From Prevotella sp. (GTDB lineage Bacteria > Bacteroidota > Bacteroidia > Bacteroidales > Bacteroidaceae), in the NCBI GenBank assembly GCA_017412705.1, contig JAFPWS010000023.1, forward strand, positions 1 to 64,000: a stretch of 64,000 nt of DNA. The letters are read 5' to 3'. A program made the position numbers and the translations under genes. Positions 1 through 64,000 of this stretch are shown piece by piece. How positions within the stretch are numbered: position 1 is the first letter of the stretch; each line of letters begins with the position of its first letter. The notes under the pieces were generated by a model. It made no database searches and had not been told where the DNA came from. It worked only from the letters and a program-made list of their open reading frames with translations.

Positions 1-24
1 CGAAAGATGAAGACCAAGAAGTAA
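1..24 (+). other. possible 3' tail of a gene cut by the window edge
   Basis: Frame 1 reads seven codons (R-K-M-K-T-K-K) and then TAA at 22-24. A basic tail just before the repeats at 43-123 would fit the end of a transposase helper gene such as istB, but eight codons cannot show this. Confidence 0.25.
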
Positions 25-42
25 ACAGGGTAAAATAAAAAT

Positions 43-123
43 GACCCCGCCAGTCAGGACTTTAGAGGGGTCAAAATAAAAAAGTTTTCGGGGGTCAACA
101 TCGCTTTGCCCTCGGGGGTCAAA
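43..123. repeat. GGGGTC repeats, possibly an IS21-type terminal region
   Basis: GGGGTCAA starts at 67, 91 and 115, an exact 24-bp period, and an inverted GACCCC lies at 43-48. Several direct repeats just beyond a short basic gene tail resemble the multi-repeat ends of IS21-family elements. No transposase is inside the window, so the assignment is a guess. Confidence 0.35.
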
Positions 124-371
124 CACGCTCGGCTTTTCCAGTTAGTTTTAGGCAGTGAGTCTGCTTTTTTCAATGATTTCAATATTCATTGCCGGTTTCT
201 TTGGCAGCCCATCCCTTCATTAGAAAATAAAAATGCAATTTGACATACACACCTACATTTTCTTTGTAAATCATTGATATACACATAAACATGCAGTGTA
301 TGTAGGTAGTGTATGTATATTCATCTCTACACTATCTTTCTCAGCAGAAATCAGTCGGTACCTGAGTGGGA

Positions 372-437
372 GTTTAATGCCGAGTGACTGGTGGTTTAAT
401 GCCGAGTAACTGGTAGTTTAGTGCCGAGTAACCCGGA
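372..437. repeat. 22-bp tandem repeat, three copies (family A, site 1)
   Basis: Three consecutive 22-bp units (372-393, 394-415, 416-437) share GTTTAATGCCGAGTAACTGG with a few substitutions. A degenerate fourth unit may precede them at about 352-371. A related three-unit array with the same period is at 54820-54885. No coding frame runs through it. Confidence 0.85.
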
Positions 438-603
438 AGGAGCTGTTTTGGGCCGAATTTGTCGAAGTATCTTCAAATTAATGTATGTAACATACATTTT
501 CATGTATAAACATACATTGTTTAACGTGCTGAATATTAATACAACAACAGGGATAGTGTGGAGATGTATGTTATTTTTAAAATAAAAATACTCTTAAAGT
601 AAA

Positions 604-871
604 AAGTACCTAACACTTCTTACACTTCTTACATTAAGTCTTTATTTATAGATAGTTACGCAGCAATTACCTGACACTTGACCTAACACTTGACCTGACA
701 CCTAAGCTTTCATAAAGTTTGTCGGCATGTAATGGAAATAGGGGGATGTCGTGAAGGATAGGTGTAAGGTTAGGTGTAAGGTTAGGTGTAAGGTTTGGTG
801 TAAGGTGCTGATTTCATAACTATCTGATATTCAATTATTAGTGTGAGAAGTGTAAGAAGTGTCATGTACTT
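604..871. repeat. long inverted repeat with 12-bp direct repeats inside both arms
   Basis: The outer arms 604-632 and 843-871 are reverse complements at 26 of 29 positions. The left arm then carries three 12-bp units like ACCTGACACTTG (669-704). The right arm carries four 12-bp units like GTGTAAGGTTAG (762-809), roughly complementary to the left ones. No convincing gene is present between 25 and 1032; a short minus-strand frame here is made of the repeats. Confidence 0.8.
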
Positions 872-925
872 TTTTAAACCACTGGGCAATGGGTGTCTTG
901 TAGATATGTAGGCTTTGACTTCGTC

Positions 926-1004
926 GAACTTACTTTTCGCTCGGAAACAGAAAAGAAAATGGTTTTTCTTTTTGTTTCTCTCACTTATTTCGTAACTTTG
1001 CATG
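926..1004 (+). promoter_or_regulatory. promoter cassette, copy 1, with -7 box 993-1000
   Basis: TAACTTTG at 993-1000 matches the Bacteroidetes -7 box TAnnTTTG and lies 32 bp before the dipeptidase start. The upstream block, from GAACTTAC through CTCGGAAA and a T-rich stretch to TTTCTCTCACTTATTTCG, recurs twice at 61214-61371. Confidence 0.8.
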
Positions 1005-1032
1005 CTGTAATATTAAACTAAAACATCATACT

Positions 1033-2676
1033 ATGAGACGATTATCGATATTAGCGGCAGTGCTAATGGCTGCAATGTATGCCTCGGCCTGTACTAATTT
1101 TATTGTAGGAAAGAAGGCTTCGACAGATGGCTCTGTCATCTGCTCTTACAACGCAGACTCCTACGGCGCTTTTATGAACCTGGCGCACTATCCTGCCGGC
1201 AAGCACCAGAAGGGTGAGATGCGCAAAATTTACGAGTGGGACACCAATAAGTACCTGGGGGAGATTCCTGAGGCTGAGGAGACCTGGAATGTCATCGGCA
1301 ACACCAACGAGTGGCAGGTGACTATTGGCGAGACAACCTACGGGGGCCGTGAGGAAATGGTTGACTCCACGGGTATCATCGATTACGGCTCGCTCATCTA
1401 CATTGGCCTGCAACGCTCCAAGACAGCCCGTGAGGCTATCAAAATCATGACGACGTTGGTAGAGACCTACGGCTACTACTCCGAGGGTGAGACCTTCACC
1501 ATCTGCGACCCCAATGAGGCGTGGATGATGGAGATGCAGGGCTGTGGGCCCGACCGCAAGAAATCGAAGGAACGTGTTGTGTGGGTAGCCTGCAGAATTC
1601 CTGACGAGGCCATTTGCGGACATGCCAACCAGAGTAGGATAGGGAAGTTCCCGTTGAAAGACAAGGAGAATGTGCTGTACTCGAAGAATGCCATCAAATA
1701 TGCCCGTGCCATGGGCTGGTACGAGGGCAAGGACGAGGACTTCTCATGGAAGTTGGCCTATGCCTTCCCCGACTTCGGGGGACGCCGCATCTGTGATGCC
1801 CGAGTGTGGAGTTTCTTCAATCATCATGTGAAAGGCATGGAGCGCTATCTGCCCTGGGCCCTGGGTAAGGACAAGGATGCCGAGGACATGCCGCTGTGGG
1901 TCATTCCCGACAAGAAGGTGAGTGTGGCTGATATCATGGCGGACATGCGTGACCACTACGAGGGAACTCCGATGGCTATCGACTCTACGGATATCGGTGG
2001 CGGTATCTGGCAGATGCCCTATCGTCCTACACCTTTATATTATAAGGTAGACGGTAAGAAATACTTCAATGAGCGTCCAACCTCTACCCAGCAGACTGCC
2101 TGGAGCTATGTCAGTCAGATGCGTTCCTGGCTGCCTCGCCAGGTGGGTGGCTGCTTCTGGTTTGGCAATGACGACGGCAACATGGTGGCCTATACGCCTA
2201 TCTACTGCTCTATGACGGAGCGTCCTGAGTGCTATAACACCCCAGGTGCTGACGATGTGACTTTCAGCGATAAGAATGCCTATTGGGTAGAGAACTGGGT
2301 CAGTAATATGGTATATCCGCGCTACTCCATGCTGTTCCCCTCGCTCAAAGCGGTACGCGACTCGCTGCAGCAGGCCTATTTCGCCCAGCAGCCTGCCATC
2401 GAGGCCAAAGCTAAGGATATGGAGCCGGCACAGATGCAGCGATTCCTGAATGATTATAGTATCCAGCAGGCTCAGCAGATGCTGGCACGCTGGAAGCAGT
2501 TGGCCTTCTATCTCGTGGTGAAATATAACGACATGACAGTAAAGCCCGAAAAAGACGGTCAGTTCACTCGTACCGAGTATGGATTAGGAGGCAGGGTAGC
2601 ACGTCCCGGATTCGCAACTCCTTATGCTCGCGAAATCATCCGCCAGACGGGTGACAGGTACGTAATGCCAGAATGA
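1033..2676 (+). CDS. C69-family dipeptidase (PepD-like), exported
   Basis: The 547-residue product matches the U34/C69 dipeptidase family, N-terminal-nucleophile hydrolases that cleave dipeptides. A signal peptide (residues 1-19, ending A-S-A) is followed by Cys20 in ACTNFIVGKKASTDGS. In this family the corresponding Cys becomes the N-terminal catalytic nucleophile after processing, so removal of the signal peptide could itself expose it. Length is normal. The family also shows in SYNADSYG and the GFATPYAREI tail. It stands alone with its own promoter and ends in a terminator shared with the convergent cysK. The likely role is periplasmic peptide breakdown for nitrogen. Family call is firm; substrate unknown. 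Confidence 0.9.
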   Translation: MRRLSILAAVLMAAMYASACTNFIVGKKASTDGSVICSYNADSYGAFMNLAHYPAGKHQKGEMRKIYEWDTNKYLGEIPEAEETWNVIGNTNEWQVTIGETTYGGREEMVDSTGIIDYGSLIYIGLQRSKTAREAIKIMTTLVETYGYYSEGETFTICDPNEAWMMEMQGCGPDRKKSKERVVWVACRIPDEAICGHANQSRIGKFPLKDKENVLYSKNAIKYARAMGWYEGKDEDFSWKLAYAFPDFGGRRICDARVWSFFNHHVKGMERYLPWALGKDKDAEDMPLWVIPDKKVSVADIMADMRDHYEGTPMAIDSTDIGGGIWQMPYRPTPLYYKVDGKKYFNERPTSTQQTAWSYVSQMRSWLPRQVGGCFWFGNDDGNMVAYTPIYCSMTERPECYNTPGADDVTFSDKNAYWVENWVSNMVYPRYSMLFPSLKAVRDSLQQAYFAQQPAIEAKAKDMEPAQMQRFLNDYSIQQAQQMLARWKQLAFYLVVKYNDMTVKPEKDGQFTRTEYGLGGRVARPGFATPYAREIIRQTGDRYVMPE

Positions 2677-2692
2677 GAATAAGCAAAAAGTA

Positions 2693-2747
2693 AAAAGAGA
2701 AGAGTTTCCTACCGGACTATAATGACGGCAGGAAATTCTTCTCTTTT
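2693..2747. terminator. bidirectional terminator between dipeptidase and cysK
   Basis: The arms 2693-2710 and 2730-2747 pair at 17 of 18 positions around a 19-nt loop. A-rich and T-rich flanks give a U-tract on either strand, as expected between convergent genes. Confidence 0.75.
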
Positions 2748-2766
2748 CGTTTCTGTCAAATTACCT

Positions 2767-3714
2767 TTAGAGAGGATACTCTTCAAAGGCATAGAGCACG
2801 GTAGAGAGGTAGCGCTCTCCGGTATCAGGCAGCAGGACAACCACCTTCTTGCCTTTGTTCTCAGGGCGCTTGGCAACCTCAGCGGCAGCATAAAGAGCAG
2901 CGCCTGCCGAGATGCCTACCAGCAGACCTTCCTGCTGGGCAATCTGGCGACCTGTACGGATGGCATCGTCATTCTCGACATCAAATACTTCGTCAATCAA
3001 CTCGCCGTTGTAGGTCTTGGGAATGAAGCCTGCACCAATGCCCTGAATCTTATGAGGGCCACTCTGGCCACCATTCAGCACAGGGCTGGACTTAGGCTCT
3101 ACAGCTACAATCTTCACCGACGGTTTCTTCTCCTTCAGATACTTGGCAACACCTGATACCGTGCCGCCAGTACCCACACCAGCTACAAAGATGTCTACCT
3201 CGCCGTCGGTCTGAGCCCATACCTCAGGACCTGTGGTAGCATAGTGCTTGGCTGGGTTGGCGCCATTCTCAAACTGCTGCAGGATGACAGCACCGCGAAT
3301 AGAGTCGCGCAGCTCCTCGGCAGCACGGATAGCACCCGGCATACCGTCCTTGCCAGGGGTCAGTCGTACCTCAGCACCATAGGCCTTTACTAAGTTACGA
3401 CGCTCTACGCTCATGGTCTCAGGCATGGTAAGGATGAGCTTGTAGCCCTTGACGGCACTTACCAGTGCCAGACCTACGCCTGTATTACCGCTGGTAGGCT
3501 CAATAATGGTGGCTCCGGGCTTCAGAATGCCCTTCTGCTCTGCATCCTCTATCATGGCCAGGGCAATACGGTCCTTTACGCTGCCACCAGGGTTGAAATA
3601 CTCTACTTTCGCAATGATAGGTGTTGCGAGACCTTTCTCCTGCGAGAATTTGTTGAGCTCTAATAATGGAGTGTTGCCGATGAGCTCAGTCAGCTGTTTT
3701 GCAATCTTTGCCAT
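2767..3714 (-). CDS. cysK: cysteine synthase A (O-acetylserine sulfhydrylase)
   Basis: This PLP enzyme makes cysteine from O-acetylserine and sulfide in the cytoplasm. The 315-residue product has the PLP lysine Lys47 in NPGGSVKDR, the TSGNTG loop at 74-79, and the phosphate-binding GTGGT at 181-185. I chose the ATG at 3714 ([16 protein letters not shown]) because it matches the usual family N-terminus; the frame stays open upstream to 3813, but that stretch runs into metY and looks non-coding. It lies 52 bp behind metY on the same strand and probably shares its transcript, giving a two-gene sulfur-assimilation operon. Confidence 0.95.
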
Positions 3715-3766
3715 ATCTGTTGTCTTTGATCTTTGATTTTTATCTTTATTCTTCACTATTCGTTCT

Positions 3767-5059
3767 TCAGATCTTGTCAAAAGCCTGACGCAGGTCGTCC
3801 AGAATGTCGTCAATGTGTTCCGTACCGATGCTCAGACGGATGGTCGACGACGTGATGTGCTGCTCCTTCAGCTCTTCAGGTGAAAGCTGGGAGTGGGTGG
3901 TAGTGGCAGGGTGAATCACCAGGCTCTTCACGTCAGCCACGTTAGCCAGCAGGGAGAATATCTCCAGCGAGTCGATGAACTTCCAGGCCTCCTTCTCGCC
4001 ACCCTTGATCTCGAAGGTGAAAATGCTGCCTGCACCCTGTGGGAAGTACTTCTGGTACAGCTCGTGGTCGGGATGTGACGGCAGGCTGGGGTGATTGACG
4101 CTGGCCACCTTCGGATGCTGCTTCAGGAAGTCTACCACCTTCAGCGCATTCTCCACGTGACGCTCTACGCGTAGGCTCAGCGTTTCAAGTCCCTGCAATA
4201 GTATAAACGCATTAAAGGGTGAAATTGTTGCGCCAGTGTCTCTTAAAATCACGGCACGTATGCGGGTAACGAAGGCTGAAGCCCCTGCTACGTCGGCAAA
4301 AATGGCTCCATGATACGAGGGATCTGGTTTAGCCAGTGTGGGGAATTTGTCGGCATTAGCCTTCCAGTCGAAGCTTCCTCCATCGACGATGACACCACCC
4401 AGACTGCTACCGTGACCGCCAATGAACTTTGTTGCTGAGTGTACCACGATATCTGCGCCATGCTCCAAGGGACGGATAAGGTAGGGGGTGCCGAAGGTGT
4501 TGTCAATAACCAGCGGAATGTTGTGCTTGTGTGCCACTTCAGCCAAAGCCTCTATGTTGGTGACGTCAGAGTTGGGATTGCCGAAGGTCTCGGCATATAG
4601 TAATTTTGTGTTGGGTTGGATGGCAGCTTCTACCGCCTTCAGGTCGCGTACGTCGACAATACTATTCGACACGCCCTGGTTGGCCAGTGTGTGGGTAATC
4701 AGGTTGTACGAGCCGCCATACAGGTTATCGGCAGCGACGATGTGGTCACCAGCCAGCGTAATATTCTGGATGGCATAGGTAACGGCAGCGGCACCCGATG
4801 CCACAGCCAGGCCAGCCACACCGCCTTCCAAGGCAGCCACACGATCCTCGAAAACACCCTGTGTAGAGTTGGTCAGACGACCATAGATGTTACCGGCATC
4901 GCGTAGTCCGAAACGGTCTGCTGCATGCTGTGAGTTACGGAACACATATGATGTGGTCTGATAGATAGGTACGGCACGTGCATCAGTTGCAGGATCAGCC
5001 TGCTCTTGGCCTACGTGTAGTTGGAGAGTCTCGAAACGGTAGTTCTTCTTTGTACTCAT
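3767..5059 (-). CDS. metY: O-acetylhomoserine sulfhydrylase (MetY-type Cys/Met PLP enzyme)
   Basis: This 430-residue cytosolic PLP enzyme of the cystathionine-gamma-synthase superfamily most likely makes homocysteine from O-acetylhomoserine and sulfide. The PLP lysine is Lys211 in [13 protein letters not shown], and the N-terminus ([12 protein letters not shown], then YQTTSYVF) is typical of the long MetY branch. The start at 5059 follows an AGAAAGG ribosome site; an extension to 5125 would cross the promoter. Its -7 box is at 5123-5130. It is divergent from an Lrp/AsnC gene across 206 bp full of dyads, so regulation by that protein is likely. MetZ or cystathionine gamma-lyase is less likely, given the length. 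Confidence 0.92.
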
Positions 5060-5122
5060 AATTTGTTTCCTTTCTAATTCTATTAATATTCGACTTAATG
5101 TTTTTTTCAATGTTTTCGACTG

Positions 5123-5130
5123 CAAAGGTA
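5123..5130 (-). promoter_or_regulatory. -7 box of the metY-cysK promoter
   Basis: Read on the minus strand, TACCTTTG matches TAnnTTTG and is followed by CA. It lies 63 bp before the metY start. Confidence 0.75.
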
Positions 5131-5138
5131 CGGCGTTT

Positions 5139-5181
5139 GGAAATATTCTCCAAATTATTTGGCGATTACGGAAAATATTCC
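5139..5181. promoter_or_regulatory. dyad cluster between metY and the Lrp gene, candidate Lrp operators
   Basis: CCAAATTATTTGG (5150-5162) is a perfect odd palindrome. It is flanked by GGAAATATTC (5139-5148) and the near-palindrome GGAAAATATTCC (5170-5181). The cluster lies between the two divergent -7 boxes. Confidence 0.55.
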
Positions 5182-5189
5182 TAATTTTG
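5182..5189 (+). promoter_or_regulatory. -7 box of the Lrp/AsnC gene
   Basis: TAATTTTG followed by CA matches TAnnTTTG and abuts the last dyad of the operator cluster, so operator binding would block it. The leader to the start codon is about 70 nt. Confidence 0.7.
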
Positions 5190-5265
5190 CATCCGATAAT
5201 AAGCTTTAATTCTAAAATGGCCTTTCTGGAAGGCCTCTAAAAGAAAATTATTCCAAGAACAACCT

Positions 5266-5727
5266 ATGTACACGTTAGACGACACTGATTTGCAGATACT
5301 TAGGACGCTGCAAAAGAACTCAAAACTGACTACCAAGGAGCTGGCAGACGCCGTACACCTGACGGCTACCCCCGTTTTTGAACGCCAGAAGCGTCTGGAG
5401 CGCCTTGGCTACATTACAAAATATGTGGCAGTGCTCAACCCCGAGAAGCTCAACCAGGGCCTGCTGGTGTTCTGCAAGGTAAAGCTCAAGCAGATAAACC
5501 ACGAGATTGCCGATGCTTTTACGCGTCGGATTCACCGCATCCCTGAGGTCATCGAGTGTTACAACACCTCAGGCCAGTACGACTATCTGCTCAAGGTACG
5601 TGCCTCCGACATGAAGCAATATCAGGAGTTTGTGCTCAACAAGTTGGGCGAGATAGAACAGTTGTCGTCACTGGAGTCTACTTTCGTCATGAGCGAGGTA
5701 AAGAACCATCATGGCATAAATATTTAA
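5266..5727 (+). CDS. Lrp/AsnC family transcriptional regulator
   Basis: The 153-residue protein has the two Lrp domains: an N-terminal HTH (about residues 5-60, with LQKNSKLTTKELADAVHLT) and a C-terminal RAM ligand-binding domain (about 68-145, with the turn ECYNTSGQYDYLLKV). Family members sense amino acids and bind as dimers or octamers to repeated AT-rich dyads. It is transcribed away from metY-cysK, and dyads fill the gap, so it probably controls those genes and itself in response to a sulfur amino acid or related metabolite. The ligand cannot be read from sequence. Confidence 0.92.
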   Translation: MYTLDDTDLQILRTLQKNSKLTTKELADAVHLTATPVFERQKRLERLGYITKYVAVLNPEKLNQGLLVFCKVKLKQINHEIADAFTRRIHRIPEVIECYNTSGQYDYLLKVRASDMKQYQEFVLNKLGEIEQLSSLESTFVMSEVKNHHGINI

Positions 5728-5768
5728 ATAATTTGGACTGAATGAATGCATAATTGAGAATTATTTCG

Positions 5769-5776
5769 TAACTTTG
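5769..5776 (+). promoter_or_regulatory. -7 box of the NhaD gene
   Basis: TTTCGTAACTTTGCA contains a perfect TAnnTTTG, 28 bp before the start codon. Only the last 15 or so bases resemble the promoter cassette at 926-1004. Confidence 0.8.
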
Positions 5777-5804
5777 CAATCGAAATCTAAAACGTAAACA
5801 AGTC

Positions 5805-7178
5805 ATGACGCTGATTATCGTAACCATGTTGATACTGTCCTATCTGTTGATAGCGACAGGCCACCTGACAGGAGTGAATAAGGCCGCCATCGCCATGTTT
5901 TTGGGAACTGTGGGGTGGGTGGTATATGTCTGTTGGGGATCCGACTTCGTGATGGCCCAGCACCCTGACGAATACCTGGAGTGGCTCAATGGCACAGCGG
6001 CAACCAGCGAGACTGTCAAGCTCTTTATATATAATAAGGTATTCCTGAACTATGTGGGCAGGGCTGCTGCCATCGTCATGTTCTTGCTGGCTACTATGGC
6101 TATCGTGGAGCTGTTGAACAACAACGGCTGCTTCGACTTCATCAAGGAGTGGATTCGCACACGCAACTCCAAGCGCCTGCTGTGGACCATTACCCTGGCT
6201 ACCTTCATCCTCTCTGCCAACCTCGACAACCTGACCACCACCATCACCATGCTGGTCATCATGCATAGCATCCTGCAGAACTCGCGACAGCGCATGTATG
6301 TTGGTTCTGCCATCGTGTTGGCAGCCAACTGCGGCGGCTGTTTTACTGTCATTGGCGATCCCACGGGGCTTATCCTCTGGGGTGGCGGTGCTGTGACGGC
6401 CTCGCACTTCTCGGCTTTCCTGGCCATCCCTGCTCTGCTGGCTTGGGTCATCCCTACCATTATTATTAACCGGGAACTGCCCGACCATTTGGATACAGCT
6501 TGGAGCCCGTCACCCTACCGTGGCGATGATACCCGCCTGAACCGCTGGCAGCGTGTCGTTATGCTCATCGTGGGCATTGGCGGCCTGTGGTTCATTCCTA
6601 CCTTCCATAACATCACCAAACTGGCACCCTTCCTTGGAGCCCTTTGCGTGCTTTCTGTGCTGTGGGTCATCAACGAGGCCTTCAACCGCAAGCTCATGGC
6701 TGCTGACCAGATGACGGGGCGCCGCATACCAATGTCTCTGCAGTACGGTGCCCTGCAGCAGATGCTCTTCATCATGGGTATTATGCTGGGTATGGGCGTC
6801 ATCACTGAGACAGGCGTCTGGGGCGATGTTGCCGACTGGTTCGATACTTACATCCACGACGTATGGCTCATGGGCATTGGCGCAGGTCTGTTGAGTGCAG
6901 TAGTCGACTCCTTCACCATTGCCATCTCCAATATTTCACTCTATCAGGTGGGTGTGGGTGATGTTTCTGTCAATGGTGCCTATTGGAGTATTATTGCCTA
7001 TTCTACAGCAGTTGGCGGCTGTCTGCTCTCCGTGGGCAGCATTAGCGGCATAGCCCTCATGAAGATGGAACATGTTCATCTGGGTTGGTACGTCAAGCAC
7101 CTTACCCCCAAGGTTCTCCTTGGCTGGATTCTCGGTTATATAGCCCTCTGGCTTGAACTCTATTTCATTAATATTTAA
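5805..7178 (+). CDS. nhaD: NhaD-type Na+/H+ antiporter
   Basis: The 457-residue integral membrane protein belongs to the ion transporter superfamily, NhaD branch. Its family signatures are SANLDNLTTTITMLVI (start about residue 139) and NCGGCFTVIGDPTGLILWGG (about 179-198), with a matching second half VVDSFTIAISNISLYQ. About 11-13 hydrophobic helices span it. It would expel Na+ (perhaps Li+) across the inner membrane in exchange for protons. pfkA follows after about 50 bp on the same strand, so read-through is likely. An ArsB-type exporter is less likely because of the NhaD-specific first motif. Confidence 0.88.
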   Translation: MTLIIVTMLILSYLLIATGHLTGVNKAAIAMFLGTVGWVVYVCWGSDFVMAQHPDEYLEWLNGTAATSETVKLFIYNKVFLNYVGRAAAIVMFLLATMAIVELLNNNGCFDFIKEWIRTRNSKRLLWTITLATFILSANLDNLTTTITMLVIMHSILQNSRQRMYVGSAIVLAANCGGCFTVIGDPTGLILWGGGAVTASHFSAFLAIPALLAWVIPTIIINRELPDHLDTAWSPSPYRGDDTRLNRWQRVVMLIVGIGGLWFIPTFHNITKLAPFLGALCVLSVLWVINEAFNRKLMAADQMTGRRIPMSLQYGALQQMLFIMGIMLGMGVITETGVWGDVADWFDTYIHDVWLMGIGAGLLSAVVDSFTIAISNISLYQVGVGDVSVNGAYWSIIAYSTAVGGCLLSVGSISGIALMKMEHVHLGWYVKHLTPKVLLGWILGYIALWLELYFINI

Positions 7179-7226
7179 AGATTGATGGTTAAAGCATAAT
7201 ATTTAATGTCTAAAAACAAACATACT

Positions 7227-8204
7227 ATGAGCAAGATTAAGACTATCGGTATTCTCACATCGGGAGGCGATGCTCCCGGCATGAATGCGGCCATCCGTGC
7301 CGTGACGCGCGCGGGCATCTATAACCAGTTTAACATCAAGGGTATCTATCGTGGCTACGACGGACTCATCAAGGGTGAGGTGAAGCCATTCACCACCGAG
7401 AACGTGTCGGGTATCATCACCAAGGGTGGTACCATCCTGAAGACCGCCCGTTCGAAGGAATTCATGACTCCGGAGGGTATGCAGAAGGCCTACGAGACCT
7501 GCCAGAAGGAGGAGATTGACGCGCTGGTGGTTATCGGCGGCAACGGTTCCCTGACAGGTGCCCGTAACTTCGGTATGGAGTTTAACTTCCCTGTCATCGG
7601 ACTGCCTGGCACCATCGACAACGACCTCTACGGCACCGACTCTACCATCGGCTACGACACCACCATGAATACCATCATGGAGTGTGTTGACCGCATCCGT
7701 GATACGGCAAACTCCCACGAGCGCATCTTCTTCGTCGAGGTGATGGGGCGTGATGCAGGTTTCCTGGCGCAGAACTCGGCCATCGCCTGTGGTGCAGAGG
7801 CTGCCATCATCCCTGAGGAGATGATGGAGGAAGACCAGTTGGCCGCCTTCATGGGCCGCGGCATCCGCAAGTCGAAGAAGTCATGCATTGTCATCGTGTC
7901 GGAGAGTCCCAAGTGTGGTGCCCTCTATTATGCTGACCGTGTGAAGAAGGAATTCCCCGAGTTTGACGTGCGCGTCTCCATCCTGGGCCATCTGCAGCGA
8001 GGCGGTTCACCATCGGCTCACGACCGTATTCTGGCCAGCCGGACGGGCGTGGGAGCCATCGAAGCTATCCTGCAGGGACAGCGCAATGTGATGGTGGGTG
8101 TACGTAATAATGAAGTGGTTTATGTGCCCTTTAGCGAGTGTATCCGTACCGATAAGCCCTTCAACAAGAAACTTATCAGAGTGCTCGACGAGTTGAGTAT
8201 CTAA
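7227..8204 (+). CDS. pfkA: 6-phosphofructokinase, PfkA family
   Basis: Phosphorylates fructose 6-phosphate to the 1,6-bisphosphate in glycolysis. The 325 residues carry GGDAPGMN (13-20), the catalytic loop LPGTIDND (126-133, base Asp131), VEVMGRDAG and [14 protein letters not shown]. The nucleotide/Mg loop, GGDGS in E. coli PfkA, reads GGNGS here (104-108, Asn106, codon AAC). This is unusual and may alter metal or phosphoryl-donor handling. An ATG at 7206 would add seven residues; I prefer 7227 because the family N-terminus begins just before the beta strand [10 protein letters not shown]. No separate -7 box was seen in the short gap after nhaD. Confidence 0.93.
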
Positions 8205-10042
<1,838 letters not shown>

Positions 10043-10072
10043 AACATATACTTATTATATATAATAGCAAAT

Positions 10073-10318
10073 ATGTTGAAGCTCAAGATTGTCACACCGG
10101 AAAGAATCGCCTTCGACGGAGAAGTCAGCAGCGTGCTCGTACCTGGCTCGATGGGCCAGTTTGAGATACTCACGGGCCATGCTCCTATCATCTCAACGTT
10201 GGGCAAGGGTGTGGTAGAATACGGACTGCCTAAGGGTGAGAAGGTACAGCTGGACATCCTTGGCGGATTTGTAGAGGTACAGCAGAACGAGGTAAGCCTC
10301 TGCGTAGAAGTCGACTAA
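10073..10318 (+). CDS. atpC: F1 ATP synthase subunit epsilon
   Basis: The 81 residues form the N-terminal beta-sandwich of epsilon (LKIVTPERIAFDGEVSSVLVPGSMGQFEILTGHAP split over residues 3-37). The C-terminal helical pair that locks rotation in E. coli (about 135 residues) is absent. A short epsilon of this kind is normal for Bacteroidetes. It links the gamma shaft to the c-ring. It lies 30 bp after atpD in the same transcript. Confidence 0.95.
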   Translation: MLKLKIVTPERIAFDGEVSSVLVPGSMGQFEILTGHAPIISTLGKGVVEYGLPKGEKVQLDILGGFVEVQQNEVSLCVEVD

Positions 10319-10342
10319 GTAGCATTATAGTTCTTTGAAACA

Positions 10343-10645
10343 GTGATAGCAACAAGCATAGCCATTAGCGTCGTCTACGCGCTATTTGCCACACTGGCTT
10401 TCGTGGCTGGCTATCGGGCCATACGCAACTCAGAACGGGCGCTGACGCTCTATGCTCTGGTGGCGATGTTGCTGAGAATGCTCTCGGCAGCATTGGTGGT
10501 GATCATATTCCTTTTCATGGTAAAAGACCGCCAGTGGCGCATGACTTTCGTTGTCACCTTTTCAATCTGCTATCTGCTGATGCTGATATTCGACGTGGTG
10601 TTCTTTATCCGTTCACAGAAAAATAGTAAAACAATACAAAGTTAG
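10343..10645 (+). CDS. small membrane protein in the atp operon, AtpI-like position
   Basis: This 100-residue protein starts with GTG (10343) and has three hydrophobic helices (about residues 3-22, 33-57 and 68-90), then a polar tail. No family is recognised from sequence alone. Its place between atpC and atpB, 24 bp after the first and 3 bp before the second, is where Bacteroidetes operons carry a small AtpI- or AtpZ-like protein. An assembly or ion-supply role for the c-ring is an inference from position only. Confidence 0.75.
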   Translation: MIATSIAISVVYALFATLAFVAGYRAIRNSERALTLYALVAMLLRMLSAALVVIIFLFMVKDRQWRMTFVVTFSICYLLMLIFDVVFFIRSQKNSKTIQS

Positions 10646-10648
10646 ATA

Positions 10649-11731
10649 ATGAAATATTTCAAACCACTTCTCTGCATCGCCTTGATGCTCTTTGCCCTTC
10701 TTCCGGCCCATGCTGCCGAGGAGAAAAAGGAGGGGATAGACCTGCAGGGTATCTTGTTTGGACATATCCAGGACTCCTATGAGTGGCACGTTACTGATAT
10801 CGGCGGGAAGCCCGTTATTATCCATCTGCCTGTCATCGTGAAGAGTTCTACAGGGTGGCATGTGTTCTGCTCGTCGCAGTTTGAGCATCATGCCGATGCC
10901 CAGGGCAACCGTCCTGGCCCCTACGGACTCTATATCTCGGGCAGCGAAGCCAACAAGGACAAGATTGTAGAGAACATTGGCGGACAGGAAGTGCGTCCCA
11001 TCGACATCTCGATGACGAAGACGGTGATGGTGCTCTTCATTGATGCCATCTTGCTGCTGCTTTGTGTGCTGATACCGGCACGCTGGTGCAAGAAGCATAA
11101 GATCGACGATCCTGCTCCTACGGGATTCACGGGATTCATGCACATGTTCATCATGTATGTCTACCACGATATTATCGAAAGCATTCTCGGCAAAGAGGCC
11201 CCCAAGTATGCCCCTTACCTGCTGACGTGTTTCTTCTTTATCTTCGTGGCCAACGTGATGGGTGTGATGCCTTTCCCTCCTGGTGGTGGTAACCTGACAG
11301 GAAATATCGCCTGCACGCTGTTCCTGGCATTCTGTACGTTCGTTGTTACCAACGTGACGGGAACCAAGGAGTACTGGAAGGAAATCTTCTGGCCCGACGT
11401 GCCTACGTGGCTGAAGGCTCCTGTCCCCCTGATGCCCTTCATCGAGTTGTTTGGTATCTTTACCAAGCCCTTGGCCCTGATGATCCGTCTCTTTGCCAAC
11501 ATGATGGCAGGACATGCCATAGCAATCTCGCTGACGTGTCTGATTTTCGTCATGTATGGTATCCATGCAGCAGCTGGTGTGGCCATGGTACCCGTCAGCG
11601 TTGCAATGAGTATCTTTATGATGCTGCTCGAGGTGCTGGTATGCTTCATCCAGGCTATGGTGTTCACCATGCTGTCGGCAGTATTCATTTCTCTCGCTCA
11701 CGTGCATGAGCACGAAGCTAAAAGTGCATAA
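10649..11731 (+). CDS. atpB: Fo ATP synthase subunit a
   Basis: Forms the half-channels for protons beside the c-ring. The 360-residue protein starts with a cleavable-looking signal peptide (residues 1-22, ALLPAHAAEE), then a periplasmic domain to about residue 120, and then 5-6 helices. The stator arginine lies in ALMIRLFANMMAGHA and the last helices in MVFTMLSAVFISLAHVHEH. The N-terminal signal and extra periplasmic domain are a Bacteroidetes trait; E. coli subunit a has 271 residues. It sits between the small membrane gene and atpE. Confidence 0.96.
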   Translation: MKYFKPLLCIALMLFALLPAHAAEEKKEGIDLQGILFGHIQDSYEWHVTDIGGKPVIIHLPVIVKSSTGWHVFCSSQFEHHADAQGNRPGPYGLYISGSEANKDKIVENIGGQEVRPIDISMTKTVMVLFIDAILLLLCVLIPARWCKKHKIDDPAPTGFTGFMHMFIMYVYHDIIESILGKEAPKYAPYLLTCFFFIFVANVMGVMPFPPGGGNLTGNIACTLFLAFCTFVVTNVTGTKEYWKEIFWPDVPTWLKAPVPLMPFIELFGIFTKPLALMIRLFANMMAGHAIAISLTCLIFVMYGIHAAAGVAMVPVSVAMSIFMMLLEVLVCFIQAMVFTMLSAVFISLAHVHEHEAKSA

Positions 11732-11749
11732 GAATCAATAAACAATTAA

Positions 11750-12019
<270 letters not shown>

Positions 12020-12069
12020 GCCGGCAAAAGTGTAAATTTTAAAGAAGTTAGTAATTTCATTTACAGCTT

Positions 12070-12564
12070 ATGTCATTAATAACGCCTGATTTTGGATTAC
12101 TGTTCTGGATGGCGCTGGTGTTTATCATCGTGCTCTTCATCTTGTGGATATGGGGATTCCCCGTTATCGTCAAGATGGAGCTCGATCGTAAGGACTATAT
12201 CGACGCTTCTCTGAAGAAGGCCCATGAGGCCAACGAGCGTCTGGCCAATATCCAGAAAGAAGGCGAATCCATCTTGCAGGAGGCTCGCGAAAAGCAGGCT
12301 CAGATACTTAGGGAGGCTGCTGAGACACGCGACGCCATCGTAGGGAAGGCGCAGGACAAGGCTCGCAGCGAAGGCGTCCGGCTGCTGGACGAGGCGAAAG
12401 CCGCCATCGAACAGGAGAAGAAGGCCGCCATTGCCGACATCCGTCAGCAGGTTGCTGCGCTGAGCGTTGAAATCGCCGAGAAAGTCCTCAGGGAAAAACT
12501 CAAGGACGACAAATCGCAGATGGATTTGATTGACCGTATGCTGGATGAAGTCTCTGCTAAATAA
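12070..12564 (+). CDS. atpF: Fo ATP synthase subunit b
   Basis: The 164 residues comprise one N-terminal membrane helix (about 10-30, LLFWMALVFIIVLFILWIWG) and a long charged coiled coil to the C-terminus with many Glu, Lys and Ala. This is the peripheral stalk that holds F1 against Fo through delta. Length is normal. It lies 50 bp after atpE and 15 bp before atpH. Confidence 0.95.
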   Translation: MSLITPDFGLLFWMALVFIIVLFILWIWGFPVIVKMELDRKDYIDASLKKAHEANERLANIQKEGESILQEAREKQAQILREAAETRDAIVGKAQDKARSEGVRLLDEAKAAIEQEKKAAIADIRQQVAALSVEIAEKVLREKLKDDKSQMDLIDRMLDEVSAK

Positions 12565-12579
12565 AATCATGAGTTGCGT

Positions 12580-13116
12580 ATGGATATTGGAGTAATATCG
12601 GTCAGATATGCGAGGGCGCTCTTGAAGAGTGCCACTGACGCCAAGTTCGAGGACACCATCTATCAGGACATGATGACGCTGGCCAAGAGCTATGTCGACG
12701 TTCCCGCATTGCGCCAGACGATAGACAATCCCATGCTCTCGAAGGAAAAGAAGGAGTCGCTTCTCCTGGCAGCCTGTGGCGAGAAGCCATGCGAGCTGAC
12801 CAAGGCCTTTATCGCCCTGGTGCTGAAGGAAGACCGCGAGAACATGATACAGTTTATGGCCAACTCGTATGTGACGCTTTACCGCAAGCAGAAGAACGTC
12901 ATCCGTGGCAAGCTCACCACTGCCGCCCGCGTGTCTGCTCAGACCGAGCAGAAGATGCGCCAGATGGTGGAGAGCAAGACTAATGGTACTGTGGAGTTTG
13001 AGACCGAGGTGAATCCCGACATCATCGGTGGCTTTATCCTCGAATACGACACCTATCGCATGGATGCGAGTGTCAGGTCGAAGCTCAACAACATTCTCAA
13101 CACCTTGAAAAAGTAA
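12580..13116 (+). CDS. atpH: F1 ATP synthase subunit delta
   Basis: The OSCP/delta subunit joins the b stalk to the alpha N-termini. The 178 residues start ISVRYARALLKSA, the family N-terminus, and end with the conserved VNPDIIGGFILEYDTYRMDASV. I start at ATG 12580; a TTG at 12574 would add two residues. A spacer of GTAAAAAAG-like repeats (13111-13143) separates it from atpA. Confidence 0.95.
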   Translation: MDIGVISVRYARALLKSATDAKFEDTIYQDMMTLAKSYVDVPALRQTIDNPMLSKEKKESLLLAACGEKPCELTKAFIALVLKEDRENMIQFMANSYVTLYRKQKNVIRGKLTTAARVSAQTEQKMRQMVESKTNGTVEFETEVNPDIIGGFILEYDTYRMDASVRSKLNNILNTLKK

Positions 13117-13144
13117 AAAAGGTAAAAAAGTAAAAGAGTAAACT

Positions 13145-14731
13145 ATGTCAGATAAAATTAAACCAAGCGAAGTATCCCAGGTGCTGCTTGAACAGCTGAA
13201 AGGCATTCAGAATCCTGAGCAGTTCGACGAGGTAGGCACGGTGCTCACCGTCAGCGACGGTGTGGCTCGCATCTATGGACTCCGCAATGCCGAGGCTAAC
13301 GAGCTGCTCGAGTTTGAGAACGGCACGATGGCCATCGTGATGAACTTGGAGGAAGACAACGTCGGTTGCGTGCTCCTTGGCACCACGTCAGGCATCAAGG
13401 AGGGTATGGTGGTGAAGCGCACCAAGCGCATTGCCTCTATCCGCGTCAACGACAACATGCTGGGCCGTGTCATCAACCCGCTGGGACAGGCTGTCGACGG
13501 CAAGGGTGATATCGACCTCACGGGAGCCTTCGAAATGCCATTGGACCGCAAGGCACCAGGCGTTATCTACCGTCAGCCCGTGAAGGAGCCGCTGCAGACT
13601 GGTCTGAAGGCCATCGACTCGATGATTCCCATCGGCCGTGGACAGCGCGAGCTCATCATTGGCGACCGCCAGACAGGTAAGACCGCTATTGCTGTGGACA
13701 CCATCATCAATCAGAAAAGTTTCTATGAGGCTGGCAAGCCCGTCTATTGTATCTATGTAGCCATTGGCCAGAAGGCCTCTACCGTGGCAACCCTCGTGCA
13801 GACCCTCAAGGAGCATGGCGCCATGCCATACACCATCGTGGTGGCTGCTACAGCAGCTGACCCTGCCGCTATGCAGTACTACGCACCTTTTGCAGGTGCT
13901 GCCATTGGCGAGTATTTCCGCGATCGTGGTCTGCCCGCACTGGTAGTTTACGACGACCTGTCGAAGCAGGCTGTGGCCTACCGTGAGGTATCGCTGATTC
14001 TGCGCCGTCCTTCAGGACGTGAGGCTTATCCCGGCGACGTCTTCTACTTGCACTCTCGTCTGTTGGAGCGTGCCGCTAAGATGAACGAGCAGCAGGAGGT
14101 TGCTGAGCAGATGAACGACCTGCCCGAGTGTATGAAGGGCCATGTGAAGGGTGGCGGTTCGCTGACAGCTCTGCCTATCATCGAGACTCAGGCTGGCGAC
14201 GTATCTGCTTACATCCCGACGAACGTGATTTCTATTACCGACGGACAGATCTTCCTTGAATCCGACCTCTTCAACCAGGGCTTCCGTCCCGCCATCAACG
14301 TAGGTATTTCCGTATCCCGTGTAGGTGGCTCGGCTCAGATTAAGTCCATGAAGAAGGTGGCAGGTACCCTGAAGATTGACCAGGCACAGTATCGTGAGTT
14401 GGAGGCCTTCTCGAAGTTCTCCTCAGATATGGATGCTGTGACGGCCATGACGTTGGACCGCGGACGTAAGAACAACCAGTTGCTCATCCAGCCCCAGTAC
14501 AGCCCCATGCCCGTAGGCGAGCAGGTGGCCATCCTATACTGTGGTGTCCACGGACTGATGCGCGAGGTACCCATCGACAAGGTGCGCGAGTGTCAGGGAC
14601 AGTTCCTCGACAAGTTGCGCATGTCAGCTCCCGAAGTCATCGAGACGCTGGCAGCCGGAAAGATTGACGATGCTACGACCCAGAAGATTGAGGCCATCAT
14701 GGCTGATATTGCCGGAACGTATAAAAACTAA
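13145..14731 (+). CDS. atpA: F1 ATP synthase subunit alpha
   Basis: Non-catalytic nucleotide-binding subunit alternating with beta. The 528 residues carry the N-terminal crown domain, Walker A GDRQTGKT (173-180), [20 protein letters not shown] and the alpha signature around [17 protein letters not shown]. Length is slightly above 500-515. atpG follows after 6 bp. Confidence 0.98.
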
Positions 14732-14737
14732 GAGCCT

Positions 14738-15715
14738 ATGCCAAGCCTGAAAGAAATTAAAGGCCGCATTGCCTCGGTCAACAGCACGCGAAAGATTACC
14801 TCTGCCATGAAGATGGTGGCCAGCTCCAAGCTGCACCATGCGCAGGTGGCTATCCAGAACATGCTGCCCTACGAGACCTTGCTCGAGCATATCCTCAAAT
14901 CGTTCCTGGCAGCCGAGGCCGAGGCACAGACCGTCTTCGACCAGGAGCGCCCTGTCAAGCGTGTGGCGCTGGTGGTGTTCTCCTCCAACTCGTCTCTCTG
15001 CGGTGGCTTTAATGCCAACATCATCAAGCTGATGATGCGTACCGTGGAGGCCTATCAGAACGAGTTAGGGCAGGGTAGCGTCGAGGTCTATCCCATAGGC
15101 CGCAAGGTGGCAGAGAAGGCTCGCAAGCTGGGCTACGACGTCAAGGGCGACTATGCTGCCCTGGTTGACCATCCCAACGTTCGTGAGTGTATCGACATTG
15201 CCATGGAGCTGGGTGAGAAGTTCTACGAGGGCAAGATAGACCGCGTAGAGCTCATCTACCACCACTTTAAGTCGGCAGGCTCTCAGATACTTACCAACAA
15301 GACCTTTCTGCCAATTGACATCGAGTCAGAGCTGGAACGTGACCATGAGCGCGACCTGACGTCGATTGCAGCCACGAAGGAGAGTCAGGAGTACCTGAAG
15401 AAGAACCGTCGTGCCAAGAAGAAGGTGGATGCCGAAGGCAAGGAAGTGGTGCCGCTGAACGACAACTTCATCGTGGAGCCAGACATGGATACCGTGCTTT
15501 CACAGCTCATCCCCAAGATGGCTCACCTGATGCTCTACACGGCCTTGCTGGACAGCGTAGCATCAGAGCATGCCGCCCGTATGGTGGCCATGCAGACGGC
15601 TACAGACAATGCCGATGAGCTGTTGCGTCTGTTGAACCTGCAGTACAACAAGGGTCGTCAGCAAGCCATCACCAGCGAGTTGCTCGATATTGTTGGCGGC
15701 AGCGTAAACAATTGA
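14738..15715 (+). CDS. atpG: F1 ATP synthase subunit gamma
   Basis: Central rotor shaft. The N-terminal helix SLKEIKGRIASVNSTRKITS and the C-terminal helix NKGRQQAITSELLDIVGG are both typical. At 325 residues it is longer than the usual 285-295 because of a charged insert at about residues 198-245 (ERDHERDL to KKNRRAKKKV), which I would expect to project from the globular part. Last gene of the operon; a strong terminator follows. Confidence 0.96.
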   Translation: MPSLKEIKGRIASVNSTRKITSAMKMVASSKLHHAQVAIQNMLPYETLLEHILKSFLAAEAEAQTVFDQERPVKRVALVVFSSNSSLCGGFNANIIKLMMRTVEAYQNELGQGSVEVYPIGRKVAEKARKLGYDVKGDYAALVDHPNVRECIDIAMELGEKFYEGKIDRVELIYHHFKSAGSQILTNKTFLPIDIESELERDHERDLTSIAATKESQEYLKKNRRAKKKVDAEGKEVVPLNDNFIVEPDMDTVLSQLIPKMAHLMLYTALLDSVASEHAARMVAMQTATDNADELLRLLNLQYNKGRQQAITSELLDIVGGSVNN

Positions 15716-15742
15716 ACCATTTCAGATTCTCTTAATAGCAAA

Positions 15743-15786
15743 GGAATCGCATTGCTCCCATTACGGGGACAATGCGATCCTTTTTT
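15743..15786 (+). terminator. rho-independent terminator of the atp operon
   Basis: GGAATCGCATTG and CAATGCGATCC pair around a loop that itself holds CTCC/GGGG, followed by six T (15781-15786). It lies 28 bp after atpG. Confidence 0.85.
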
Positions 15787-15801
15787 GTTGCAGTATGCAG
15801 T

Positions 15802-15835
15802 AGCACCCGGCTGGCGTCACCGATGTCCGGGTGCT
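15802..15835 (-). terminator. hairpin just after proS
   Basis: AGCACCCGG (15802-15810) and CCGGGTGCT (15827-15835) pair perfectly, 8 bp beyond the proS stop on the minus strand. No U-tract follows on that strand, so it may be a 3' stabilising hairpin rather than an intrinsic terminator. Confidence 0.5.
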
Positions 15836-15843
15836 CTGTGCTC

Positions 15844-17319
15844 TTAGTAGCTGCGGGCAATGATGACACGGCACTTGGCAGGCTTTCCGCTTACCATGTC
15901 CGTACCGGGAGTCTGCTCCACGCCGAAAGGCACGCAGCGGATGGTAGCCTGCGTCTCCTCCTTGATTTGTGCCTCTGTCTCGGCTGTGCCGTCCCAGTGG
16001 CAGAGGAAGAAGCCGCCGTCCTTCACCTTCTCCTTGAACTCCTCGTAGTTCTCACATTCGTAGATGTGGGCGTCGCGGTATTTACGGGCCTTCTCGAAGA
16101 TGTTCTTCTGGATGTCCTCCAGCAGCTGCTCCACATACTGGGCAATGCCCTCTAGCTGACGAGTCTCCTTCTCCAGCGTGTCGCGGCGCATCACCTCAAT
16201 GGTGCCGTTCTCCAGGTCGCGGGCTCCCAGCACCAGGCGCACGGGAACACCCTTCAGCTCGTAGTCGGCAAACTTAAATCCGGGACGCTTGTTGTCCGCA
16301 TTGTCGTACTTCACGCTGATGCCCTTGGCTCGCAGCTCGTCGATGATGGGCTGTACAGCGCTGTCCACCTGAGCCTGCTGCTCGGGTTTGTTGGCAATGG
16401 GGATGATGACTACCTGGATGGGTGCTACACGTGGAGGCAGCACCAGTCCATTGTCGTCACTATGCGTCATGATGAGTGCACCGATGAGTCGGGTAGAGAC
16501 ACCCCACGAGGCTGCCCATACATACTCGGGCTTGTTCTCCTTGTTCAGGTACGTCACGTCAAAGGCCTTGGCGAAGTTCTGGCCCAGGAAGTGGCTTGTG
16601 CCGCTCTGCAGCGCCTTGCCGTCCTGCATCATGGCCTCGATGGTGTAGGTGTCCAGTGCGCCGGCAAAGCGCTCCGTCTCCGACTTCACACCCTGAATGA
16701 CGGGAATGGAGAGCCACTCCTCGGCAAACTTGGCATACACCTTTACCATCTTCTGTGCGTCCTGCTCGGCCTCCTCGCGGGTGGCGTGAGCCGTATGACC
16801 CTCCTGCCACAGGAACTCCGAGGTACGCAGGAAGGGGCGTGTGCGCATTTCCCAGCGCATCACGTTACACCATTGGTTGCACTTCAGGGGCAGGTCGCGC
16901 CACGACTGAATCCAGTTCTTATACGTGTTCCAGATGATGGTCTCCGACGTGGGACGAATCACCAGCTCTTCCTCCAGCTTCGCAGCCGGGTCTACCACCA
17001 CGCCGCCGTCCTGAGCCTTCAGGCGGTAGTGCGTCACTACGGCAGCCTCTTTGGCAAAGCCCTCAACGTGCTCTGCCTCGCGGCTTAGGAACGACTTCGG
17101 TATCAGCAGGGGGAAGTAGGCGTTCTGCACGTCTTCCGCCTTGAACATTTTGTCCAGCTGCTGCTGCATCTTCTCCCAGATAGCATATCCGTAGGGCTTG
17201 ATGACCATGCAGCCGCGTACAGCGCTCTGCTCGGCCAGGTCGGCCTTCACCACCAGGTCGTTGTACCATTGACTGTAATTATCAGCTCTCTTAGTTAAAT
17301 CCTTTAATTCTTTTGCCAT
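15844..17319 (-). CDS. proS: prolyl-tRNA synthetase, short (archaeal/eukaryal-like) type
   Basis: Charges tRNA-Pro. The 491-residue class II enzyme has motif 2 in the region [10 protein letters not shown] to [16 protein letters not shown], then QEGHTAHAT, an HGTP anticodon-binding domain (about 285-385) and a C-terminal zinc-binding-like region. It lacks the YbaK-type editing insert of long bacterial ProRS, placing it in the archaeal/eukaryal-like class found in Bacteroidetes. It has its own promoter (17349-17356) and is divergent from the OmpA-like gene. Confidence 0.97.
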
Positions 17320-17348
17320 TTTTCTTGCTGTTTTCTTAAAATTTGCTG

Positions 17349-17356
17349 CAAAGGTA
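17349..17356 (-). promoter_or_regulatory. -7 box of proS
   Basis: TACCTTTG followed by CA on the minus strand, 30 bp before the start. Behind it (17361-17392) lies a GTTTAGAGTTTAGTG micro-repeat. Confidence 0.75.
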
Positions 17357-17400
17357 CGAAAAAGTTTAGAGTTTAGTGTTTAGAGTTTAAGGAAATTTTG

Positions 17401-17408
17401 TACTTTTG
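17401..17408 (+). promoter_or_regulatory. -7 box of the OmpA-like lipoprotein gene
   Basis: TACTTTTG followed by CA, 39 bp before the start codon. Confidence 0.75.
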
Positions 17409-17446
17409 CACCAAAATCATATGTTTCACTTTAAAAAGACAAGATT

Positions 17447-18136
17447 ATGAAGACAAAAATCATTTCTCTCCTGCTATGTGTAGGTTTGTTGTTTGCTTGT
17501 AACAATACCCAGAAGGGTGCAGGTATTGGTGCTGGTGGCGGTGCCCTCCTTGGAGGTATCATCGGAGCCATAGCCGGTAACACGATGATTGGTGCTGCCG
17601 TAGGCGGTGCTGTAGGTGCCGGAGCCGGTGCCATCATCGGTAAGAAGATGGACAAGGCCAAGGCCGAGGCCGAGAAGGTACAGAACGCCCAGGTGGAAAC
17701 CGTTACCGACAACAACGGCCTCGAGGCTGTCAAGGTGACCTTCGACTCAGGTATCCTCTTCGCTACCGGTAAGGCCGACCTCTCTGCTACAGCCAAGAAC
17801 TCGCTGGCACAGTTTGCTACCGTTCTGAAGAACAACAGCGATTGCGATATAGCCATTCAGGGCTATACTGACAATACCGGTTGGAAAGGCTCGTCAGCCT
17901 CAGAGAGTGCTGCCAAGAACCAGGCTTTGTCGCTCGACCGTGCATCAGCCGTTTCCAACTATCTGAAAGGCCTGGCCGTTTCGAACAGCCAGATTAAGAG
18001 TGTAGAGGGTCTTGGCGAGGCTAACCCCGTTGCCGACAACTCTACTGCTGCCGGTAAGGCTCAGAACCGTCGTGTCGAGGTGTACATGTACGCTTCGCAG
18101 AAGATGATTCAGGAAGCTCAGCAGCAGGCAAATTAA
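17447..18136 (+). CDS. OmpA-family lipoprotein with glycine zipper
   Basis: The 229-residue protein has a lipoprotein signal ending LLFAC (Cys18) and a glycine-zipper segment (about 24-66, GAGIGAGGGALLGG, IIGAIAG and similar). A charged linker and an OmpA C-terminal peptidoglycan-binding domain (about 85-215) follow, with FATGKADLS, GYTDNTG and the closing AQNRRVEVYM. It probably anchors the outer membrane to peptidoglycan. mtgA, a peptidoglycan polymerase, follows 41 bp later, which fits a cell-wall theme. Confidence 0.9.
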   Translation: MKTKIISLLLCVGLLFACNNTQKGAGIGAGGGALLGGIIGAIAGNTMIGAAVGGAVGAGAGAIIGKKMDKAKAEAEKVQNAQVETVTDNNGLEAVKVTFDSGILFATGKADLSATAKNSLAQFATVLKNNSDCDIAIQGYTDNTGWKGSSASESAAKNQALSLDRASAVSNYLKGLAVSNSQIKSVEGLGEANPVADNSTAAGKAQNRRVEVYMYASQKMIQEAQQQAN

Positions 18137-18177
18137 TGGCAGATTGCTATTAGCAGTTAGCTATTGGTAGAAACCTT

Positions 18178-18873
18178 ATGAAGCGCATCCGTGCATTCAT
18201 CAAGCGAACCCTTACATGGATAGTGGTGGCATTCTTTGCCTCCACTATTCTTTCTGTTGCCGTGCTGCGCTGGGTGCCCGTATGGTTCACACCCCTCATG
18301 TTTATCCGTGTGGCCCAGCAGGCCGGGGCAGGGCAGAAGCTCACCCTGCACCACCACTGGGTACCGCTCGACCGCATCAGTCCCTCGCTGTCCACCGCCG
18401 TCATGGCCTCTGAGGATGCCCATTTCCTTGAGCATCACGGCTTCGACTACAAGGCCATCGAGAAAGCTGCCATGCGCAACATCAAGCACCCCGAGAAGCG
18501 CAAGCTGGGCGCTTCCACCATCTCCCAGCAGACCGCCAAGAACGTCTTCCTGTGGCCCGGGCGCTCCTGGGTTCGCAAAGGCTTTGAGGTCTATTTTACC
18601 ACTCTTATCGAGATTATGTGGACCAAGCAGCGCATCATGGAGGTCTACCTCAACTCTATCGAGATGGGCGATGGCATCTATGGCGCCGACGCCGTTGCCG
18701 AGTGGCACTTCCACACCCAGGCCTCCAAGCTCACCCGTGCCCAGTGTGCCCTCATTGCTGCCTCCCTGCCCAATCCGCGCCGCTTCAACTCTGCCCGTCC
18801 CAGCGCTTACATGCTCAAGCGCCAGCAGCGCATCCTCCATGAGATGCGCTTTGTCAAGCCATTGAAAGACTAA
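18178..18873 (+). CDS. mtgA: monofunctional peptidoglycan glycosyltransferase
   Basis: Polymerises lipid II into glycan strands at the inner membrane, without a transpeptidase domain. The 231-residue GT51 protein has one N-terminal membrane helix (about 12-30), then motif 1 [14 protein letters not shown] with catalytic Glu79, motif 2 [14 protein letters not shown] (109-122), and motifs near [20 protein letters not shown]. Length matches the family. A GCAGTTAGC-type micro-repeat lies between it and the OmpA-like gene. Confidence 0.94.
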
Positions 18874-18880
18874 GCTTTTA

Positions 18881-18972
18881 TAACTAAATCTTTTCGTTAG
18901 TAACTAAAAAAGAAGCTTAACGCCTGTTAAAAACTAAGGCCTTTAGTTGCTTATAACGAAAAGATTTAGTTA
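18881..18972. promoter_or_regulatory. inverted repeats in front of blaI, candidate BlaI operators
   Basis: Sequence 18881-18899 (TAACTAAATCTTTTCGTTA) is an exact reverse complement of 18954-18972. Between them lies the near-palindrome AACTAAGGCCTTTAGTT (18932-18948). The right arm overlaps a weak -7 box TTACTTTG (18969-18976). Repeats of AACTAA/TTAGTT fit BlaI/MecI-type repressor binding and autoregulation. Confidence 0.65.
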
Positions 18973-19033
18973 CTTTGTGCCCAGATATTGATACACGAGG
19001 CAAGTAACGATTGAAACTAAAAGCAAGAAAGCA

Positions 19034-19396
19034 ATGAAGAAACTGACCAACAAGGAAAAGGAAATCATGGACCTCTACTGGGAGCACGGTCCCATGTTCG
19101 TCCGCGAGTTGCTGGAGCACTACGACGAACCCCGCCCGCACTTCAACACGCTGTCTACCATCGTGCGTATCTTGGAGCGTGAGGGATTCCTCGGCCATAA
19201 GCAGTTTGGAAATACCTACCAGTACTTTCCCCTGATTACGGAGGACGAGTACGGACGCAAGTCGATAGCCGGTATCATCAAGAACTACTTCAACGACTCC
19301 TACCTCTCTGCCGTCTCCTCGTTTGTCAAGGAGGAGAAGATCAGCGTAGAAGAACTGCGCGAGCTCATCGACGAGATAGAAGGAACTCGTCTCTAA
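19034..19396 (+). CDS. BlaI/MecI/CopY-family repressor
   Basis: The 120-residue winged-helix protein (about residues 1-75: LTNKEKEIMDLYWEHGP, then HFNTLSTIVRILEREG) has a C-terminal dimerisation region, as in BlaI. Such repressors block their own operon until cleaved by, or after a signal from, a partner M56 peptidase. The partner gene lies 28 bp downstream. No beta-lactamase is nearby, so the pair more likely reads envelope stress or another periplasmic signal. Confidence 0.92.
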   Translation: MKKLTNKEKEIMDLYWEHGPMFVRELLEHYDEPRPHFNTLSTIVRILEREGFLGHKQFGNTYQYFPLITEDEYGRKSIAGIIKNYFNDSYLSAVSSFVKEEKISVEELRELIDEIEGTRL

Positions 19397-19424
19397 CCCT
19401 GAACCCTAAACTCCAAGCTAAAAG

Positions 19425-20972
19425 ATGACAGACTTTCTGATATACGACCTCAAGGTGGCGGTGCTCATCATCGTGTTCTACATGTTCTACCGCCTGCTGC
19501 TGTCACGCGAGACATTCCATCGGGTGAACCGCATCGTGCTGCTACTCACGGCGGTAGCCTCGTTTGTGCTGCCCCTGTGTGTCATCACCCTGCACGAGAC
19601 GATGACCATCCAGGCTGTGCCTGAGGTGAGCATCGGCGATGTGCAGATGACCGTAGCGGAAGAGCCCGCCACACCCCTGTGGCAAATCGTCCTGCCCATC
19701 CTATATATAATAGGTGTGGCGGCGACGCTGGGGCACACCCTGTTGTCGATATGGAACGTCATGCTCTTGATACGACAAAGCGAACAGCATCCCGAGCCGG
19801 ACGGCACCATCGTCTGCGTGACCGGTAACGCAGACGTGGCCCCCTTCAGCTGGATGCATTATATCGTGATGAACCGTGGCGACTATGAGGCCGGCAATGC
19901 CGCCATTCTCGCCCATGAACGGGGACACATCCGCCTGCGTCATTCGTGGGACGTGCTCCTCGTTGACCTGCTCACCGCCCTCCAGTGGTTCAATCCCGCC
20001 ATGTGGATGCTGCGCCAAGACCTGCGCGCCATCCACGAGTATGAGGCTGACGGTGCAGTACTCTCTCAAGGGATTAATGCGCGTCAATATCAATATCTGT
20101 TAATCTCGAAGGCCTCAAGCATTGGCGGGTACTCCATTGCCAACGGCATCAGTCACAGTACCCTCAAAAACCGTATTCACATGATGACCAATAAGAAAAC
20201 CCGCAGCAGCCACCTGCTGAAGCTGCTCGCACTCCTTCCCATCGTGGGTGTCACCCTCGCACTGAACGCCCGCACCGTCACCGACTATGTCTATCAACTG
20301 CCGCAGAAGAAGCAAATCGTCAAGAAGGGCAAGGCGAATGCCAAGATTAACGCCGGCTCCCTTAATGAAATAGTAGTCGTAGATTATGCTCCTGAACCCC
20401 AGCAAACCAAGCCTGTGGAAATGCCTAATCCGGCAGTTGTGGACACAACATCGAGGGTCTTCGACGTTGTGGAGGAGATGCCCCGGTTCCCTGGCGGCCC
20501 TGCTGAGCTGATGCAGTATCTTGCCAAGAACATCCGCTATCCTGAGGAAGCCCATAAGAATGGTATTCAGGGGCGCGTCATAGCCACTTTCGTTGTGGAG
20601 AAAGACGGCAGCATCACAGAGGCTCGTGTGGTTAAGTCGGTCGACGAGTTGCTGGATGCAGAGGCACTCCGCGTCATCAACTCCATGCCCAACTGGAAAC
20701 CTGGCCGTCAGAACGGCGAGCCTGTACGTGTCAAATACACCGTGCCCATCACCTTCAAGTTGCAGGGTGACGCAAAGGCTGCAAAGGAGAATGCAATCAT
20801 CTTGCAAGAGCACAAAAGGAAAGACTTTACACTTGTCATTGACGGCAAGACGTTTGATATTGCAGAATTGAACGGCATTAACCCTGCCGACATTGACAGT
20901 GTGAGAGTCGAGAAGGCGAAGGACGGTATGCCGAACGACCGCATCATCATTAAAATGAAGAAAAAGGAATAA
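19425..20972 (+). CDS. M56 (BlaR1-like) membrane peptidase fused to a TonB C-terminal domain
   Basis: The 515-residue protein has membrane helices at about 10-25, 37-57, 87-110 and 260-280. An M56 zinc peptidase domain carries HERGH at 164-168 and the later ligand EYEADG (205-210). A periplasmic TonB_C domain (about 365-452) has PRFPGGPAELMQYL, then DAEALRVINSMPNWKPG and VPITFKL. About 60 further residues are of unknown fold. Family knowledge: M56 peptidases cleave or trigger BlaI. Inference: the TonB-like domain senses or touches an outer-membrane partner, perhaps the barrel encoded at 22397. TonB fusions to M56 are frequent in Bacteroidetes; the partner is not established. Confidence 0.9.
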   Translation: MTDFLIYDLKVAVLIIVFYMFYRLLLSRETFHRVNRIVLLLTAVASFVLPLCVITLHETMTIQAVPEVSIGDVQMTVAEEPATPLWQIVLPILYIIGVAATLGHTLLSIWNVMLLIRQSEQHPEPDGTIVCVTGNADVAPFSWMHYIVMNRGDYEAGNAAILAHERGHIRLRHSWDVLLVDLLTALQWFNPAMWMLRQDLRAIHEYEADGAVLSQGINARQYQYLLISKASSIGGYSIANGISHSTLKNRIHMMTNKKTRSSHLLKLLALLPIVGVTLALNARTVTDYVYQLPQKKQIVKKGKANAKINAGSLNEIVVVDYAPEPQQTKPVEMPNPAVVDTTSRVFDVVEEMPRFPGGPAELMQYLAKNIRYPEEAHKNGIQGRVIATFVVEKDGSITEARVVKSVDELLDAEALRVINSMPNWKPGRQNGEPVRVKYTVPITFKLQGDAKAAKENAIILQEHKRKDFTLVIDGKTFDIAELNGINPADIDSVRVEKAKDGMPNDRIIIKMKKKE

Positions 20973-20988
20973 ACAATCTCTCGTTTAA

Positions 20989-22152
20989 ATGAACAGAATA
21001 GCAAGTATGTTCGTCCTCGCCCTGCTGACGGCGACCACCGTCAGGGGCGAGGTCTTGGACACCCTACAGATATGGATGCAGCGGGGCGACAGCTGCATGC
21101 GGCAGTACAATACCTTCGAGGCGCTGAAGCATTACCGGCAGGCCTTCGATGTCGCATCGAGGCAGGGCGTTGTCCGTTTCTCGATGAATGACGATTTCAG
21201 CCATTCACGCTCTTACGTCCCTGAAGACGTAGTGCCAAGAACGGTTCGTCTGAAGCTGGCCGACTGCCACTACAAGCGCGCCAACTATCGCCAGTGTGCC
21301 GAGCTTCTGAAGAACATGCCCGAGGACAGCCTCACGCACGACGCCTTCCGCCAGCTCGTCTATAGTTACAAGCATCAGGGCGATAACGGGGCGTTTATGT
21401 ATTGGGCCGGTCAGCTGTTGAGGCATTATCCGATGGACGGTGAGACGGTGGCAGGGCTTACCCTTGCATACGCCCGGGACAATCAGCCCCAGATAGGCAT
21501 TGTCTGTGCAACAAAATATACGCAGAAGGACTCTACGAATATCCTTGTCAACCGTGCCGCAGCCGAGGCTTGGCTCTTGAATGGGGACTATTCAATGGCT
21601 GCCAAGATTTACAACCGCCTTCTACAGCAGGGCGACTCTGCCTTCAGCACGCTCTATTCCGCCGGCATGTGCTTCACCAAGACCGATTCGCTGGAGCGGG
21701 CCTACCAGTGTCTGAAGCCTGCTTTGGCGCTCAGTGGCATGCAGCACTACGGCGCGGCCTATCGGCTTGGCGTAGTGTGTGTAGACACGAAACGCTACGA
21801 TGAAGGTCTGTTTTACCTCGACCTTGCCACGCAGCTGATGCAGCCCGATACCACTGCCATGCGTGCCATTACCCTCTCGAAGGGCGAAGGCTACTATCTG
21901 ACGGAGCGCTATGCCGAGGCTGTCAGCGCCTGGAAACAGCATCTGACCTACAATCCCGGTTCTGTGGCTACCTATTATAATATAGCCAACGCACTGGCAT
22001 ACCTCGTCAAGGACGACAAGCAGGCTTACGAGTACTACCGAAGGTTCCTGGAGCTGGCCCGTCAGGAGCCCAAGCCCACCCAGCAACTCACCGACATGAT
22101 GCGTCAGGCAGAGCGCATGGTGGCATACTACGAGAAACAGAAAAAGGGTTGA
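20989..22152 (+). CDS. TPR-repeat periplasmic protein
   Basis: The 387-residue protein has a signal peptide (about 1-20, ending VRG) and then at least six tetratricopeptide repeats, for example GDYSMAAKIYNRLLQQGDSA and TERYAEAVSAWKQHLTYNPG. No catalytic motif was seen. It begins 16 bp after the M56 gene and probably belongs to the blaI operon. It is a paralogue of the TPR gene at 25928: both contain a KDST/QDST-xILVNR block followed by a GDY/GNY TPR. A scaffold role for the neighbouring barrel and thioredoxin is an inference. Confidence 0.85.
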   Translation: MNRIASMFVLALLTATTVRGEVLDTLQIWMQRGDSCMRQYNTFEALKHYRQAFDVASRQGVVRFSMNDDFSHSRSYVPEDVVPRTVRLKLADCHYKRANYRQCAELLKNMPEDSLTHDAFRQLVYSYKHQGDNGAFMYWAGQLLRHYPMDGETVAGLTLAYARDNQPQIGIVCATKYTQKDSTNILVNRAAAEAWLLNGDYSMAAKIYNRLLQQGDSAFSTLYSAGMCFTKTDSLERAYQCLKPALALSGMQHYGAAYRLGVVCVDTKRYDEGLFYLDLATQLMQPDTTAMRAITLSKGEGYYLTERYAEAVSAWKQHLTYNPGSVATYYNIANALAYLVKDDKQAYEYYRRFLELARQEPKPTQQLTDMMRQAERMVAYYEKQKKG

Positions 22153-22160
22153 GAGCGGCT

Positions 22161-22238
22161 CTTTCACGTAGCCTGCCGACTGCGACGAGCAACGAAGGCA
22201 CCGCCTAAAACGTTGTGAGGCGCCGGGTGAAAGGTCGG
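22161..22238 (+). other. structured spacer with nested stems
   Basis: CTTTCAC (22161-22167) can pair with GTGAAAG (22227-22233). Inside, GCCT (22203-22206) pairs with AGGC (22218-22221) and GGC (22197-22199) with GCC (22222-22224). CCGAC (22176-22180) and GTCGG (22234-22238) would cross the outer stem like a pseudoknot. It directly follows the TPR gene; it may be its 3' end or an RNA element. Confidence 0.4.
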
Positions 22239-22256
22239 GAGGTGGCATACAAAGTT

Positions 22257-22340
22257 AAATCATCGTCGTGGTTTATTAAATCCACGTCGTGGATTAATAA
22301 ATCTACGTCGTAGATTGATAAATCCAAGGCGTAGATATAG
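22257..22340. repeat. 21-bp palindromic tandem repeat, four copies (family B)
   Basis: The units are 22257-22277, 22278-22298, 22299-22319 and 22320-22340. Unit 2 contains AATCCACGTCGTGGATT and unit 3 AATCTACGTCGTAGATT, both perfect 17-nt odd palindromes. The two differences between them are complementary. The array ends 20 bp before the -7 box of the barrel gene. Confidence 0.85.
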
Positions 22341-22359
22341 GTTTTTCGGATATTCTTAT

Positions 22360-22367
22360 TACTTTTG
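22360..22367 (+). promoter_or_regulatory. -7 box of the barrel gene at 22397
   Basis: TACTTTTG followed by CA, 30 bp before the start and just after the 21-bp palindrome array. Confidence 0.7.
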
Positions 22368-22396
22368 CAATTTAAACGGCTAAAAATGTCATTTGT

Positions 22397-24661
22397 ATGA
22401 ATAAAATATTGTTGCTATTGATGGCTTCCGGCTTGTCACTCAGTGTGCAGGCTCAGACCAAGGCCGACTCGCTGCGTGCCGACAGCATCTATAAATCGCT
22501 GGAACTGCAGGGCGTCGAGGTGGTCAAGCAGAAGTCGCTCGTCAAGGCAGACATCGACAAGATAAGCTACGACATAGAGAACGACCCCGACTCGAAGACC
22601 AACTCCGTCATGGAGATGCTGCGCAAGGTGCCGATGGTGACGGTAGACGGCGAGGACAATATCCAGGTGAACGGCTCGTCGTCGTTCAAGGTGTATGTCA
22701 ACGGCAAGCCTAACAACCTGATGTCGAACAATCCGAAGGAAGTGCTGAAGTCGATGCCTGCCAATTCGATAAAGAAGATAGAGGTCATCACCAACCCGGG
22801 TCCGAAGTACGATGCCGAGGGCGTCGGGGGCATTCTGAACATCGTCACTCACGGCTCAGGGCTGGAGGGCTATACCGTCACGCTGAGCGGCAATGTGAGC
22901 AACCAGGGGGCCGGCGGCGGAGCTTACGGCACGGTCAAGGCCGGCAAGCTGACCGTCAGCGGCAACTACAACCTGAACTACAACGACTCTCCGCGCAGCT
23001 ATTCAGGCGGCAGCCGTAAAACAACAGGAACCATAGGGGCATCGTCGTCAGACCTCAGCAACGATGGCAGTTCGAAGAGTCACGGCACCTTCCAGTACGG
23101 CTCCCTTGAAGCCAGCTACGAGATAGACACCCTGCGGCTGGTCACCGCCTCGTTAGGGCTGTGGGGCGGCGGCAGCAAGAGCAACTCCGACATGCTGACG
23201 CTGGCCACCCATCCTTCCACGCTGGCACAGCTTTACCGCTATCAGACGGCAGGCCGTTCCAAGAGTTCGTGGTACAGCATTGACGGTGGCATTGACTATC
23301 AGCGCTCCTTCCCTGTGAAAGGCCGTCTGCTGACGCTTTCCTATAAGATAGACACCAATCCCAATTCGTCAGACTCCTACACCGACTATCTCGACAAGCA
23401 GTCGGATGCTGCGTGGGACGACTTCATAGACCGCTTGTACGACCAACGCAACGACGGCAGTCAGCGCACCACAGAGCAAACCTTTCAGGCCGACTACACG
23501 ACACCTATTGCCAAACTGCACACCCTGGAGGCCGGCCTGAAATATATCCTGCGTAACAACCGTTCGGAAAACGACCGCTACGAGATGGAGGTGTTCGACC
23601 AAGACCACTCGTCGCACTACAAGCACCGCAACGACATACTGGCAGCCTATCTGGGCTACGGCATCAAGGTGAAAGGATGGTCGGGGCGTGCGGGCCTCCG
23701 CTATGAACACACCCTGCAGGATGTCAACTACGAGCTGGGACGCGGACAGGACTTCCGGAAGCGCTTCAACGACTGGGTGCCGTCGGCAAGCATCGGATGG
23801 AAGCCAACGCAGATGTCGAACCTGCAGCTGAACTACTACATGCGCATCCACAGGCCGGGCATCTGGTACCTGAATCCTTACCTCAACGATGCCAACCCTA
23901 CCAGCATCTCGCAAGGTAACTCACGGCTTGACAACGAGAAAAGCCACTCGTTCGTCCTGTCCTACAGCAACTTCACCCCCAAGCTGAACTTCAACGCATC
24001 GCTGCGCTACGGCATGACCAACAACAGTATCGAGCGGGTGACGCGACTGGTGCGCGACACGGATATACCGGGTCTGCAGAACCCTACGGGCAAGGACGTG
24101 CTATACGCTACGTACGAGAATATAGGTCACAGCAAGTATGTCAACCTCACGGCATACGTCAACTGGAATGCCACCCGCAACACCCGAATCTATGTGAACA
24201 GCCGGCTGACCTATACCGACATGAACGACGGCGGCACGCTGCACAACAACGGCTGGGACCTCTTTGCATACGGTGGCGCACAGCAGACGTTGCCCAAGGA
24301 CTTCCGCATCAGCCTGAACTTCTTTGGCATGACGCCACGCTTCAATCTCCAGGGACGCGGCAGCAGCTACGCCAGCTATACGCTCAGTCTCAGCAAGTCG
24401 TGGCTGAACAAGCGGCTGAACGTCGCCCTGTCGGCCACCAACTTCCTGAAGAAATACCGGATGAGCGAGTCTTCTCTGCAAGATGTCAGTTTCCTGCAAG
24501 ACAGTTGGGCCCGCTATACCCAGCAGCGCTTCTCGCTCAGTGTCAGCTATCGCTTTGGCGAACTGAAAGCCAGTGTGCGCAAGGCCGAGCGCACCATCTC
24601 CAACGATGACTTGAAAGGCGGCAACAGCCGGGGTGGCTCTGGTGAGGATAATAGTAATTAA
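22397..24661 (+). CDS. outer-membrane beta-barrel protein, TonB-dependent-receptor type (OMP_b-brl_3)
   Basis: The 754-residue protein has a signal peptide (about 1-19, ending VQA), then a plug-like domain (about 40-150) with KISYDIEND, LRKVPMVTVDGEDNIQVNG and IKKIEVITNPGPKYDAEGVG. A long barrel with many aromatic beta strands follows. There is no N-terminal carboxypeptidase-like domain and the C-terminus is a polar tail (SNDDLKGG), not an aromatic residue. Such proteins resemble TonB-dependent receptors but their cargo is rarely known. A paralogue is at 52575. It leads an apparent operon with TlpA, TPR and GLPGLI genes. Confidence 0.88.
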   Translation: MNKILLLLMASGLSLSVQAQTKADSLRADSIYKSLELQGVEVVKQKSLVKADIDKISYDIENDPDSKTNSVMEMLRKVPMVTVDGEDNIQVNGSSSFKVYVNGKPNNLMSNNPKEVLKSMPANSIKKIEVITNPGPKYDAEGVGGILNIVTHGSGLEGYTVTLSGNVSNQGAGGGAYGTVKAGKLTVSGNYNLNYNDSPRSYSGGSRKTTGTIGASSSDLSNDGSSKSHGTFQYGSLEASYEIDTLRLVTASLGLWGGGSKSNSDMLTLATHPSTLAQLYRYQTAGRSKSSWYSIDGGIDYQRSFPVKGRLLTLSYKIDTNPNSSDSYTDYLDKQSDAAWDDFIDRLYDQRNDGSQRTTEQTFQADYTTPIAKLHTLEAGLKYILRNNRSENDRYEMEVFDQDHSSHYKHRNDILAAYLGYGIKVKGWSGRAGLRYEHTLQDVNYELGRGQDFRKRFNDWVPSASIGWKPTQMSNLQLNYYMRIHRPGIWYLNPYLNDANPTSISQGNSRLDNEKSHSFVLSYSNFTPKLNFNASLRYGMTNNSIERVTRLVRDTDIPGLQNPTGKDVLYATYENIGHSKYVNLTAYVNWNATRNTRIYVNSRLTYTDMNDGGTLHNNGWDLFAYGGAQQTLPKDFRISLNFFGMTPRFNLQGRGSSYASYTLSLSKSWLNKRLNVALSATNFLKKYRMSESSLQDVSFLQDSWARYTQQRFSLSVSYRFGELKASVRKAERTISNDDLKGGNSRGGSGEDNSN

Positions 24662-24671
24662 TGTATTGTAT

Positions 24672-25928
24672 ATGCGAAAGATTCTTAGTTTGTTCTACAT
24701 GTTCGCCGTGCTGCCTCTTTCGGCACAAACCGACCGCTTCAGCATCACGCTGCAGGTGGATTCTGCCATCGCCAGCGAACCGCAGAAGGTGTATCTCTAT
24801 TCGATGATAGAGCAGCAGATGCAGTTGCACGACTCAATCGGCATTGATTCCGTTCATCGGGTGGGGACGGTGCACGGACAGGTGCCTTACGAGTATGCCG
24901 TCCAGCTGATGTTTGCCCGCCGAGGACCGGGCGTGGTGCCTGTAGTGGTGAAGAATGGCGACAGCATCACCGTCCATGTGGGCGACGAGGACGACGGCTT
25001 TCGTCTGCGCTATCCCCGAAAGACGGAAGGCTCGCCAGCCATGCGTGAATACGTGGATTATCAGTTGATGCAAGACAGCCTTGAGCTGCTGAGCCGTAAA
25101 ATCAGGATGCAGATGCTGTTGGTGGGCATGCCTGAAGCCAAAAAGGACTCGCTTAAAGCCGTCTACGACAGGCTCTACCGCGAAACGGAGCGTCAGAAGG
25201 AGGTCTTTGCCATGAACGCCAAGTATCCTTATGCCGCTATGGGCGCTGCAGGCACCATCTATAGCAACTATAAATGGAGTCCCACCACCCACACTTACAA
25301 GGAGGAGGTCGTGGATTCCATCATGAACGCTATCATCAGGCGATTCCCCGACTATCCGCCCATCCGCGCCCTCGTCAACGACAGTACTCTTGGCAACTAC
25401 ATGTCGGCTGAGAGCTTTTCTGTCCGTAGCATGTATTGGAAGCGCTACAGCAGCCGGTTCTACAACAGTGAGACTGACTCCATTGTCCGTCCGCTGAAGG
25501 TGGGCGACTACTTCAACGCTCTCGGCATGAACCAATATCGCGGGCAGTATCTGTATGTCGACTTCTGGGCTTCGTGGTGCCAGCCCTGCCTGATGCAGAT
25601 TCCCAATATCAAGCAGGCTGCCCAGCTGTTTGCTGACGATCTGGTGGTGTGTCTGGTCAGCATCGACAAGTCGGGCAAGGAGTGGTGGAGTGCCGTGAAG
25701 GAGCACGACCTGCTCAACCATTTGGAGGGTGAACATCCCTACCAGATTCATAATTCTCGTGCCTATAACGACAAAGGGAAGATGAATCCCGATGTCCGTT
25801 CGCTCGGCATCAAGACCATCCCTCACAACTATCTCGTAGACCGCTCAGGGCGCATCGTCGCCAAGAATCTCTCGGGTAGCATGCTCATCGACAAAATGAA
25901 AGAACTAATCGCTAAGGAGAAACAATAA
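24672..25928 (+). CDS. TlpA-like thioredoxin-fold lipid-free exported protein
   Basis: The 418-residue product has a signal peptide (about 1-19, LSAQ), an N-terminal all-beta DUF4369-like region, a helical middle, and a TlpA/AhpC-type thioredoxin domain (about 280-418). The redox motif CQPC is at 303-306 in DFWASWCQPC. It probably reduces or isomerises disulfides, or keeps thiols reduced, in the periplasm. I start at the ATG at 24672, 10 bp after the barrel stop, since an earlier frame opening lacks the signal peptide. Its stop overlaps the next start (TAATG). Confidence 0.87.
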   Translation: MRKILSLFYMFAVLPLSAQTDRFSITLQVDSAIASEPQKVYLYSMIEQQMQLHDSIGIDSVHRVGTVHGQVPYEYAVQLMFARRGPGVVPVVVKNGDSITVHVGDEDDGFRLRYPRKTEGSPAMREYVDYQLMQDSLELLSRKIRMQMLLVGMPEAKKDSLKAVYDRLYRETERQKEVFAMNAKYPYAAMGAAGTIYSNYKWSPTTHTYKEEVVDSIMNAIIRRFPDYPPIRALVNDSTLGNYMSAESFSVRSMYWKRYSSRFYNSETDSIVRPLKVGDYFNALGMNQYRGQYLYVDFWASWCQPCLMQIPNIKQAAQLFADDLVVCLVSIDKSGKEWWSAVKEHDLLNHLEGEHPYQIHNSRAYNDKGKMNPDVRSLGIKTIPHNYLVDRSGRIVAKNLSGSMLIDKMKELIAKEKQ

Positions 25929-26899
25929 TGAGAACAGCCCATTTACTTCTTCATCTTTTTATCTTTTTACCCTTCTTCGCACAATCAGCCGACTCGTTAC
26001 GTCAGGAGGCACAACAGAGCTACGACCGAGGCTACTTTCAGCATAGCATCGGTCTGCTCAGACAGATTGCAGACGACAGTCTGACTATTGATGATATGCG
26101 CTTGCGTTACGACTGCTTCTGCCAGATGGGACAGCTTGACTCTCTCTTCTTGTGGGGCGAACAGGTGGTCAGACAATACCCGCTGGACCGTATCGTACCC
26201 GACTTGACCTACCGTTTGAATAATGCTGACCCTAAGCATGCGAACCCAGGAAAGACCATCGAGATATGCGAACGCTACAAACAGCAGGACTCTACCCATA
26301 TCCTCGTCAATCGTCAGCTGGCTGATGCCTATTACATCGTAGGCAACTACGACCTTGCCCTGCGCGAGTTAGGCCGTCTTGAGTCGCTTGGCGACAGTTG
26401 CTTCAAGGTGCTCTATACCAAAGGCTCCATCTTTATACATACCGCCCGCTATCAGGATGCCTACGACTATCTGAGTCGCGCCACCCTGCTGCGTAACGAT
26501 ACTCATGGATATTGCCTCTTCCTTCTGGGCATTGCTGCCAACAAGATAGGGCTGGGTGCTGAGGGGCTCAGCTATCTGGAGATGGCCAAGGAACGGCTGA
26601 TGCCTAACCGCAAGACGCTGTTCCGTCTGCATCAGGAACTGGCAGAATCCTATCGCATGAAGAACGAACCTGATTTCCGTTTGGAAGAGTTGCAGGAATG
26701 CCTTCGCCTGGCTGACGAGAAAGACGTCAATGAGCTGACCTACCAGATGGGGCAGTGCTATGTCAGCCTGCATCAGATGGACAAGGCCCGCGACTGTTTC
26801 AACCGCTTCTTGGAAGCCACCGAGAACAAGGAATACAACGACAAGATCAAAGACATGCGCGAGTCTGCCCAACGACAACTCCGCATGATGATGTGGTAA
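25928..26899 (+). CDS. TPR-repeat periplasmic protein, paralogue of the gene at 20989
   Basis: The 323-residue protein has a signal peptide (about 1-20, LPFFAQ) and then TPR repeats such as VGNYDLALRELGRLESLGDS and YVSLHQMDKARDCFNRFLEA. Start and previous stop share one base, so translation is coupled to the TlpA-like gene. The block QQDSTHILVNRQLADAYY mirrors the upstream TPR protein, so the region carries a duplicated module. Role unknown. Confidence 0.85.
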   Translation: MRTAHLLLHLFIFLPFFAQSADSLRQEAQQSYDRGYFQHSIGLLRQIADDSLTIDDMRLRYDCFCQMGQLDSLFLWGEQVVRQYPLDRIVPDLTYRLNNADPKHANPGKTIEICERYKQQDSTHILVNRQLADAYYIVGNYDLALRELGRLESLGDSCFKVLYTKGSIFIHTARYQDAYDYLSRATLLRNDTHGYCLFLLGIAANKIGLGAEGLSYLEMAKERLMPNRKTLFRLHQELAESYRMKNEPDFRLEELQECLRLADEKDVNELTYQMGQCYVSLHQMDKARDCFNRFLEATENKEYNDKIKDMRESAQRQLRMMMW

Positions 26900-26923
26900 G
26901 AACAATCATTTAGTGAATATACC

Positions 26924-27805
26924 TTGAGCAAGCAAACTGTCATCATCGCACTGCTCGCCCTCGTCGCTTTAGCGGGGCAGGGGCAGAAGATAAAGAAACA
27001 GACAAGCATCAAGCAGGACTTTACGGTTCTATCGGTGACTTATGATGTCTATTATCAGAAGTTCGAGGAAGAAAAGAAGCTGGATAAAGACCTGATGCGT
27101 CTGGATATTGGTCGGCATTCGTCGCAATTTATTAGCGTAAAGCTGGAATTTGTTTCCAAGCACAAGAACGACATCATTGCAAAGAAAATCAAGAATCCTT
27201 ATGAGGGTTATACAACATTGCGCGATGAAGTGTTTAAGAACACTCCCAAAATCGGATATATGCAATTCGTTCACATGCCAGGCTGGGTTTCCTGTCGTGA
27301 CAAGATAGAGGGTTTATTTGTCTGGCAGCTCCAAAGAGGTGATTCCGTAGTATGCGGGTATCCCTGTCATAAGGCAACTACGACATTTAGAGGCAGGACA
27401 TGGACGGTCTGGTATACACTCGACCTGCCGTATAGCGACGGGCCGTGGAAATTTTGCGGCTTGCCAGGTTTGATACTCCATGCATACGATTCGGAAGGAC
27501 TTTTCCGTTTCAACTGCATTGGTATCGAGAAAGGTGATGGACATGAGATTAAAATGAAGACACCGAATTCCGGCGTCATTGACACATACATGCCTGAACG
27601 TGTTGCAGAAATCATGATGCTGGAACATTGGGATCGTTCCGCTTATTTCTCTCAAACGACAGGAATGTCAGGACAGGTAACAAGGATGTGGGATCCTCAG
27701 GGAAATGAAGTTAAGATAGTTCCCCAGACCCGTATCCTCTATGAGAAGTTCCCCGGGGTGAATGTGAAGAAGAAATATCATCGCCGCACTGACGGGCGGA
27801 GATGA
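26924..27805 (+). CDS. GLPGLI-family exported protein
   Basis: The 293-residue product starts with TTG (26924) and a signal peptide. The family motif is present as KFCGLPGLILHAYDSEG near residue 185. GLPGLI proteins are exported Bacteroidetes proteins, usually beside TonB-dependent receptors or TlpA-type genes; their function is unknown. A truncated gene at 31292 has the same signal-peptide coding sequence with ATG in place of TTG, which supports this start. It ends the run of envelope genes that began at 22397. Confidence 0.85.
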   Translation: MSKQTVIIALLALVALAGQGQKIKKQTSIKQDFTVLSVTYDVYYQKFEEEKKLDKDLMRLDIGRHSSQFISVKLEFVSKHKNDIIAKKIKNPYEGYTTLRDEVFKNTPKIGYMQFVHMPGWVSCRDKIEGLFVWQLQRGDSVVCGYPCHKATTTFRGRTWTVWYTLDLPYSDGPWKFCGLPGLILHAYDSEGLFRFNCIGIEKGDGHEIKMKTPNSGVIDTYMPERVAEIMMLEHWDRSAYFSQTTGMSGQVTRMWDPQGNEVKIVPQTRILYEKFPGVNVKKKYHRRTDGRR

Positions 27806-27818
27806 AAAAAGACATATA

Positions 27819-28340
27819 ATGAATATAGAACTAAAACGGTGGACTATGAGTGACAGCAAGGAACTTGCTGCCTTGTGTAATGCTGTTGACAGGAGTTGTC
27901 TTTCTGACCGTCTGCCTTATCCTTACACGATAAAGGACGCGGAAGATTGGTTGTGTCGTGTGTCTCAGAATGAAGTGGTTTCAGGTATCTACCGAGCTAT
28001 CATCGCAGACGAAAAAGTAGTTGGCAGCATTTCTGTCGAACAGAAAGAAGATGTTTATCGGATTGATGGTGAAATAGGCTTTATGCTTCATGGCGATTAT
28101 TGCAACAAGGGAATCATGACGGAGGCGGTTAGGCAAATGTGTACAATTGCATTCCGCGACTTGCCGATTGAACGGATAACGGCTAACATCTTCCATCCAA
28201 ATACCGCCTCGATGCAGGTCTTACGTAAGAATGGCTTTGTTCACGAGGCTACCTTGCGGAATGCCGTCGTTAAGAACAACGAAATATACAACCTCTGTAT
28301 TTTCGGATTAACCAAAAAATACAATAATATATCGAAATGA
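27819..28340 (+). CDS. GNAT-family N-acetyltransferase (RimJ/RimL type)
   Basis: The 173-residue protein fits the Acetyltransf_3 pattern: N-terminal strand IELKRWTMSD, central IGFMLHGDYCNKGIMTEAV with the acetyl-CoA loop near residues 90-100, and NTASMQVLRKNGFVHEATLRN near the end, as in ribosomal-protein acetyltransferases and the many of unknown substrate. It lies 13 bp after the GLPGLI gene. Its stop overlaps the next start as ATGA. Confidence 0.9.
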   Translation: MNIELKRWTMSDSKELAALCNAVDRSCLSDRLPYPYTIKDAEDWLCRVSQNEVVSGIYRAIIADEKVVGSISVEQKEDVYRIDGEIGFMLHGDYCNKGIMTEAVRQMCTIAFRDLPIERITANIFHPNTASMQVLRKNGFVHEATLRNAVVKNNEIYNLCIFGLTKKYNNISK

Positions 28341-28684
28341 ACAAGAAATCCATCATAACCACGGCTGGTGGACTGCGTGGCGAACCGATGGCTCCCGCAT
28401 ATAGTGCAACGAAAGCCTACCAAATCAATTACATGGAAGCTCTCCGTAAAAAGGCATTCAAGGCAGGCGGAAAAATCATCGTTACTGATGTCCGTCCTGG
28501 TCTTGTCGATACAGCAATGGCAAAGGGCGAAGGTCTCTTTTGGGTGATGCCCGTGGAGAAAGTTGTCCGCCAAATCTGTAACGCCATCCGTCGCAAAAAG
28601 TCGAAAGTCTATGTCACCAAACGATGGCACGTCCTTGCTGTTATCAACAGGAATTTGCCATTCTTCCTATATAGGTTGTTGTAG
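28337..28684 (+). pseudogene. C-terminal fragment of a short-chain dehydrogenase
   Basis: The 115-residue frame begins in the middle of an SDR protein: SIITTAGGLRGEPMAPAYSATKAY holds the Ser-region, Tyr and Lys of the catalytic YxxxK (Y-S-A-T-K). Then come RPGLVDTAMAKG and a normal C-terminus. The NAD(P)-binding Rossmann half (about 120 residues with GxxxGxG) is missing upstream. The remaining frame is open and coupled by ATGA to the GNAT gene, so it may be translated, but it cannot bind cofactor in the usual way. Likely a deletion remnant. Confidence 0.75.
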
Positions 28685-28726
28685 ATTGACGATATTTTTC
28701 TCCATTTTTGAAAAAAGTTACTGTTC

Positions 28727-28771
28727 CCGTGCAGTCTTTTCGTGATTATCGGACATAATAGATAGAGACAT
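28727..28771 (+). promoter_or_regulatory. promoter P1 of the sigma-barrel gene, ECF type
   Basis: CCGTGCAGTCTTTTC (28727-28741), then CGGAC (28750-28754), then AGAGACAT (28764-28771), just before the start codon at 28773. The same three blocks, with nearly the same spacing, precede the next gene (30481-30528). There is no TAnnTTTG box. Confidence 0.65.
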
Positions 28772-28772
28772 T

Positions 28773-30479
28773 ATGTTCACGATGGAGATAACACGACTGA
28801 TAGAACGGTGCAGGCAGGGCGACGCGGATGCGCTCGGAGAACTGTACAAGGCATACGCTCAGAGGATGAAGGGTGTATGCCGACGCTATATCAGAGACGA
28901 ACGGGCGGTGGATGATGTGTTGCATGATGCTTTTGTGATAATCTTCACCTCGTTTGACCGTTTGCGAGATAATCGAAAGGCAGAATCGTGGATGATGTCG
29001 ATTACGCGAAACGTGGCCTCGAAATACAAAGACCATTTGAATAGCCATACATTAGTCCCATTAGAGGAAGCAGAGTCATTAGTGGCTCCCAATGCAGAAG
29101 CCAGTGTGAAAGGTGTTCCCTTAGAAGAGGTGTTGAAGCTGATAGACCGGTTGCCAGAGGGATACGGCAAGGTGTTCCGACTGTCAGTTTTTGAAGGAAT
29201 GTCTCACAAGGAGATTGCAGACATGCTGCGCATCGAGCCACATTCGTCTTCCTCGCAATTGGCGCGGGCCAAGAAGATACTTCGCAAGATGATGCAGCAA
29301 TATTGGGCAGCCGTGCTTCTGTTGTTGCTTATGCCTCTTACATTCTTCTTGCTTAGAAAAGGCGATACTGCTGTCGAAGAGAAGCCTGCCATTGCCAAGC
29401 AGAAAGATGCACCAGAGCAAAAGCCACATACAAATGAGCCATCAACGGAACAGCCGCAGGAATCTGTGATTGTACGTATACCCGTACATCATGCCCCAAT
29501 TGACACGCTCCAGCCTGTCATTGTTCAAGCCCTTGATTCTATTACAGCTGACACCCTGACAAACATGATTGCGCAGGAGCAGACTACTACGGACACCATA
29601 ACGACGGACACAACAAAAACATTACGCAAGGTGGATATGCCGCAATACGATATTACCGACTTGTTCCCCGAAAAGCCATCCGACAGAAGCCGCAACGGGC
29701 AAAGGTGGTCGGTAGAACTCGCATACGCCGGGCAGTTGTCGGAACAGAGCCGCTACAACCAGCCATACACTTACCAACCCGCGCCGTCAGCCACGCAGTC
29801 GCTCCCAGATCCAGGACCCAGCCCAGTCGTACCGAGCAGCATCGACAACTGGACGGATTACGCTGTCTATCTGGCCAACCATCCGGATGCGGTAAGCGAC
29901 AAGACCCGCAGCGTCATCATGCGCATCGCCCTGAACAATGCCAACCAACTAGGCAACGACAAACTCCTGCGTACGAGCCATCACCGCATGCCCATTACGT
30001 GGACTCTGGAACTGAAATATAAACTCGACAACCGCTGGGGCATTGAGACAGGACTTGGCTACAGCCGCCTGACCTCCGACTTCGAGATGGGCGCCGACGG
30101 TAACATTATCCGCGAGCAACAGACCATCCACAATCTCGGCATCCCCGTGAAGGGCATTTACCACATATATAATAAGAAGATGTGGAGCCTCTACGGCAGC
30201 GCGGGTCTGACGATGGAAATCCCCGTGTCGTCAACACTCCGTTCCGACTACTTCATAAATGGCCAGTATGAAAGCACTGACAAGACCACACTCCGCGCTC
30301 CGTGGCAGTGGGCGGTCGGTACTGGTCTCGGTCTACAATACAATCTGACGCCCAACATCGGGCTGTTCGCAGAACCAAGCCTGCAATACTACATCCCGAC
30401 GGGCAGCGGCATCGAGACCTACCGCACGGAGCATCCGTTTATGTTCTCCCTGCCGCTCGGTATCAGATTTACCTGGTAA
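28773..30479 (+). CDS. ECF sigma factor fused through a membrane helix to an outer-membrane barrel
   Basis: One 568-residue frame without interruption. Residues 5-85 are sigma region 2 (ALGELYKAYAQRMKGVC, AVDDVLHDAFVIIF, AESWMMSITRNVASKYK). Residues 115-172 are region 4 (LIDRLPEGYGKVFRLSVFEG, MSHKEIADMLRI, SQLARAKKILRKMM). Residues 178-195 are one membrane helix. Residues 196-310 are a Pro/Gln/Thr-rich linker, long enough to cross the periplasm. Residues 312-568 are amphipathic beta strands ending in Trp (GIRFTW), the usual barrel end. Known relatives are dual membrane-spanning anti-sigma factors (Dma) of Bacteroides, in which sigma is a separate protein. Inference: sigma is held at the inner membrane and freed by proteolysis when the barrel is disturbed. 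An ATG at 28782 is an alternative start. Confidence 0.85.
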   Translation: MFTMEITRLIERCRQGDADALGELYKAYAQRMKGVCRRYIRDERAVDDVLHDAFVIIFTSFDRLRDNRKAESWMMSITRNVASKYKDHLNSHTLVPLEEAESLVAPNAEASVKGVPLEEVLKLIDRLPEGYGKVFRLSVFEGMSHKEIADMLRIEPHSSSSQLARAKKILRKMMQQYWAAVLLLLLMPLTFFLLRKGDTAVEEKPAIAKQKDAPEQKPHTNEPSTEQPQESVIVRIPVHHAPIDTLQPVIVQALDSITADTLTNMIAQEQTTTDTITTDTTKTLRKVDMPQYDITDLFPEKPSDRSRNGQRWSVELAYAGQLSEQSRYNQPYTYQPAPSATQSLPDPGPSPVVPSSIDNWTDYAVYLANHPDAVSDKTRSVIMRIALNNANQLGNDKLLRTSHHRMPITWTLELKYKLDNRWGIETGLGYSRLTSDFEMGADGNIIREQQTIHNLGIPVKGIYHIYNKKMWSLYGSAGLTMEIPVSSTLRSDYFINGQYESTDKTTLRAPWQWAVGTGLGLQYNLTPNIGLFAEPSLQYYIPTGSGIETYRTEHPFMFSLPLGIRFTW

Positions 30480-30480
30480 A

Positions 30481-30528
30481 CCGTGCAGTCTTTTCCATGT
30501 CGGGCGGACTATATAAGTAGAGAGACAT
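30481..30528 (+). promoter_or_regulatory. promoter P2, matching P1, in front of the lipoprotein gene
   Basis: CCGTGCAGTCTTTTC (30481-30495) is identical to P1. CGGAC is at 30505-30509 and AGAGACAT at 30521-30528; spacing differs from P1 by one and two bases. It begins directly after the sigma-barrel stop codon. Confidence 0.65.
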
Positions 30529-30557
30529 ATCACTTATTCACTTAATCGATAAGAATT

Positions 30558-31124
30558 ATGAACAAGAAAATCAGAAACAGTTTCTGGATGATGGCAATAG
30601 CCACAGCCAGCCTTGCAATGTCAATGACGGCTTGCAGCAGTGATGACAACGAGACGGCAAAACCCTTCACGACTGATCCCGTTGAGTCCTCGACACTCTA
30701 CGCTTGTGGCATTAGTCAGGATGGGACAAGAGGTGTCACAGATGCAGCCAATGTGGTGTTTACCGAGGACGACATCCTTTGGTTTGACGTAAACACTCGC
30801 GAACTGAAATTCAAAGACACGGAAGAACCAATCTACAAGAAGTTGGAGCCATTCCACGAGATTGAAATCCGTCTGGGTGATGATGCTCTGTTTGTGGTCA
30901 GCAGTTTCGTCGGACTATGGGACAGCCGTGTCTTTGACAACCTCGTCCTCTGCTACGGAAAGATGGATGGCGAAGTTTCTTTTGATGGCAACTACTATCT
31001 CTACGACTGCTATCCTCTTCAGTTTATCGATACTGATGCAGTAAAGGCTAACCGCGAAAAGAACGCTGCGCAGTGGGAAACCTTCACAAAATATCTGGAA
31101 AGTAAAGGCAAACTTATGAAATAA
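30558..31124 (+). CDS. surface-type lipoprotein, likely target of the sigma-barrel protein
   Basis: The 188-residue protein has a lipoprotein signal ending SMTAC, then S-S-D-D-N-E. An acidic stretch right after the lipid Cys is the known Bacteroidetes surface-export signal, so it probably sits on the outside of the outer membrane. The rest (DDILWFDVNTRELKF, VVSSFVGLWDSRVFDN) matches no family I recognise; several beta strands and a C-terminal helix are likely. Promoter P2 matches the promoter of the sigma gene, which suggests co-regulation. Confidence 0.8.
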   Translation: MNKKIRNSFWMMAIATASLAMSMTACSSDDNETAKPFTTDPVESSTLYACGISQDGTRGVTDAANVVFTEDDILWFDVNTRELKFKDTEEPIYKKLEPFHEIEIRLGDDALFVVSSFVGLWDSRVFDNLVLCYGKMDGEVSFDGNYYLYDCYPLQFIDTDAVKANREKNAAQWETFTKYLESKGKLMK

Positions 31125-31291
31125 GCCAATTACCAAATACTCCATTGGAACACTATAATAACATTTCTGTCCAAAAACTCTCAACCTAAATTGAGACTTT
31201 CACTCTCGGCATCCGATTTTCGGGCTTGCCGAGGGTTTATTTGTGATTTTTTTGTAACTTCGCGGTCAGAATTCATCATAAACGAAGAATA

Positions 31292-31369
31292 ATGAACAAG
31301 CAAACCATCCTCACCGCACTGCTGGCCCTTGCCGCAATGGTATCGAACCGTCAATCGGCAAAAAGGTAG
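31292..31369 (+). pseudogene. remnant of an exported protein gene (signal peptide only)
   Basis: ATG AAC AAG CAA begins a 25-codon frame, MNKQTILTALLALAAMVSN and six more residues, ending at TAG. It matches the signal-peptide DNA of the GLPGLI gene at 26924. Reading in another frame from GGCAAAAAGG continues with GKKVEVELIEIQPRR and more to a stop near 31428, as if the middle of a gene was deleted and its two ends joined. Promoter remnant at 31255-31262. Confidence 0.6.
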
Positions 31370-31454
31370 AAGTAGAACTCATTGAAATTCAGCCAAGACG
31401 AATAATTTTTGTTAATTTTGGCTGAATTTCTATACGGACAAAAGGTATTTTTGC

Positions 31455-31462
31455 TATCTTTG
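31455..31462 (+). promoter_or_regulatory. -7 box of the ATPase gene
   Basis: TATCTTTG followed by CGG, 18 bp before the ATG at 31481; it excludes the longer upstream start. Confidence 0.7.
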
Positions 31463-31480
31463 CGGCAAATAATTATAAAG

Positions 31481-32944
31481 ATGAAGCATCCATCCACAAT
31501 TATCGGTCGTGAAGAAGAATTCGCCACGATACAAAGGCTCTATGATTCAGAGCGTTCCGAATTCCTTGCCATATACGGTCGTCGCCGTGTAGGAAAGTCT
31601 TTCCTGATAGAAGAGGCCTTTGAGAACAAGCTGTCTTTCATGGCAGTCGGCCTTTACCAACGGGTAGATGAAGGCAATGAGGAAAAGATAGAGTCATATC
31701 GCCAGAAACAGCTGGCCCACTTTTACGATAGTCTGATAGAGTATGGATTATCTGCGGAAGGCAACTCTTCTCCGACAAGTTGGATGGAAGCCCTACGATT
31801 GCTTAAGAAACTTCTTAGCAGTAAAAGAACTCGTCGGAAGATAGTGTTTATCGATGAGCTGCCCTGGCTTGCAGGCCCCCAGTCGGCAGAACTCATCGAA
31901 GAACTCGGCCATTTCTGGAATTCATGGGCACGGAAGCGTAAAGACATTCTCCTCATAGTCTGCGGCTCGGCAACCAGTTGGATGATAGACAATGTGCTGC
32001 GCGACTACGGCGGACTATATGGCCGGGTAACGGAGACCATCGGTCTCAAACCCTTTACACTGGCCGAGTCGGAACGCTACTGGGAGAAGCGTGGCTTTCA
32101 CCTGTCCCGTTACGAAGTGGCTCTTACATATATGGTCATTGGCGGCATTCCATTCTATATGGACAGTTTCCGCCCCGACAGGACGATGGCCGACAATATC
32201 AATGCCATCTACTTCAACAAAGACAAAGCCCGTCAGGAGTTCAAGGATGTCTATACTGGTCTGTATTCAGCATCGGATTTATACATTAAAGTTGTCAGGA
32301 AACTGGGGACGATGTTCTACGGAATGACACGCTCAGAACTCCTGGCTGCCGTTGACAAGAAAGGAGGAGGTACCTTCTCGGACGTTCTCGAGAATCTGAT
32401 GGATTCTGGTGTTATCCGCAGTTACTCTCGCTATGGCGGCCCCCGTAAAGAGACTGTCTATCAACTTACAGACTTCTTTAGCCTTTTCTACCTGTGTTTT
32501 GTGGAAGATACTAACTTCACTTCCTGGCGCGCGGTACAGCGGAGCAAGCCCTTTTACACTTGGGCAGGAAACACCTTTGAACTGCTGGTAATAGAACACA
32601 CCTTGCAGCTTGTGGATGCTCTGAGAATCAAGGAATACGCTACTCCTTACTGCTGGTATGGACAGACACCCGATAAGGAAGGTGTGCAAGTAGATCTGCT
32701 GATTCCAGCTACGGCAGAAAGAGCCGACTACATCTGCGAGATGAAGTTCTCTGAAGGGAAATACATCCTCAAAGACTCTGATGCCGAGGATATAACCGAC
32801 CGAATATCAGCCCTCAGGAATTCCAAGGTTCACAAGCCGGCTCACTCCATTTACGTGGTATACGTCACGACTTTCGGGGTCAGCGAGTCCAAGCACCGCT
32901 CGCATATCAATGACATCGTTACGCTTGACGACCTTTTCCGATAA
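31481..32944 (+). CDS. AAA+ ATPase of the archaeal-type/DUF234 family
   Basis: The 487-residue protein has an N-terminal P-loop domain with GRREEEF-like start (IIGREEEF), Walker A GRRRVGKS (33-40) and Walker B KIVFIDELPW. A winged-helix middle (SELLAAVDKKGGGTFSDVL) follows. The C-terminal DUF234 domain has VDLLIP then ICEMKFSEGKY, the Asp and E-x-K of a PD-(D/E)xK nuclease-like fold. Proteins of this family are widespread in Bacteroidetes and Archaea and of unknown function, sometimes discussed as defence or toxin-like. It is a single gene with its own promoter. Confidence 0.87.
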   Translation: MKHPSTIIGREEEFATIQRLYDSERSEFLAIYGRRRVGKSFLIEEAFENKLSFMAVGLYQRVDEGNEEKIESYRQKQLAHFYDSLIEYGLSAEGNSSPTSWMEALRLLKKLLSSKRTRRKIVFIDELPWLAGPQSAELIEELGHFWNSWARKRKDILLIVCGSATSWMIDNVLRDYGGLYGRVTETIGLKPFTLAESERYWEKRGFHLSRYEVALTYMVIGGIPFYMDSFRPDRTMADNINAIYFNKDKARQEFKDVYTGLYSASDLYIKVVRKLGTMFYGMTRSELLAAVDKKGGGTFSDVLENLMDSGVIRSYSRYGGPRKETVYQLTDFFSLFYLCFVEDTNFTSWRAVQRSKPFYTWAGNTFELLVIEHTLQLVDALRIKEYATPYCWYGQTPDKEGVQVDLLIPATAERADYICEMKFSEGKYILKDSDAEDITDRISALRNSKVHKPAHSIYVVYVTTFGVSESKHRSHINDIVTLDDLFR

Positions 32945-32967
32945 TCCAGCTTTAACCCCATAGCGTT

Positions 32968-33723
32968 ATGGCACAGATAGACGAATTCTTCTTTGACACG
33001 AACCGCGTGGAGGGCATCACCGAGGCCGACTATGAGCGGGCGAAGCCTTACCTGGAGGCGGCGCAGGCTTTCGCGCAATCGACCTACCAGAGCATCTACA
33101 TCATTGACTACTTCCGCAAGAACTTCCTCTACGTGTCCGAAAACCCACTCTTTCTCTGCGGCCACGCTGCCGACGAGGTGCGACAGATGGGCTACGGCTT
33201 CTACATCAACAACGTGCCTGCCGACGAACAGCCGATGCTCACTGAACTGAACCGTGCGGGCTTCCGTGCCTTCGACGACGTGCCGCTGGCCGACCGCCGA
33301 CGCTGCGTGATGTCTTACGACTTCCACATCCTCACCTCGGAACGTCCCCTACTCATTAACCACAAGATTACGCCTCTCGTTCTCACGGCTGATGGCCGTG
33401 CCTGGCTCGCCCTCTGTACCGTCTCGCTCTCATCCCACAAGGAGGCCGGGCAGATACGTTTCCGCATCCTGGGACAGAGCGGCTACCGCCAATATTCGCT
33501 CACCGCCCACCGCTGGCAAGCCTGTGAGGGTGTCACGCTCACTCCCGAAGAGAAACAGGTGCTGACCCTCTCGGCGCAGGGCTACACGATGAAGGAGATC
33601 AGCGACCACATCTGCCGCTCGTTCGACACGGTGAAGTTCTACCGCCGCCAACTCTTCGAGAAACTCGACGTCGCCAACATCACCGAGGCCATTGCTTTTG
33701 CCACCAACTACGGTCTTTTGTAA
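32968..33723 (+). CDS. LuxR-type transcriptional regulator with an N-terminal sensor-like domain
   Basis: The 251-residue protein ends in a LuxR HTH (about 188-250: LTPEEKQVLTLSAQGYTMKEIS, split; then VKFYRRQLFEKLDVANITEAIAFA). Residues 1-170 may be a PAS-like sensor (YIIDYFRKNFLYVSEN, FLCGHAADEVRQMGY). It sits 148 bp before a SusC-like barrel gene with two dyads in between, and probably activates it. The ligand is unknown. Similar regulator/barrel pairs are common in Bacteroidetes. Confidence 0.88.
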   Translation: MAQIDEFFFDTNRVEGITEADYERAKPYLEAAQAFAQSTYQSIYIIDYFRKNFLYVSENPLFLCGHAADEVRQMGYGFYINNVPADEQPMLTELNRAGFRAFDDVPLADRRRCVMSYDFHILTSERPLLINHKITPLVLTADGRAWLALCTVSLSSHKEAGQIRFRILGQSGYRQYSLTAHRWQACEGVTLTPEEKQVLTLSAQGYTMKEISDHICRSFDTVKFYRRQLFEKLDVANITEAIAFATNYGLL

Positions 33724-33764
33724 GCCTCACTACCCCGCCATTCCCCCGATTTTAACATCTTTTG

Positions 33765-33819
33765 TTACCCAAATGGGTAATTTTTCATCCCCGCGATGCA
33801 GAATTACCCATTTGGGTAG
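33765..33819. promoter_or_regulatory. paired dyad operators, candidate LuxR-type binding sites
   Basis: TTACCCAAATGGGTAA (33765-33780) and TTACCCATTTGGGTAG (33804-33819) are inverted versions of one another (15 of 16), centres 39 bp apart. The nearer centre lies about 43 bp before the expected start site, downstream of a weak -7 box TTTCTTTG (33842-33849). Confidence 0.65.
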
Positions 33820-33870
33820 TGGATTTATTTGGCGGATTCATTTTCTTTGCAGCAAAAATTCGTAAAGGAT

Positions 33871-36177
33871 ATGAAAAGGTTAGTATTATTTTCAGTGATG
33901 TGCCTCGTGGCGATAGCCTCGACTGCACAAAGCATCAGCGGACGAGTGATTGACGAGCAGTCCCAGCCGATGCCATTTGCCAACGTCGTGCTCGTCAACC
34001 GTTCCGACTCGGCTTTCGTCGCAGGAGCCATGACGAAGGATGACGGCACATTCACCATCGAGACCGACAAGCAAGATGGTATTCTGAAAGTGTCGAGCGT
34101 AGGTTATATAATAAGGTATATCGACACACGGCAGGGCAACGTGGGCGACATCGTGATGAAGCCCGACACGCAGATGTTGGGCGAGGTGGTGGTGAAAGGG
34201 CAGATGCCGACGCATAAAATGACCACCGAAGGTGTGCTGACCACAGTGGAGAACACGCTACTGAGCAAGGCGGGAACAGCCAACGACGTGCTGCAGCAAC
34301 TGCCCGGCGTGCAGAAGAAGGGCGACGGCATAGAGGTGTTTGGCAAGGGTACACCGCTCATCTACATCAACGGGCGGCAGTTACGCGACAAATCCGAACT
34401 GGACAAAATCAGTAGTGAGAGCGTCAAGAGCGTGGAACTCATTACCACCCCCGGAGCGAAGTACGACGCGCAGGTGGAGTCGGTTATCCTCATCAAGACC
34501 CGCCGCCAGCAGGGCGAGGGATGGAGCGGCGACGTGCAGAGCCACTACCGCCAGGGCTACAATCCCGACCTTGACCTCGGGCTGAACCTCAACTACCGCC
34601 ACAATGGTCTCGATGTATTCGGCAGCGTGTGGTACAACGATGACCAAAACCGCCAGCGCAACCTCATCAACCTCGATGTCGTGGCCGACACGCTCTGGCA
34701 CATGACCGAACAATTCAATTCCGACACGCACCACCGCTCGTTCTACGTCTCGGCGGGCGTGAACTACATATTCAATGACCAGCACTCGATGGGCTTCCGC
34801 TACGATACAAAGGCGTGGCTGAAGCCCAAGATGACGGGCAGTTTCATTGCCGACGTGACTGCCGACGGGGCTTTCTACGACCACCTCGACAACAAACTCG
34901 AACAAGAGACGATTTCTAACATGCCGCATACGCTCAACGCTTATTATAACGGACGAGTGGGCAAGACATCGATTGACTTCAACACAGATTACATTTTCCA
35001 CAAAGACCGCACGTCGCAATTCACTAACGAAGTGAGTCAGGAGCACACGAGTCGCACTGTGACCAGCACCAATGTCGTCCGCAACCAACTCTGGGCATCG
35101 AAACTCGTGCTGTCGTGGCCGCTTTGGAAAGGCAACCTACAGGTGGGTACCGAATACGACATCACCAACCGCAACGACGACTATGTGAACCCCGAGCAGG
35201 TAGTGCCCACGTCGCAAACGGAACAGCGCGAGAGGAACTACATCTTCTTCGCCGAGTACAGTCGCTCGCTGCCCTTCGGTCAGATGCGCGTGGGACTTCG
35301 CAACGAGAACGTCAGCACAGACTACTATCTCCGTGGTATTCATCAGCCCGAGCAGAGCCGCTCGTATCACCATTTCTTCCCTACCGTGGCACTGATGGCC
35401 AAGGCGGGCAAAGTGCAGTTGATGGCCAACTATGCCATGAAGATTCAGCGACCCTATTATTGGATGCTGAGCAGCAATGTGGCCTACGCCAACAGTTTTA
35501 CTTGGGAAAGTGGCAACCCGATGCTGCAGCCCACCATACGCAACGAGGTGGGGCTGATGGCGATGTACAAGTGGATGCGCTTGGCCGTCGATTACAAGCA
35601 TACCACCGACGAGATTGTAAATGTGGCTGAGACCGTAGTGGGCAATGAGGCCACCACCATCATCACTCGCGCCAACGTCTATCGCTCCGACGGCCTCCGT
35701 GCCATGCTCACCCTCTCGCCCCGTTTTGGCCTCTATCATCCGTCGCTCACCATCGGTGTGATAAAGGACTGGATCAAGATTCCGTCACCAGAAGGCAATC
35801 TCAGCCCGAAGAACCCTATCGGCCTCATCCAGTCGAACAACGACTTCCAACTGTCGCCAACCCTCACCGCTTCGGCCAGCCTGCAAGTGACGACCACGGG
35901 CGACCAGCAGAATATGACCGTTACAAAGCCCGGATACGTGGCCGACGTGAGTGTCACAAAGACGTTCTTCGACAACCGCCTGTCGGTGAGGCTCGGTGGT
36001 CGCAACCTGTTCAACTCGCAGCAGCACATCAACATCCGCTACGGCCTTCGCTCTCTCTATCAGGAAACCCACAAAGACTCCCGCAAGTTTGAGTTATCCG
36101 TCCGCTACAACTTCAACGCCACCAACTCGAAGTACAAAGGCACGGGTGCCGGAAACGACGAGAAAAACCGCTTCTGA
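33871..36177 (+). CDS. TonB-dependent outer-membrane barrel protein with CarboxypepD_reg domain
   Basis: The 768-residue protein has a signal peptide (about 1-20, ASTAQ), a carboxypeptidase-regulatory-like domain (about 21-100, ISGRVIDEQSQPMPFANVVL), and a plug (about 105-210, LLSKAGTANDVLQQLPGVQKK, split; VKSVELITTPGAKYDAQVES). The barrel ends near residue 760 with FELSVRYNFNATNSKYKG. It looks like a SusC-like or OMP_b-brl_3 transporter. No SusD-type lipoprotein follows, so a peptide, metal or signalling role is as likely as glycan uptake. I use the ATG at 33871, not the upstream TTG at 33829, as the signal peptide begins there. Confidence 0.9.
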   Translation: MKRLVLFSVMCLVAIASTAQSISGRVIDEQSQPMPFANVVLVNRSDSAFVAGAMTKDDGTFTIETDKQDGILKVSSVGYIIRYIDTRQGNVGDIVMKPDTQMLGEVVVKGQMPTHKMTTEGVLTTVENTLLSKAGTANDVLQQLPGVQKKGDGIEVFGKGTPLIYINGRQLRDKSELDKISSESVKSVELITTPGAKYDAQVESVILIKTRRQQGEGWSGDVQSHYRQGYNPDLDLGLNLNYRHNGLDVFGSVWYNDDQNRQRNLINLDVVADTLWHMTEQFNSDTHHRSFYVSAGVNYIFNDQHSMGFRYDTKAWLKPKMTGSFIADVTADGAFYDHLDNKLEQETISNMPHTLNAYYNGRVGKTSIDFNTDYIFHKDRTSQFTNEVSQEHTSRTVTSTNVVRNQLWASKLVLSWPLWKGNLQVGTEYDITNRNDDYVNPEQVVPTSQTEQRERNYIFFAEYSRSLPFGQMRVGLRNENVSTDYYLRGIHQPEQSRSYHHFFPTVALMAKAGKVQLMANYAMKIQRPYYWMLSSNVAYANSFTWESGNPMLQPTIRNEVGLMAMYKWMRLAVDYKHTTDEIVNVAETVVGNEATTIITRANVYRSDGLRAMLTLSPRFGLYHPSLTIGVIKDWIKIPSPEGNLSPKNPIGLIQSNNDFQLSPTLTASASLQVTTTGDQQNMTVTKPGYVADVSVTKTFFDNRLSVRLGGRNLFNSQQHINIRYGLRSLYQETHKDSRKFELSVRYNFNATNSKYKGTGAGNDEKNRF

Positions 36178-36178
36178 T

Positions 36179-36529
36179 ATGAAACCTATTCGTCATTACA
36201 TAAATCTCTCTTGGGCCGTGGTGGGCATTTGTGAAAATGCTCGCCAGCCCCTCTTGTTTCATATCCCAGGCATTGACAAGGATAAGGCCGCAGCCGTAGA
36301 GCATTACGTCATCGGCTACATGGCCTTCTGGCACATCGCCTTTGTGGATGAGGACTGCCTCGTGCCCTGCAACGACGATGCCCTGCGCAACGATGCCCGC
36401 CGCAAGATAGACCGCTACATCGCCGACCATCCACCCGTAGAGACCTTCCCCCGCTTCTATCTCGTCCTGCTTCGCCAACCCATCGCCCCGATGGAATCCG
36501 ACGGCATGAGCCGGGTGTATCAGTTGTAG
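36179..36529 (+). CDS. small hypothetical protein
   Basis: The 116-residue protein starts one base after the stop of the barrel gene, so it is probably translated with it. No signal peptide or membrane helix. Features: VVGICENARQPLLFHIPG, then AVEHYVIGYMAFWHIAF and a basic/acidic helix DDALRNDARRKIDRYIADH. I do not recognise the family. The match to the gene frame upstream suggests it belongs to the LuxR/barrel locus. Confidence 0.6.
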   Translation: MKPIRHYINLSWAVVGICENARQPLLFHIPGIDKDKAAAVEHYVIGYMAFWHIAFVDEDCLVPCNDDALRNDARRKIDRYIADHPPVETFPRFYLVLLRQPIAPMESDGMSRVYQL

Positions 36530-36546
36530 CAACCCCGCAATAAGGC

Positions 36547-36607
36547 AAATGTCAGACAAATGTCAGGAAGAAAATTCGTTTGTCAGGGACAAATGACAAT
36601 ATCTTTG
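36547..36607 (+). promoter_or_regulatory. promoter with AAATGTCAGAC direct repeats (site 1)
   Basis: AAATGTCAGACAAATGTCAG at 36547-36566 starts 53 bp before the -7 box TATCTTTG (36600-36607). A dyad TTTGTCAGGGACAAA (36579-36593) lies between. The same 20 bases occur before the GT117 gene at 47232, starting 52 bp before its -7 box. Confidence 0.75.
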
Positions 36608-36633
36608 CAGTCGAATTGATTAAAATTGAAGAA

Positions 36634-37203
36634 ATGAGAAAGGCTGTCTTCATTTTTATTACCTTCATCCTCGTAGCGGTGAGCATCGACTGGATTCATT
36701 CTTGTGCCGAGTTGAAGTCACACAAGGAGGTATTCGGTCGTTACCTCACCTACGCCGACATGTATGAATACAGAGACAAGGACTATGACTACGTTGTTCG
36801 CGTGCCGTCGTTCTTCAACGCCCAACCCGATTCGCTACAGGAGGAGAAAGGCCGCATGCGCTTCGACTATGCCGACCAGTGGATAACGCTGGTCATCGAA
36901 AGCCATGTAATGAACTCGGACGGCATGTCGCTTCAGGCGGGCATGGACTCGCTGGCACAAGTCCTTCATGCCACCGACAGCAAGAAGGACAAGGATTATT
37001 GCATCCTCTCTGGTCCACAATATGAGCAGGGCAGTCACATCGACGGCTACAGTTATTACACTAAGATTATGGTCAATCACCAACTCTGGTTTGTCTATAC
37101 GATAATCTATCCCGATGACTATAAAGATGTCCTCGCCCGTCTTTTCAAGGAAGTAGACGACTGGCAAATCTGGGAACGTCCGCAGCTGAAATTGAAACAA
37201 TAA
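36634..37203 (+). CDS. hypothetical exported or membrane-anchored protein
   Basis: The 189-residue protein has an N-terminal hydrophobic segment (about 3-22, FIFITFILVAVSIDWIHSC) that may be a signal anchor. The body is mixed alpha/beta: VVRVPSFFNAQPDSL, DQWITLVIESHVMN, GYSYYTKIMVNHQLWFVYTI, then VLARLFKEVDDWQI. The pattern resembles small periplasmic proteins with a PsbP-like or Mog1-like fold, but I cannot assign one. I use ATG 36634 because the -7 box is at 36600-36607. Its promoter element is shared with the GT117 gene. Confidence 0.65.
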   Translation: MRKAVFIFITFILVAVSIDWIHSCAELKSHKEVFGRYLTYADMYEYRDKDYDYVVRVPSFFNAQPDSLQEEKGRMRFDYADQWITLVIESHVMNSDGMSLQAGMDSLAQVLHATDSKKDKDYCILSGPQYEQGSHIDGYSYYTKIMVNHQLWFVYTIIYPDDYKDVLARLFKEVDDWQIWERPQLKLKQ

Positions 37204-37238
37204 TTGGCCTTTTTTGCGTTTCTTTCGGAAATAATGAT

Positions 37239-37246
37239 TATCTTTG
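37239..37246 (+). promoter_or_regulatory. -7 box of the gene at 37267
   Basis: TATCTTTG followed by CACA, 20 bp before the ATG. Confidence 0.7.
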
Positions 37247-37266
37247 CACAGAGAATGCTGATAGGT

Positions 37267-38082
37267 ATGAAACGGATACGCTTGTTGTACATATTGCTCT
37301 TGTTGCTGTCTGCAAACGCAATGGCGCAGACAGAGAATGGCAGTTCCCAATTGCCGGACCATACCATGGATGCCACATCTACTGGCATCAATAAGTCTTA
37401 CCTGACAGATTCCATGCGTTTGCATACCGATGTCATGCGTCCGCAACTGACTATTCCCAAGGAGCCGCAGGTTGTCAGCTATACCCAGCAGATCAAGCAA
37501 GGAGCCGCAGGATTCCGTCTGTGGCAAGGAGCCATGCTGGGCTTTTATGGGACGACCAGCCAGATGCCAGGCTTGATGAATACTGAGTCGGGCTCTGTGA
37601 TATTCCAGCAGAACGCAGGCCGATGGCATTTCACGGCCTCTGCCCTGGCCAATAAATACTGGATGCCCTGGCAACGAACCCTCGCCTCGCAATATGGGTT
37701 TGGCGGTACTGTTGGCTATGACCTCAACGATGCCGTCTCGCTTCATGCCTTTGGCTACTATTATGCCAACCGGATGCAGGTCGGACCTGCCATGAGTCCA
37801 TACGTCAATAATACTACTTATGGCGGATATGCGGATATCCGTTTCAATAAGACCTTCGGTGCCAACATGGGTGTGCGCAGGTATCTCAATCCCATGTCAG
37901 GCAGGTGGACCACCGAGCCTATCGTCAACCCCTATATCAAGATAGGTGACTCAAAAATCGAATTTCCCCTGGGCAGTCTGTTGAAAGCATTTGTTTGGGG
38001 CGATGATGACAACCCCATGCGATTCCGGCCAAGGCCACAAGCACCAAGGCCTGTGGCCCCACGTCCTGTGGTACGTCCGTAG
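37267..38082 (+). CDS. hypothetical exported protein, likely outer-membrane
   Basis: The 271-residue protein has a clear signal peptide (about 1-21, LLSANAMAQ). From about residue 85 it has short aromatic strands in pairs (FTASALANKYWMPWQ, GGTVGYDLNDAVSLHAFGYYYAN, TTYGGYADIRFNKTFGANMG) that suggest a small beta barrel. It ends in a Pro/Arg-rich tail (RPRPQAPRPVAPRPVVRP). The family is not recognised; some Bacteroidetes proteins of this size with such a tail occur beside wHTH regulators. It is transcribed from its own -7 box. Confidence 0.65.
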   Translation: MKRIRLLYILLLLLSANAMAQTENGSSQLPDHTMDATSTGINKSYLTDSMRLHTDVMRPQLTIPKEPQVVSYTQQIKQGAAGFRLWQGAMLGFYGTTSQMPGLMNTESGSVIFQQNAGRWHFTASALANKYWMPWQRTLASQYGFGGTVGYDLNDAVSLHAFGYYYANRMQVGPAMSPYVNNTTYGGYADIRFNKTFGANMGVRRYLNPMSGRWTTEPIVNPYIKIGDSKIEFPLGSLLKAFVWGDDDNPMRFRPRPQAPRPVAPRPVVRP

Positions 38083-38192
38083 CTTCGCCTAAAATCTTTT
38101 TGTAGGCGATTGGCCTGTATGGGAGGAACGTTAAAGGTTTTATAACCAAAAATAGTTTAAGAAAGACTTATTTTATAAATATGTAAGATTTT

Positions 38193-38233
38193 GTAAGGTA
38201 AATCCGCCGACGAATGTTGCGGATAAGCCTTAC
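38193..38233. promoter_or_regulatory. inverted repeat overlapping the -7 box of the wHTH gene
   Basis: GTAAGGTAAATCCGC (38193-38207) and GCGGATAAGCCTTAC (38219-38233) are complementary at 12 of 15 positions. The right arm enters the -7 box TACCTTTG (38231-38238), so binding here would block transcription: a candidate autoregulatory operator. Confidence 0.55.
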
Positions 38234-38270
38234 CTTTGCCTCCGAAATCCAAATACTATACAGAAATTAT

Positions 38271-38588
38271 ATGAAAGAATTACGCATTGGTAGCCTTGAA
38301 CTGAATCAGCAGAAGCAGGAACTCCTGTTACGTGCTCCAGACGGCACACAGGACCGACGTAAGTTGTCGTTCCGTGAGGCTTCGGTCTTAAGGCTCCTCA
38401 TCGAGGCTCATGGCGAGATTGTGGAGAACCATATCCTACTGATGGAATTCTGGGGTACCGACTCCGTATACAGTCTTAATTCCCTCTATGTCTTCATGTC
38501 ACGGCTGAAGCAGCTGCTTGCCCTCGACTCCTCACTCACTATTGTCAATGCCCGTGGCATCGGTTATCGGTTGATTAGGTCAGAATGA
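38271..38588 (+). CDS. stand-alone OmpR-type winged-helix regulator
   Basis: The 105-residue protein is essentially one OmpR/PhoB-type DNA-binding domain: LSFREASVLRLLIEAHGEIV, then WGTDSVYSLNSLYVFMSRLK and the wing IVNARGIGYRLI. No receiver domain. I start at ATG 38271, since the -7 box is at 38231-38238. Its stop overlaps the next start (ATGA at 38585). It may control itself and the downstream secreted protein. Confidence 0.83.
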   Translation: MKELRIGSLELNQQKQELLLRAPDGTQDRRKLSFREASVLRLLIEAHGEIVENHILLMEFWGTDSVYSLNSLYVFMSRLKQLLALDSSLTIVNARGIGYRLIRSE

Positions 38589-39046
38589 GCCGTTCACCTT
38601 ATATATTATTACTGCTGCTGGCACTGGCCACCCCCGTTGTCAGGGCACAGACTGACGACGACAAGCGCAGGTTGCGCCCCGACTCGACAAAGACGGACTA
38701 CGAGGAATGGCTGCGCAACGAACCTCAGGAATCGCCCATGCATGACAGTATAGCTCTTCGCCCTTTGCCTCCGTCGCTGCCAAGAGCCCGTGCCGAACAG
38801 CTGATGCCCAGCCGTACCAAAGTTAGCATCCCCATCATGACACCTGCGCTCAAGACGGATATGCAGCTATCCTATCAGAGCCACTGGCTGGAAGAACAGC
38901 GCAAAGAGCAGCAGGGCGGTGCCATGATGGTCGGCGTTAGTCCGATGGCAATCATCGGCTATGTGCTCAGCAAACTGTTCCCTCATCGTAAGTCGAAGAA
39001 GGAGCGCGAACGCGAGAAGCTACAGCGTATCTTGGACAACTATTAA
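38585..39046 (+). CDS. hypothetical exported protein coupled to the wHTH gene
   Basis: The 153-residue protein has a signal peptide (about 1-21, PVVRAQ), a charged region with an ALKTDMQLSYQSHWLEEQRKE segment, and one possible membrane helix at about 112-128 (GGAMMVGVSPMAIIGYVL), then a very basic tail. Its start overlaps the regulator stop, so both are probably made together. I cannot assign a family. Confidence 0.65.
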   Translation: MSRSPYILLLLLALATPVVRAQTDDDKRRLRPDSTKTDYEEWLRNEPQESPMHDSIALRPLPPSLPRARAEQLMPSRTKVSIPIMTPALKTDMQLSYQSHWLEEQRKEQQGGAMMVGVSPMAIIGYVLSKLFPHRKSKKEREREKLQRILDNY

Positions 39047-39122
39047 CATACCTTGTTTATAAAATCGGGTAGGGCGGTTAGTTTTTTTAGTGTCAAAAGG
39101 GTATTACAATAAAAGTGACGTG

Positions 39123-39442
39123 ATGGAGAGAACAGAAATCCAGCGGCTGTTCATGCAGCACTATGCCAAGATGTACAGGGTGGCACGTAGCATCCTCTAC
39201 GACGAGCAGGAAAGCGAAGATGTGGTCAGCGACATTTTCGAGAGCCTGCTTCATGGGCAGATGGTCTTATTGTCTGACACGGAAGAAAACTACCTGCTGA
39301 CAAGCGTCAGGAACCGGTGTTTCAAGCGGATGCGTCATGAGGACGTGAAACTGCAAATGAAAGAACAGGTGGCGGTGGAACAAACTGTCGATGCTGACAG
39401 CGATGACGAGCGACTGACGGATATTGACGGGTTTGAAAACAA
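39123..39442 (+). pseudogene. ECF sigma factor gene truncated after region 2
   Basis: Residues 1-110 of the frame are an ECF sigma factor: EIQRLFMQHYAKMYRVARSIL, then EESEDVVSDIF-type region 2 (DEQESEDVVSDIFESLL) and ENYLLTSVRNRCFKRM. The match ends at 39440, where a 54-bp repeat with a strong dyad (39431-39484) begins. The open frame runs on to 39824 only as non-sigma sequence, and no region 4 is found after it or after the second repeat copy at 40731. A protein without region 4 cannot recognise -35 elements, so the gene is probably dead. Confidence 0.75.
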
Positions 39443-39484
39443 TGGGGTCGGAGAATGTGATCATTTTCTTCGACCCCTTTATGG
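39431..39484. repeat. hairpin repeat, copy 1, at the break in the sigma gene
   Basis: Contains GGGGTCGGAGAA (39444-39455) and TTCTTCGACCCC (39466-39477), a 12-bp stem with one G-T pair and a 10-base loop holding GATC. Copy 2 (40731-40783) matches at about 47 of 53 positions. The pair brackets the toxin-antitoxin genes. Confidence 0.8.
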
Positions 39485-39695
39485 GTTCCTCTGGCAAGGA
39501 AATCCTTCCATGCTACGGACTCCTTACTGTTTCATGAGATTCAGCTGCTCTTGGAGGGCGAGGGCGTTGGTGGTCTTTTCGGTGTATTCCTTCAGGGTGA
39601 AGATAAGGAATAAAAAAGAAAAATGGAAGAAACAGCGCGACCATTTCTTCCTTTTTGCAAATATTAGTGAATCACAAATAGTTCTTAGCAGACTT

Positions 39696-40322
39696 TCAAA
39701 CTTGTTTGTTGTTATAGACTTGAATTTGATGACGAATCTCCTCTTTCACGGTGTTCCAATCAACCAGTTGGAACATATAAGGCATTGGCTGTGGATCCGC
39801 ATCTGCAAAATAAGACATACTTAGCAGTGCGCGATACACGGAGCCATCCGTATATTTCTGCAAATAGAACTGCATAAGTTCCTCAAAAGTATAATGCTGT
39901 AGCAGGAAATAGACGTCAACAAAGTCTTTCTTCGTTCCACGTCCCATCACGGCGTTCACCTTCATGGCGGCAATGTCCTTAGGGGAAGCAAGTCGAAGAC
40001 CATCTTCCACAATAGGTTCATCTATCCATTTATAGTCATAATTGACAACATCCACTTTGACATTGTTAAGAAAGTAAGCTTTGATTCGTTTAGTACAATT
40101 GCCCAGGACAACATTCCCTGCACAGTCATGCATCATGTTCGTCAATTCATCTATATCCTCTGTCGTGTGTCCGAAGAAATCCAAGTCCACAGATCTACGA
40201 TGACCATATTGCAAAGCAAGTGACGTGCCACCAACAAGCCTCATATTTGTTAATAGCGGCTGTTGCATAAGAACTTTTAGGAGTTCCAAGGTGTCGGGAA
40301 GGACTGTCTGAAATGATAGCAT
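39696..40322 (-). CDS. AbiEii/AbiGii-type nucleotidyltransferase toxin
   Basis: The 208-residue protein carries GGTSLALQYGHRRSVDLDFF, the nucleotidyltransferase GG/S core with the paired Asp of AbiEii toxins, and SPKDIAAMKVNAVMGRGTKKDFVDVYFLL, also typical of the family. Members form toxin-antitoxin or phage-abortive pairs that block growth by modifying tRNA or by sequestration. Its start lies inside the preceding gene (46-bp overlap), so the two are translated together. Confidence 0.85.
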   Translation of the reverse strand: MLSFQTVLPDTLELLKVLMQQPLLTNMRLVGGTSLALQYGHRRSVDLDFFGHTTEDIDELTNMMHDCAGNVVLGNCTKRIKAYFLNNVKVDVVNYDYKWIDEPIVEDGLRLASPKDIAAMKVNAVMGRGTKKDFVDVYFLLQHYTFEELMQFYLQKYTDGSVYRALLSMSYFADADPQPMPYMFQLVDWNTVKEEIRHQIQVYNNKQV

Positions 40323-40582
40323 CTGTAATCCTCTTCTTTTGTATTCGATATTGTAGTGATGAAAGCCAGACAGACGGGGTCAAGGGTGCGCATTTTCTTA
40401 CATTCCTCTACAATCTTGTCAAGTCCGTAATACTGATTGATTAGCCGCCAATCATTCATCTGACCATATTCTAAAACACGCTGAATAATATAGCCTGACG
40501 ATGCATCCATAGACATCATAGATATGTCAGCATCCCAAAACAGATTGCTGGAAAAGCTGTGGAGAATCTCATTACTACTCAT
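40277..40582 (-). CDS. DUF6922-like antitoxin partner of the AbiEii toxin
   Basis: The 101-residue protein has FWDADISMMSMDASSGYIIQ and RVLEYGQMNDWRLINQYYG, the pattern of DUF6922 proteins that precede AbiEii-type toxins in Bacteroidetes. I start at ATG 40582, behind a -7 box at 40605-40612 on the minus strand. It overlaps the toxin start by 46 bp. The antitoxin role is an inference from position and family. Confidence 0.72.
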   Translation of the reverse strand: MSSNEILHSFSSNLFWDADISMMSMDASSGYIIQRVLEYGQMNDWRLINQYYGLDKIVEECKKMRTLDPVCLAFITTISNTKEEDYRCYHFRQSFPTPWNS

Positions 40583-41071
40583 TCTTATATTTATTTGAAC
40601 GGTACAAAGATAGGAATAATTTAGCAAACGACGTTCATTATGAGCTGAAAATTATTGTTTTTTATGTATCCCGTTCTAAAATGAGCCATTATATGGTCAT
40701 TCGTATTTTTAGGAAAAATTATCAGCTAATGTTTAAAACAATAGGGTCGGAGAATGCGATCATTTTCTCCGACCCCTCTATGGTACTGAGTAACAGTCTG
40801 CTTAGTCGATATGAAAGGTGACGGTGCGCTATATTTCCCTGCCAATCTCAAGAGTAGTTATGTACGAAACAAGGTAAGGGGAAAATGAAGAAACTCCAAG
40901 CCTGCCCGATGATAATCGTGAAAGGCTATGAAGTTGAATAGAAAAAGGCTGTTTTCTGTGGCATGTGTAATAATGTGTAATGGATTTCTTGCGGGTTCTT
41001 TGGGAAATATGTACTTTTGCACCGTCCGGACAACAAAACAGATTGTTGAACCATTTAAAAAAGTAAAGAAG
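40583..41071. other. 489-bp spacer with two promoters and one hairpin repeat
   Basis: No gene is supported. It holds the minus-strand -7 box TATCTTTG (40605-40612) for the toxin-antitoxin pair, the hairpin repeat copy 2 (40731-40783), and the -7 box TACTTTTG (41012-41019) for the TonB-domain gene. Short frames such as 40811-40888 end early and look accidental. Confidence 0.7.
40731..40783. repeat. hairpin repeat, copy 2
   Basis: GGGTCGGAGAA (40744-40754) and TTCTCCGACCC (40765-40775) pair perfectly over 11 bp around TGCGATCATT. Copy 1 lies at 39431-39484 in the same orientation. Confidence 0.8.
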
Positions 41072-41476
41072 ATGAAGAAACTGATTTTAATGTTATTGAT
41101 GGCAGTATGCTGCCTTATGACGGCGAATGCACAGAAGACGGTGGTGTCGCAGAAGAACCAAAAAGTATACGACATGGCAGAACAGATGCCCGAATACCCG
41201 GGTGGCATGCCAGCCATGATGGAGTTCTTGATGCACAACATGAAATATCCCAAGGATGCAGAGAAACAGAAGGTGGAGGGAAAAGTCATGGTTCAGTTTG
41301 TTGTGGAAACCGACGGAAGAGTTTCGGACGTGAAGGTGGCTAAAGAAGTGTTTCCCTCACTCGATGCTGAGGCCATCAGGGTGGTACAGGCAATGCCCAA
41401 ATGGACTCCAGGAAAGGACAAAGGCAAATTGGTCAGAGTGAAATACAATCTACCTATCACATTCCGCCTGAAATGA
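41072..41476 (+). CDS. exported TonB C-terminal domain protein
   Basis: The 134-residue protein is a signal peptide (about 1-19, MTANAQ) plus one TonB_C domain (about 35-134): MPEYPGGMPAMMEFLMHNMK, QKVEGKVMVQFVVETDGRV, then AEAIRVVQAMPKWTPG and LPITFRLK. It has no membrane anchor, unlike true TonB, so it is a free periplasmic domain like the one fused to the M56 peptidase at 19425. I use ATG 41072 as the -7 box is at 41012-41019. Its stop overlaps the next start (ATGA). Confidence 0.87.
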   Translation: MKKLILMLLMAVCCLMTANAQKTVVSQKNQKVYDMAEQMPEYPGGMPAMMEFLMHNMKYPKDAEKQKVEGKVMVQFVVETDGRVSDVKVAKEVFPSLDAEAIRVVQAMPKWTPGKDKGKLVRVKYNLPITFRLK

Positions 41477-43041
41477 AATATCTCTCGTTTGCATTATATG
41501 CACTCATCATTGTGGGCTGTTCGCATGAGCAGTCCCACAATGAACTGCTTGACAAGGCTGAGCAGATTGTATTCACACAGCCCGACTCCGTTGTCAGAAT
41601 GCTGGCTCCCTACTATAACGACACAACGATGACAACGGCCGACCGTGCGCTATTCGGTCTTCTCTATACCGAAGCCCTGCATCGCAGCGGACTCAGCACT
41701 TCGTCAGACTCGCTTATACGCATAAGCAGAAACTATTATGAGCATCACGGTGATGCTGAGCATCAGGCCAGAGCCTTGCTCCATCATGGCATCATCCTGT
41801 ACAAGCAACAGCAGACGCATGAGGCGGTGCAGACAATAAAGCGGGCGGAACAACTGGCCAGCGACCTGAATCAGCCCGCCTTTTCGTGGTACCTGTATTC
41901 CGTGCTGGGTGATGTTAACGACAATGTGGGCAATTATGGTTTGACGCTCCAATACTACAAGCAGGCATTGGGTGCCGCCCGCCAGTGCGACAGCAAACAA
42001 TGGACGGTGCAGACGCTCAACAACATTGCCATGACTTTCGACATATTGGGACAGAAGGACAGCCTCCGATACTATACCGAACAGGCCAAACCCTATTACG
42101 AAAGTACAGAAGGCGAGGTACGTGCCACCTATCTTGTAAACCACGCCAGTTATCTGCTGAGTGCAGGAAAACGGCAGGAAGCAAAACATTATCTGACAGA
42201 ATCCATGCTCATCTCGCCTACAGACAGAGGAGGAAAGTTGTTGGCCGATATCTATGTAGCAGAGGGCGATACGGCAGCGGCAGTACAGCAATGGTATCGT
42301 CTGGCCAACTCTCTGTCGCCCGATGTCGCTATCCAGTCATATCGGCAGTTGATTGCCTGTATGAACCGTCGGGGCGACATAGCGGATGTGGCGGAGTACA
42401 GTCAGCGGCTGAACGAGGTCTATCATCATCTCTACGAACGGAATGATGCAGCCGGTGTCATCGACCTGCAGACACAGTATGACGAGCAACTCCGGGAGCG
42501 GCGGCAGTATCATACGGTCATTGCGCTTCTTTCCTCCATTATTGTCGTCATTATCCTTTCCGGCATTCTCTTCTGGTATAATCGCCGTCGTATCGGCCAT
42601 CTCAATGCACGTTTCGCGGAAAGTCAACAGCAAAACAACCAGACTCGAACAGAATTAACACGGATGAGACGACAGAAGGAGCGTGAACAGCGAGAAAACT
42701 CCCGTCAGATGAAGGATGTTGTATCTCGCCTGCATACTACAGCCAACAAGGGCAAGGCAGCGCTTGATGATGACATGAATGCCTTGGCTCAACTTTCATA
42801 CGCTATGCGTCCCCAACTGCGCGAGTTGTTGTCTCCACTCAGTTCAAAGGAACAACAGGTCTGTCTGCTGACCGTTCATAGTTTCCTTCCAACAGAGATA
42901 GCCACGCTGACCATTTCTACGCCACAGACCATCACCAATACTCGTGTACGTTTGTTGAAGAAACTATTCAATGAAACAGGTGGAGCCAAGGATTTCGATT
43001 CTGCCATAAAAAATTACGGCATGGAGTTACCTGTCTACTGA
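41473..43041 (+). CDS. TPR-containing membrane sensor with C-terminal HTH
   Basis: The 522-residue protein begins MKYLSFALYALIIVGCSHE, a signal with a lipobox-like VGC at residue 16. Several TPR units follow (KRQEAKHYLTESMLISP among others), then a membrane helix at about 360-378 (IALLSSIIVVIILSGILFW), a coiled coil, and a LuxR-like HTH near the C-terminus (LSSKEQQVCLLTVHSFLPTE, split; PQTITNTRVRLLKKLF). This is the common Bacteroidetes one-component design: periplasmic TPR sensor, inner-membrane helix, cytosolic DNA-binding domain. Its start overlaps the TonB_C stop. Confidence 0.82.
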   Translation: MKYLSFALYALIIVGCSHEQSHNELLDKAEQIVFTQPDSVVRMLAPYYNDTTMTTADRALFGLLYTEALHRSGLSTSSDSLIRISRNYYEHHGDAEHQARALLHHGIILYKQQQTHEAVQTIKRAEQLASDLNQPAFSWYLYSVLGDVNDNVGNYGLTLQYYKQALGAARQCDSKQWTVQTLNNIAMTFDILGQKDSLRYYTEQAKPYYESTEGEVRATYLVNHASYLLSAGKRQEAKHYLTESMLISPTDRGGKLLADIYVAEGDTAAAVQQWYRLANSLSPDVAIQSYRQLIACMNRRGDIADVAEYSQRLNEVYHHLYERNDAAGVIDLQTQYDEQLRERRQYHTVIALLSSIIVVIILSGILFWYNRRRIGHLNARFAESQQQNNQTRTELTRMRRQKEREQRENSRQMKDVVSRLHTTANKGKAALDDDMNALAQLSYAMRPQLRELLSPLSSKEQQVCLLTVHSFLPTEIATLTISTPQTITNTRVRLLKKLFNETGGAKDFDSAIKNYGMELPVY

Positions 43042-43125
43042 AGAACTTTTCCTAAAGAGTATTTATTAATTGTTAAAACGACAAAGAAAATGCACGAATT
43101 ATTCCCGAATTCGGAAGCCTTTTTG

Positions 43126-43133
43126 TAATTTTG
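43126..43133 (+). promoter_or_regulatory. -7 box directly before the gene at 43138
   Basis: TAATTTTG ends 5 bp before the ATG, so the predicted transcript would start at or within a few bases of the start codon (leaderless). Confidence 0.6.
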
Positions 43134-43137
43134 TCGC

Positions 43138-43821
43138 ATGAAACAGAGATATGCCGTTGTTGTGCTGTTTGCACTCATTATTGCTTCGAGCTTTACCAGC
43201 TTGGACAGTTACAGATATACAAGCAGGATGGTGAGTGAGGATATGGACAGGGCGCTGGCACTGGCCTTGGAGGAACAGCAGGGCGATGTCATCAGCCAGG
43301 ACACCATCCGGACGTTTAACAGCCACTTGCAGATAGCAGAACTGCGGGGGAAGGCTACTCTGGCGGTTGACACCCGTGGGCAGAAGTTCAAGGCGTATGC
43401 CCATTGCTCTGAAGCCATCATCTTCAGCCTGTCAGACCAAAGGCCGGCTGCCATCCTCTGGGTGCTGACGGGATTCTGGGCAATCTTTATGTGGTATCGA
43501 CGCTCTGCCGCCATACCTTTACCTTGCGGTAATGTATTTGGCGGACTGACATACTTAGAAGAGAATAGTTGTTTCTATGCTGCCGATGGACAGCAAGTGC
43601 AGCTCACTCCCATGCAGCACCAGCTGATGGAGATGTTCTTCCAGTCACCCTCGCACTCGCTGACCAAAGCGGAAATCTGTGATGCCCTTTGGCCCAAGAA
43701 ACCCGATGCCAGCGAGACGCTCTATACGCTGATTCGCAGGCTGAAGCCAGTCATAGAACAACATTCTGACCTCAGAATCGAGTCAGACCGTAGCAGGGCC
43801 TACCGACTGACTATCAAATAG
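43138..43821 (+). CDS. membrane-anchored OmpR-type regulator with a periplasmic loop
   Basis: The 227-residue protein has two membrane helices (about 4-20 and 100-118), a periplasmic loop of about 80 residues between them, and a cytosolic OmpR-type winged helix at the C-terminus (about 135-227): LTPMQHQLMEMFFQSPSHSL, KAEICDALWPKKPDASETLY, then ESDRSRAYRLTIK. This is a ToxR-like one-component sensor with reversed domain order. It has no partner gene nearby that I can name; its neighbour is a convergent thioredoxin-like gene. Confidence 0.82.
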   Translation: MKQRYAVVVLFALIIASSFTSLDSYRYTSRMVSEDMDRALALALEEQQGDVISQDTIRTFNSHLQIAELRGKATLAVDTRGQKFKAYAHCSEAIIFSLSDQRPAAILWVLTGFWAIFMWYRRSAAIPLPCGNVFGGLTYLEENSCFYAADGQQVQLTPMQHQLMEMFFQSPSHSLTKAEICDALWPKKPDASETLYTLIRRLKPVIEQHSDLRIESDRSRAYRLTIK

Positions 43822-43834
43822 AATCATGTAGGCA

Positions 43835-43866
43835 GGTTGCTTGTTCCGAGCCGGGAACAAGCAACC
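43835..43866. terminator. bidirectional terminator
   Basis: GGTTGCTTGTTCC and GGAACAAGCAACC pair perfectly (13 bp) between the convergent genes ending at 43821 and 43889. A short T-run follows on the plus strand. Confidence 0.75.
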
Positions 43867-43888
43867 AGTTTTCTCTAATGGATATGAA

Positions 43889-45853
43889 TTATTCCGCTAT
43901 TTTTCGTAGTGTCTCTGATAGTTCGTCTGCCGTCTGCGGAGATGCTATAATGGTGCCGTTCTTGTCGATGACGACGGTCTCGGGCCAGGAGTTAATACCA
44001 TAGGCTTGGGCTGCCTTGGTAGTCAGCTGTGGCCAGGGCAGTTGTTCGTCTTTTACGCGCTCTTTCCAACGCTGGCCGTTATCCATACCGTCCGTAGCCA
44101 GGCTGACTATCTGTAGCCCTTTCGTCGTATGGTATTTGTTATAAAGCGTGCGCAACTGGGGCAGGATGTCGTATTCGCCACGATGCCAGCTCTCCCAAAA
44201 GTGCAGCACCACATAATCCCGTCCGATGTATTCGTGCAGCTGGTGATACTCGCCTAAGGTGTCAGCCAGCAGGATGTCAGTATAACGGGTGTTGGGACGA
44301 CGCTTCTCCAGTCCTGCAGCATATTCACGCACAGGTGACAAGAGAGGATGGTTGGCATAGCGGTAGTCCGGGCGGAGAAACGGCTTCAGTTCGTCGTAAG
44401 TCAGTTCGGTATAGTTATGGAAGAGCGCATAAATAGCCAGCAGACTATCCTTGCCGGAGAAGATGGCCTGACGGAAACGCTGGATTCTCTTTTGGGTGGC
44501 ATCGGCCAATTCTTCTTTGTCATCAAGGCTCAGCATCCACAGGCGTTCTGTCTCTGCTTTGTTTACGAAGTCGTTGCGGCGTAGTGACGCCTTAGAGCCT
44601 TTGGCGGAACGACGAGACAGGTCTGCCTTTACAGGTTGTCCGTCAACCCAGAAATAGGAGATGTTCAGCGGGTCTGCAGCCAGATAGTAAAGCTCATCCT
44701 TTGGCAAGCGACAGGTAAATGAGAACAGTCCGTCCTTGACAGGATATTTCCCTATGGTCTCGCGAGCTACAAGGCGTATTAGAGAGACGCTGTCGGCACT
44801 CATGGGAGCAATGCCACTAATTTGGCATTCGACCTGTTGCAGGTCTGGCGATTCATTGACGATTAGGTTGTTATAGCTTACAAACTTGCGCGACTGGGCC
44901 ACGGTAGCCGTTGATGACTGAATCATTGCAGGGCGTTTCCGTGCCTTGCCTTCTTCCTGATAATACTCGCTCTTCTTGTAGAGCGTATAGCAGGTGTAGG
45001 CAAACATGTCCTTGTGGCGTTGTCCCTTAGCCTCGTCGACAAAGGGGTTGATGATGCCTATCAGCGTGTTGTACTGCTCGTTGGTCAGCTTGTTGGGGTA
45101 GCCCTCGCACATCTTGTGCAGAATGACCACCGCTGCCGTCTTGCCGCCTTCCGTCTCTCGCTGATAGATGTCGCATGTGCTCTGCACTTTGGCTAACAGC
45201 TCTTCGTAGGTTTTCGGTGCTGTAGGCTCGGCGGCGTATTCTGCCGTTCCGTTATAGGAAATGGGTGCAATGGGCTGGATAAAAGGTGTACCCTCACGTT
45301 TCTTGCCCCAGACTTCGTACACTTTGCCGTTCATCATCCAGTGGTCACCTGTCTGCTCGTCGTGTATGATGCGCTGTTCCCAAACTAAGATGACGGCGTA
45401 GGCATAGCCTTTGGACTCGTCGAGGGCTATCAGGCGGACGCGTTGCCGCAGGTCGAACTTGACATTAAAGCTGATGCCGCCATATTTGCTGCCATAGTTG
45501 ATTTTCACACCACGCATCAACGGCAAACCTTCCGAACCGTTATGGATATAGGTTTCCTTAGAATGAAGAGTCTCTTGGCGCAGGGTCTGTTCCAAAGCAC
45601 GCAGGTGCTGGAACAAGAGTGTAGAGTCGGTGCTGTTCTCAATGGCGAACATCATGCTGAAGCTGTGCAAAGTGGTTTTGCTGCCCGTCACCTCATCGCT
45701 GTTGATGACCACACCTTTGCTTACGTTGTACTCACCAGCGGCAACGAAAGCCTCTATTTTCTCGTGAATGCGCTGGGCTGATTCGCTCGTCTGTGCCTGT
45801 CCTGTCAGTACCATTAACAGGCAGGCAGCTGTTGTCAATAGTCTATTCTTCAT
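43889..45853 (-). CDS. TlpA-like exported protein lacking the redox cysteines
   Basis: The 654-residue protein has a signal peptide (about 1-20, VLTGQAQ), a long N-terminal region with possible beta-rich folds and one helical block, and a C-terminal thioredoxin fold (about 535-654). Where relatives have WxxWCxxC, this one reads WESWHRGE (553-560): both Cys positions are His557 and Glu560. The cis-Pro strand (SWPETVVIDKNG) is kept. So the fold is intact but redox chemistry is lost. It overlaps the upstream gene by 11 bp, and forms an operon with it and the ECF sigma gene. Confidence 0.83.
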   Translation of the reverse strand: MKNRLLTTAACLLMVLTGQAQTSESAQRIHEKIEAFVAAGEYNVSKGVVINSDEVTGSKTTLHSFSMMFAIENSTDSTLLFQHLRALEQTLRQETLHSKETYIHNGSEGLPLMRGVKINYGSKYGGISFNVKFDLRQRVRLIALDESKGYAYAVILVWEQRIIHDEQTGDHWMMNGKVYEVWGKKREGTPFIQPIAPISYNGTAEYAAEPTAPKTYEELLAKVQSTCDIYQRETEGGKTAAVVILHKMCEGYPNKLTNEQYNTLIGIINPFVDEAKGQRHKDMFAYTCYTLYKKSEYYQEEGKARKRPAMIQSSTATVAQSRKFVSYNNLIVNESPDLQQVECQISGIAPMSADSVSLIRLVARETIGKYPVKDGLFSFTCRLPKDELYYLAADPLNISYFWVDGQPVKADLSRRSAKGSKASLRRNDFVNKAETERLWMLSLDDKEELADATQKRIQRFRQAIFSGKDSLLAIYALFHNYTELTYDELKPFLRPDYRYANHPLLSPVREYAAGLEKRRPNTRYTDILLADTLGEYHQLHEYIGRDYVVLHFWESWHRGEYDILPQLRTLYNKYHTTKGLQIVSLATDGMDNGQRWKERVKDEQLPWPQLTTKAAQAYGINSWPETVVIDKNGTIIASPQTADELSETLRKIAE

Positions 45854-46532
45854 TTTCAGTCGTGTTTACATTGTTAGTATTAATTGCCTCCATCGGACGG
45901 CCGTCCTTGTCGAGCTGATGAAGCAGATAGTTGTTGACGATGCGCTGCAGTCGCTCGTCGGCGTGTATCAGTTTCTGCATCCGTTCTATATAAAGACTTT
46001 CGTCCACTTGGGTCAGTTCGCGTTCTATCTTGGCGATATAATAGTCGAGGCTGTCGGCAGTCGAGGCGGTACGCTGCGTGCTGCCCTCCCGGGCAGGACT
46101 CGCAGTATGCTGTACTACTAATTGTCTGTCTGTTTGTTTTTTCCTACGTACCTCTGCGACCTCCGACGACTCTCGACTGATACCCACGGGTGTTACAGGT
46201 GCTTTTCCGTATGGAACGGACTCTTTTTCCGTGCTGAGTGGACTCCTTTTCCGTACAGGGCGGACTTTTTCGCTACTGGATATGGTCTCGTCCTGCCTTA
46301 TGTCTGGATTCAGATTGAGTGTCAGGAGCAGCAGGACACCGGCAGCAACCGCTATAGCCGAGTAGATGTAGAGTCTGGTTCGTTTGGCAGACTTTCTTTC
46401 CGGACCGTCGTCCATGGGTAACACATCCATATCGGGCAGACTGTCCATGATGCGGTCTGTCAGCTCGTCGGGGTTGATGACGTCTGGCTGCTGTTGTTGC
46501 AGTTGGGTCAATATGTCGTCAATTCTCTTCAT
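45843..46532 (-). CDS. membrane protein following the ECF sigma gene, possible anti-sigma factor
   Basis: The 229-residue protein has a soluble N-terminal part (about 1-50, LTDRIMDSLPDMDVLPM), one membrane helix (about 55-73, YIYSAIAVAAGVLLLLTLN), and a charged periplasmic part with a repetitive Lys/Arg/Pro/Ser stretch (about 88-115) and a helical C-terminus. A short cytosolic domain, one helix and a periplasmic domain, coupled by overlap to sigma, suggest an anti-sigma factor. No zinc-anti-sigma motif is seen. Confidence 0.65.
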   Translation of the reverse strand: MKRIDDILTQLQQQQPDVINPDELTDRIMDSLPDMDVLPMDDGPERKSAKRTRLYIYSAIAVAAGVLLLLTLNLNPDIRQDETISSSEKVRPVRKRSPLSTEKESVPYGKAPVTPVGISRESSEVAEVRRKKQTDRQLVVQHTASPAREGSTQRTASTADSLDYYIAKIERELTQVDESLYIERMQKLIHADERLQRIVNNYLLHQLDKDGRPMEAINTNNVNTTENEE

Positions 46533-47076
46533 ATCCTAAATCTTTTAGTCGCTTACGTATGGTTTGCCGGGCCACATACAGGTTGCTTTTCAGCTGTCGG
46601 GCGTCCATGTCGGTCATCTCTTCAGCCTCCTGCGGGGAGAGCCCTTCGAGTTGGCAGAGGGAGAAGGCAATGCACTGTTTCTCGCTCAGTCCCTCAGCCA
46701 GCAGTCGCACGATGGCTGCCCATTCAGCGTTTTCCATTTGCCGTTGGCTGTTGTCGTCAGAGGCGAAACGGTGAAGCGTGCGCTCATCGTCAGGCAGGGG
46801 AACAACAGGTCTCTGGCGTTTCAGCCGGTCCAGGCACAGTCGTGTGGCTATGGTGTATAGCCAGGTTTTGAATGGCTTCTGAGGGTCGTAGCTTCTGATA
46901 CCTTGCCATACTCGGATAAAGGTTTCCTGCACCACGTCTTTCGCCTCTTCCTCGTCAGCCAGCATCTTCAGCGATAGCGAGAAAACCATGCGTTGGTAGC
47001 TTTGCACTACCTCGCGGAACGCGGCCTTGTCGCCGCGCTGGCATCGTGTGATGATTTCGCTGTCTGTCTGTATCAT
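46519..47076 (-). CDS. ECF sigma factor
   Basis: The 185-residue protein has region 2 (about 10-75: DKAAFREVVQSYQRMVFSLS, EEEAKDVVQETFIRVWQGI, FKTWLYTIATRLCLDRLKR) and region 4 (about 125-180: LSEKQCIAFSLCQLEGLS, LKSNLYVARQTIRKRLKD). It starts the operon with the putative anti-sigma factor, whose start overlaps by 14 bp, and the thioredoxin-like protein. -7 box at 47189-47196. Possibly heme-, stress- or envelope-related; the regulon is unknown. Confidence 0.93.
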   Translation of the reverse strand: MIQTDSEIITRCQRGDKAAFREVVQSYQRMVFSLSLKMLADEEEAKDVVQETFIRVWQGIRSYDPQKPFKTWLYTIATRLCLDRLKRQRPVVPLPDDERTLHRFASDDNSQRQMENAEWAAIVRLLAEGLSEKQCIAFSLCQLEGLSPQEAEEMTDMDARQLKSNLYVARQTIRKRLKDLGYEEN

Positions 47077-47188
47077 ACTCTGTTGCTGGTGTCTGCTCTT
47101 TAATTAGTATACGATGCAGGAAAGCAAAAGTCGAAAGGCAGGGGCTCTTTTTTGGCGGGAAGCGTCTCGTTTCTTTACTTTTCCTGTG

Positions 47189-47196
47189 CAAAGATA
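47189..47196 (-). promoter_or_regulatory. -7 box of the ECF sigma operon
   Basis: TATCTTTG followed by CA on the minus strand. The AAATGTCAGAC element at 47232 lies 36 bp upstream of it, so it could serve both divergent promoters. Confidence 0.7.
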
Positions 47197-47231
47197 GCAT
47201 TTATTTCCGATTGCGTGCCATACCCAGACAG

Positions 47232-47291
47232 AAATGTCAGACAAATGTCAGACTTCTTTTTCGCCCAATAACGCGATTGTTGGTACCTTTG
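47232..47291 (+). promoter_or_regulatory. promoter with AAATGTCAGAC direct repeats (site 2)
   Basis: AAATGTCAGACAAATGTCAG at 47232-47251 begins 52 bp before the -7 box TACCTTTG (47284-47291). Identical to 36547-36566, where the distance is 53 bp. Confidence 0.75.
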
Positions 47292-47314
47292 CCGAAAAAT
47301 TCAAGCGAAGCATC

Positions 47315-50269
47315 ATGCAACAAACAACATTCCAAAGAATCAACACCTGTACGGCGTGGCTCATGTTTGCCACCAGCGCCATTGTCTACGGACTGACTAT
47401 AGAGCCGACGGCCAGTCTGTGGGATTGTCCTGAATTTATTGCTTGTGGCTACAAGCTGGAAATTGGCCATCCGCCAGGAGCACCTGTTTTCATGCTGGTA
47501 GCTAACCTTTTCTCTCAGTTTGCCTGCGACACCGCTCATGTGGCCATGATGGTCAACCTGCTATCTGCCCTTCTGAGCGCGGGCTGCATCTTCTTCCTGT
47601 TCCTCACCATTACGCATCTTGCCCAAAAGCTGATGGGTCCTACAGGCGATGCGCTGACCTTCTCGAATGTCATCGCCATCGAGGTGTGCGGAGTTGTCGG
47701 AGCCTTGGCTTATACTTTCAGCGATACTTTCTGGTTTTCAGCAGTCGAGGCCGAGGTGTACGCTTTCTCCAGTTTCCTGACGGCCTTGATGTTTTGGCTG
47801 ATTCTTAGGTGGGAAAGCGAATATGGCAATCCACGCAGCGAAAGATGGATTATCCTGATTGCCTATATCACAGGTCTGTCCATTGGTGTCCATTTGCTCT
47901 GCCTGCTCAGCCTGCCTGCTATGTCGTTTGTGGTGTATTTCCGCCAGACCAAGCGTATTACGCCGATGGGCATTTTGAAGACATTGGTAGCGGGGGCTTC
48001 GCTGGTGGGCGTCATCCTCTATGGCATTATTCCTGGTGTGGTAAAGATTGGAGGCTGGGCAGAGCTGTTGTTTACCAACTTGCTGGGTTGTCCTTACAAC
48101 GTAGGACTTGTCGTCTATATCATTTTGCTTACGACCGCACTCATTGTAGCATATTACAAGGTAAAAACGAGATTGCTCAAATTGTCGCTGGCCTGCATCA
48201 TGATGATACTGGCAGGCTATAGCAGTTATGGTGTCATCCTTATTAGGGCCAATGCCAATATGCCGATGTGTGAGAACGCCCCAGGCAACGTTTTCGCCTT
48301 GGGCAGTTACCTGAATCGCGAGCAATATGAGGACACACCGCTCTTTTACGGGCCTGCGTATTGTAGCGAGGTGGAACGGGAACCCGTGGGCGAATATCTT
48401 GTTCCGGTGCAAGAGGAGGGGAAGGCCGTTTACCGTCCTTTTGCAGACTCTGCGAAGCAGCAATATGAAGTCATACGTCACGACATCAAATATCGGTATA
48501 AGGAGAACATGTATTTCCCACGCATGCACTCTGCACGTCACGCCAAAGCCTACGTGGATTGGATGGGTGGAGTCAGGAAGGAAGGCAACCTTCCTACTGT
48601 AGCAGAAAACCTGCGCTTCTTCATCTCCTATCAAGTAAACTTCATGTACTGGCGCTACTTCCTGTGGAACTTCGTGGGACGACAGAACAACATCCAAGGG
48701 CATGGTGAAGTGGAACACGGCAACTGGATTACAGGTTTCCGATGTATAGACGACTGGCTACTAGGGTGTGACACATCAAAACTGCCGTCAGACCTGGCAC
48801 AGAATAAAGGCCGCAATGTGTTCTTTGCCTTGCCGCTGTTACTTGGTTTAGCAGGTATCATATGGCAATGGCGTAAAGGCCATGAGGGCAGGCAGCAACT
48901 ATGGATTGTCACTCTGCTGTTCTTGATGACTGGCCTTGCCATCGTGGTTTACCTCAATCAGACACCGCTACAGCCGCGTGAACGAGACTATGCCTATGCT
49001 GGTTCTTTCTATGCCTTTGCCATTTGGATAGGTCTGGGGGCGGCATACCTCAAGAAACTTGCGCCCCTTGCCCTTCTCGTTCCCTTGCAGATGGCGAGTC
49101 AGACATGGGATGATCACGACCGCTCAGGTCGTTACACCTGTCGCGACTTTGGTGCCAACTATTTGGAGAGCATGCAGCGCGAAGGACATCCCGTCATCCT
49201 GACGAATGGCGATAACGATACGTTCCCGCTCTGGTATAACCATGAGGTGGAGGGCGTAAGGACAGACACGCGTGACGTCAATATGGAGTATCTGCAGACC
49301 GACTGGTATATCGACCAGATGAAGCGGCCGGCCTACGACTCTCCTGCCTTGCCCATCAGCTGGCGGCATGAGGACTATCAGGAGGGTAGGCGTGAGTACA
49401 TCCCCGTCCGACCGGAATTGAAATCAGAAGTGATGCAATTGATGGTTCAGCACCCCAGCGAGGCAAAAGAGCTTTTAGGTGAAAAACCTTTCGAACTGAA
49501 GAACATCATTCGTAAATGGGTGCTCAGCGACGAGCCGGATATGCAGTGTATACCTTCAGACAGCGTTACGATTGGCGATATGGTCATTTCTCTCCAAGGC
49601 AAAAAGGCTATATACAAGAATGAGTTGATGGTGCTTGAGATGTTGTCTCACGCAGATTGGAGCCGCCCCGTATACCTTTCTATTAGCATGGGTTCCGATA
49701 TGCTTTCATTCCTTCGCGAGCACTTGGTCCTAGAGGGCCTCGCCTACCGTGTGTCTTCAGAGGCTGCAGGTCAGAGGGTAGATGTGGATCGACTCTATGA
49801 AAACGTTATGCATCGTTTTCGTTATGGCGGTCTGAGCACGGAGGGAATCTATGTGGACGAAGACGTCAGACATATGTCCAATACGCACCAGCTTGTCTTG
49901 GGCATACTCATTGACTCGCTGCTGCAGCAAGGTGACACCAAGCGTGCGTTGGACGTATGCCGGAAATGGCAAAAGGAGATGCCGCGTGAAAACGTGCCCT
50001 ATACGGATGCAGCCCTTTCGATGGCTCGTTGTTATTATCAGACCAACCACCCCAAACAGGGTGACGAAATCGTCAACAGTCTGTTGCGCCGCTCAGAAGA
50101 GTGGCTTTCGTGGATAGAGACCATCAACCCCTCACGTCGCTTAGGCTCTCATTACACCCAGCTCACATGGATGCAGACCATGCAGCAGGCCCTGTCAATG
50201 GCCGTACAATTTGAAAGAAACGAAATCTACCATCAATATGTCAAGCAATATGAAAACCACATCAAATAA
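47315..50269 (+). CDS. GT117 (DUF2723) membrane glycosyltransferase
   Basis: The 984-residue protein carries the DUF2723 signature at the N-terminus: YGLTIEPTASLWDCPEFIAC, then GHPPGAPVF. About a dozen membrane helices fill residues 20-650, and a large soluble C-terminal part has a late helical, TPR-like end. The family is a GT-C type glycosyltransferase, probably protein O-glycosylation at the outer face of the inner membrane, as in Bacteroidetes. I start at ATG 47315, downstream of the -7 box. The promoter element is shared with the exported protein gene at 36634. Confidence 0.85.
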   Translation: MQQTTFQRINTCTAWLMFATSAIVYGLTIEPTASLWDCPEFIACGYKLEIGHPPGAPVFMLVANLFSQFACDTAHVAMMVNLLSALLSAGCIFFLFLTITHLAQKLMGPTGDALTFSNVIAIEVCGVVGALAYTFSDTFWFSAVEAEVYAFSSFLTALMFWLILRWESEYGNPRSERWIILIAYITGLSIGVHLLCLLSLPAMSFVVYFRQTKRITPMGILKTLVAGASLVGVILYGIIPGVVKIGGWAELLFTNLLGCPYNVGLVVYIILLTTALIVAYYKVKTRLLKLSLACIMMILAGYSSYGVILIRANANMPMCENAPGNVFALGSYLNREQYEDTPLFYGPAYCSEVEREPVGEYLVPVQEEGKAVYRPFADSAKQQYEVIRHDIKYRYKENMYFPRMHSARHAKAYVDWMGGVRKEGNLPTVAENLRFFISYQVNFMYWRYFLWNFVGRQNNIQGHGEVEHGNWITGFRCIDDWLLGCDTSKLPSDLAQNKGRNVFFALPLLLGLAGIIWQWRKGHEGRQQLWIVTLLFLMTGLAIVVYLNQTPLQPRERDYAYAGSFYAFAIWIGLGAAYLKKLAPLALLVPLQMASQTWDDHDRSGRYTCRDFGANYLESMQREGHPVILTNGDNDTFPLWYNHEVEGVRTDTRDVNMEYLQTDWYIDQMKRPAYDSPALPISWRHEDYQEGRREYIPVRPELKSEVMQLMVQHPSEAKELLGEKPFELKNIIRKWVLSDEPDMQCIPSDSVTIGDMVISLQGKKAIYKNELMVLEMLSHADWSRPVYLSISMGSDMLSFLREHLVLEGLAYRVSSEAAGQRVDVDRLYENVMHRFRYGGLSTEGIYVDEDVRHMSNTHQLVLGILIDSLLQQGDTKRALDVCRKWQKEMPRENVPYTDAALSMARCYYQTNHPKQGDEIVNSLLRRSEEWLSWIETINPSRRLGSHYTQLTWMQTMQQALSMAVQFERNEIYHQYVKQYENHIK

Positions 50270-50444
50270 GATTTTTATGGCGTCCTGTGTTCTCATTGTC
50301 AAAGGCTATATCCTGATGTCCGGACCAGGAACAGAACAGTCTTTCAACCCCGATATCTTCTCTGCCCAGAGAATAGTCATCGCGCCCATGTTATGTCTGG
50401 CGGGCTACCTGCTGATCATCGTTGGCATCTTGCGCAGAAGATGA
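50250..50444 (+). CDS. DUF3098-family small membrane protein
   Basis: The 64-residue protein has two helices (about 8-25 and 44-61) with the family pattern GYILMSGP, FNPDIFSAQRI and LAGYLL. Its start overlaps the last codons of the GT117 gene by 20 bp, suggesting coupled translation. DUF3098 proteins are conserved in Bacteroidetes and of unknown function, often near FtsX/UppP genes. Here they are near a glycosyltransferase. Confidence 0.78.
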   Translation: MKTTSNKIFMASCVLIVKGYILMSGPGTEQSFNPDIFSAQRIVIAPMLCLAGYLLIIVGILRRR

Positions 50445-50522
50445 GATTAATTAAAATATGCTAAAAGAAGTTTGGTTTTGGCAGGCTTGTGTGTCTAATA
50501 AGTGTACAGCGCTAAAAAACAG

Positions 50523-51017
50523 ATGGATAAAACGGCATTCGAACAGCAGGCCCGCACGTGGCGAGAGAAGGCGCTCAGCGTGGGCATGAGCTGCGGAGCG
50601 GGTAGGGAAGAGGCAGAGGACATCGCACAGGATGTGATGCTCCGTCTGTGGCAGATGCGCGACGAGCTGGAACGCTACGACTCCATCGAGGCACTGGCGA
50701 CACTGATGGCTCGGCACCTGTTGATAAACCACAAGCGACGGCGAAAACCAGAGGCGCTGAATGAGGCGATAACGGTCAGCATAACCGCAAGTCCCCACGA
50801 ACAGCTGGAGATGAAGGAGGACGACCAATGGCTGACGAAGCGCCTGGAGCAACTGCCCACCACACAGCGCACCTTATTATATATGCGACAAGTGGAGCGC
50901 AAAACTCACGAAGAGATAGCCCAACTGCTAGGCATCGAAACCACATCGGTAAGCACGCTGTTAGCAAGGGCAAGAAAATCGTTATTAGAAGACATTAAAC
51001 GTAGAAACAACTTATGA
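50523..51017 (+). CDS. ECF sigma factor
   Basis: The 164-residue protein has a somewhat diverged region 2 (about 15-75: AGREEAEDIAQDVMLRLWQMRD, split; IEALATLMARHLLINHKR) and region 4 (about 110-160: LEQLPTTQRTLLYMRQVE, THEEIAQLLGIETTSVSTLL). I start at ATG 50523; a GTG at 50502 is possible. The stop overlaps the next start (ATGA at 51014). It leads an operon with an anti-sigma-like gene, an exported protein and a barrel, a typical signalling arrangement. Confidence 0.92.
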   Translation: MDKTAFEQQARTWREKALSVGMSCGAGREEAEDIAQDVMLRLWQMRDELERYDSIEALATLMARHLLINHKRRRKPEALNEAITVSITASPHEQLEMKEDDQWLTKRLEQLPTTQRTLLYMRQVERKTHEEIAQLLGIETTSVSTLLARARKSLLEDIKRRNNL

Positions 51018-51637
51018 TACAGTACACTAAAGAATACATAGCCAACTTGCTCGACAAGTATATGGACGGCACTTCAACGCTCGACGAAGAGGCCATTCTG
51101 AGCCAGTACTTCCGCAGTAAGGACATCCCCGAGGAATGGCTCTGCTATCAGCAGCTGTTTGAGGAGATAGAGGCGATGGCACCTCAGCCAAAGACGCGCA
51201 ATCGCCGTTGGATGGTGTGGAGCATTGCTGCCGCTGCTGTAGTAGCAGGCGTGCTGTACCTGGCTGTTCCACCTCGTCAGACAGAGTTGGTGCCCACAGC
51301 GTCGCTCACGGCTCAGGCGGATACCACAAGCCAGCAGACTGTTGCTCCCACTGATACCGTTACGGCCCAGCCTGTACAGACAGCGGAACCACAGCAGCCC
51401 GTAAAGGCCAAGAAGCGCAGTCTTCGTAAGTCAGAGCCAACGATTCACGACTACGACAAGGCATACGCCCTGATGGCCGAGGTGGAGCAAGCCAAGGCAC
51501 AAGCAGAGCAAACCAAGGCTAAAATGGAGTTGCTTAATGCCCAGATGGCTGCCTACGGCTACATACCAGTGATGCAGGAAGATGGTACCATAGTATATAT
51601 TAACGAACAAGAAAAATTAATTGCATATGAAGAGTAA
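51014..51637 (+). CDS. putative anti-sigma factor (one membrane helix)
   Basis: The 207-residue protein has a cytosolic N-terminus of about 60 residues that begins YTKEYIANLLDKYMDGTSTL and DEEAILSQYF (the pattern of small sigma-binding domains in Bacteroidetes), a membrane helix at about 68-84, a Thr/Gln/Pro-rich periplasmic linker, and a coiled-coil-like C-terminus (AYALMAEVEQAKAQAEQTKA). It overlaps the sigma gene by 4 bp. No zinc motif. Anti-sigma role is inferred from context. Confidence 0.72.
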   Translation: MIQYTKEYIANLLDKYMDGTSTLDEEAILSQYFRSKDIPEEWLCYQQLFEEIEAMAPQPKTRNRRWMVWSIAAAAVVAGVLYLAVPPRQTELVPTASLTAQADTTSQQTVAPTDTVTAQPVQTAEPQQPVKAKKRSLRKSEPTIHDYDKAYALMAEVEQAKAQAEQTKAKMELLNAQMAAYGYIPVMQEDGTIVYINEQEKLIAYEE

Positions 51638-52568
51638 GAACTTTATCCTCGCAGCCATGTTGTTGGCCATGCCCTCAACCATTATGGCACAGCAGAACAT
51701 CCAGAAAGCATTCGATGCCCTGCTAAATGACAAGATTACTGAAAACAAGACACGTCACGTGCTTGATCGCGACCCTGAGACTGGTCGTATGACGGCTATG
51801 GCCGATGTTTACGACCTTACTATCAGCTCTAGCTCAGCACTCGAGCGCCTGAATGATATCCGTAAGGCTTTCGATAAAGATAAGAAGAATGCTTATTCAG
51901 TCAATTCCGGCATTCGTCAGAAAGATGGCGAAGATGCAGAAACAGATAGTTTCTCAAGTCTTTTTGAATCAATGGGTCTTGCTCCAGTCACACTCTTTGT
52001 TGGCGATGGCAAGCATTCGTCAGTGTCTATTGGCTCTATGAAGGGTTCAGATTACATCTATGCCTGCTTTGCTGATAAGGACGATCCTGATAAGCGTTAT
52101 CGCTATGCTTACGCATTGGAGTGGGTTGAGAAGGCAAAAAAGACTAAGGTTCGCCTGGCTGTAACTTACGCCTTGCGTCCTGAATCGCGCGATTCAAAAT
52201 TTAAACTTAAAAGCATCAAAATCAATGGAAACGCCTTAAATCTTGAGGGGATCTCTGATTTGATAAATGACAATATAAACGGTCTCAATGACATTAACAT
52301 AGATTCTCTTATTTCAACCCGCACGAAATCCCCCGAATCATGGCTCAGCGAGTTCAATACTTACAAGAACCTCTTCTTGAAGAAGCCCGACGGCAATGCT
52401 TCCAGCCATTATGCCACCTACATCTACAAGCTCTGCAAGAACGCAGGCATGTTGGATGCCGACGAGAAGAAGATGGTGGCCCTGGAGATTGCGAAACTCA
52501 AAACGAGCACAAAAGACGAGTTTATCAAGCAATTGTTTGATATGAGCATCAAACGGTTAGGAAATTAA
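51627..52568 (+). CDS. hypothetical exported protein
   Basis: The 313-residue protein has a signal peptide (about 1-18, STIMAQ), and then a domain rich in short beta strands (SSALERLNDIRKAFDKDKK; APVTLFVGDGKHSSVSIG; DYIYACFADKDDPDKRY). It overlaps the anti-sigma gene by 11 bp. Some Bacteroidetes sigma/anti-sigma operons carry such a small unknown exported protein (possibly DUF6108-like; I am not sure). The barrel gene follows 6 bp later. Confidence 0.65.
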   Translation: MKSKNFILAAMLLAMPSTIMAQQNIQKAFDALLNDKITENKTRHVLDRDPETGRMTAMADVYDLTISSSSALERLNDIRKAFDKDKKNAYSVNSGIRQKDGEDAETDSFSSLFESMGLAPVTLFVGDGKHSSVSIGSMKGSDYIYACFADKDDPDKRYRYAYALEWVEKAKKTKVRLAVTYALRPESRDSKFKLKSIKINGNALNLEGISDLINDNINGLNDINIDSLISTRTKSPESWLSEFNTYKNLFLKKPDGNASSHYATYIYKLCKNAGMLDADEKKMVALEIAKLKTSTKDEFIKQLFDMSIKRLGN

Positions 52569-52574
52569 TACCCA

Positions 52575-54782
52575 ATGAAACATCTGAGAATAGCGTGCCT
52601 TTCACTACTGATGGTGGTGAAAGCAGGGGGATTACTGGCCCAGACACAGAGTGATTCAACAAGTGTCAAGAACGACTCCATTGCATGGAACAAGGAGCTG
52701 GAAGGAGTGGAAATCAAGGCACAGCGCCAACTCATCAAGCAAGACATCGACCGCATAGGCTACGACGTGCAGGCTGATGGGGAGTCGAAGACGCAGACCG
52801 TATTGGACATGCTGCGCAAGGTGCCAATGGTAACTGTGGATGGCGAGGACAACATCACGGTGAAAGGCAACGGCAACTATAAAATCTATAAGAACGGACA
52901 CTACGACCCCAACCTGTCGAAGAATGCCAAGGAGGTGCTGAAGTCGATGCCTGCCTCGATGGTGAAACGCATCGAAGTCATTACAGACCCTGGAGCCCGC
53001 GAGGATGCCGAGGGTGTGGATGCCATCCTGAACATCGTCATGATGGACGGTTCGAAGCTCGACGGCATTACGGGTGTGGTATCTGCCAGCTATACCTCGC
53101 TGAACAATACCAATCTCTACACCTCGCTGACAGGACAGATGGGCAAGCTGCTGCTCTCTGTTGATTATGGCTATGGGGGAATGTCGTCGAGGGGTACAGA
53201 GAACAGCCAAGTTACAGAGCGAACCTTTCTTGAAACAGGTAATCATTTGTCAGCCAAGTCCGCAGGCGGTAATCCTGGCGATATCCATTACGCCAATCTC
53301 AATGCCAGCTATGACTTGGACTCTCTCAACCTGCTGTCAGCCTCGTTTGGCGGCTATTTCTACAAACTGAACGTACAGGGCGATGGTCAGCAAAGCCTGA
53401 GTGGTGCTACAGGTCAGCCCGTTTACAGTTTCGGCAATCACTATTGGATGCCAGGATACAGTCATCATTCATGGAACGGCAGACTGGACTATGAACATAA
53501 GACGCGGCTGAAGGGCGAGCGGTTCACTCTCTCGTACATGCTCGCCCTGACGCGTCAACATACCGACCAAGAGAATACCTATACCGATTTGTTGAATGCG
53601 CCGTTTCCTTATAGTGGCAGTCTGCAGACCGAGCGTGAGCGGTTTACGGAACATACCCTGCAAGCCGACTGGCTGCGTCCTCTCGGGAAGGGTCATCAGG
53701 TAGAGATTGGAGCGAAATACATAGACCGAAGTAATAACAGTCACAACACCCAGGACTTTCGAGGCAGTCTGCCTGCAACAGACAATCCTTTCAATCACAC
53801 CACCCGCGTCTTGGCAGGCTATGCCGACTACATCTACAACACAGCAAAATGGTCGGCCCGTGCAGGCTTGCGCTATGAGTACAGCTATATGCGGGGCAGT
53901 TATCCTGACGGTAGCAGTCCCACGTTTAGTCACCGCCTGAACGACTGGGTGCCACAGGCCAGCCTGAAGTATCAGCTGGCGGAGTCGCAGTCGCTGAAGC
54001 TGAACTATACCACCAGCATCAACCGTCCCGGTATCTCGTATCTGAATCCGGCCGTTGTCACCTCGCCAAGTGTGGTGCATCAGGGAAACCCGTTGCTGGT
54101 CAGCTCCCATTCACAGAGCATTTCTCTCATCTACATGTACATCGGCAAACGCCTGACATTGCAACTCGCTCCAAGCTACAGGTTCAGCAATGGCGGCATA
54201 GCTTCCATTCAGACGGCACAAGACAATGTCCGCTATCTGACCTACGACAACATCCTGCGATACCGTCGTTTTGGCTTTGAGCAGTATGTACAATGGCGAC
54301 CGTTTGACGGAACGACCATCGTCATCAACAACAATCTGCACTATGACCACTATGAGAATCCCATTCTGGGCTATCGAACCTTTGGGTGGTCAGACAATTA
54401 TTATGCCAATGTGACGCAGAAGCTGCCCTGGAAGCTGCAACTCTATCTGAGTTCCTATGGCAAGATAGGGCGCAGTCCCAACAGCGTCTATTCTATGCAG
54501 CACTCATGGTTTGGTTACTACTTCTCGCTGCAGCGCTCTTTCCTGAAAGACGACAGACTGTCCGTTCGCTTGGGAGCCAATGCTCCGTTCAACAAACAGT
54601 GGACAATGGAGGCTGAAGTTGTGAATGGCGACTACCATGATTATCAGAAGTCCTGGAACCGCGCCCAGTCGTTTAGCCTCTCATTGACCTGGCGCTTCGG
54701 CTCTCTCAAGGCAAGCGTGAAGAAAACCGAGCACAGCATTGACAATGACGACGTGGTAGGCGGTATCACCAAAGGACAATAA
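52575..54782 (+). CDS. outer-membrane beta-barrel protein, paralogue of the gene at 22397
   Basis: The 735-residue protein has a signal peptide (about 1-22, GLLAQ), a plug region (IKQDIDRIGYDVQADGESKT, then MLRKVPMVTVDGEDNITVKG and MVKRIEVITDPGAREDAEGV) and a barrel with a polar C-terminus (NDDDVVGGITKGQ). The plug blocks match 22397 almost word for word, so the two are paralogues about 30 kb apart. It is last in the sigma/anti-sigma operon: a plausible signal receptor or regulated target. No SusD-type partner. Confidence 0.87.
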   Translation: MKHLRIACLSLLMVVKAGGLLAQTQSDSTSVKNDSIAWNKELEGVEIKAQRQLIKQDIDRIGYDVQADGESKTQTVLDMLRKVPMVTVDGEDNITVKGNGNYKIYKNGHYDPNLSKNAKEVLKSMPASMVKRIEVITDPGAREDAEGVDAILNIVMMDGSKLDGITGVVSASYTSLNNTNLYTSLTGQMGKLLLSVDYGYGGMSSRGTENSQVTERTFLETGNHLSAKSAGGNPGDIHYANLNASYDLDSLNLLSASFGGYFYKLNVQGDGQQSLSGATGQPVYSFGNHYWMPGYSHHSWNGRLDYEHKTRLKGERFTLSYMLALTRQHTDQENTYTDLLNAPFPYSGSLQTERERFTEHTLQADWLRPLGKGHQVEIGAKYIDRSNNSHNTQDFRGSLPATDNPFNHTTRVLAGYADYIYNTAKWSARAGLRYEYSYMRGSYPDGSSPTFSHRLNDWVPQASLKYQLAESQSLKLNYTTSINRPGISYLNPAVVTSPSVVHQGNPLLVSSHSQSISLIYMYIGKRLTLQLAPSYRFSNGGIASIQTAQDNVRYLTYDNILRYRRFGFEQYVQWRPFDGTTIVINNNLHYDHYENPILGYRTFGWSDNYYANVTQKLPWKLQLYLSSYGKIGRSPNSVYSMQHSWFGYYFSLQRSFLKDDRLSVRLGANAPFNKQWTMEAEVVNGDYHDYQKSWNRAQSFSLSLTWRFGSLKASVKKTEHSIDNDDVVGGITKGQ

Positions 54783-54819
54783 GAGCGCCCATGTCAGTTA
54801 GGTGTAGAGGGTACAATAG

Positions 54820-54885
54820 TTACATGCCGAGAAACTGGTAGTTTCCTACCGAGAAACTGGTAGTTTCCTACCGAGAAACTATAGG
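54820..54885. repeat. 22-bp tandem repeat, three copies (family A, site 2)
   Basis: Units 54820-54841, 54842-54863 and 54864-54885 carry GTTTCCTACCGAGAAACTGG and variants. The same period, copy number and core (CCGAG-AAC-TGGTA) occur at 372-437. Inner dyads GTTTC/GAAAC add hairpin potential. Lies between the barrel gene and the aspS promoter. Confidence 0.85.
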
Positions 54886-54956
54886 TTTGTTGGGGCTACT
54901 TTTGCGGGGAAATGAAAATAAATCGAAATTTATTTTGTATTTTGCCCGCTTATTCG

Positions 54957-54964
54957 TACCTTCG
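54957..54964 (+). promoter_or_regulatory. -7 box of aspS
   Basis: TACCTTCG, one mismatch from TAnnTTTG, followed by CA, 30 bp before the start. Confidence 0.6.
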
Positions 54965-54993
54965 CAGCTCGAAAGAAACAATATATATAAATA

Positions 54994-56751
54994 ATGTATA
55001 GAACGAATACTTGTGGCGAGCTGAGGCTTGCCAATGCCGGACAGCAGGTGACGCTGGCCGGATGGGTGCAGAGAACGAGAAAGATGGGCGGCATGACGTT
55101 CGTCGACCTGCGTGACCGCTACGGTCTGACGCAGCTGGTGTTTGACGAGTCGAAGGACGCTGCCTTGTGTGAGCAGGCTAACAAGCTGGGGCGTGAGTGG
55201 TGTATCCAGGTGAAGGGTACGGTGAGCGAGCGCCAGTCGAAGAACTCGAAGATGCCTACGGGTGACATTGAGATTCTGGCCGAGCAGCTGAACGTGCTGA
55301 GCGAGAGCCAGACGCCGCCATTCACCATTGAGGACAATACGGACGGCGGCGACGACATCCGCATGAAGTACCGCTATCTGGACCTGCGCCGTAACTGCGT
55401 GCGCCAGAACCTGGAGCTGCGCCACAGAATGACGATTCTGATTCGTAACTTCCTGGACTCAAAGCAGTTCATTGAGGTGGAGACGCCTATCCTGATTGGC
55501 TCGACACCCGAGGGTGCCCGCGACTTCGTGGTGCCTTCGCGCATGAATCCGGGCCAGTTCTATGCGTTGCCCCAGAGCCCGCAGACGCTGAAGCAGCTGC
55601 TGATGGTGAGCGGCTTTGACCGCTACTTCCAGATAGCGAAGTGCTTCCGCGACGAGGACCTGCGTGCTGACCGTCAGCCGGAGTTCACACAGATAGATTG
55701 CGAGATGTCGTTTGCCGACCAAGAGGATGTGCTGGAGATTTTCGAGGACCTGGCCCGCCACCTGTTCAGGGAGGTGCGTGGCGTAGAGCTGCCTAAGCTG
55801 GAGCGCATGACGTGGCACGAGGCCATGCGACGCTTTGGCTCCGACAAGCCCGACCTGCGCTTTGGCATGGAGTTTGTGGAGCTGATGGACGTGCTGAAGG
55901 GCACGGGTGAGTTCCCGGTGTTCAACGAGGCTGAGTACATTGGCGGCATCGTGGTGCCTGGCTGTGCCGACTATACCCGTAAGCAGCTGGACCAGCTGAC
56001 GGACTTCGTGAAACGTCCTCAGGTGGGTGCCAAGGGGCTGGTCTATGTGAAGTACAACGGCGACGGCACGGTGAAGTCGTCTGTCGATAAGTTCTACACC
56101 CCTGAGGTCTGGGCCAGGCTGAAGGAGGCTACGGGTGCCAAGGACGGCGACCTGGTGCTGATACTGAGTGGCGACAAGGCCAACAAGACACGCACGCAGC
56201 TGTGTACGCTGCGTCTGGAGATGGGCGACCGTCTGGGACTGCGGGACAAGAACGTGTTCAAGTGTCTGTGGATTGTGGACTTCCCCCTGTTCGAGTGGAG
56301 CGACGAGGAGCAGCGCCTGATGGCTACGCACCATCCCTTCACGCTGCCTAACCCCGACGACATCCCCTTGCTGGACAGCGCACCGGAGAAGGTTCGTGCC
56401 GTGGCCTATGACTTCGTTTGCAACGGCATAGAGGTGGGCGGCGGCTCGCTGCGTATCCACGACGGCAAGCTGCAGGAGAAGATGTTCCAGATTCTGGGCT
56501 TCACGCCGGAGAGGGCCATGGCTCAGTTCGGATTCCTGATTAACGCCTTCAAGTATGGTGCACCGCCCCATGCAGGTCTGGCTTTCGGTCTGGACCGCTT
56601 CGTGAGCATCATGGCAGGCCTGGACAGCATCCGCGACTGCATTGCTTTCCCGAAGAACAACAGCGGGCGTGACGTGATGCTGGACGCACCCGGCGAACTC
56701 GACCCTAAACAGCTGGAAGAATTGCAGTTAGAGGTCCGTTTGGCAGAGTAG
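54994..56751 (+). CDS. aspS: aspartyl-tRNA synthetase
   Basis: Charges tRNA-Asp. The 585-residue class II enzyme has an N-terminal OB anticodon domain (about 1-105), then motif 1 near [38 protein letters not shown] as motif 2, the bacterial GAD insertion domain (about 285-420) and motif 3 [17 protein letters not shown]. Length is that of the bacterial type with the GAD domain. Its own promoter follows the 22-bp repeat array. Whether it is discriminating (Asp only) cannot be settled here. Confidence 0.97.
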
Positions 56752-56830
56752 TTTATTGATTTACGTCAAGAATAACAACAAAAAACGGAAAAAGCCATTG
56801 TTTGCGGTAACAACGTTTCTGAAAAGTTTT

Positions 56831-56838
56831 TAATTTTG
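56831..56838 (+). promoter_or_regulatory. -7 box of the gene at 56900
   Basis: TAATTTTG followed by CA; leader of about 55 nt. Confidence 0.7.
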
Positions 56839-56899
56839 CACCGTCAAAAAAAAAGAGATAATAAATTCTATTTCAATAGAGTATTAATTTTAAAGAACT

Positions 56900-57205
56900 A
56901 TGGCAGAAAAGAAAACTACAAAGAAGGCCGCTGCTCCCAAGGCAGAAGAGGCTAAGAAGACAACCGTAAAGAAGGCTGCTGCTCCTAAGAAGGCTGCTGC
57001 AAAGGTTGCCGTTGTGAACGCTGAGAATGCAGGTTTCAAGGCTGGTGATGTTTATCAGGCACTGGCTGCAGCTGAGAAGGCTCTGACCGTTAAGGAGATT
57101 GCCAAGGCTGCTAAGATTAGCGAGGAGGAGACTCTGCTGGGTCTGGGCTGGCTCTTCAAGGAGGGTAAGCTCGCTGCTGCTGACGAGAAGATTACACTTG
57201 CATAA
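56900..57205 (+). CDS. winged-helix protein with a histone-like Lys/Ala-rich tail (DUF2582-type)
   Basis: The 101-residue protein has an N-terminal tail of about 40 residues built from KK-AAAPK repeats, like the tails of histone H1-like bacterial proteins, followed by a winged-helix domain (about 42-101: AGFKAGDVYQALAAAEKALT, VKEIAKAAKI, LLGLGWLFKEGKLAAADEK). It matches DUF2582. An abundant nucleoid-associated or general DNA-binding role is an inference from the tail. It is a single gene, with terminator at 57230-57265. Confidence 0.85.
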   Translation: MAEKKTTKKAAAPKAEEAKKTTVKKAAAPKKAAAKVAVVNAENAGFKAGDVYQALAAAEKALTVKEIAKAAKISEEETLLGLGWLFKEGKLAAADEKITLA

Positions 57206-57229
57206 TCAAATCAAAAAGAAGCATAAAAG

Positions 57230-57265
57230 GGCCGGTAAGCTGCTAAGGCATACCGGTCTTTTTTT
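57230..57265 (+). terminator. rho-independent terminator after the winged-helix gene
   Basis: GGCCGGTA (57230-57237) and TACCGGTC (57251-57258) form an 8-bp stem (one G-T pair), followed by seven T. Confidence 0.85.
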
Positions 57266-57298
57266 CGCTAAAAGCCTGTGGCGAATAGTTGAAAACAA

Positions 57299-57652
57299 AT
57301 GACAGTCTACGACCAACAGATATTGAAGATGCTTACCGTGGCAGGTGTCGGCGGCATGGGCGTGCAGACGATAGCGAAGCACGTCTACAACATGAACTGT
57401 ACGCTCTTCTTTCAGCCTGACTACGAGGAAATCAGGCACTACGTACAGCAGTATCTGTTGCGCAACTCGAGGTCCGGCCAGTCCCTTATAGAGCGCACGG
57501 GGCGGCGCGGCTACTACCGTCTGAACACGAAAGGGTCCAAGGATGCCCGGCAGCTGATGCTCCAGTTCAGCGACGAGCAACAGCCCCAGGAGGAGGAAGA
57601 GAAGAAGCCCCAGCAGGACCTCTCGCTCGATTTATTTGATACGTTGGTATAG
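57299..57652 (+). CDS. conserved small protein of unknown function
   Basis: The 117-residue protein begins TVYDQQILKMLTVAGVGGMG and then VQTIAKHVYNMNCTLFFQPD; LLRNSRSGQSLIERTGRRGY and YRLN follow, then a Glu-rich tail. The first 75 residues look like a small winged-helix. I know the pattern as a conserved Bacteroidales protein but no function. Its 3' end overlaps the convergent glycosyltransferase gene by 21 bp. Confidence 0.72.
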   Translation: MTVYDQQILKMLTVAGVGGMGVQTIAKHVYNMNCTLFFQPDYEEIRHYVQQYLLRNSRSGQSLIERTGRRGYYRLNTKGSKDARQLMLQFSDEQQPQEEEEKKPQQDLSLDLFDTLV

Positions 57653-58753
57653 GGCCAGCAGCTGTTCTGCCGTTTTTCTCCATGAGAACAGCTTGGCACG
57701 TTCTAATCCTATTTGTTTCTGTTGCTGATAGAAGGCTGCGTCGCTTTCTAAGCGCAGCATCATGTCGGCTATCTGGTCGCTACTCTCGGGATTGACGAGA
57801 ATGGCGTCAGGACCTCCTATCTCCGGCATGGACGACGTGTTACTGGTAATGACGGGAACGCCGCAGGCCATGCCTTCCAACAGGGGTATGCCGAAGCTCT
57901 CGCGCAGCGAGGTGTAGAGGAAGGCGAAGGCGTTGTTATAGATGGAAGGCAGGTCGCTGTTGACGATGTAGCCCGGCATGACGATGTTGGGGCGTATGTT
58001 GTCGATGCGGTTGCGCTCTATGATGCCGTTGAGGTATTCGGGGTCGAGGTCGGCCATGAGCAGTTTGCGCTTGGCGGCAGAGCGGTCCAGGTATTTGGAG
58101 TAGGCCACCAGCGTGCGCTCGGTGTTCTTCTTGGGGTCGGTATTGCCGAGGAAGAAGAAGTAGTCGTGGGGTGTCAGCTTTTGGCTGATGACGTCAGGCA
58201 GGGGGCAGTTGTCGAGTGGCTTGAACCAGTCGTTGTAGCCGTTGTAGATCATGGCCATGCGCTGACGGGGTATCTGTAGCTTGGCGATGATGTTCTCCAT
58301 CTCGAAGTTCGACACGGTGATGATGCGGCGGCACTTGTCGAGGATGCGCGGCACGACGAGTCGGCGGTAGAGCCATCCCATGTTCTGGTAGAGCGAGTGG
58401 TTCTGCTTGTCGCGTGGCTCCAGGAAGATGATGTCGTGGAGCGTCAGCACCAGTGGGATGTTGCACCAGATGGGCGCGGTGTTGCTGGTGCAATGGAGCA
58501 GGTCTACGCCATAGTGCCTGGCGGCACGCGGCAGGGCCCACTGTTCCCAGAGCGGGTAGGAGGGGCATTTGAGCTCGATGATGTGTACGTTGCCAGTACT
58601 CTCCACACAAGGGTCCTCGCCAGGCTTGACGAAGACGAAGTACTCGTTCTCCTTGTCTATTTGTTGCAGCTCGCGAATCTCCTGCAGTACGACATAGTCC
58701 ATGCCGTGCTTGTTCTTACGGAAGATGCGTTGTGCCTCGATTCCTATTTTCAT
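57632..58753 (-). CDS. glycosyltransferase, GT4 family
   Basis: The 373-residue GT-B enzyme transfers sugar from a nucleotide donor, retaining configuration, probably in surface polysaccharide or LPS synthesis. Features: DLLHCTSNTAPIW, LVLTLHDIIFLEPRD, then FLGNTDPKKNTERTLVAYS and the C-terminal ESFGIPLLEGMACGVPVITS signature with Glu for donor binding. It is followed downstream on the same strand by nothing; upstream neighbours are the acetyltransferase and hisB. Its first bases adjoin GCAGTTGGC-type micro-repeats (58754-58805). Confidence 0.92.
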   Translation of the reverse strand: MKIGIEAQRIFRKNKHGMDYVVLQEIRELQQIDKENEYFVFVKPGEDPCVESTGNVHIIELKCPSYPLWEQWALPRAARHYGVDLLHCTSNTAPIWCNIPLVLTLHDIIFLEPRDKQNHSLYQNMGWLYRRLVVPRILDKCRRIITVSNFEMENIIAKLQIPRQRMAMIYNGYNDWFKPLDNCPLPDVISQKLTPHDYFFFLGNTDPKKNTERTLVAYSKYLDRSAAKRKLLMADLDPEYLNGIIERNRIDNIRPNIVMPGYIVNSDLPSIYNNAFAFLYTSLRESFGIPLLEGMACGVPVITSNTSSMPEIGGPDAILVNPESSDQIADMMLRLESDAAFYQQQKQIGLERAKLFSWRKTAEQLLALYQRIK

Positions 58754-58793
58754 AGCAGTTGGCTTTTAGCAGTTGACAGTTGGTTTTTGGCAG
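58754..58793. repeat. AGCAGTTGGC-type micro-repeat
   Basis: AGCAGTTGGCTTTTAGCAGT followed by TGACAGTTGG and TTTTTGGCAGTTAGCAGCTG: repeats of about 10-12 bases in the gap between the two genes and running slightly into the acetyltransferase 3' end. Confidence 0.6.
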
Positions 58794-59405
58794 TTAGCAG
58801 CTGGCGGTGGGCTTCAGCTGTTTGATGACTCTGGCAGGGACTCCGCCTACGAGGGTGTAGTCGGGCACATCCTTGGTGACAACGGCGCCGGCAGCCACTA
58901 CGGCATGCTTGCCGATGGTGACGCCAGGCAGGACGACGGCATTGGCACCTATCCACACGTCGTCGCCAATGACTACGGGCCGGGTGCTGATGCCTTGCTC
59001 GTCGATGCGGCGCGAGCAGTCGGCGAAGTTATGGTTCAGGGCCGTCACGGTTATGCCCTGTGCCAGGTTGACGTGGCTGCCTATGCAGACAGGGCCTATG
59101 ACGGTGCAATGGATGCCGATGCGTGTGTAGTCGCCAATGGTGACGTCGCCCACGGCATTGTTCACGCAGCAGTAGGACTCTATGACGCTGCGCCTTCCCA
59201 GCCAGAAGCGGCGGTAGGGCGGGGTGTCCAGACGTGCGCTGCGGTATATCTTGGAGCCGCGTCCACGGTGCTGGTAAAGGGGTGCCAGCAGGCGGATGTA
59301 CCATCGGGGGCGGGCGTCGCGCTGGTTCATGATGAGACGGTCTAACCATCTCTTCATGGTCGGACTGGCTTTCAGCCCCTCTCGTAGTGCTTCCTTGTCT
59401 CTCAT
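58794..59405 (-). CDS. hexapeptide-repeat acyltransferase
   Basis: The 203-residue left-handed beta-helix protein of the LbetaH/MaT-like type transfers an acetyl group to a sugar or nucleotide sugar. Imperfect hexapeptides occur in [19 protein letters not shown] and [20 protein letters not shown]; the catalytic His is likely in [11 protein letters not shown]. The last repeat [17 protein letters not shown] is typical. It lies 10 bp after hisB and belongs to a surface-polysaccharide set with the GT4 gene. Confidence 0.87.
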
Positions 59406-59415
59406 GTCGCTCTCC

Positions 59416-60498
59416 TTATAGTGCGCCTTTGGTGGAAGGCAGCTCGTAGTGGTATATGTCGCGGCGTACGGCCATCTTGAGTGAGCGTGCCAGGGCCTTG
59501 AAGATGCCCTCTATCTTATGATGCTCGTTCTGGCCTTCGGCACGGATGTTGAGGTTCATCTTGGCAGCGTCGCTCAGGCTTTTGAAGAAGTGCAGGAACA
59601 TCTCGGTAGGCATCTCGCCAATCTTCTCGCGCTGGAACTCGGCGTCCCACACCAGCCAGGGGCGTCCTCCGAAGTCGAGGGCCACCGAGCACAGGCAGTC
59701 GTCCATGGGCAGGCAGTAGCCGTAGCGCTCTATGCCACGCTTGTCGCCCAGTGCCTTGAGCAGACATTCGCCCAGGGCAAGGGCGGTATCCTCGATGGTG
59801 TGGTGCTCGTCGACGTGCAGGTCGCCTTTGGTGTGTATGGTGAGGTCTATCATGCCGTGCTTGCCTATCTGCTCCAACATGTGGTCGAAGAAGCCCAAGC
59901 CGGTCTCTATGTCGCAATGTCCGTTGCCGTCGAGGTCTGCCTTGACGTAGATGTCGGTCTCCTTGGTGGTGCGGCGTACCTCTGCGGTACGCTCTCCGCC
60001 AAAGGCTATGGCTGCCACCTGGTCCCATGTGCTCCCGGCGCTTTCAGGGTTCTCGGATATTTGCAGGAACTTGCAGCCGATGTTCTCGGCAAACAGACGG
60101 TCGGTGTCGCGGTCTCCGATGACGTAGCTGTTGGCAATGTCGTACTCGGGGTTGTCCATGTATTTCCGCACCAGTCCGGTGTTGGGCTTGCGGGTAGGGG
60201 CGTTGTCCTCGGGGAAGTGGGGGTCGATGAGGATGTCGTCGAACACGACGCCTTCGCCCTTAAGCGTGTCGAGTATGAAGTTATGGACAGGCCAGAAGGT
60301 GTCCTCGGGGAACGAGGGGGTGCCCAGACCGTCCTGGTTTGACACCATGACAAACAGGTAGTCGGTATGCTGGCGCAGGAAGACGAGGTTAGAGATGGCG
60401 CGGGCTACGAAGTGCAGCTTCTCGAAGGCGTCAATCTGCTCGTCCTGCGGCTCACGGATGATGGTTCCGTCGCGGTCGATGAATAATATCTTCTTCAT
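59416..60498 (-). CDS. hisB: bifunctional histidinol-phosphatase / imidazoleglycerol-phosphate dehydratase
   Basis: Catalyses steps 6 and 8 of histidine synthesis. The 360-residue protein joins an N-terminal HAD phosphatase (Asp8 and Asp10 in DRDGT; later [20 protein letters not shown]) with a C-terminal IGPD domain (about 170-360) that holds the two His metal sites: [16 protein letters not shown] and [18 protein letters not shown]. No other his genes lie within the window; the gene sits between a membrane protein and an acetyltransferase. It overlaps the upstream gene by 4 bp (60495-60498). Confidence 0.95.
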
Positions 60499-61124
60499 AT
60501 GGATTGTATCAGCTGTTTTTGTTTCTGTCGCTCTGCCTCCCTGGCCTCAATGGAGCCGCAGGCATAGTAGTAGTGTATGAGCAGCACCTGGCTGACGTAG
60601 AACAGGGCGAAGGCTGTCAGCACGAAGGTGCCCAGGGTGAGCCATGTCATGTAGGACGGCATTCCCGATGGGTCGCCCATCATCATTCCCTGCAGGGCAG
60701 CCTGGTTGGCCAGACAGAGGATGCCTGCCGGTATGAGTACCACGCAGCTGGCCAGCAGTACCAGCAGGATGCTGGCAAAGAGCACGATGAGCAGCAATCC
60801 GCAATGGCGCAGGCGCAGGGCGAAACTGCCTTTTGTGGAGTACCAGAAGTCACGATGTCGCCTCAGCGCCTTTCGCAGCAGGGCATAGACCACGGGGATG
60901 GCCAATGGCATGCAGAGTAGTAGGATGAATGCCCGCATGCTGGCGGGGTACATCAGCAGCAGCAGGGCTGCAACGGTGCCGAAGACGAGGGCCAGGAGTA
61001 GTGCCATGAGCCATGAGGCCTTGAAAAACTGGCGGAACTTCTCCATATACAGCTTGAAGCCGGTAGTCAGCACGCTACGGTAGCTGCGGGCTTTCAGAGG
61101 TGTCATATCTTGTTGTTTTTCCAT
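60495..61124 (-). CDS. membrane protein of unknown function
   Basis: The 209-residue protein has about five membrane helices (about 40-60, 65-82, 108-135, 160-182 and a short one near 68) and a charged C-terminus ([11 protein letters not shown]). It carries no recognisable motif. Its stop overlaps the hisB start (ATGA), so they share translation. -7 box at 61145-61152 on the minus strand. Confidence 0.7.
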
Positions 61125-61144
61125 TGTTTTGTTGTTTAATGGTG

Positions 61145-61152
61145 CAAAGATA
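61145..61152 (-). promoter_or_regulatory. -7 box of the membrane protein-hisB-acetyltransferase operon
   Basis: TATCTTTG followed by CACC on the minus strand. A GTTAAGAGTTACAAGATAAAAGTTAAGAG-type micro-repeat lies just beyond it (61159-61190). Confidence 0.7.
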
Positions 61153-61213
61153 CGAAAAAGTTAAGAGTTACAAGATAAAAGTTAAGAGTTTTTTGTAACA
61201 TTTTCCCCTTTGG

Positions 61214-61371
61214 AGAAGTTACTCCGTTTCGGAAAAGAAAATAAAAGCAAGCTTTTCTTTTGCTTTTCACTCAATTTTTCGTAACTTTATGCAAATGCAC
61301 GAACTTACCCGGCACTCGGAAATACTCAAATAAATTTGGTGTTTCTCTCGCTTTTTCGTAACTTTGCACAC
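61214..61371 (+). promoter_or_regulatory. tandem pair of promoter cassettes (copies 2 and 3) before the oxidoreductase
   Basis: Copy 2 (61214-61298) and copy 3 (61300-61371) share GAASTTAC, a CGGAAA block and TTTCGTAACTTT with 926-1004. Copy 3 contains the perfect -7 box TAACTTTG (61359-61366); the ATG at 61375 lies 8 bp later. In copy 2 the -7 is TAACTTTA. Confidence 0.75.
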
Positions 61372-61374
61372 GAA

Positions 61375-62358
61375 ATGAAATTAATTCAATGGGGCTTCAT
61401 CGGATGTGGTGAGGTGGTAGAGAAGAAAAGCGGACCGGCTTTCTCGGAGATAGAAGGCTCGAAGGTTGTTGCGGTGATGAGCCGCGACGAGCGTAAGGCT
61501 CGCAGCTATGCCGAGCGCCACAAGATTTCCCGATGGTATACTGACGCCCAGGAACTGATAGACGATGCGGAGGTCAATGCCGTGTATATTGCCACGCCAC
61601 CGTCGAGCCATGCCACCTATGCCATTATGGCCATGAAGGCAGGCAAACCTGTTTATGTGGAGAAGCCGCTGGCCTCGAGCTATGAGGACTGTGCCCGCAT
61701 CAACCGCGTATCGGAGCAGACGGGGATGCCCTGTTTCGTAGCCTACTACCGCAGACGTCTGCCTTATTTCGAGAAGGTCAGGGAGATAGTGGAGCGTGGC
61801 GTTATTGGCAAGGTTGTCAATGTGCAGGTACGTTTTGCCGTACCTCCTCGTGACGTGGACTATGCACCTAATGGAGAGCTGCCCTGGCGTGTCCAGCCCG
61901 ACATTGCCGGCGGCGGCTATTTTTACGATATGGCTCCCCACCAGCTGGACTACTTGCAGCAGTTGTTCGGCGTCATTGTAGAGGCCCGGGGCATCTGCGT
62001 CAATCGTGGCGGACTCTATAAGGCCGAGGACACGGTAAGTGCCTGCTTTGAGTTTGAGAACGGCCTGGCAGGCTCCGGGTCGTGGTGCTTTGTGGCCCAT
62101 GAGTCGGCACGTGAAGACCGCATAGACCTGATAGGGGACCGCGGCTCGGTGTCGTTCTCCGTTTTTGACTACCAGCCCATCCGCCTGCATACCAGTCGTG
62201 GTGAGGAGAGCTTTGCCGTGCCTAACCCGCCTTATGTGCAGGCTCCGCTTATCAAGAACGTGATAGAACATCTGCAGGGTATCAGCCTGTGCGACAGCAC
62301 GGGCGAGTCGGCTACTCCTGTCAACTGGGTGCTGGACCGTATCTTAGGTAAATTCTGA
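61375..62358 (+). CDS. Gfo/Idh/MocA-family oxidoreductase
   Basis: The 327-residue protein has an N-terminal Rossmann domain (GFIGCGEVVEKKSGPAF about residues 7-23, then VVAVMSRDERKARSYAE and YIATPPSSHATYAIMAMKAG), the EKPLASS motif with the catalytic Lys (about residue 97) and a C-terminal GFO_IDH_MocA_C part (GGGYFYDMAPHQLDYL). It probably oxidises or reduces a sugar or polyol, NAD(P)-dependent. Substrate unknown. The ATG at 61375 is chosen because the -7 box ends at 61366; a start further up would be in the promoter. A DUF4421 gene follows 4 bp after its stop. Confidence 0.88.
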   Translation: MKLIQWGFIGCGEVVEKKSGPAFSEIEGSKVVAVMSRDERKARSYAERHKISRWYTDAQELIDDAEVNAVYIATPPSSHATYAIMAMKAGKPVYVEKPLASSYEDCARINRVSEQTGMPCFVAYYRRRLPYFEKVREIVERGVIGKVVNVQVRFAVPPRDVDYAPNGELPWRVQPDIAGGGYFYDMAPHQLDYLQQLFGVIVEARGICVNRGGLYKAEDTVSACFEFENGLAGSGSWCFVAHESAREDRIDLIGDRGSVSFSVFDYQPIRLHTSRGEESFAVPNPPYVQAPLIKNVIEHLQGISLCDSTGESATPVNWVLDRILGKF

Positions 62359-62362
62359 GCTG

Positions 62363-63466
62363 ATGCGTAGGTTGTTGACGATACTGATGCTGACGATGAC
62401 GATGTCCCTCACCTCATGGGCCGCAGACACGCAAAGTGACTCGCTGGCGGCTCAGCAGCCTAAGAAGGAAGGCTGGCTGAAACGCCTGATAGACAGCTTC
62501 AGCGATCAGGACACCACCTATGTGGAGCCGCAGCACTACAACTGGGCCCTGATGCTGCAGTCTGTCACTACCTATGACTATTACCGCTTGAGCACGACGG
62601 GTCCCGACGGGCAGTCTATCTCGTTCTCGCCCCAGCTGGATGTCCGCATGGGGCCGTACTTCGGATGGCGCTGGATATTCCTGGGATACACCATCGACCT
62701 GCGCAACATCAACATCTTCAACAAGTCGCCCAAGTTCGAGCTGGATGCCAGCATCTATAGTGCCCGCTTCGGCGCCGACATCTTTTACCGCCGTACGGTA
62801 AACGACTACAAGATACGCAGCGTGAACATGGGCAAGGGCGTCAACACGAAGCCCCTGGAGGGTGTCTCCTTCGACGGGCTGAAGGTCAGTATTACGGGTG
62901 TGAACCTGTACTACATCTTCAACTACAAGCATTTCTCCTACCCGGCAGCCTTTGCCCAGAGTTCGTGCCAGAAGGTCAGCTGCGGCTCGTGGATGGCAGG
63001 GCTGGGCTACCTGACCAACAGCATCGAGTTCGACTACGAGCGTCTGGCGGCTTTGGCCAAGGAGCGGCTGGGCCGTCAGGTGCAGCTGGACAGCGGTTTC
63101 AACTTCAACAGCATCAAGTATCGCGACATCAGCGCCTCGGTGGGCTACGCCTACAACTGGGTGTTTGCCCGCAACTGGCTGTTCAGTTCCAGTCTGTCGA
63201 TGGCCTTGGGCTATAAGAAGTCGTATAGTGAGAGCGAGAACGACAACGCCCGGGGCTTCAACCTGAACAACTTCAATATTGACGGCATAGGACGTTTCGG
63301 CCTGGTGTGGAACAATACCAAGTGGTATGCGGGGGCTTCGGCCATTGTCCGTGCCTACAACTACCGAAAGTCGCGCTTTGCCACCAACAACATCTTTGGC
63401 GACCTGAATATCTATGTCGGATTAAACTTTGGGCCCCGTGGTCCGTATAAGAAGAAAAAGAGATGA
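62363..63466 (+). CDS. DUF4421-family exported protein
   Basis: The 367-residue protein has a signal peptide (about 1-20, LTSWAAD), then a region with many aromatic beta strands (FGWRWIFLGYTIDLRN, VSITGVNLYYIFNYKHF, YSAFSCQ-like turns) and the C-terminal NIYVGLNFGPRG. It fits DUF4421, thought to be an outer-membrane barrel-like family of Bacteroidetes. Its function is unknown. It is coupled by ATGA to the next gene and transcribed with the oxidoreductase. Confidence 0.82.
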   Translation: MRRLLTILMLTMTMSLTSWAADTQSDSLAAQQPKKEGWLKRLIDSFSDQDTTYVEPQHYNWALMLQSVTTYDYYRLSTTGPDGQSISFSPQLDVRMGPYFGWRWIFLGYTIDLRNINIFNKSPKFELDASIYSARFGADIFYRRTVNDYKIRSVNMGKGVNTKPLEGVSFDGLKVSITGVNLYYIFNYKHFSYPAAFAQSSCQKVSCGSWMAGLGYLTNSIEFDYERLAALAKERLGRQVQLDSGFNFNSIKYRDISASVGYAYNWVFARNWLFSSSLSMALGYKKSYSESENDNARGFNLNNFNIDGIGRFGLVWNNTKWYAGASAIVRAYNYRKSRFATNNIFGDLNIYVGLNFGPRGPYKKKKR

Positions 63467-64000
63467 AGGAAGGCTTACTATATATGATAGTAATAGGTAT
63501 GCTGGGCTGCGTGCAGACGCTATCGGCCCAGACTGCCGTGACCTATAAGCGCGAGGACAGCCTGACGGTTTGCAGGCTGTTGCAGCAGAGTAGCAGAAAG
63601 GTTGACGTGCTGTCGCTGGCCCGCCAGTTCATAGAAGTGCCCTATGTGGCTCATACGCTGGAGGTTAACGACGAGGAACAGCTGGTGGTGAATACCCGTC
63701 AGCTGGACTGCACCACGTTCGTTGAGACCGTGACAGCCCTGAAGCTTTGCCTGCAGCAGGGCAAGCGCAGCTGGACCGACTACGTGGAGACCCTCCGTCT
63801 GTTGCGCTATCGGGGTGGCAGGCTGGACGGCTATCCCTCACGCCTGCACTACTTCTCCGACTGGATAGCCGACAAGGCCCGGATGCGGCTCGTCAGCGAG
63901 GTGCAGGAGCCTAACCCGCCCTTCTCGGCTGTGCAGCAGATAGCCGTCAGCTATATGAGTGAGCATCCGAAGGCTTACAAGGCCCTGAAGAACCACCCTG
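63463..64000 (+). CDS. DUF1460-family amidase-like protein, 5' part
   Basis: The frame starts at ATG 63463 (overlapping the previous stop) and runs 179 codons to the window edge. A signal peptide (about 1-22, VQTLSAQ) is followed by ARQFIEVPYVAHTL and LDCTTFVETVTALKLC, the Cys-containing motif of DUF1460 (N-acetylmuramoyl-L-alanine-amidase-like, papain-type). It probably cuts peptidoglycan in the periplasm. The C-terminus with the His of the active site is outside the window. Confidence 0.85.
   Translation, partial: MKEGLLYMIVIGMLGCVQTLSAQTAVTYKREDSLTVCRLLQQSSRKVDVLSLARQFIEVPYVAHTLEVNDEEQLVVNTRQLDCTTFVETVTALKLCLQQGKRSWTDYVETLRLLRYRGGRLDGYPSRLHYFSDWIADKARMRLVSEVQEPNPPFSAVQQIAVSYMSEHPKAYKALKNHP

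Follow-up and report, generated by a model that had tools for sequence, protein, structure and literature searches.

Sigma factors that sense the state of the cell envelope are usually silenced by anti-sigma factors. The locus described here makes one ask if a tether in the membrane would suffice to keep a sigma factor silent, since it encodes a member of a conserved protein family in which the sigma factor stands where the anti-sigma domain was. The gene lies in a stretch of 64,000 nucleotides from a Prevotella sp. assembly (in the following the window). Our main reading, to which we assign a probability of about 0.5, is that its product is a Dma3-type tethered trans-envelope sigma factor lacking any anti-sigma domain, and that this factor would be freed by intramembrane proteolysis and would then drive its own gene together with an adjacent effector.

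The fused gene (28773..30479, forward strand) encodes 568 amino acids, with Met4 at 28782 as the probable true start. Along this one chain Pfam and AlphaFold give the order ECF sigma regions 2 and 4, one inner-membrane helix, disordered linker and OmpA-like barrel. Sigma regions 2 (residues 24-85) and 4 (residues 118-169) are found by Pfam and by structure matches, whose list includes the ECF holoenzyme 6JBQ (28842..29279, forward strand). In the AlphaFold model a continuous helix (residues 156-195; 29238..29357, forward strand) leads from the end of sigma region 4.2 into the inner-membrane helix at about residues 178-195. The linker is of periplasm length (residues ~198-308; 29364..29696, forward strand) with pLDDT values mostly below 50, and the barrel (residues ~309-568; 29697..30476, forward strand) is supported by Pfam, AlphaFold and structure matches. 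According to models and hydropathy the chain thus has a membrane helix followed by a disordered tether and ends in a barrel. A preceding sequence-only reading had claimed an uninterrupted frame from sigma factor to barrel and, with it, a single chain from the outer membrane to the sigma factor. The frame is confirmed, 120 non-redundant fused homologues having been collected, and the single chain is supported by the domain matches and by the AlphaFold model of the full protein, in which the barrel is present. Other sigma factor matches in the same genome lie elsewhere (the nearest at 46543-47061) and none of them adjoins the fused gene. The sigma part of the fusions shows low dN/dS values (0.07-0.11), and this comparison supports purifying selection on the sigma domain.

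That the sigma factor occupies the place of an anti-sigma domain, as also proposed from the sequence alone, is supported by its direct contact with the membrane helix: in all 120 non-redundant fusions the gap between the end of the sigma profile and the helix amounts to -3 to +5 amino acids, and in two models (the window protein and a representative of the short class) the end of the sigma domain and the membrane helix form one continuous helix. The absence of a visible anti-sigma domain is borne out for the Dma type. A hidden Markov model built from the pre-helix region of 39 split Dma proteins recovers 39/39 of these (its training set) and matches 0/120 fusions, nor does it match any open reading frame of at least 30 amino acids in the fused loci (in the window, positions 20001-40000 were scanned). 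This search gave no hidden Dma-type anti-sigma domain, be it within the fused protein or encoded by a small neighbouring gene. When the C-terminal extension was searched for an anti-sigma domain with Pfam and the Dma-type model, neither a Pfam match nor a Dma-type domain was found.

How could such a protein be regulated? Region 4 would be fixed at the membrane, being continuous with the membrane helix, and the sigma factor would be silent because of this position. A change in the barrel, be it due to a surface ligand or to failed barrel assembly, would expose the linker to proteases, an RseP-like protease would cut inside the membrane, and a fragment of ~20 kDa would be set free that could act on its own promoter and on that of the neighbour, here a lipoprotein gene. 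The suggestion of the sequence-only reading, that the tether would keep the sigma factor silent and a cut near residues 172-200 would activate it, is plausible. The membrane helix itself carries a proline in its core in 102/120 fusions (34/46 non-redundant ones, so that it is missing in 12/46) compared with 4/39 split Dma helices inspected in equal windows. This residue fits a helix that may be cleavable in the membrane, but since the fusions constitute one clade it may also be merely inherited within that clade. The genome encodes one M50 site-2-type protease; M50 proteases are common and likewise present in 14/14 control genomes. An unlikely alternative is that the sigma factor is active while still tethered, with barrel and linker shifting its position or association so that the uncleaved protein would recruit RNA polymerase to the membrane. 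The ~13-21 residues that separate the S.QL motif of region 4 from the membrane helix (116/120 fusions having the motif) might leave room for DNA, but the rigid helix of the models would allow little freedom, and for the known precedents, ECF sigma factors extended at the C-terminus by a membrane part, proteolytic activation is described (PMC8999054).

Returning to release by cleavage, the next question is what the barrel responds to. According to the AlphaFold model a helical insertion is found inside the barrel (residues 332-398; 29766..29966, forward strand), which is read as a loop that would lie at the cell surface. It is conserved in the long class of fusions and missing from the short-class model. 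The two halves of the fused protein may not always have travelled together. L071 shares 82% identity with the window protein in the sigma domain and 39% in the barrel, whereas L032 shares 43% and 60%, respectively, and such opposite kinship of the halves separates L071, L072, L029, L031, L036 and L073 from L032 and L034. It suggests that halves were exchanged within the family by recombination in the linker. The chain terminates with tryptophan, a typical barrel ending. This residue would also suit a barrel that is not a ligand receptor but a sensor of its own assembly, whereby, upon failed outer-membrane insertion, the unfolded barrel or the bare linker would mark freshly synthesised chains for proteolysis and the sigma factor would be released. 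Related split pairs indeed answer envelope stress, and in P. vulgatus the sigma gene is up 33-fold with the toxin BcpT (PMC9308784). Nevertheless, we consider a pure assembly sensor improbable, about on a par with a sigma factor active in its tether, because the conserved insertion of the long class and the exchange of barrels between relatives with similar sigma domains look more like varied recognition of input.

The output side of the proposed tethered sigma factor is indicated by promoter-like elements of the form TGCAGTCTTTT, ~11 nt, GGAC or TATC and then A/T-rich sequence. By motif search one element was located 5' of the fused gene (TGCAGTCTTTT at 28730-28740, GGAC at 28751-28754, forward strand) and a second one past its 3' end, ahead of the lipoprotein gene (TGCAGTCTTTT at 30484-30494, GGAC at 30506-30509, forward strand). 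With one mismatch allowed the window contains 2 copies versus 1.31 expected, and 42/100 shuffles reach 2; the number of the two 11-mer copies is not unusual, their placement is telling. An upstream TGCAGTCTTTT with at most one mismatch is present in 102/116 fused loci versus 0/116 shuffled ones, at a median of 44 nt before the start of the fused gene. The second copy, searched up to 450 nt past the fused gene on the same strand, occurs before the next gene in 89/118 loci versus 1/118 shuffled ones. Among exact 10-mers anywhere in those fused loci, one lies on the opposite strand. In 23 non-redundant loci having both copies the -10 regions are more alike within a locus than between loci (0.643 versus 0.504; 0/2000 permutations). 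The exact 11-mer has only 2 sites in the own genome (assembly 86% complete), namely those at 28730 and 30484, with 0 for the reversed control; a looser pattern gives 3 sites, one of them elsewhere, compared with 2 for its reversed control. Summed over 24 genomes there are 123 exact 11-mers versus 33 for the reversed pattern, and since other genomes have 1 to 11 exact sites each, regulons may be larger there. In the loci L094-L096 no copy lies directly upstream of the fused gene, but an exact TGCAGTCTTT is found about 1.8-2.8 kb away on that side; the copies of L094 (3' half), L095 and L096 adjoin two conserved upstream genes on the same strand. Judged from these patterns, the sigma factor of the fusion probably recognises promoters of the type TGCAGTCTTTT-~11 nt-GGAC/TATC, and as such putative promoters are found before its own gene and mostly before the next gene, it would drive itself and an adjacent effector.

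In the window the proposed target is the lipoprotein gene mentioned above (188 amino acids, 30558..31124, forward strand), whose product has a lipobox-like cysteine recognised by eye and no Pfam or NCBIfam match. Among the same-strand downstream genes of 120 fused loci we counted radical SAM proteins (60), the lipoprotein family (54, window included), Gfo/Idh oxidoreductases (33) and SAM methyltransferases (20), all of which are lower bounds because many flanks are short. In a genus that we judge to be Bacteroides-like (g3) a methyltransferase is next to the fused gene in 7/10 fused loci. Beyond the lipoprotein gene the window contains a gene for an AAA ATPase of the ATPase_2 type (PF01637; 31409-32944, forward strand). 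On the other side, at 28337-28684 (forward strand), a frame of 115 amino acids falls into one cluster with the 243-aa gene that occupies this position in L099 and looks, by eye, like a shortened gene of the dehydrogenase type.

The same promoter-like elements bear on a third possibility, namely that the protein is held in check by a trans-acting anti-sigma factor of a different kind, or that control is exerted by synthesis alone, for example by sigma factors of split pairs reading the same promoter. The exact 11-mer is found upstream of the split loci L170 and L171, other split loci having one or two mismatches, and because this element, or one resembling it, also occurs at some split Das-type genes, another sigma factor might use these promoters. 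Moreover, in dma1 and dma2 mutants of Bacteroides thetaiotaomicron the dma3 locus is upregulated (PMC13088901), a rise which elements shared with split pairs may explain. In contrast, in genus g3 most of the split Das-type genes have TGCAGTATTTT or close variants combined with a different -10 region, and the search of the nearby genes for Dma-type domains, the only kind sought, gave none. Altogether, this possibility is clearly more remote than the two previous ones, and a membrane-tethered sigma factor released by cleavage is retained as the preferred reading.

The fusion is conserved in related genomes, where its architecture was searched. At least 51/200 genomes of the genus have a single match through sigma domain and barrel among the matches listed (six candidates scored per genome), 2 of the 51 with one internal stop. 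The named collection comprises 40 relatives, mostly Prevotella-type MAGs from the ruminant gut, and the loci read contain 137 fused ORFs, of which 120 are non-redundant. In genus g3 fusions are patchy: 9/69 genomes (each at least 98% complete) have a match to such a fusion at 1e-40, and in 2 of the 9 (G201 and G272) the fused gene is in pieces. A phylum sample of 395 genomes, in which three candidates were scored per genome, contains 15 with a match at 1e-45, and outside the order no match spanning both halves is among the matches listed. Open frames of 592-649 residues, which had been considered as a second fused class, were dropped as the loci read turned out to be split pairs with an in-frame stop in between.

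In the sigma tree of 66 domains the 46 fused ones are on one side of a branch with support 100/100. The sigma domain of the window protein groups beside the sigma factors of Dma-type pairs, which supports the kinship to the Dma system that had been assumed. The tree of 66 domains left out L134, whose fused gene is broken, and the long-branch rows L004, L005, L006, L008, L016_S, L051 and L097_S; an earlier one with L134 labelled as split counted two changes. In the barrel tree (78 barrels, quick search) the 51 fused ones are on one side with an SH-aLRT value of 98, L188 and L194 having been retaken from HMM hits and L151 omitted, and an earlier version with these three very long rows (L194, L151, L188) gave three changes. 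As sigma halves and barrel halves each form one clade, the fusion most likely arose once, and repeated independent fusions are not supported. For comparison a split Das/Dma-type pair on another contig of the same genome was used (L002:368-2022, corresponding to C34:89386-91040, minus strand), in which a 180-aa sigma gene overlaps a 371-aa Dma-like gene by 4 nt. In the relatives L111, L132, L134 and L185 the fused gene occupies two frames, its halves being separated by a stop or frameshift. Although these could hint at an accident, i.e. an assembly error, a hidden stop or a chance read-through of two genes that is functionless as a fusion, the 120 non-redundant intact fusions from independent assemblies, the single clade of each half and the low dN/dS make it negligible, and no hidden stop or frameshift near residue 200, a caveat of the sequence-only reading, is needed since the relatives are fused too.

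Taken together, we tentatively propose, with somewhat less assurance than the main reading, a one-polypeptide circuit without an anti-sigma factor. Its membrane anchor would continue on the cytoplasmic side as the promoter-recognition helix, so that the sigma factor would be off by geometry and on by one cut, would serve chiefly two promoters in this genome (its own and that of the neighbour), and would have its barrel swapped by linker recombination across the family. With the paired promoter-like elements as a ready reporter system, silencing by the tether alone is open to direct study in tractable gut Bacteroides.

Proteins of this kind are already described. The sequence-only reading knew of no functional description of such a fusion; this holds insofar as the function of Dma3 is almost blank in print, while the fusion itself was already briefly published (PMC13088901). 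In Dma3 from Bacteroides thetaiotaomicron (bt_2778-2779) the sigma factor is the N-terminal domain of a dual membrane-spanning chain without an adjacent cognate sigma factor, as in the window protein, which on this description belongs to the same kind (PMC13088901). In the parts of the literature covered by our search Dma3 is described as a fusion in this paper only. It reports that removal of dma3 leaves the vesicle profile of dma1 and dma2 mutants unreverted and that very little else is known (PMC13088901). In a comparison concerning iron, BT2778 is listed among sigma-70 family factors, its value being 2.3-fold (PMC10434189). The present comparison adds the finding of no Dma-type anti-sigma domain, one clade per half, paired promoter-like elements and conserved downstream genes, and it offers a concrete guess for Dma3, which may switch on itself and the adjoining gene.

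The pairs Dma1/Das1, Dma2/Das2 and EcfO/Reo resemble the fusions in membrane helix, long disordered tether and barrel but differ by a separate sigma protein and an N-terminal anti-sigma domain (PMC13088901; PMC9308784; PMC13114119). The window protein has neither this N-terminal domain nor an adjacent separate sigma gene. Sigma domains of Dma/Das- and EcfO/Reo-type pairs are related to those of the fusions and some pairs share a similar promoter-like element. IutY from Pseudomonas putida (ECF243) and ECF48/52/53 are like the fusions in having a sigma factor with a C-terminal membrane-bound extension; these extensions, however, act as anti-sigma factors, the passages available name no barrel in the chain, and IutY, unlike the fusions presented here, belongs to a cell-surface signalling system (PMC8999054). 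By analogy, IutY is nevertheless the closest worked-out parallel to the window protein, being a sigma factor fused to a membrane-bound anti-sigma factor, with cleavage by Prc and RseP as the activating step (PMC8999054).
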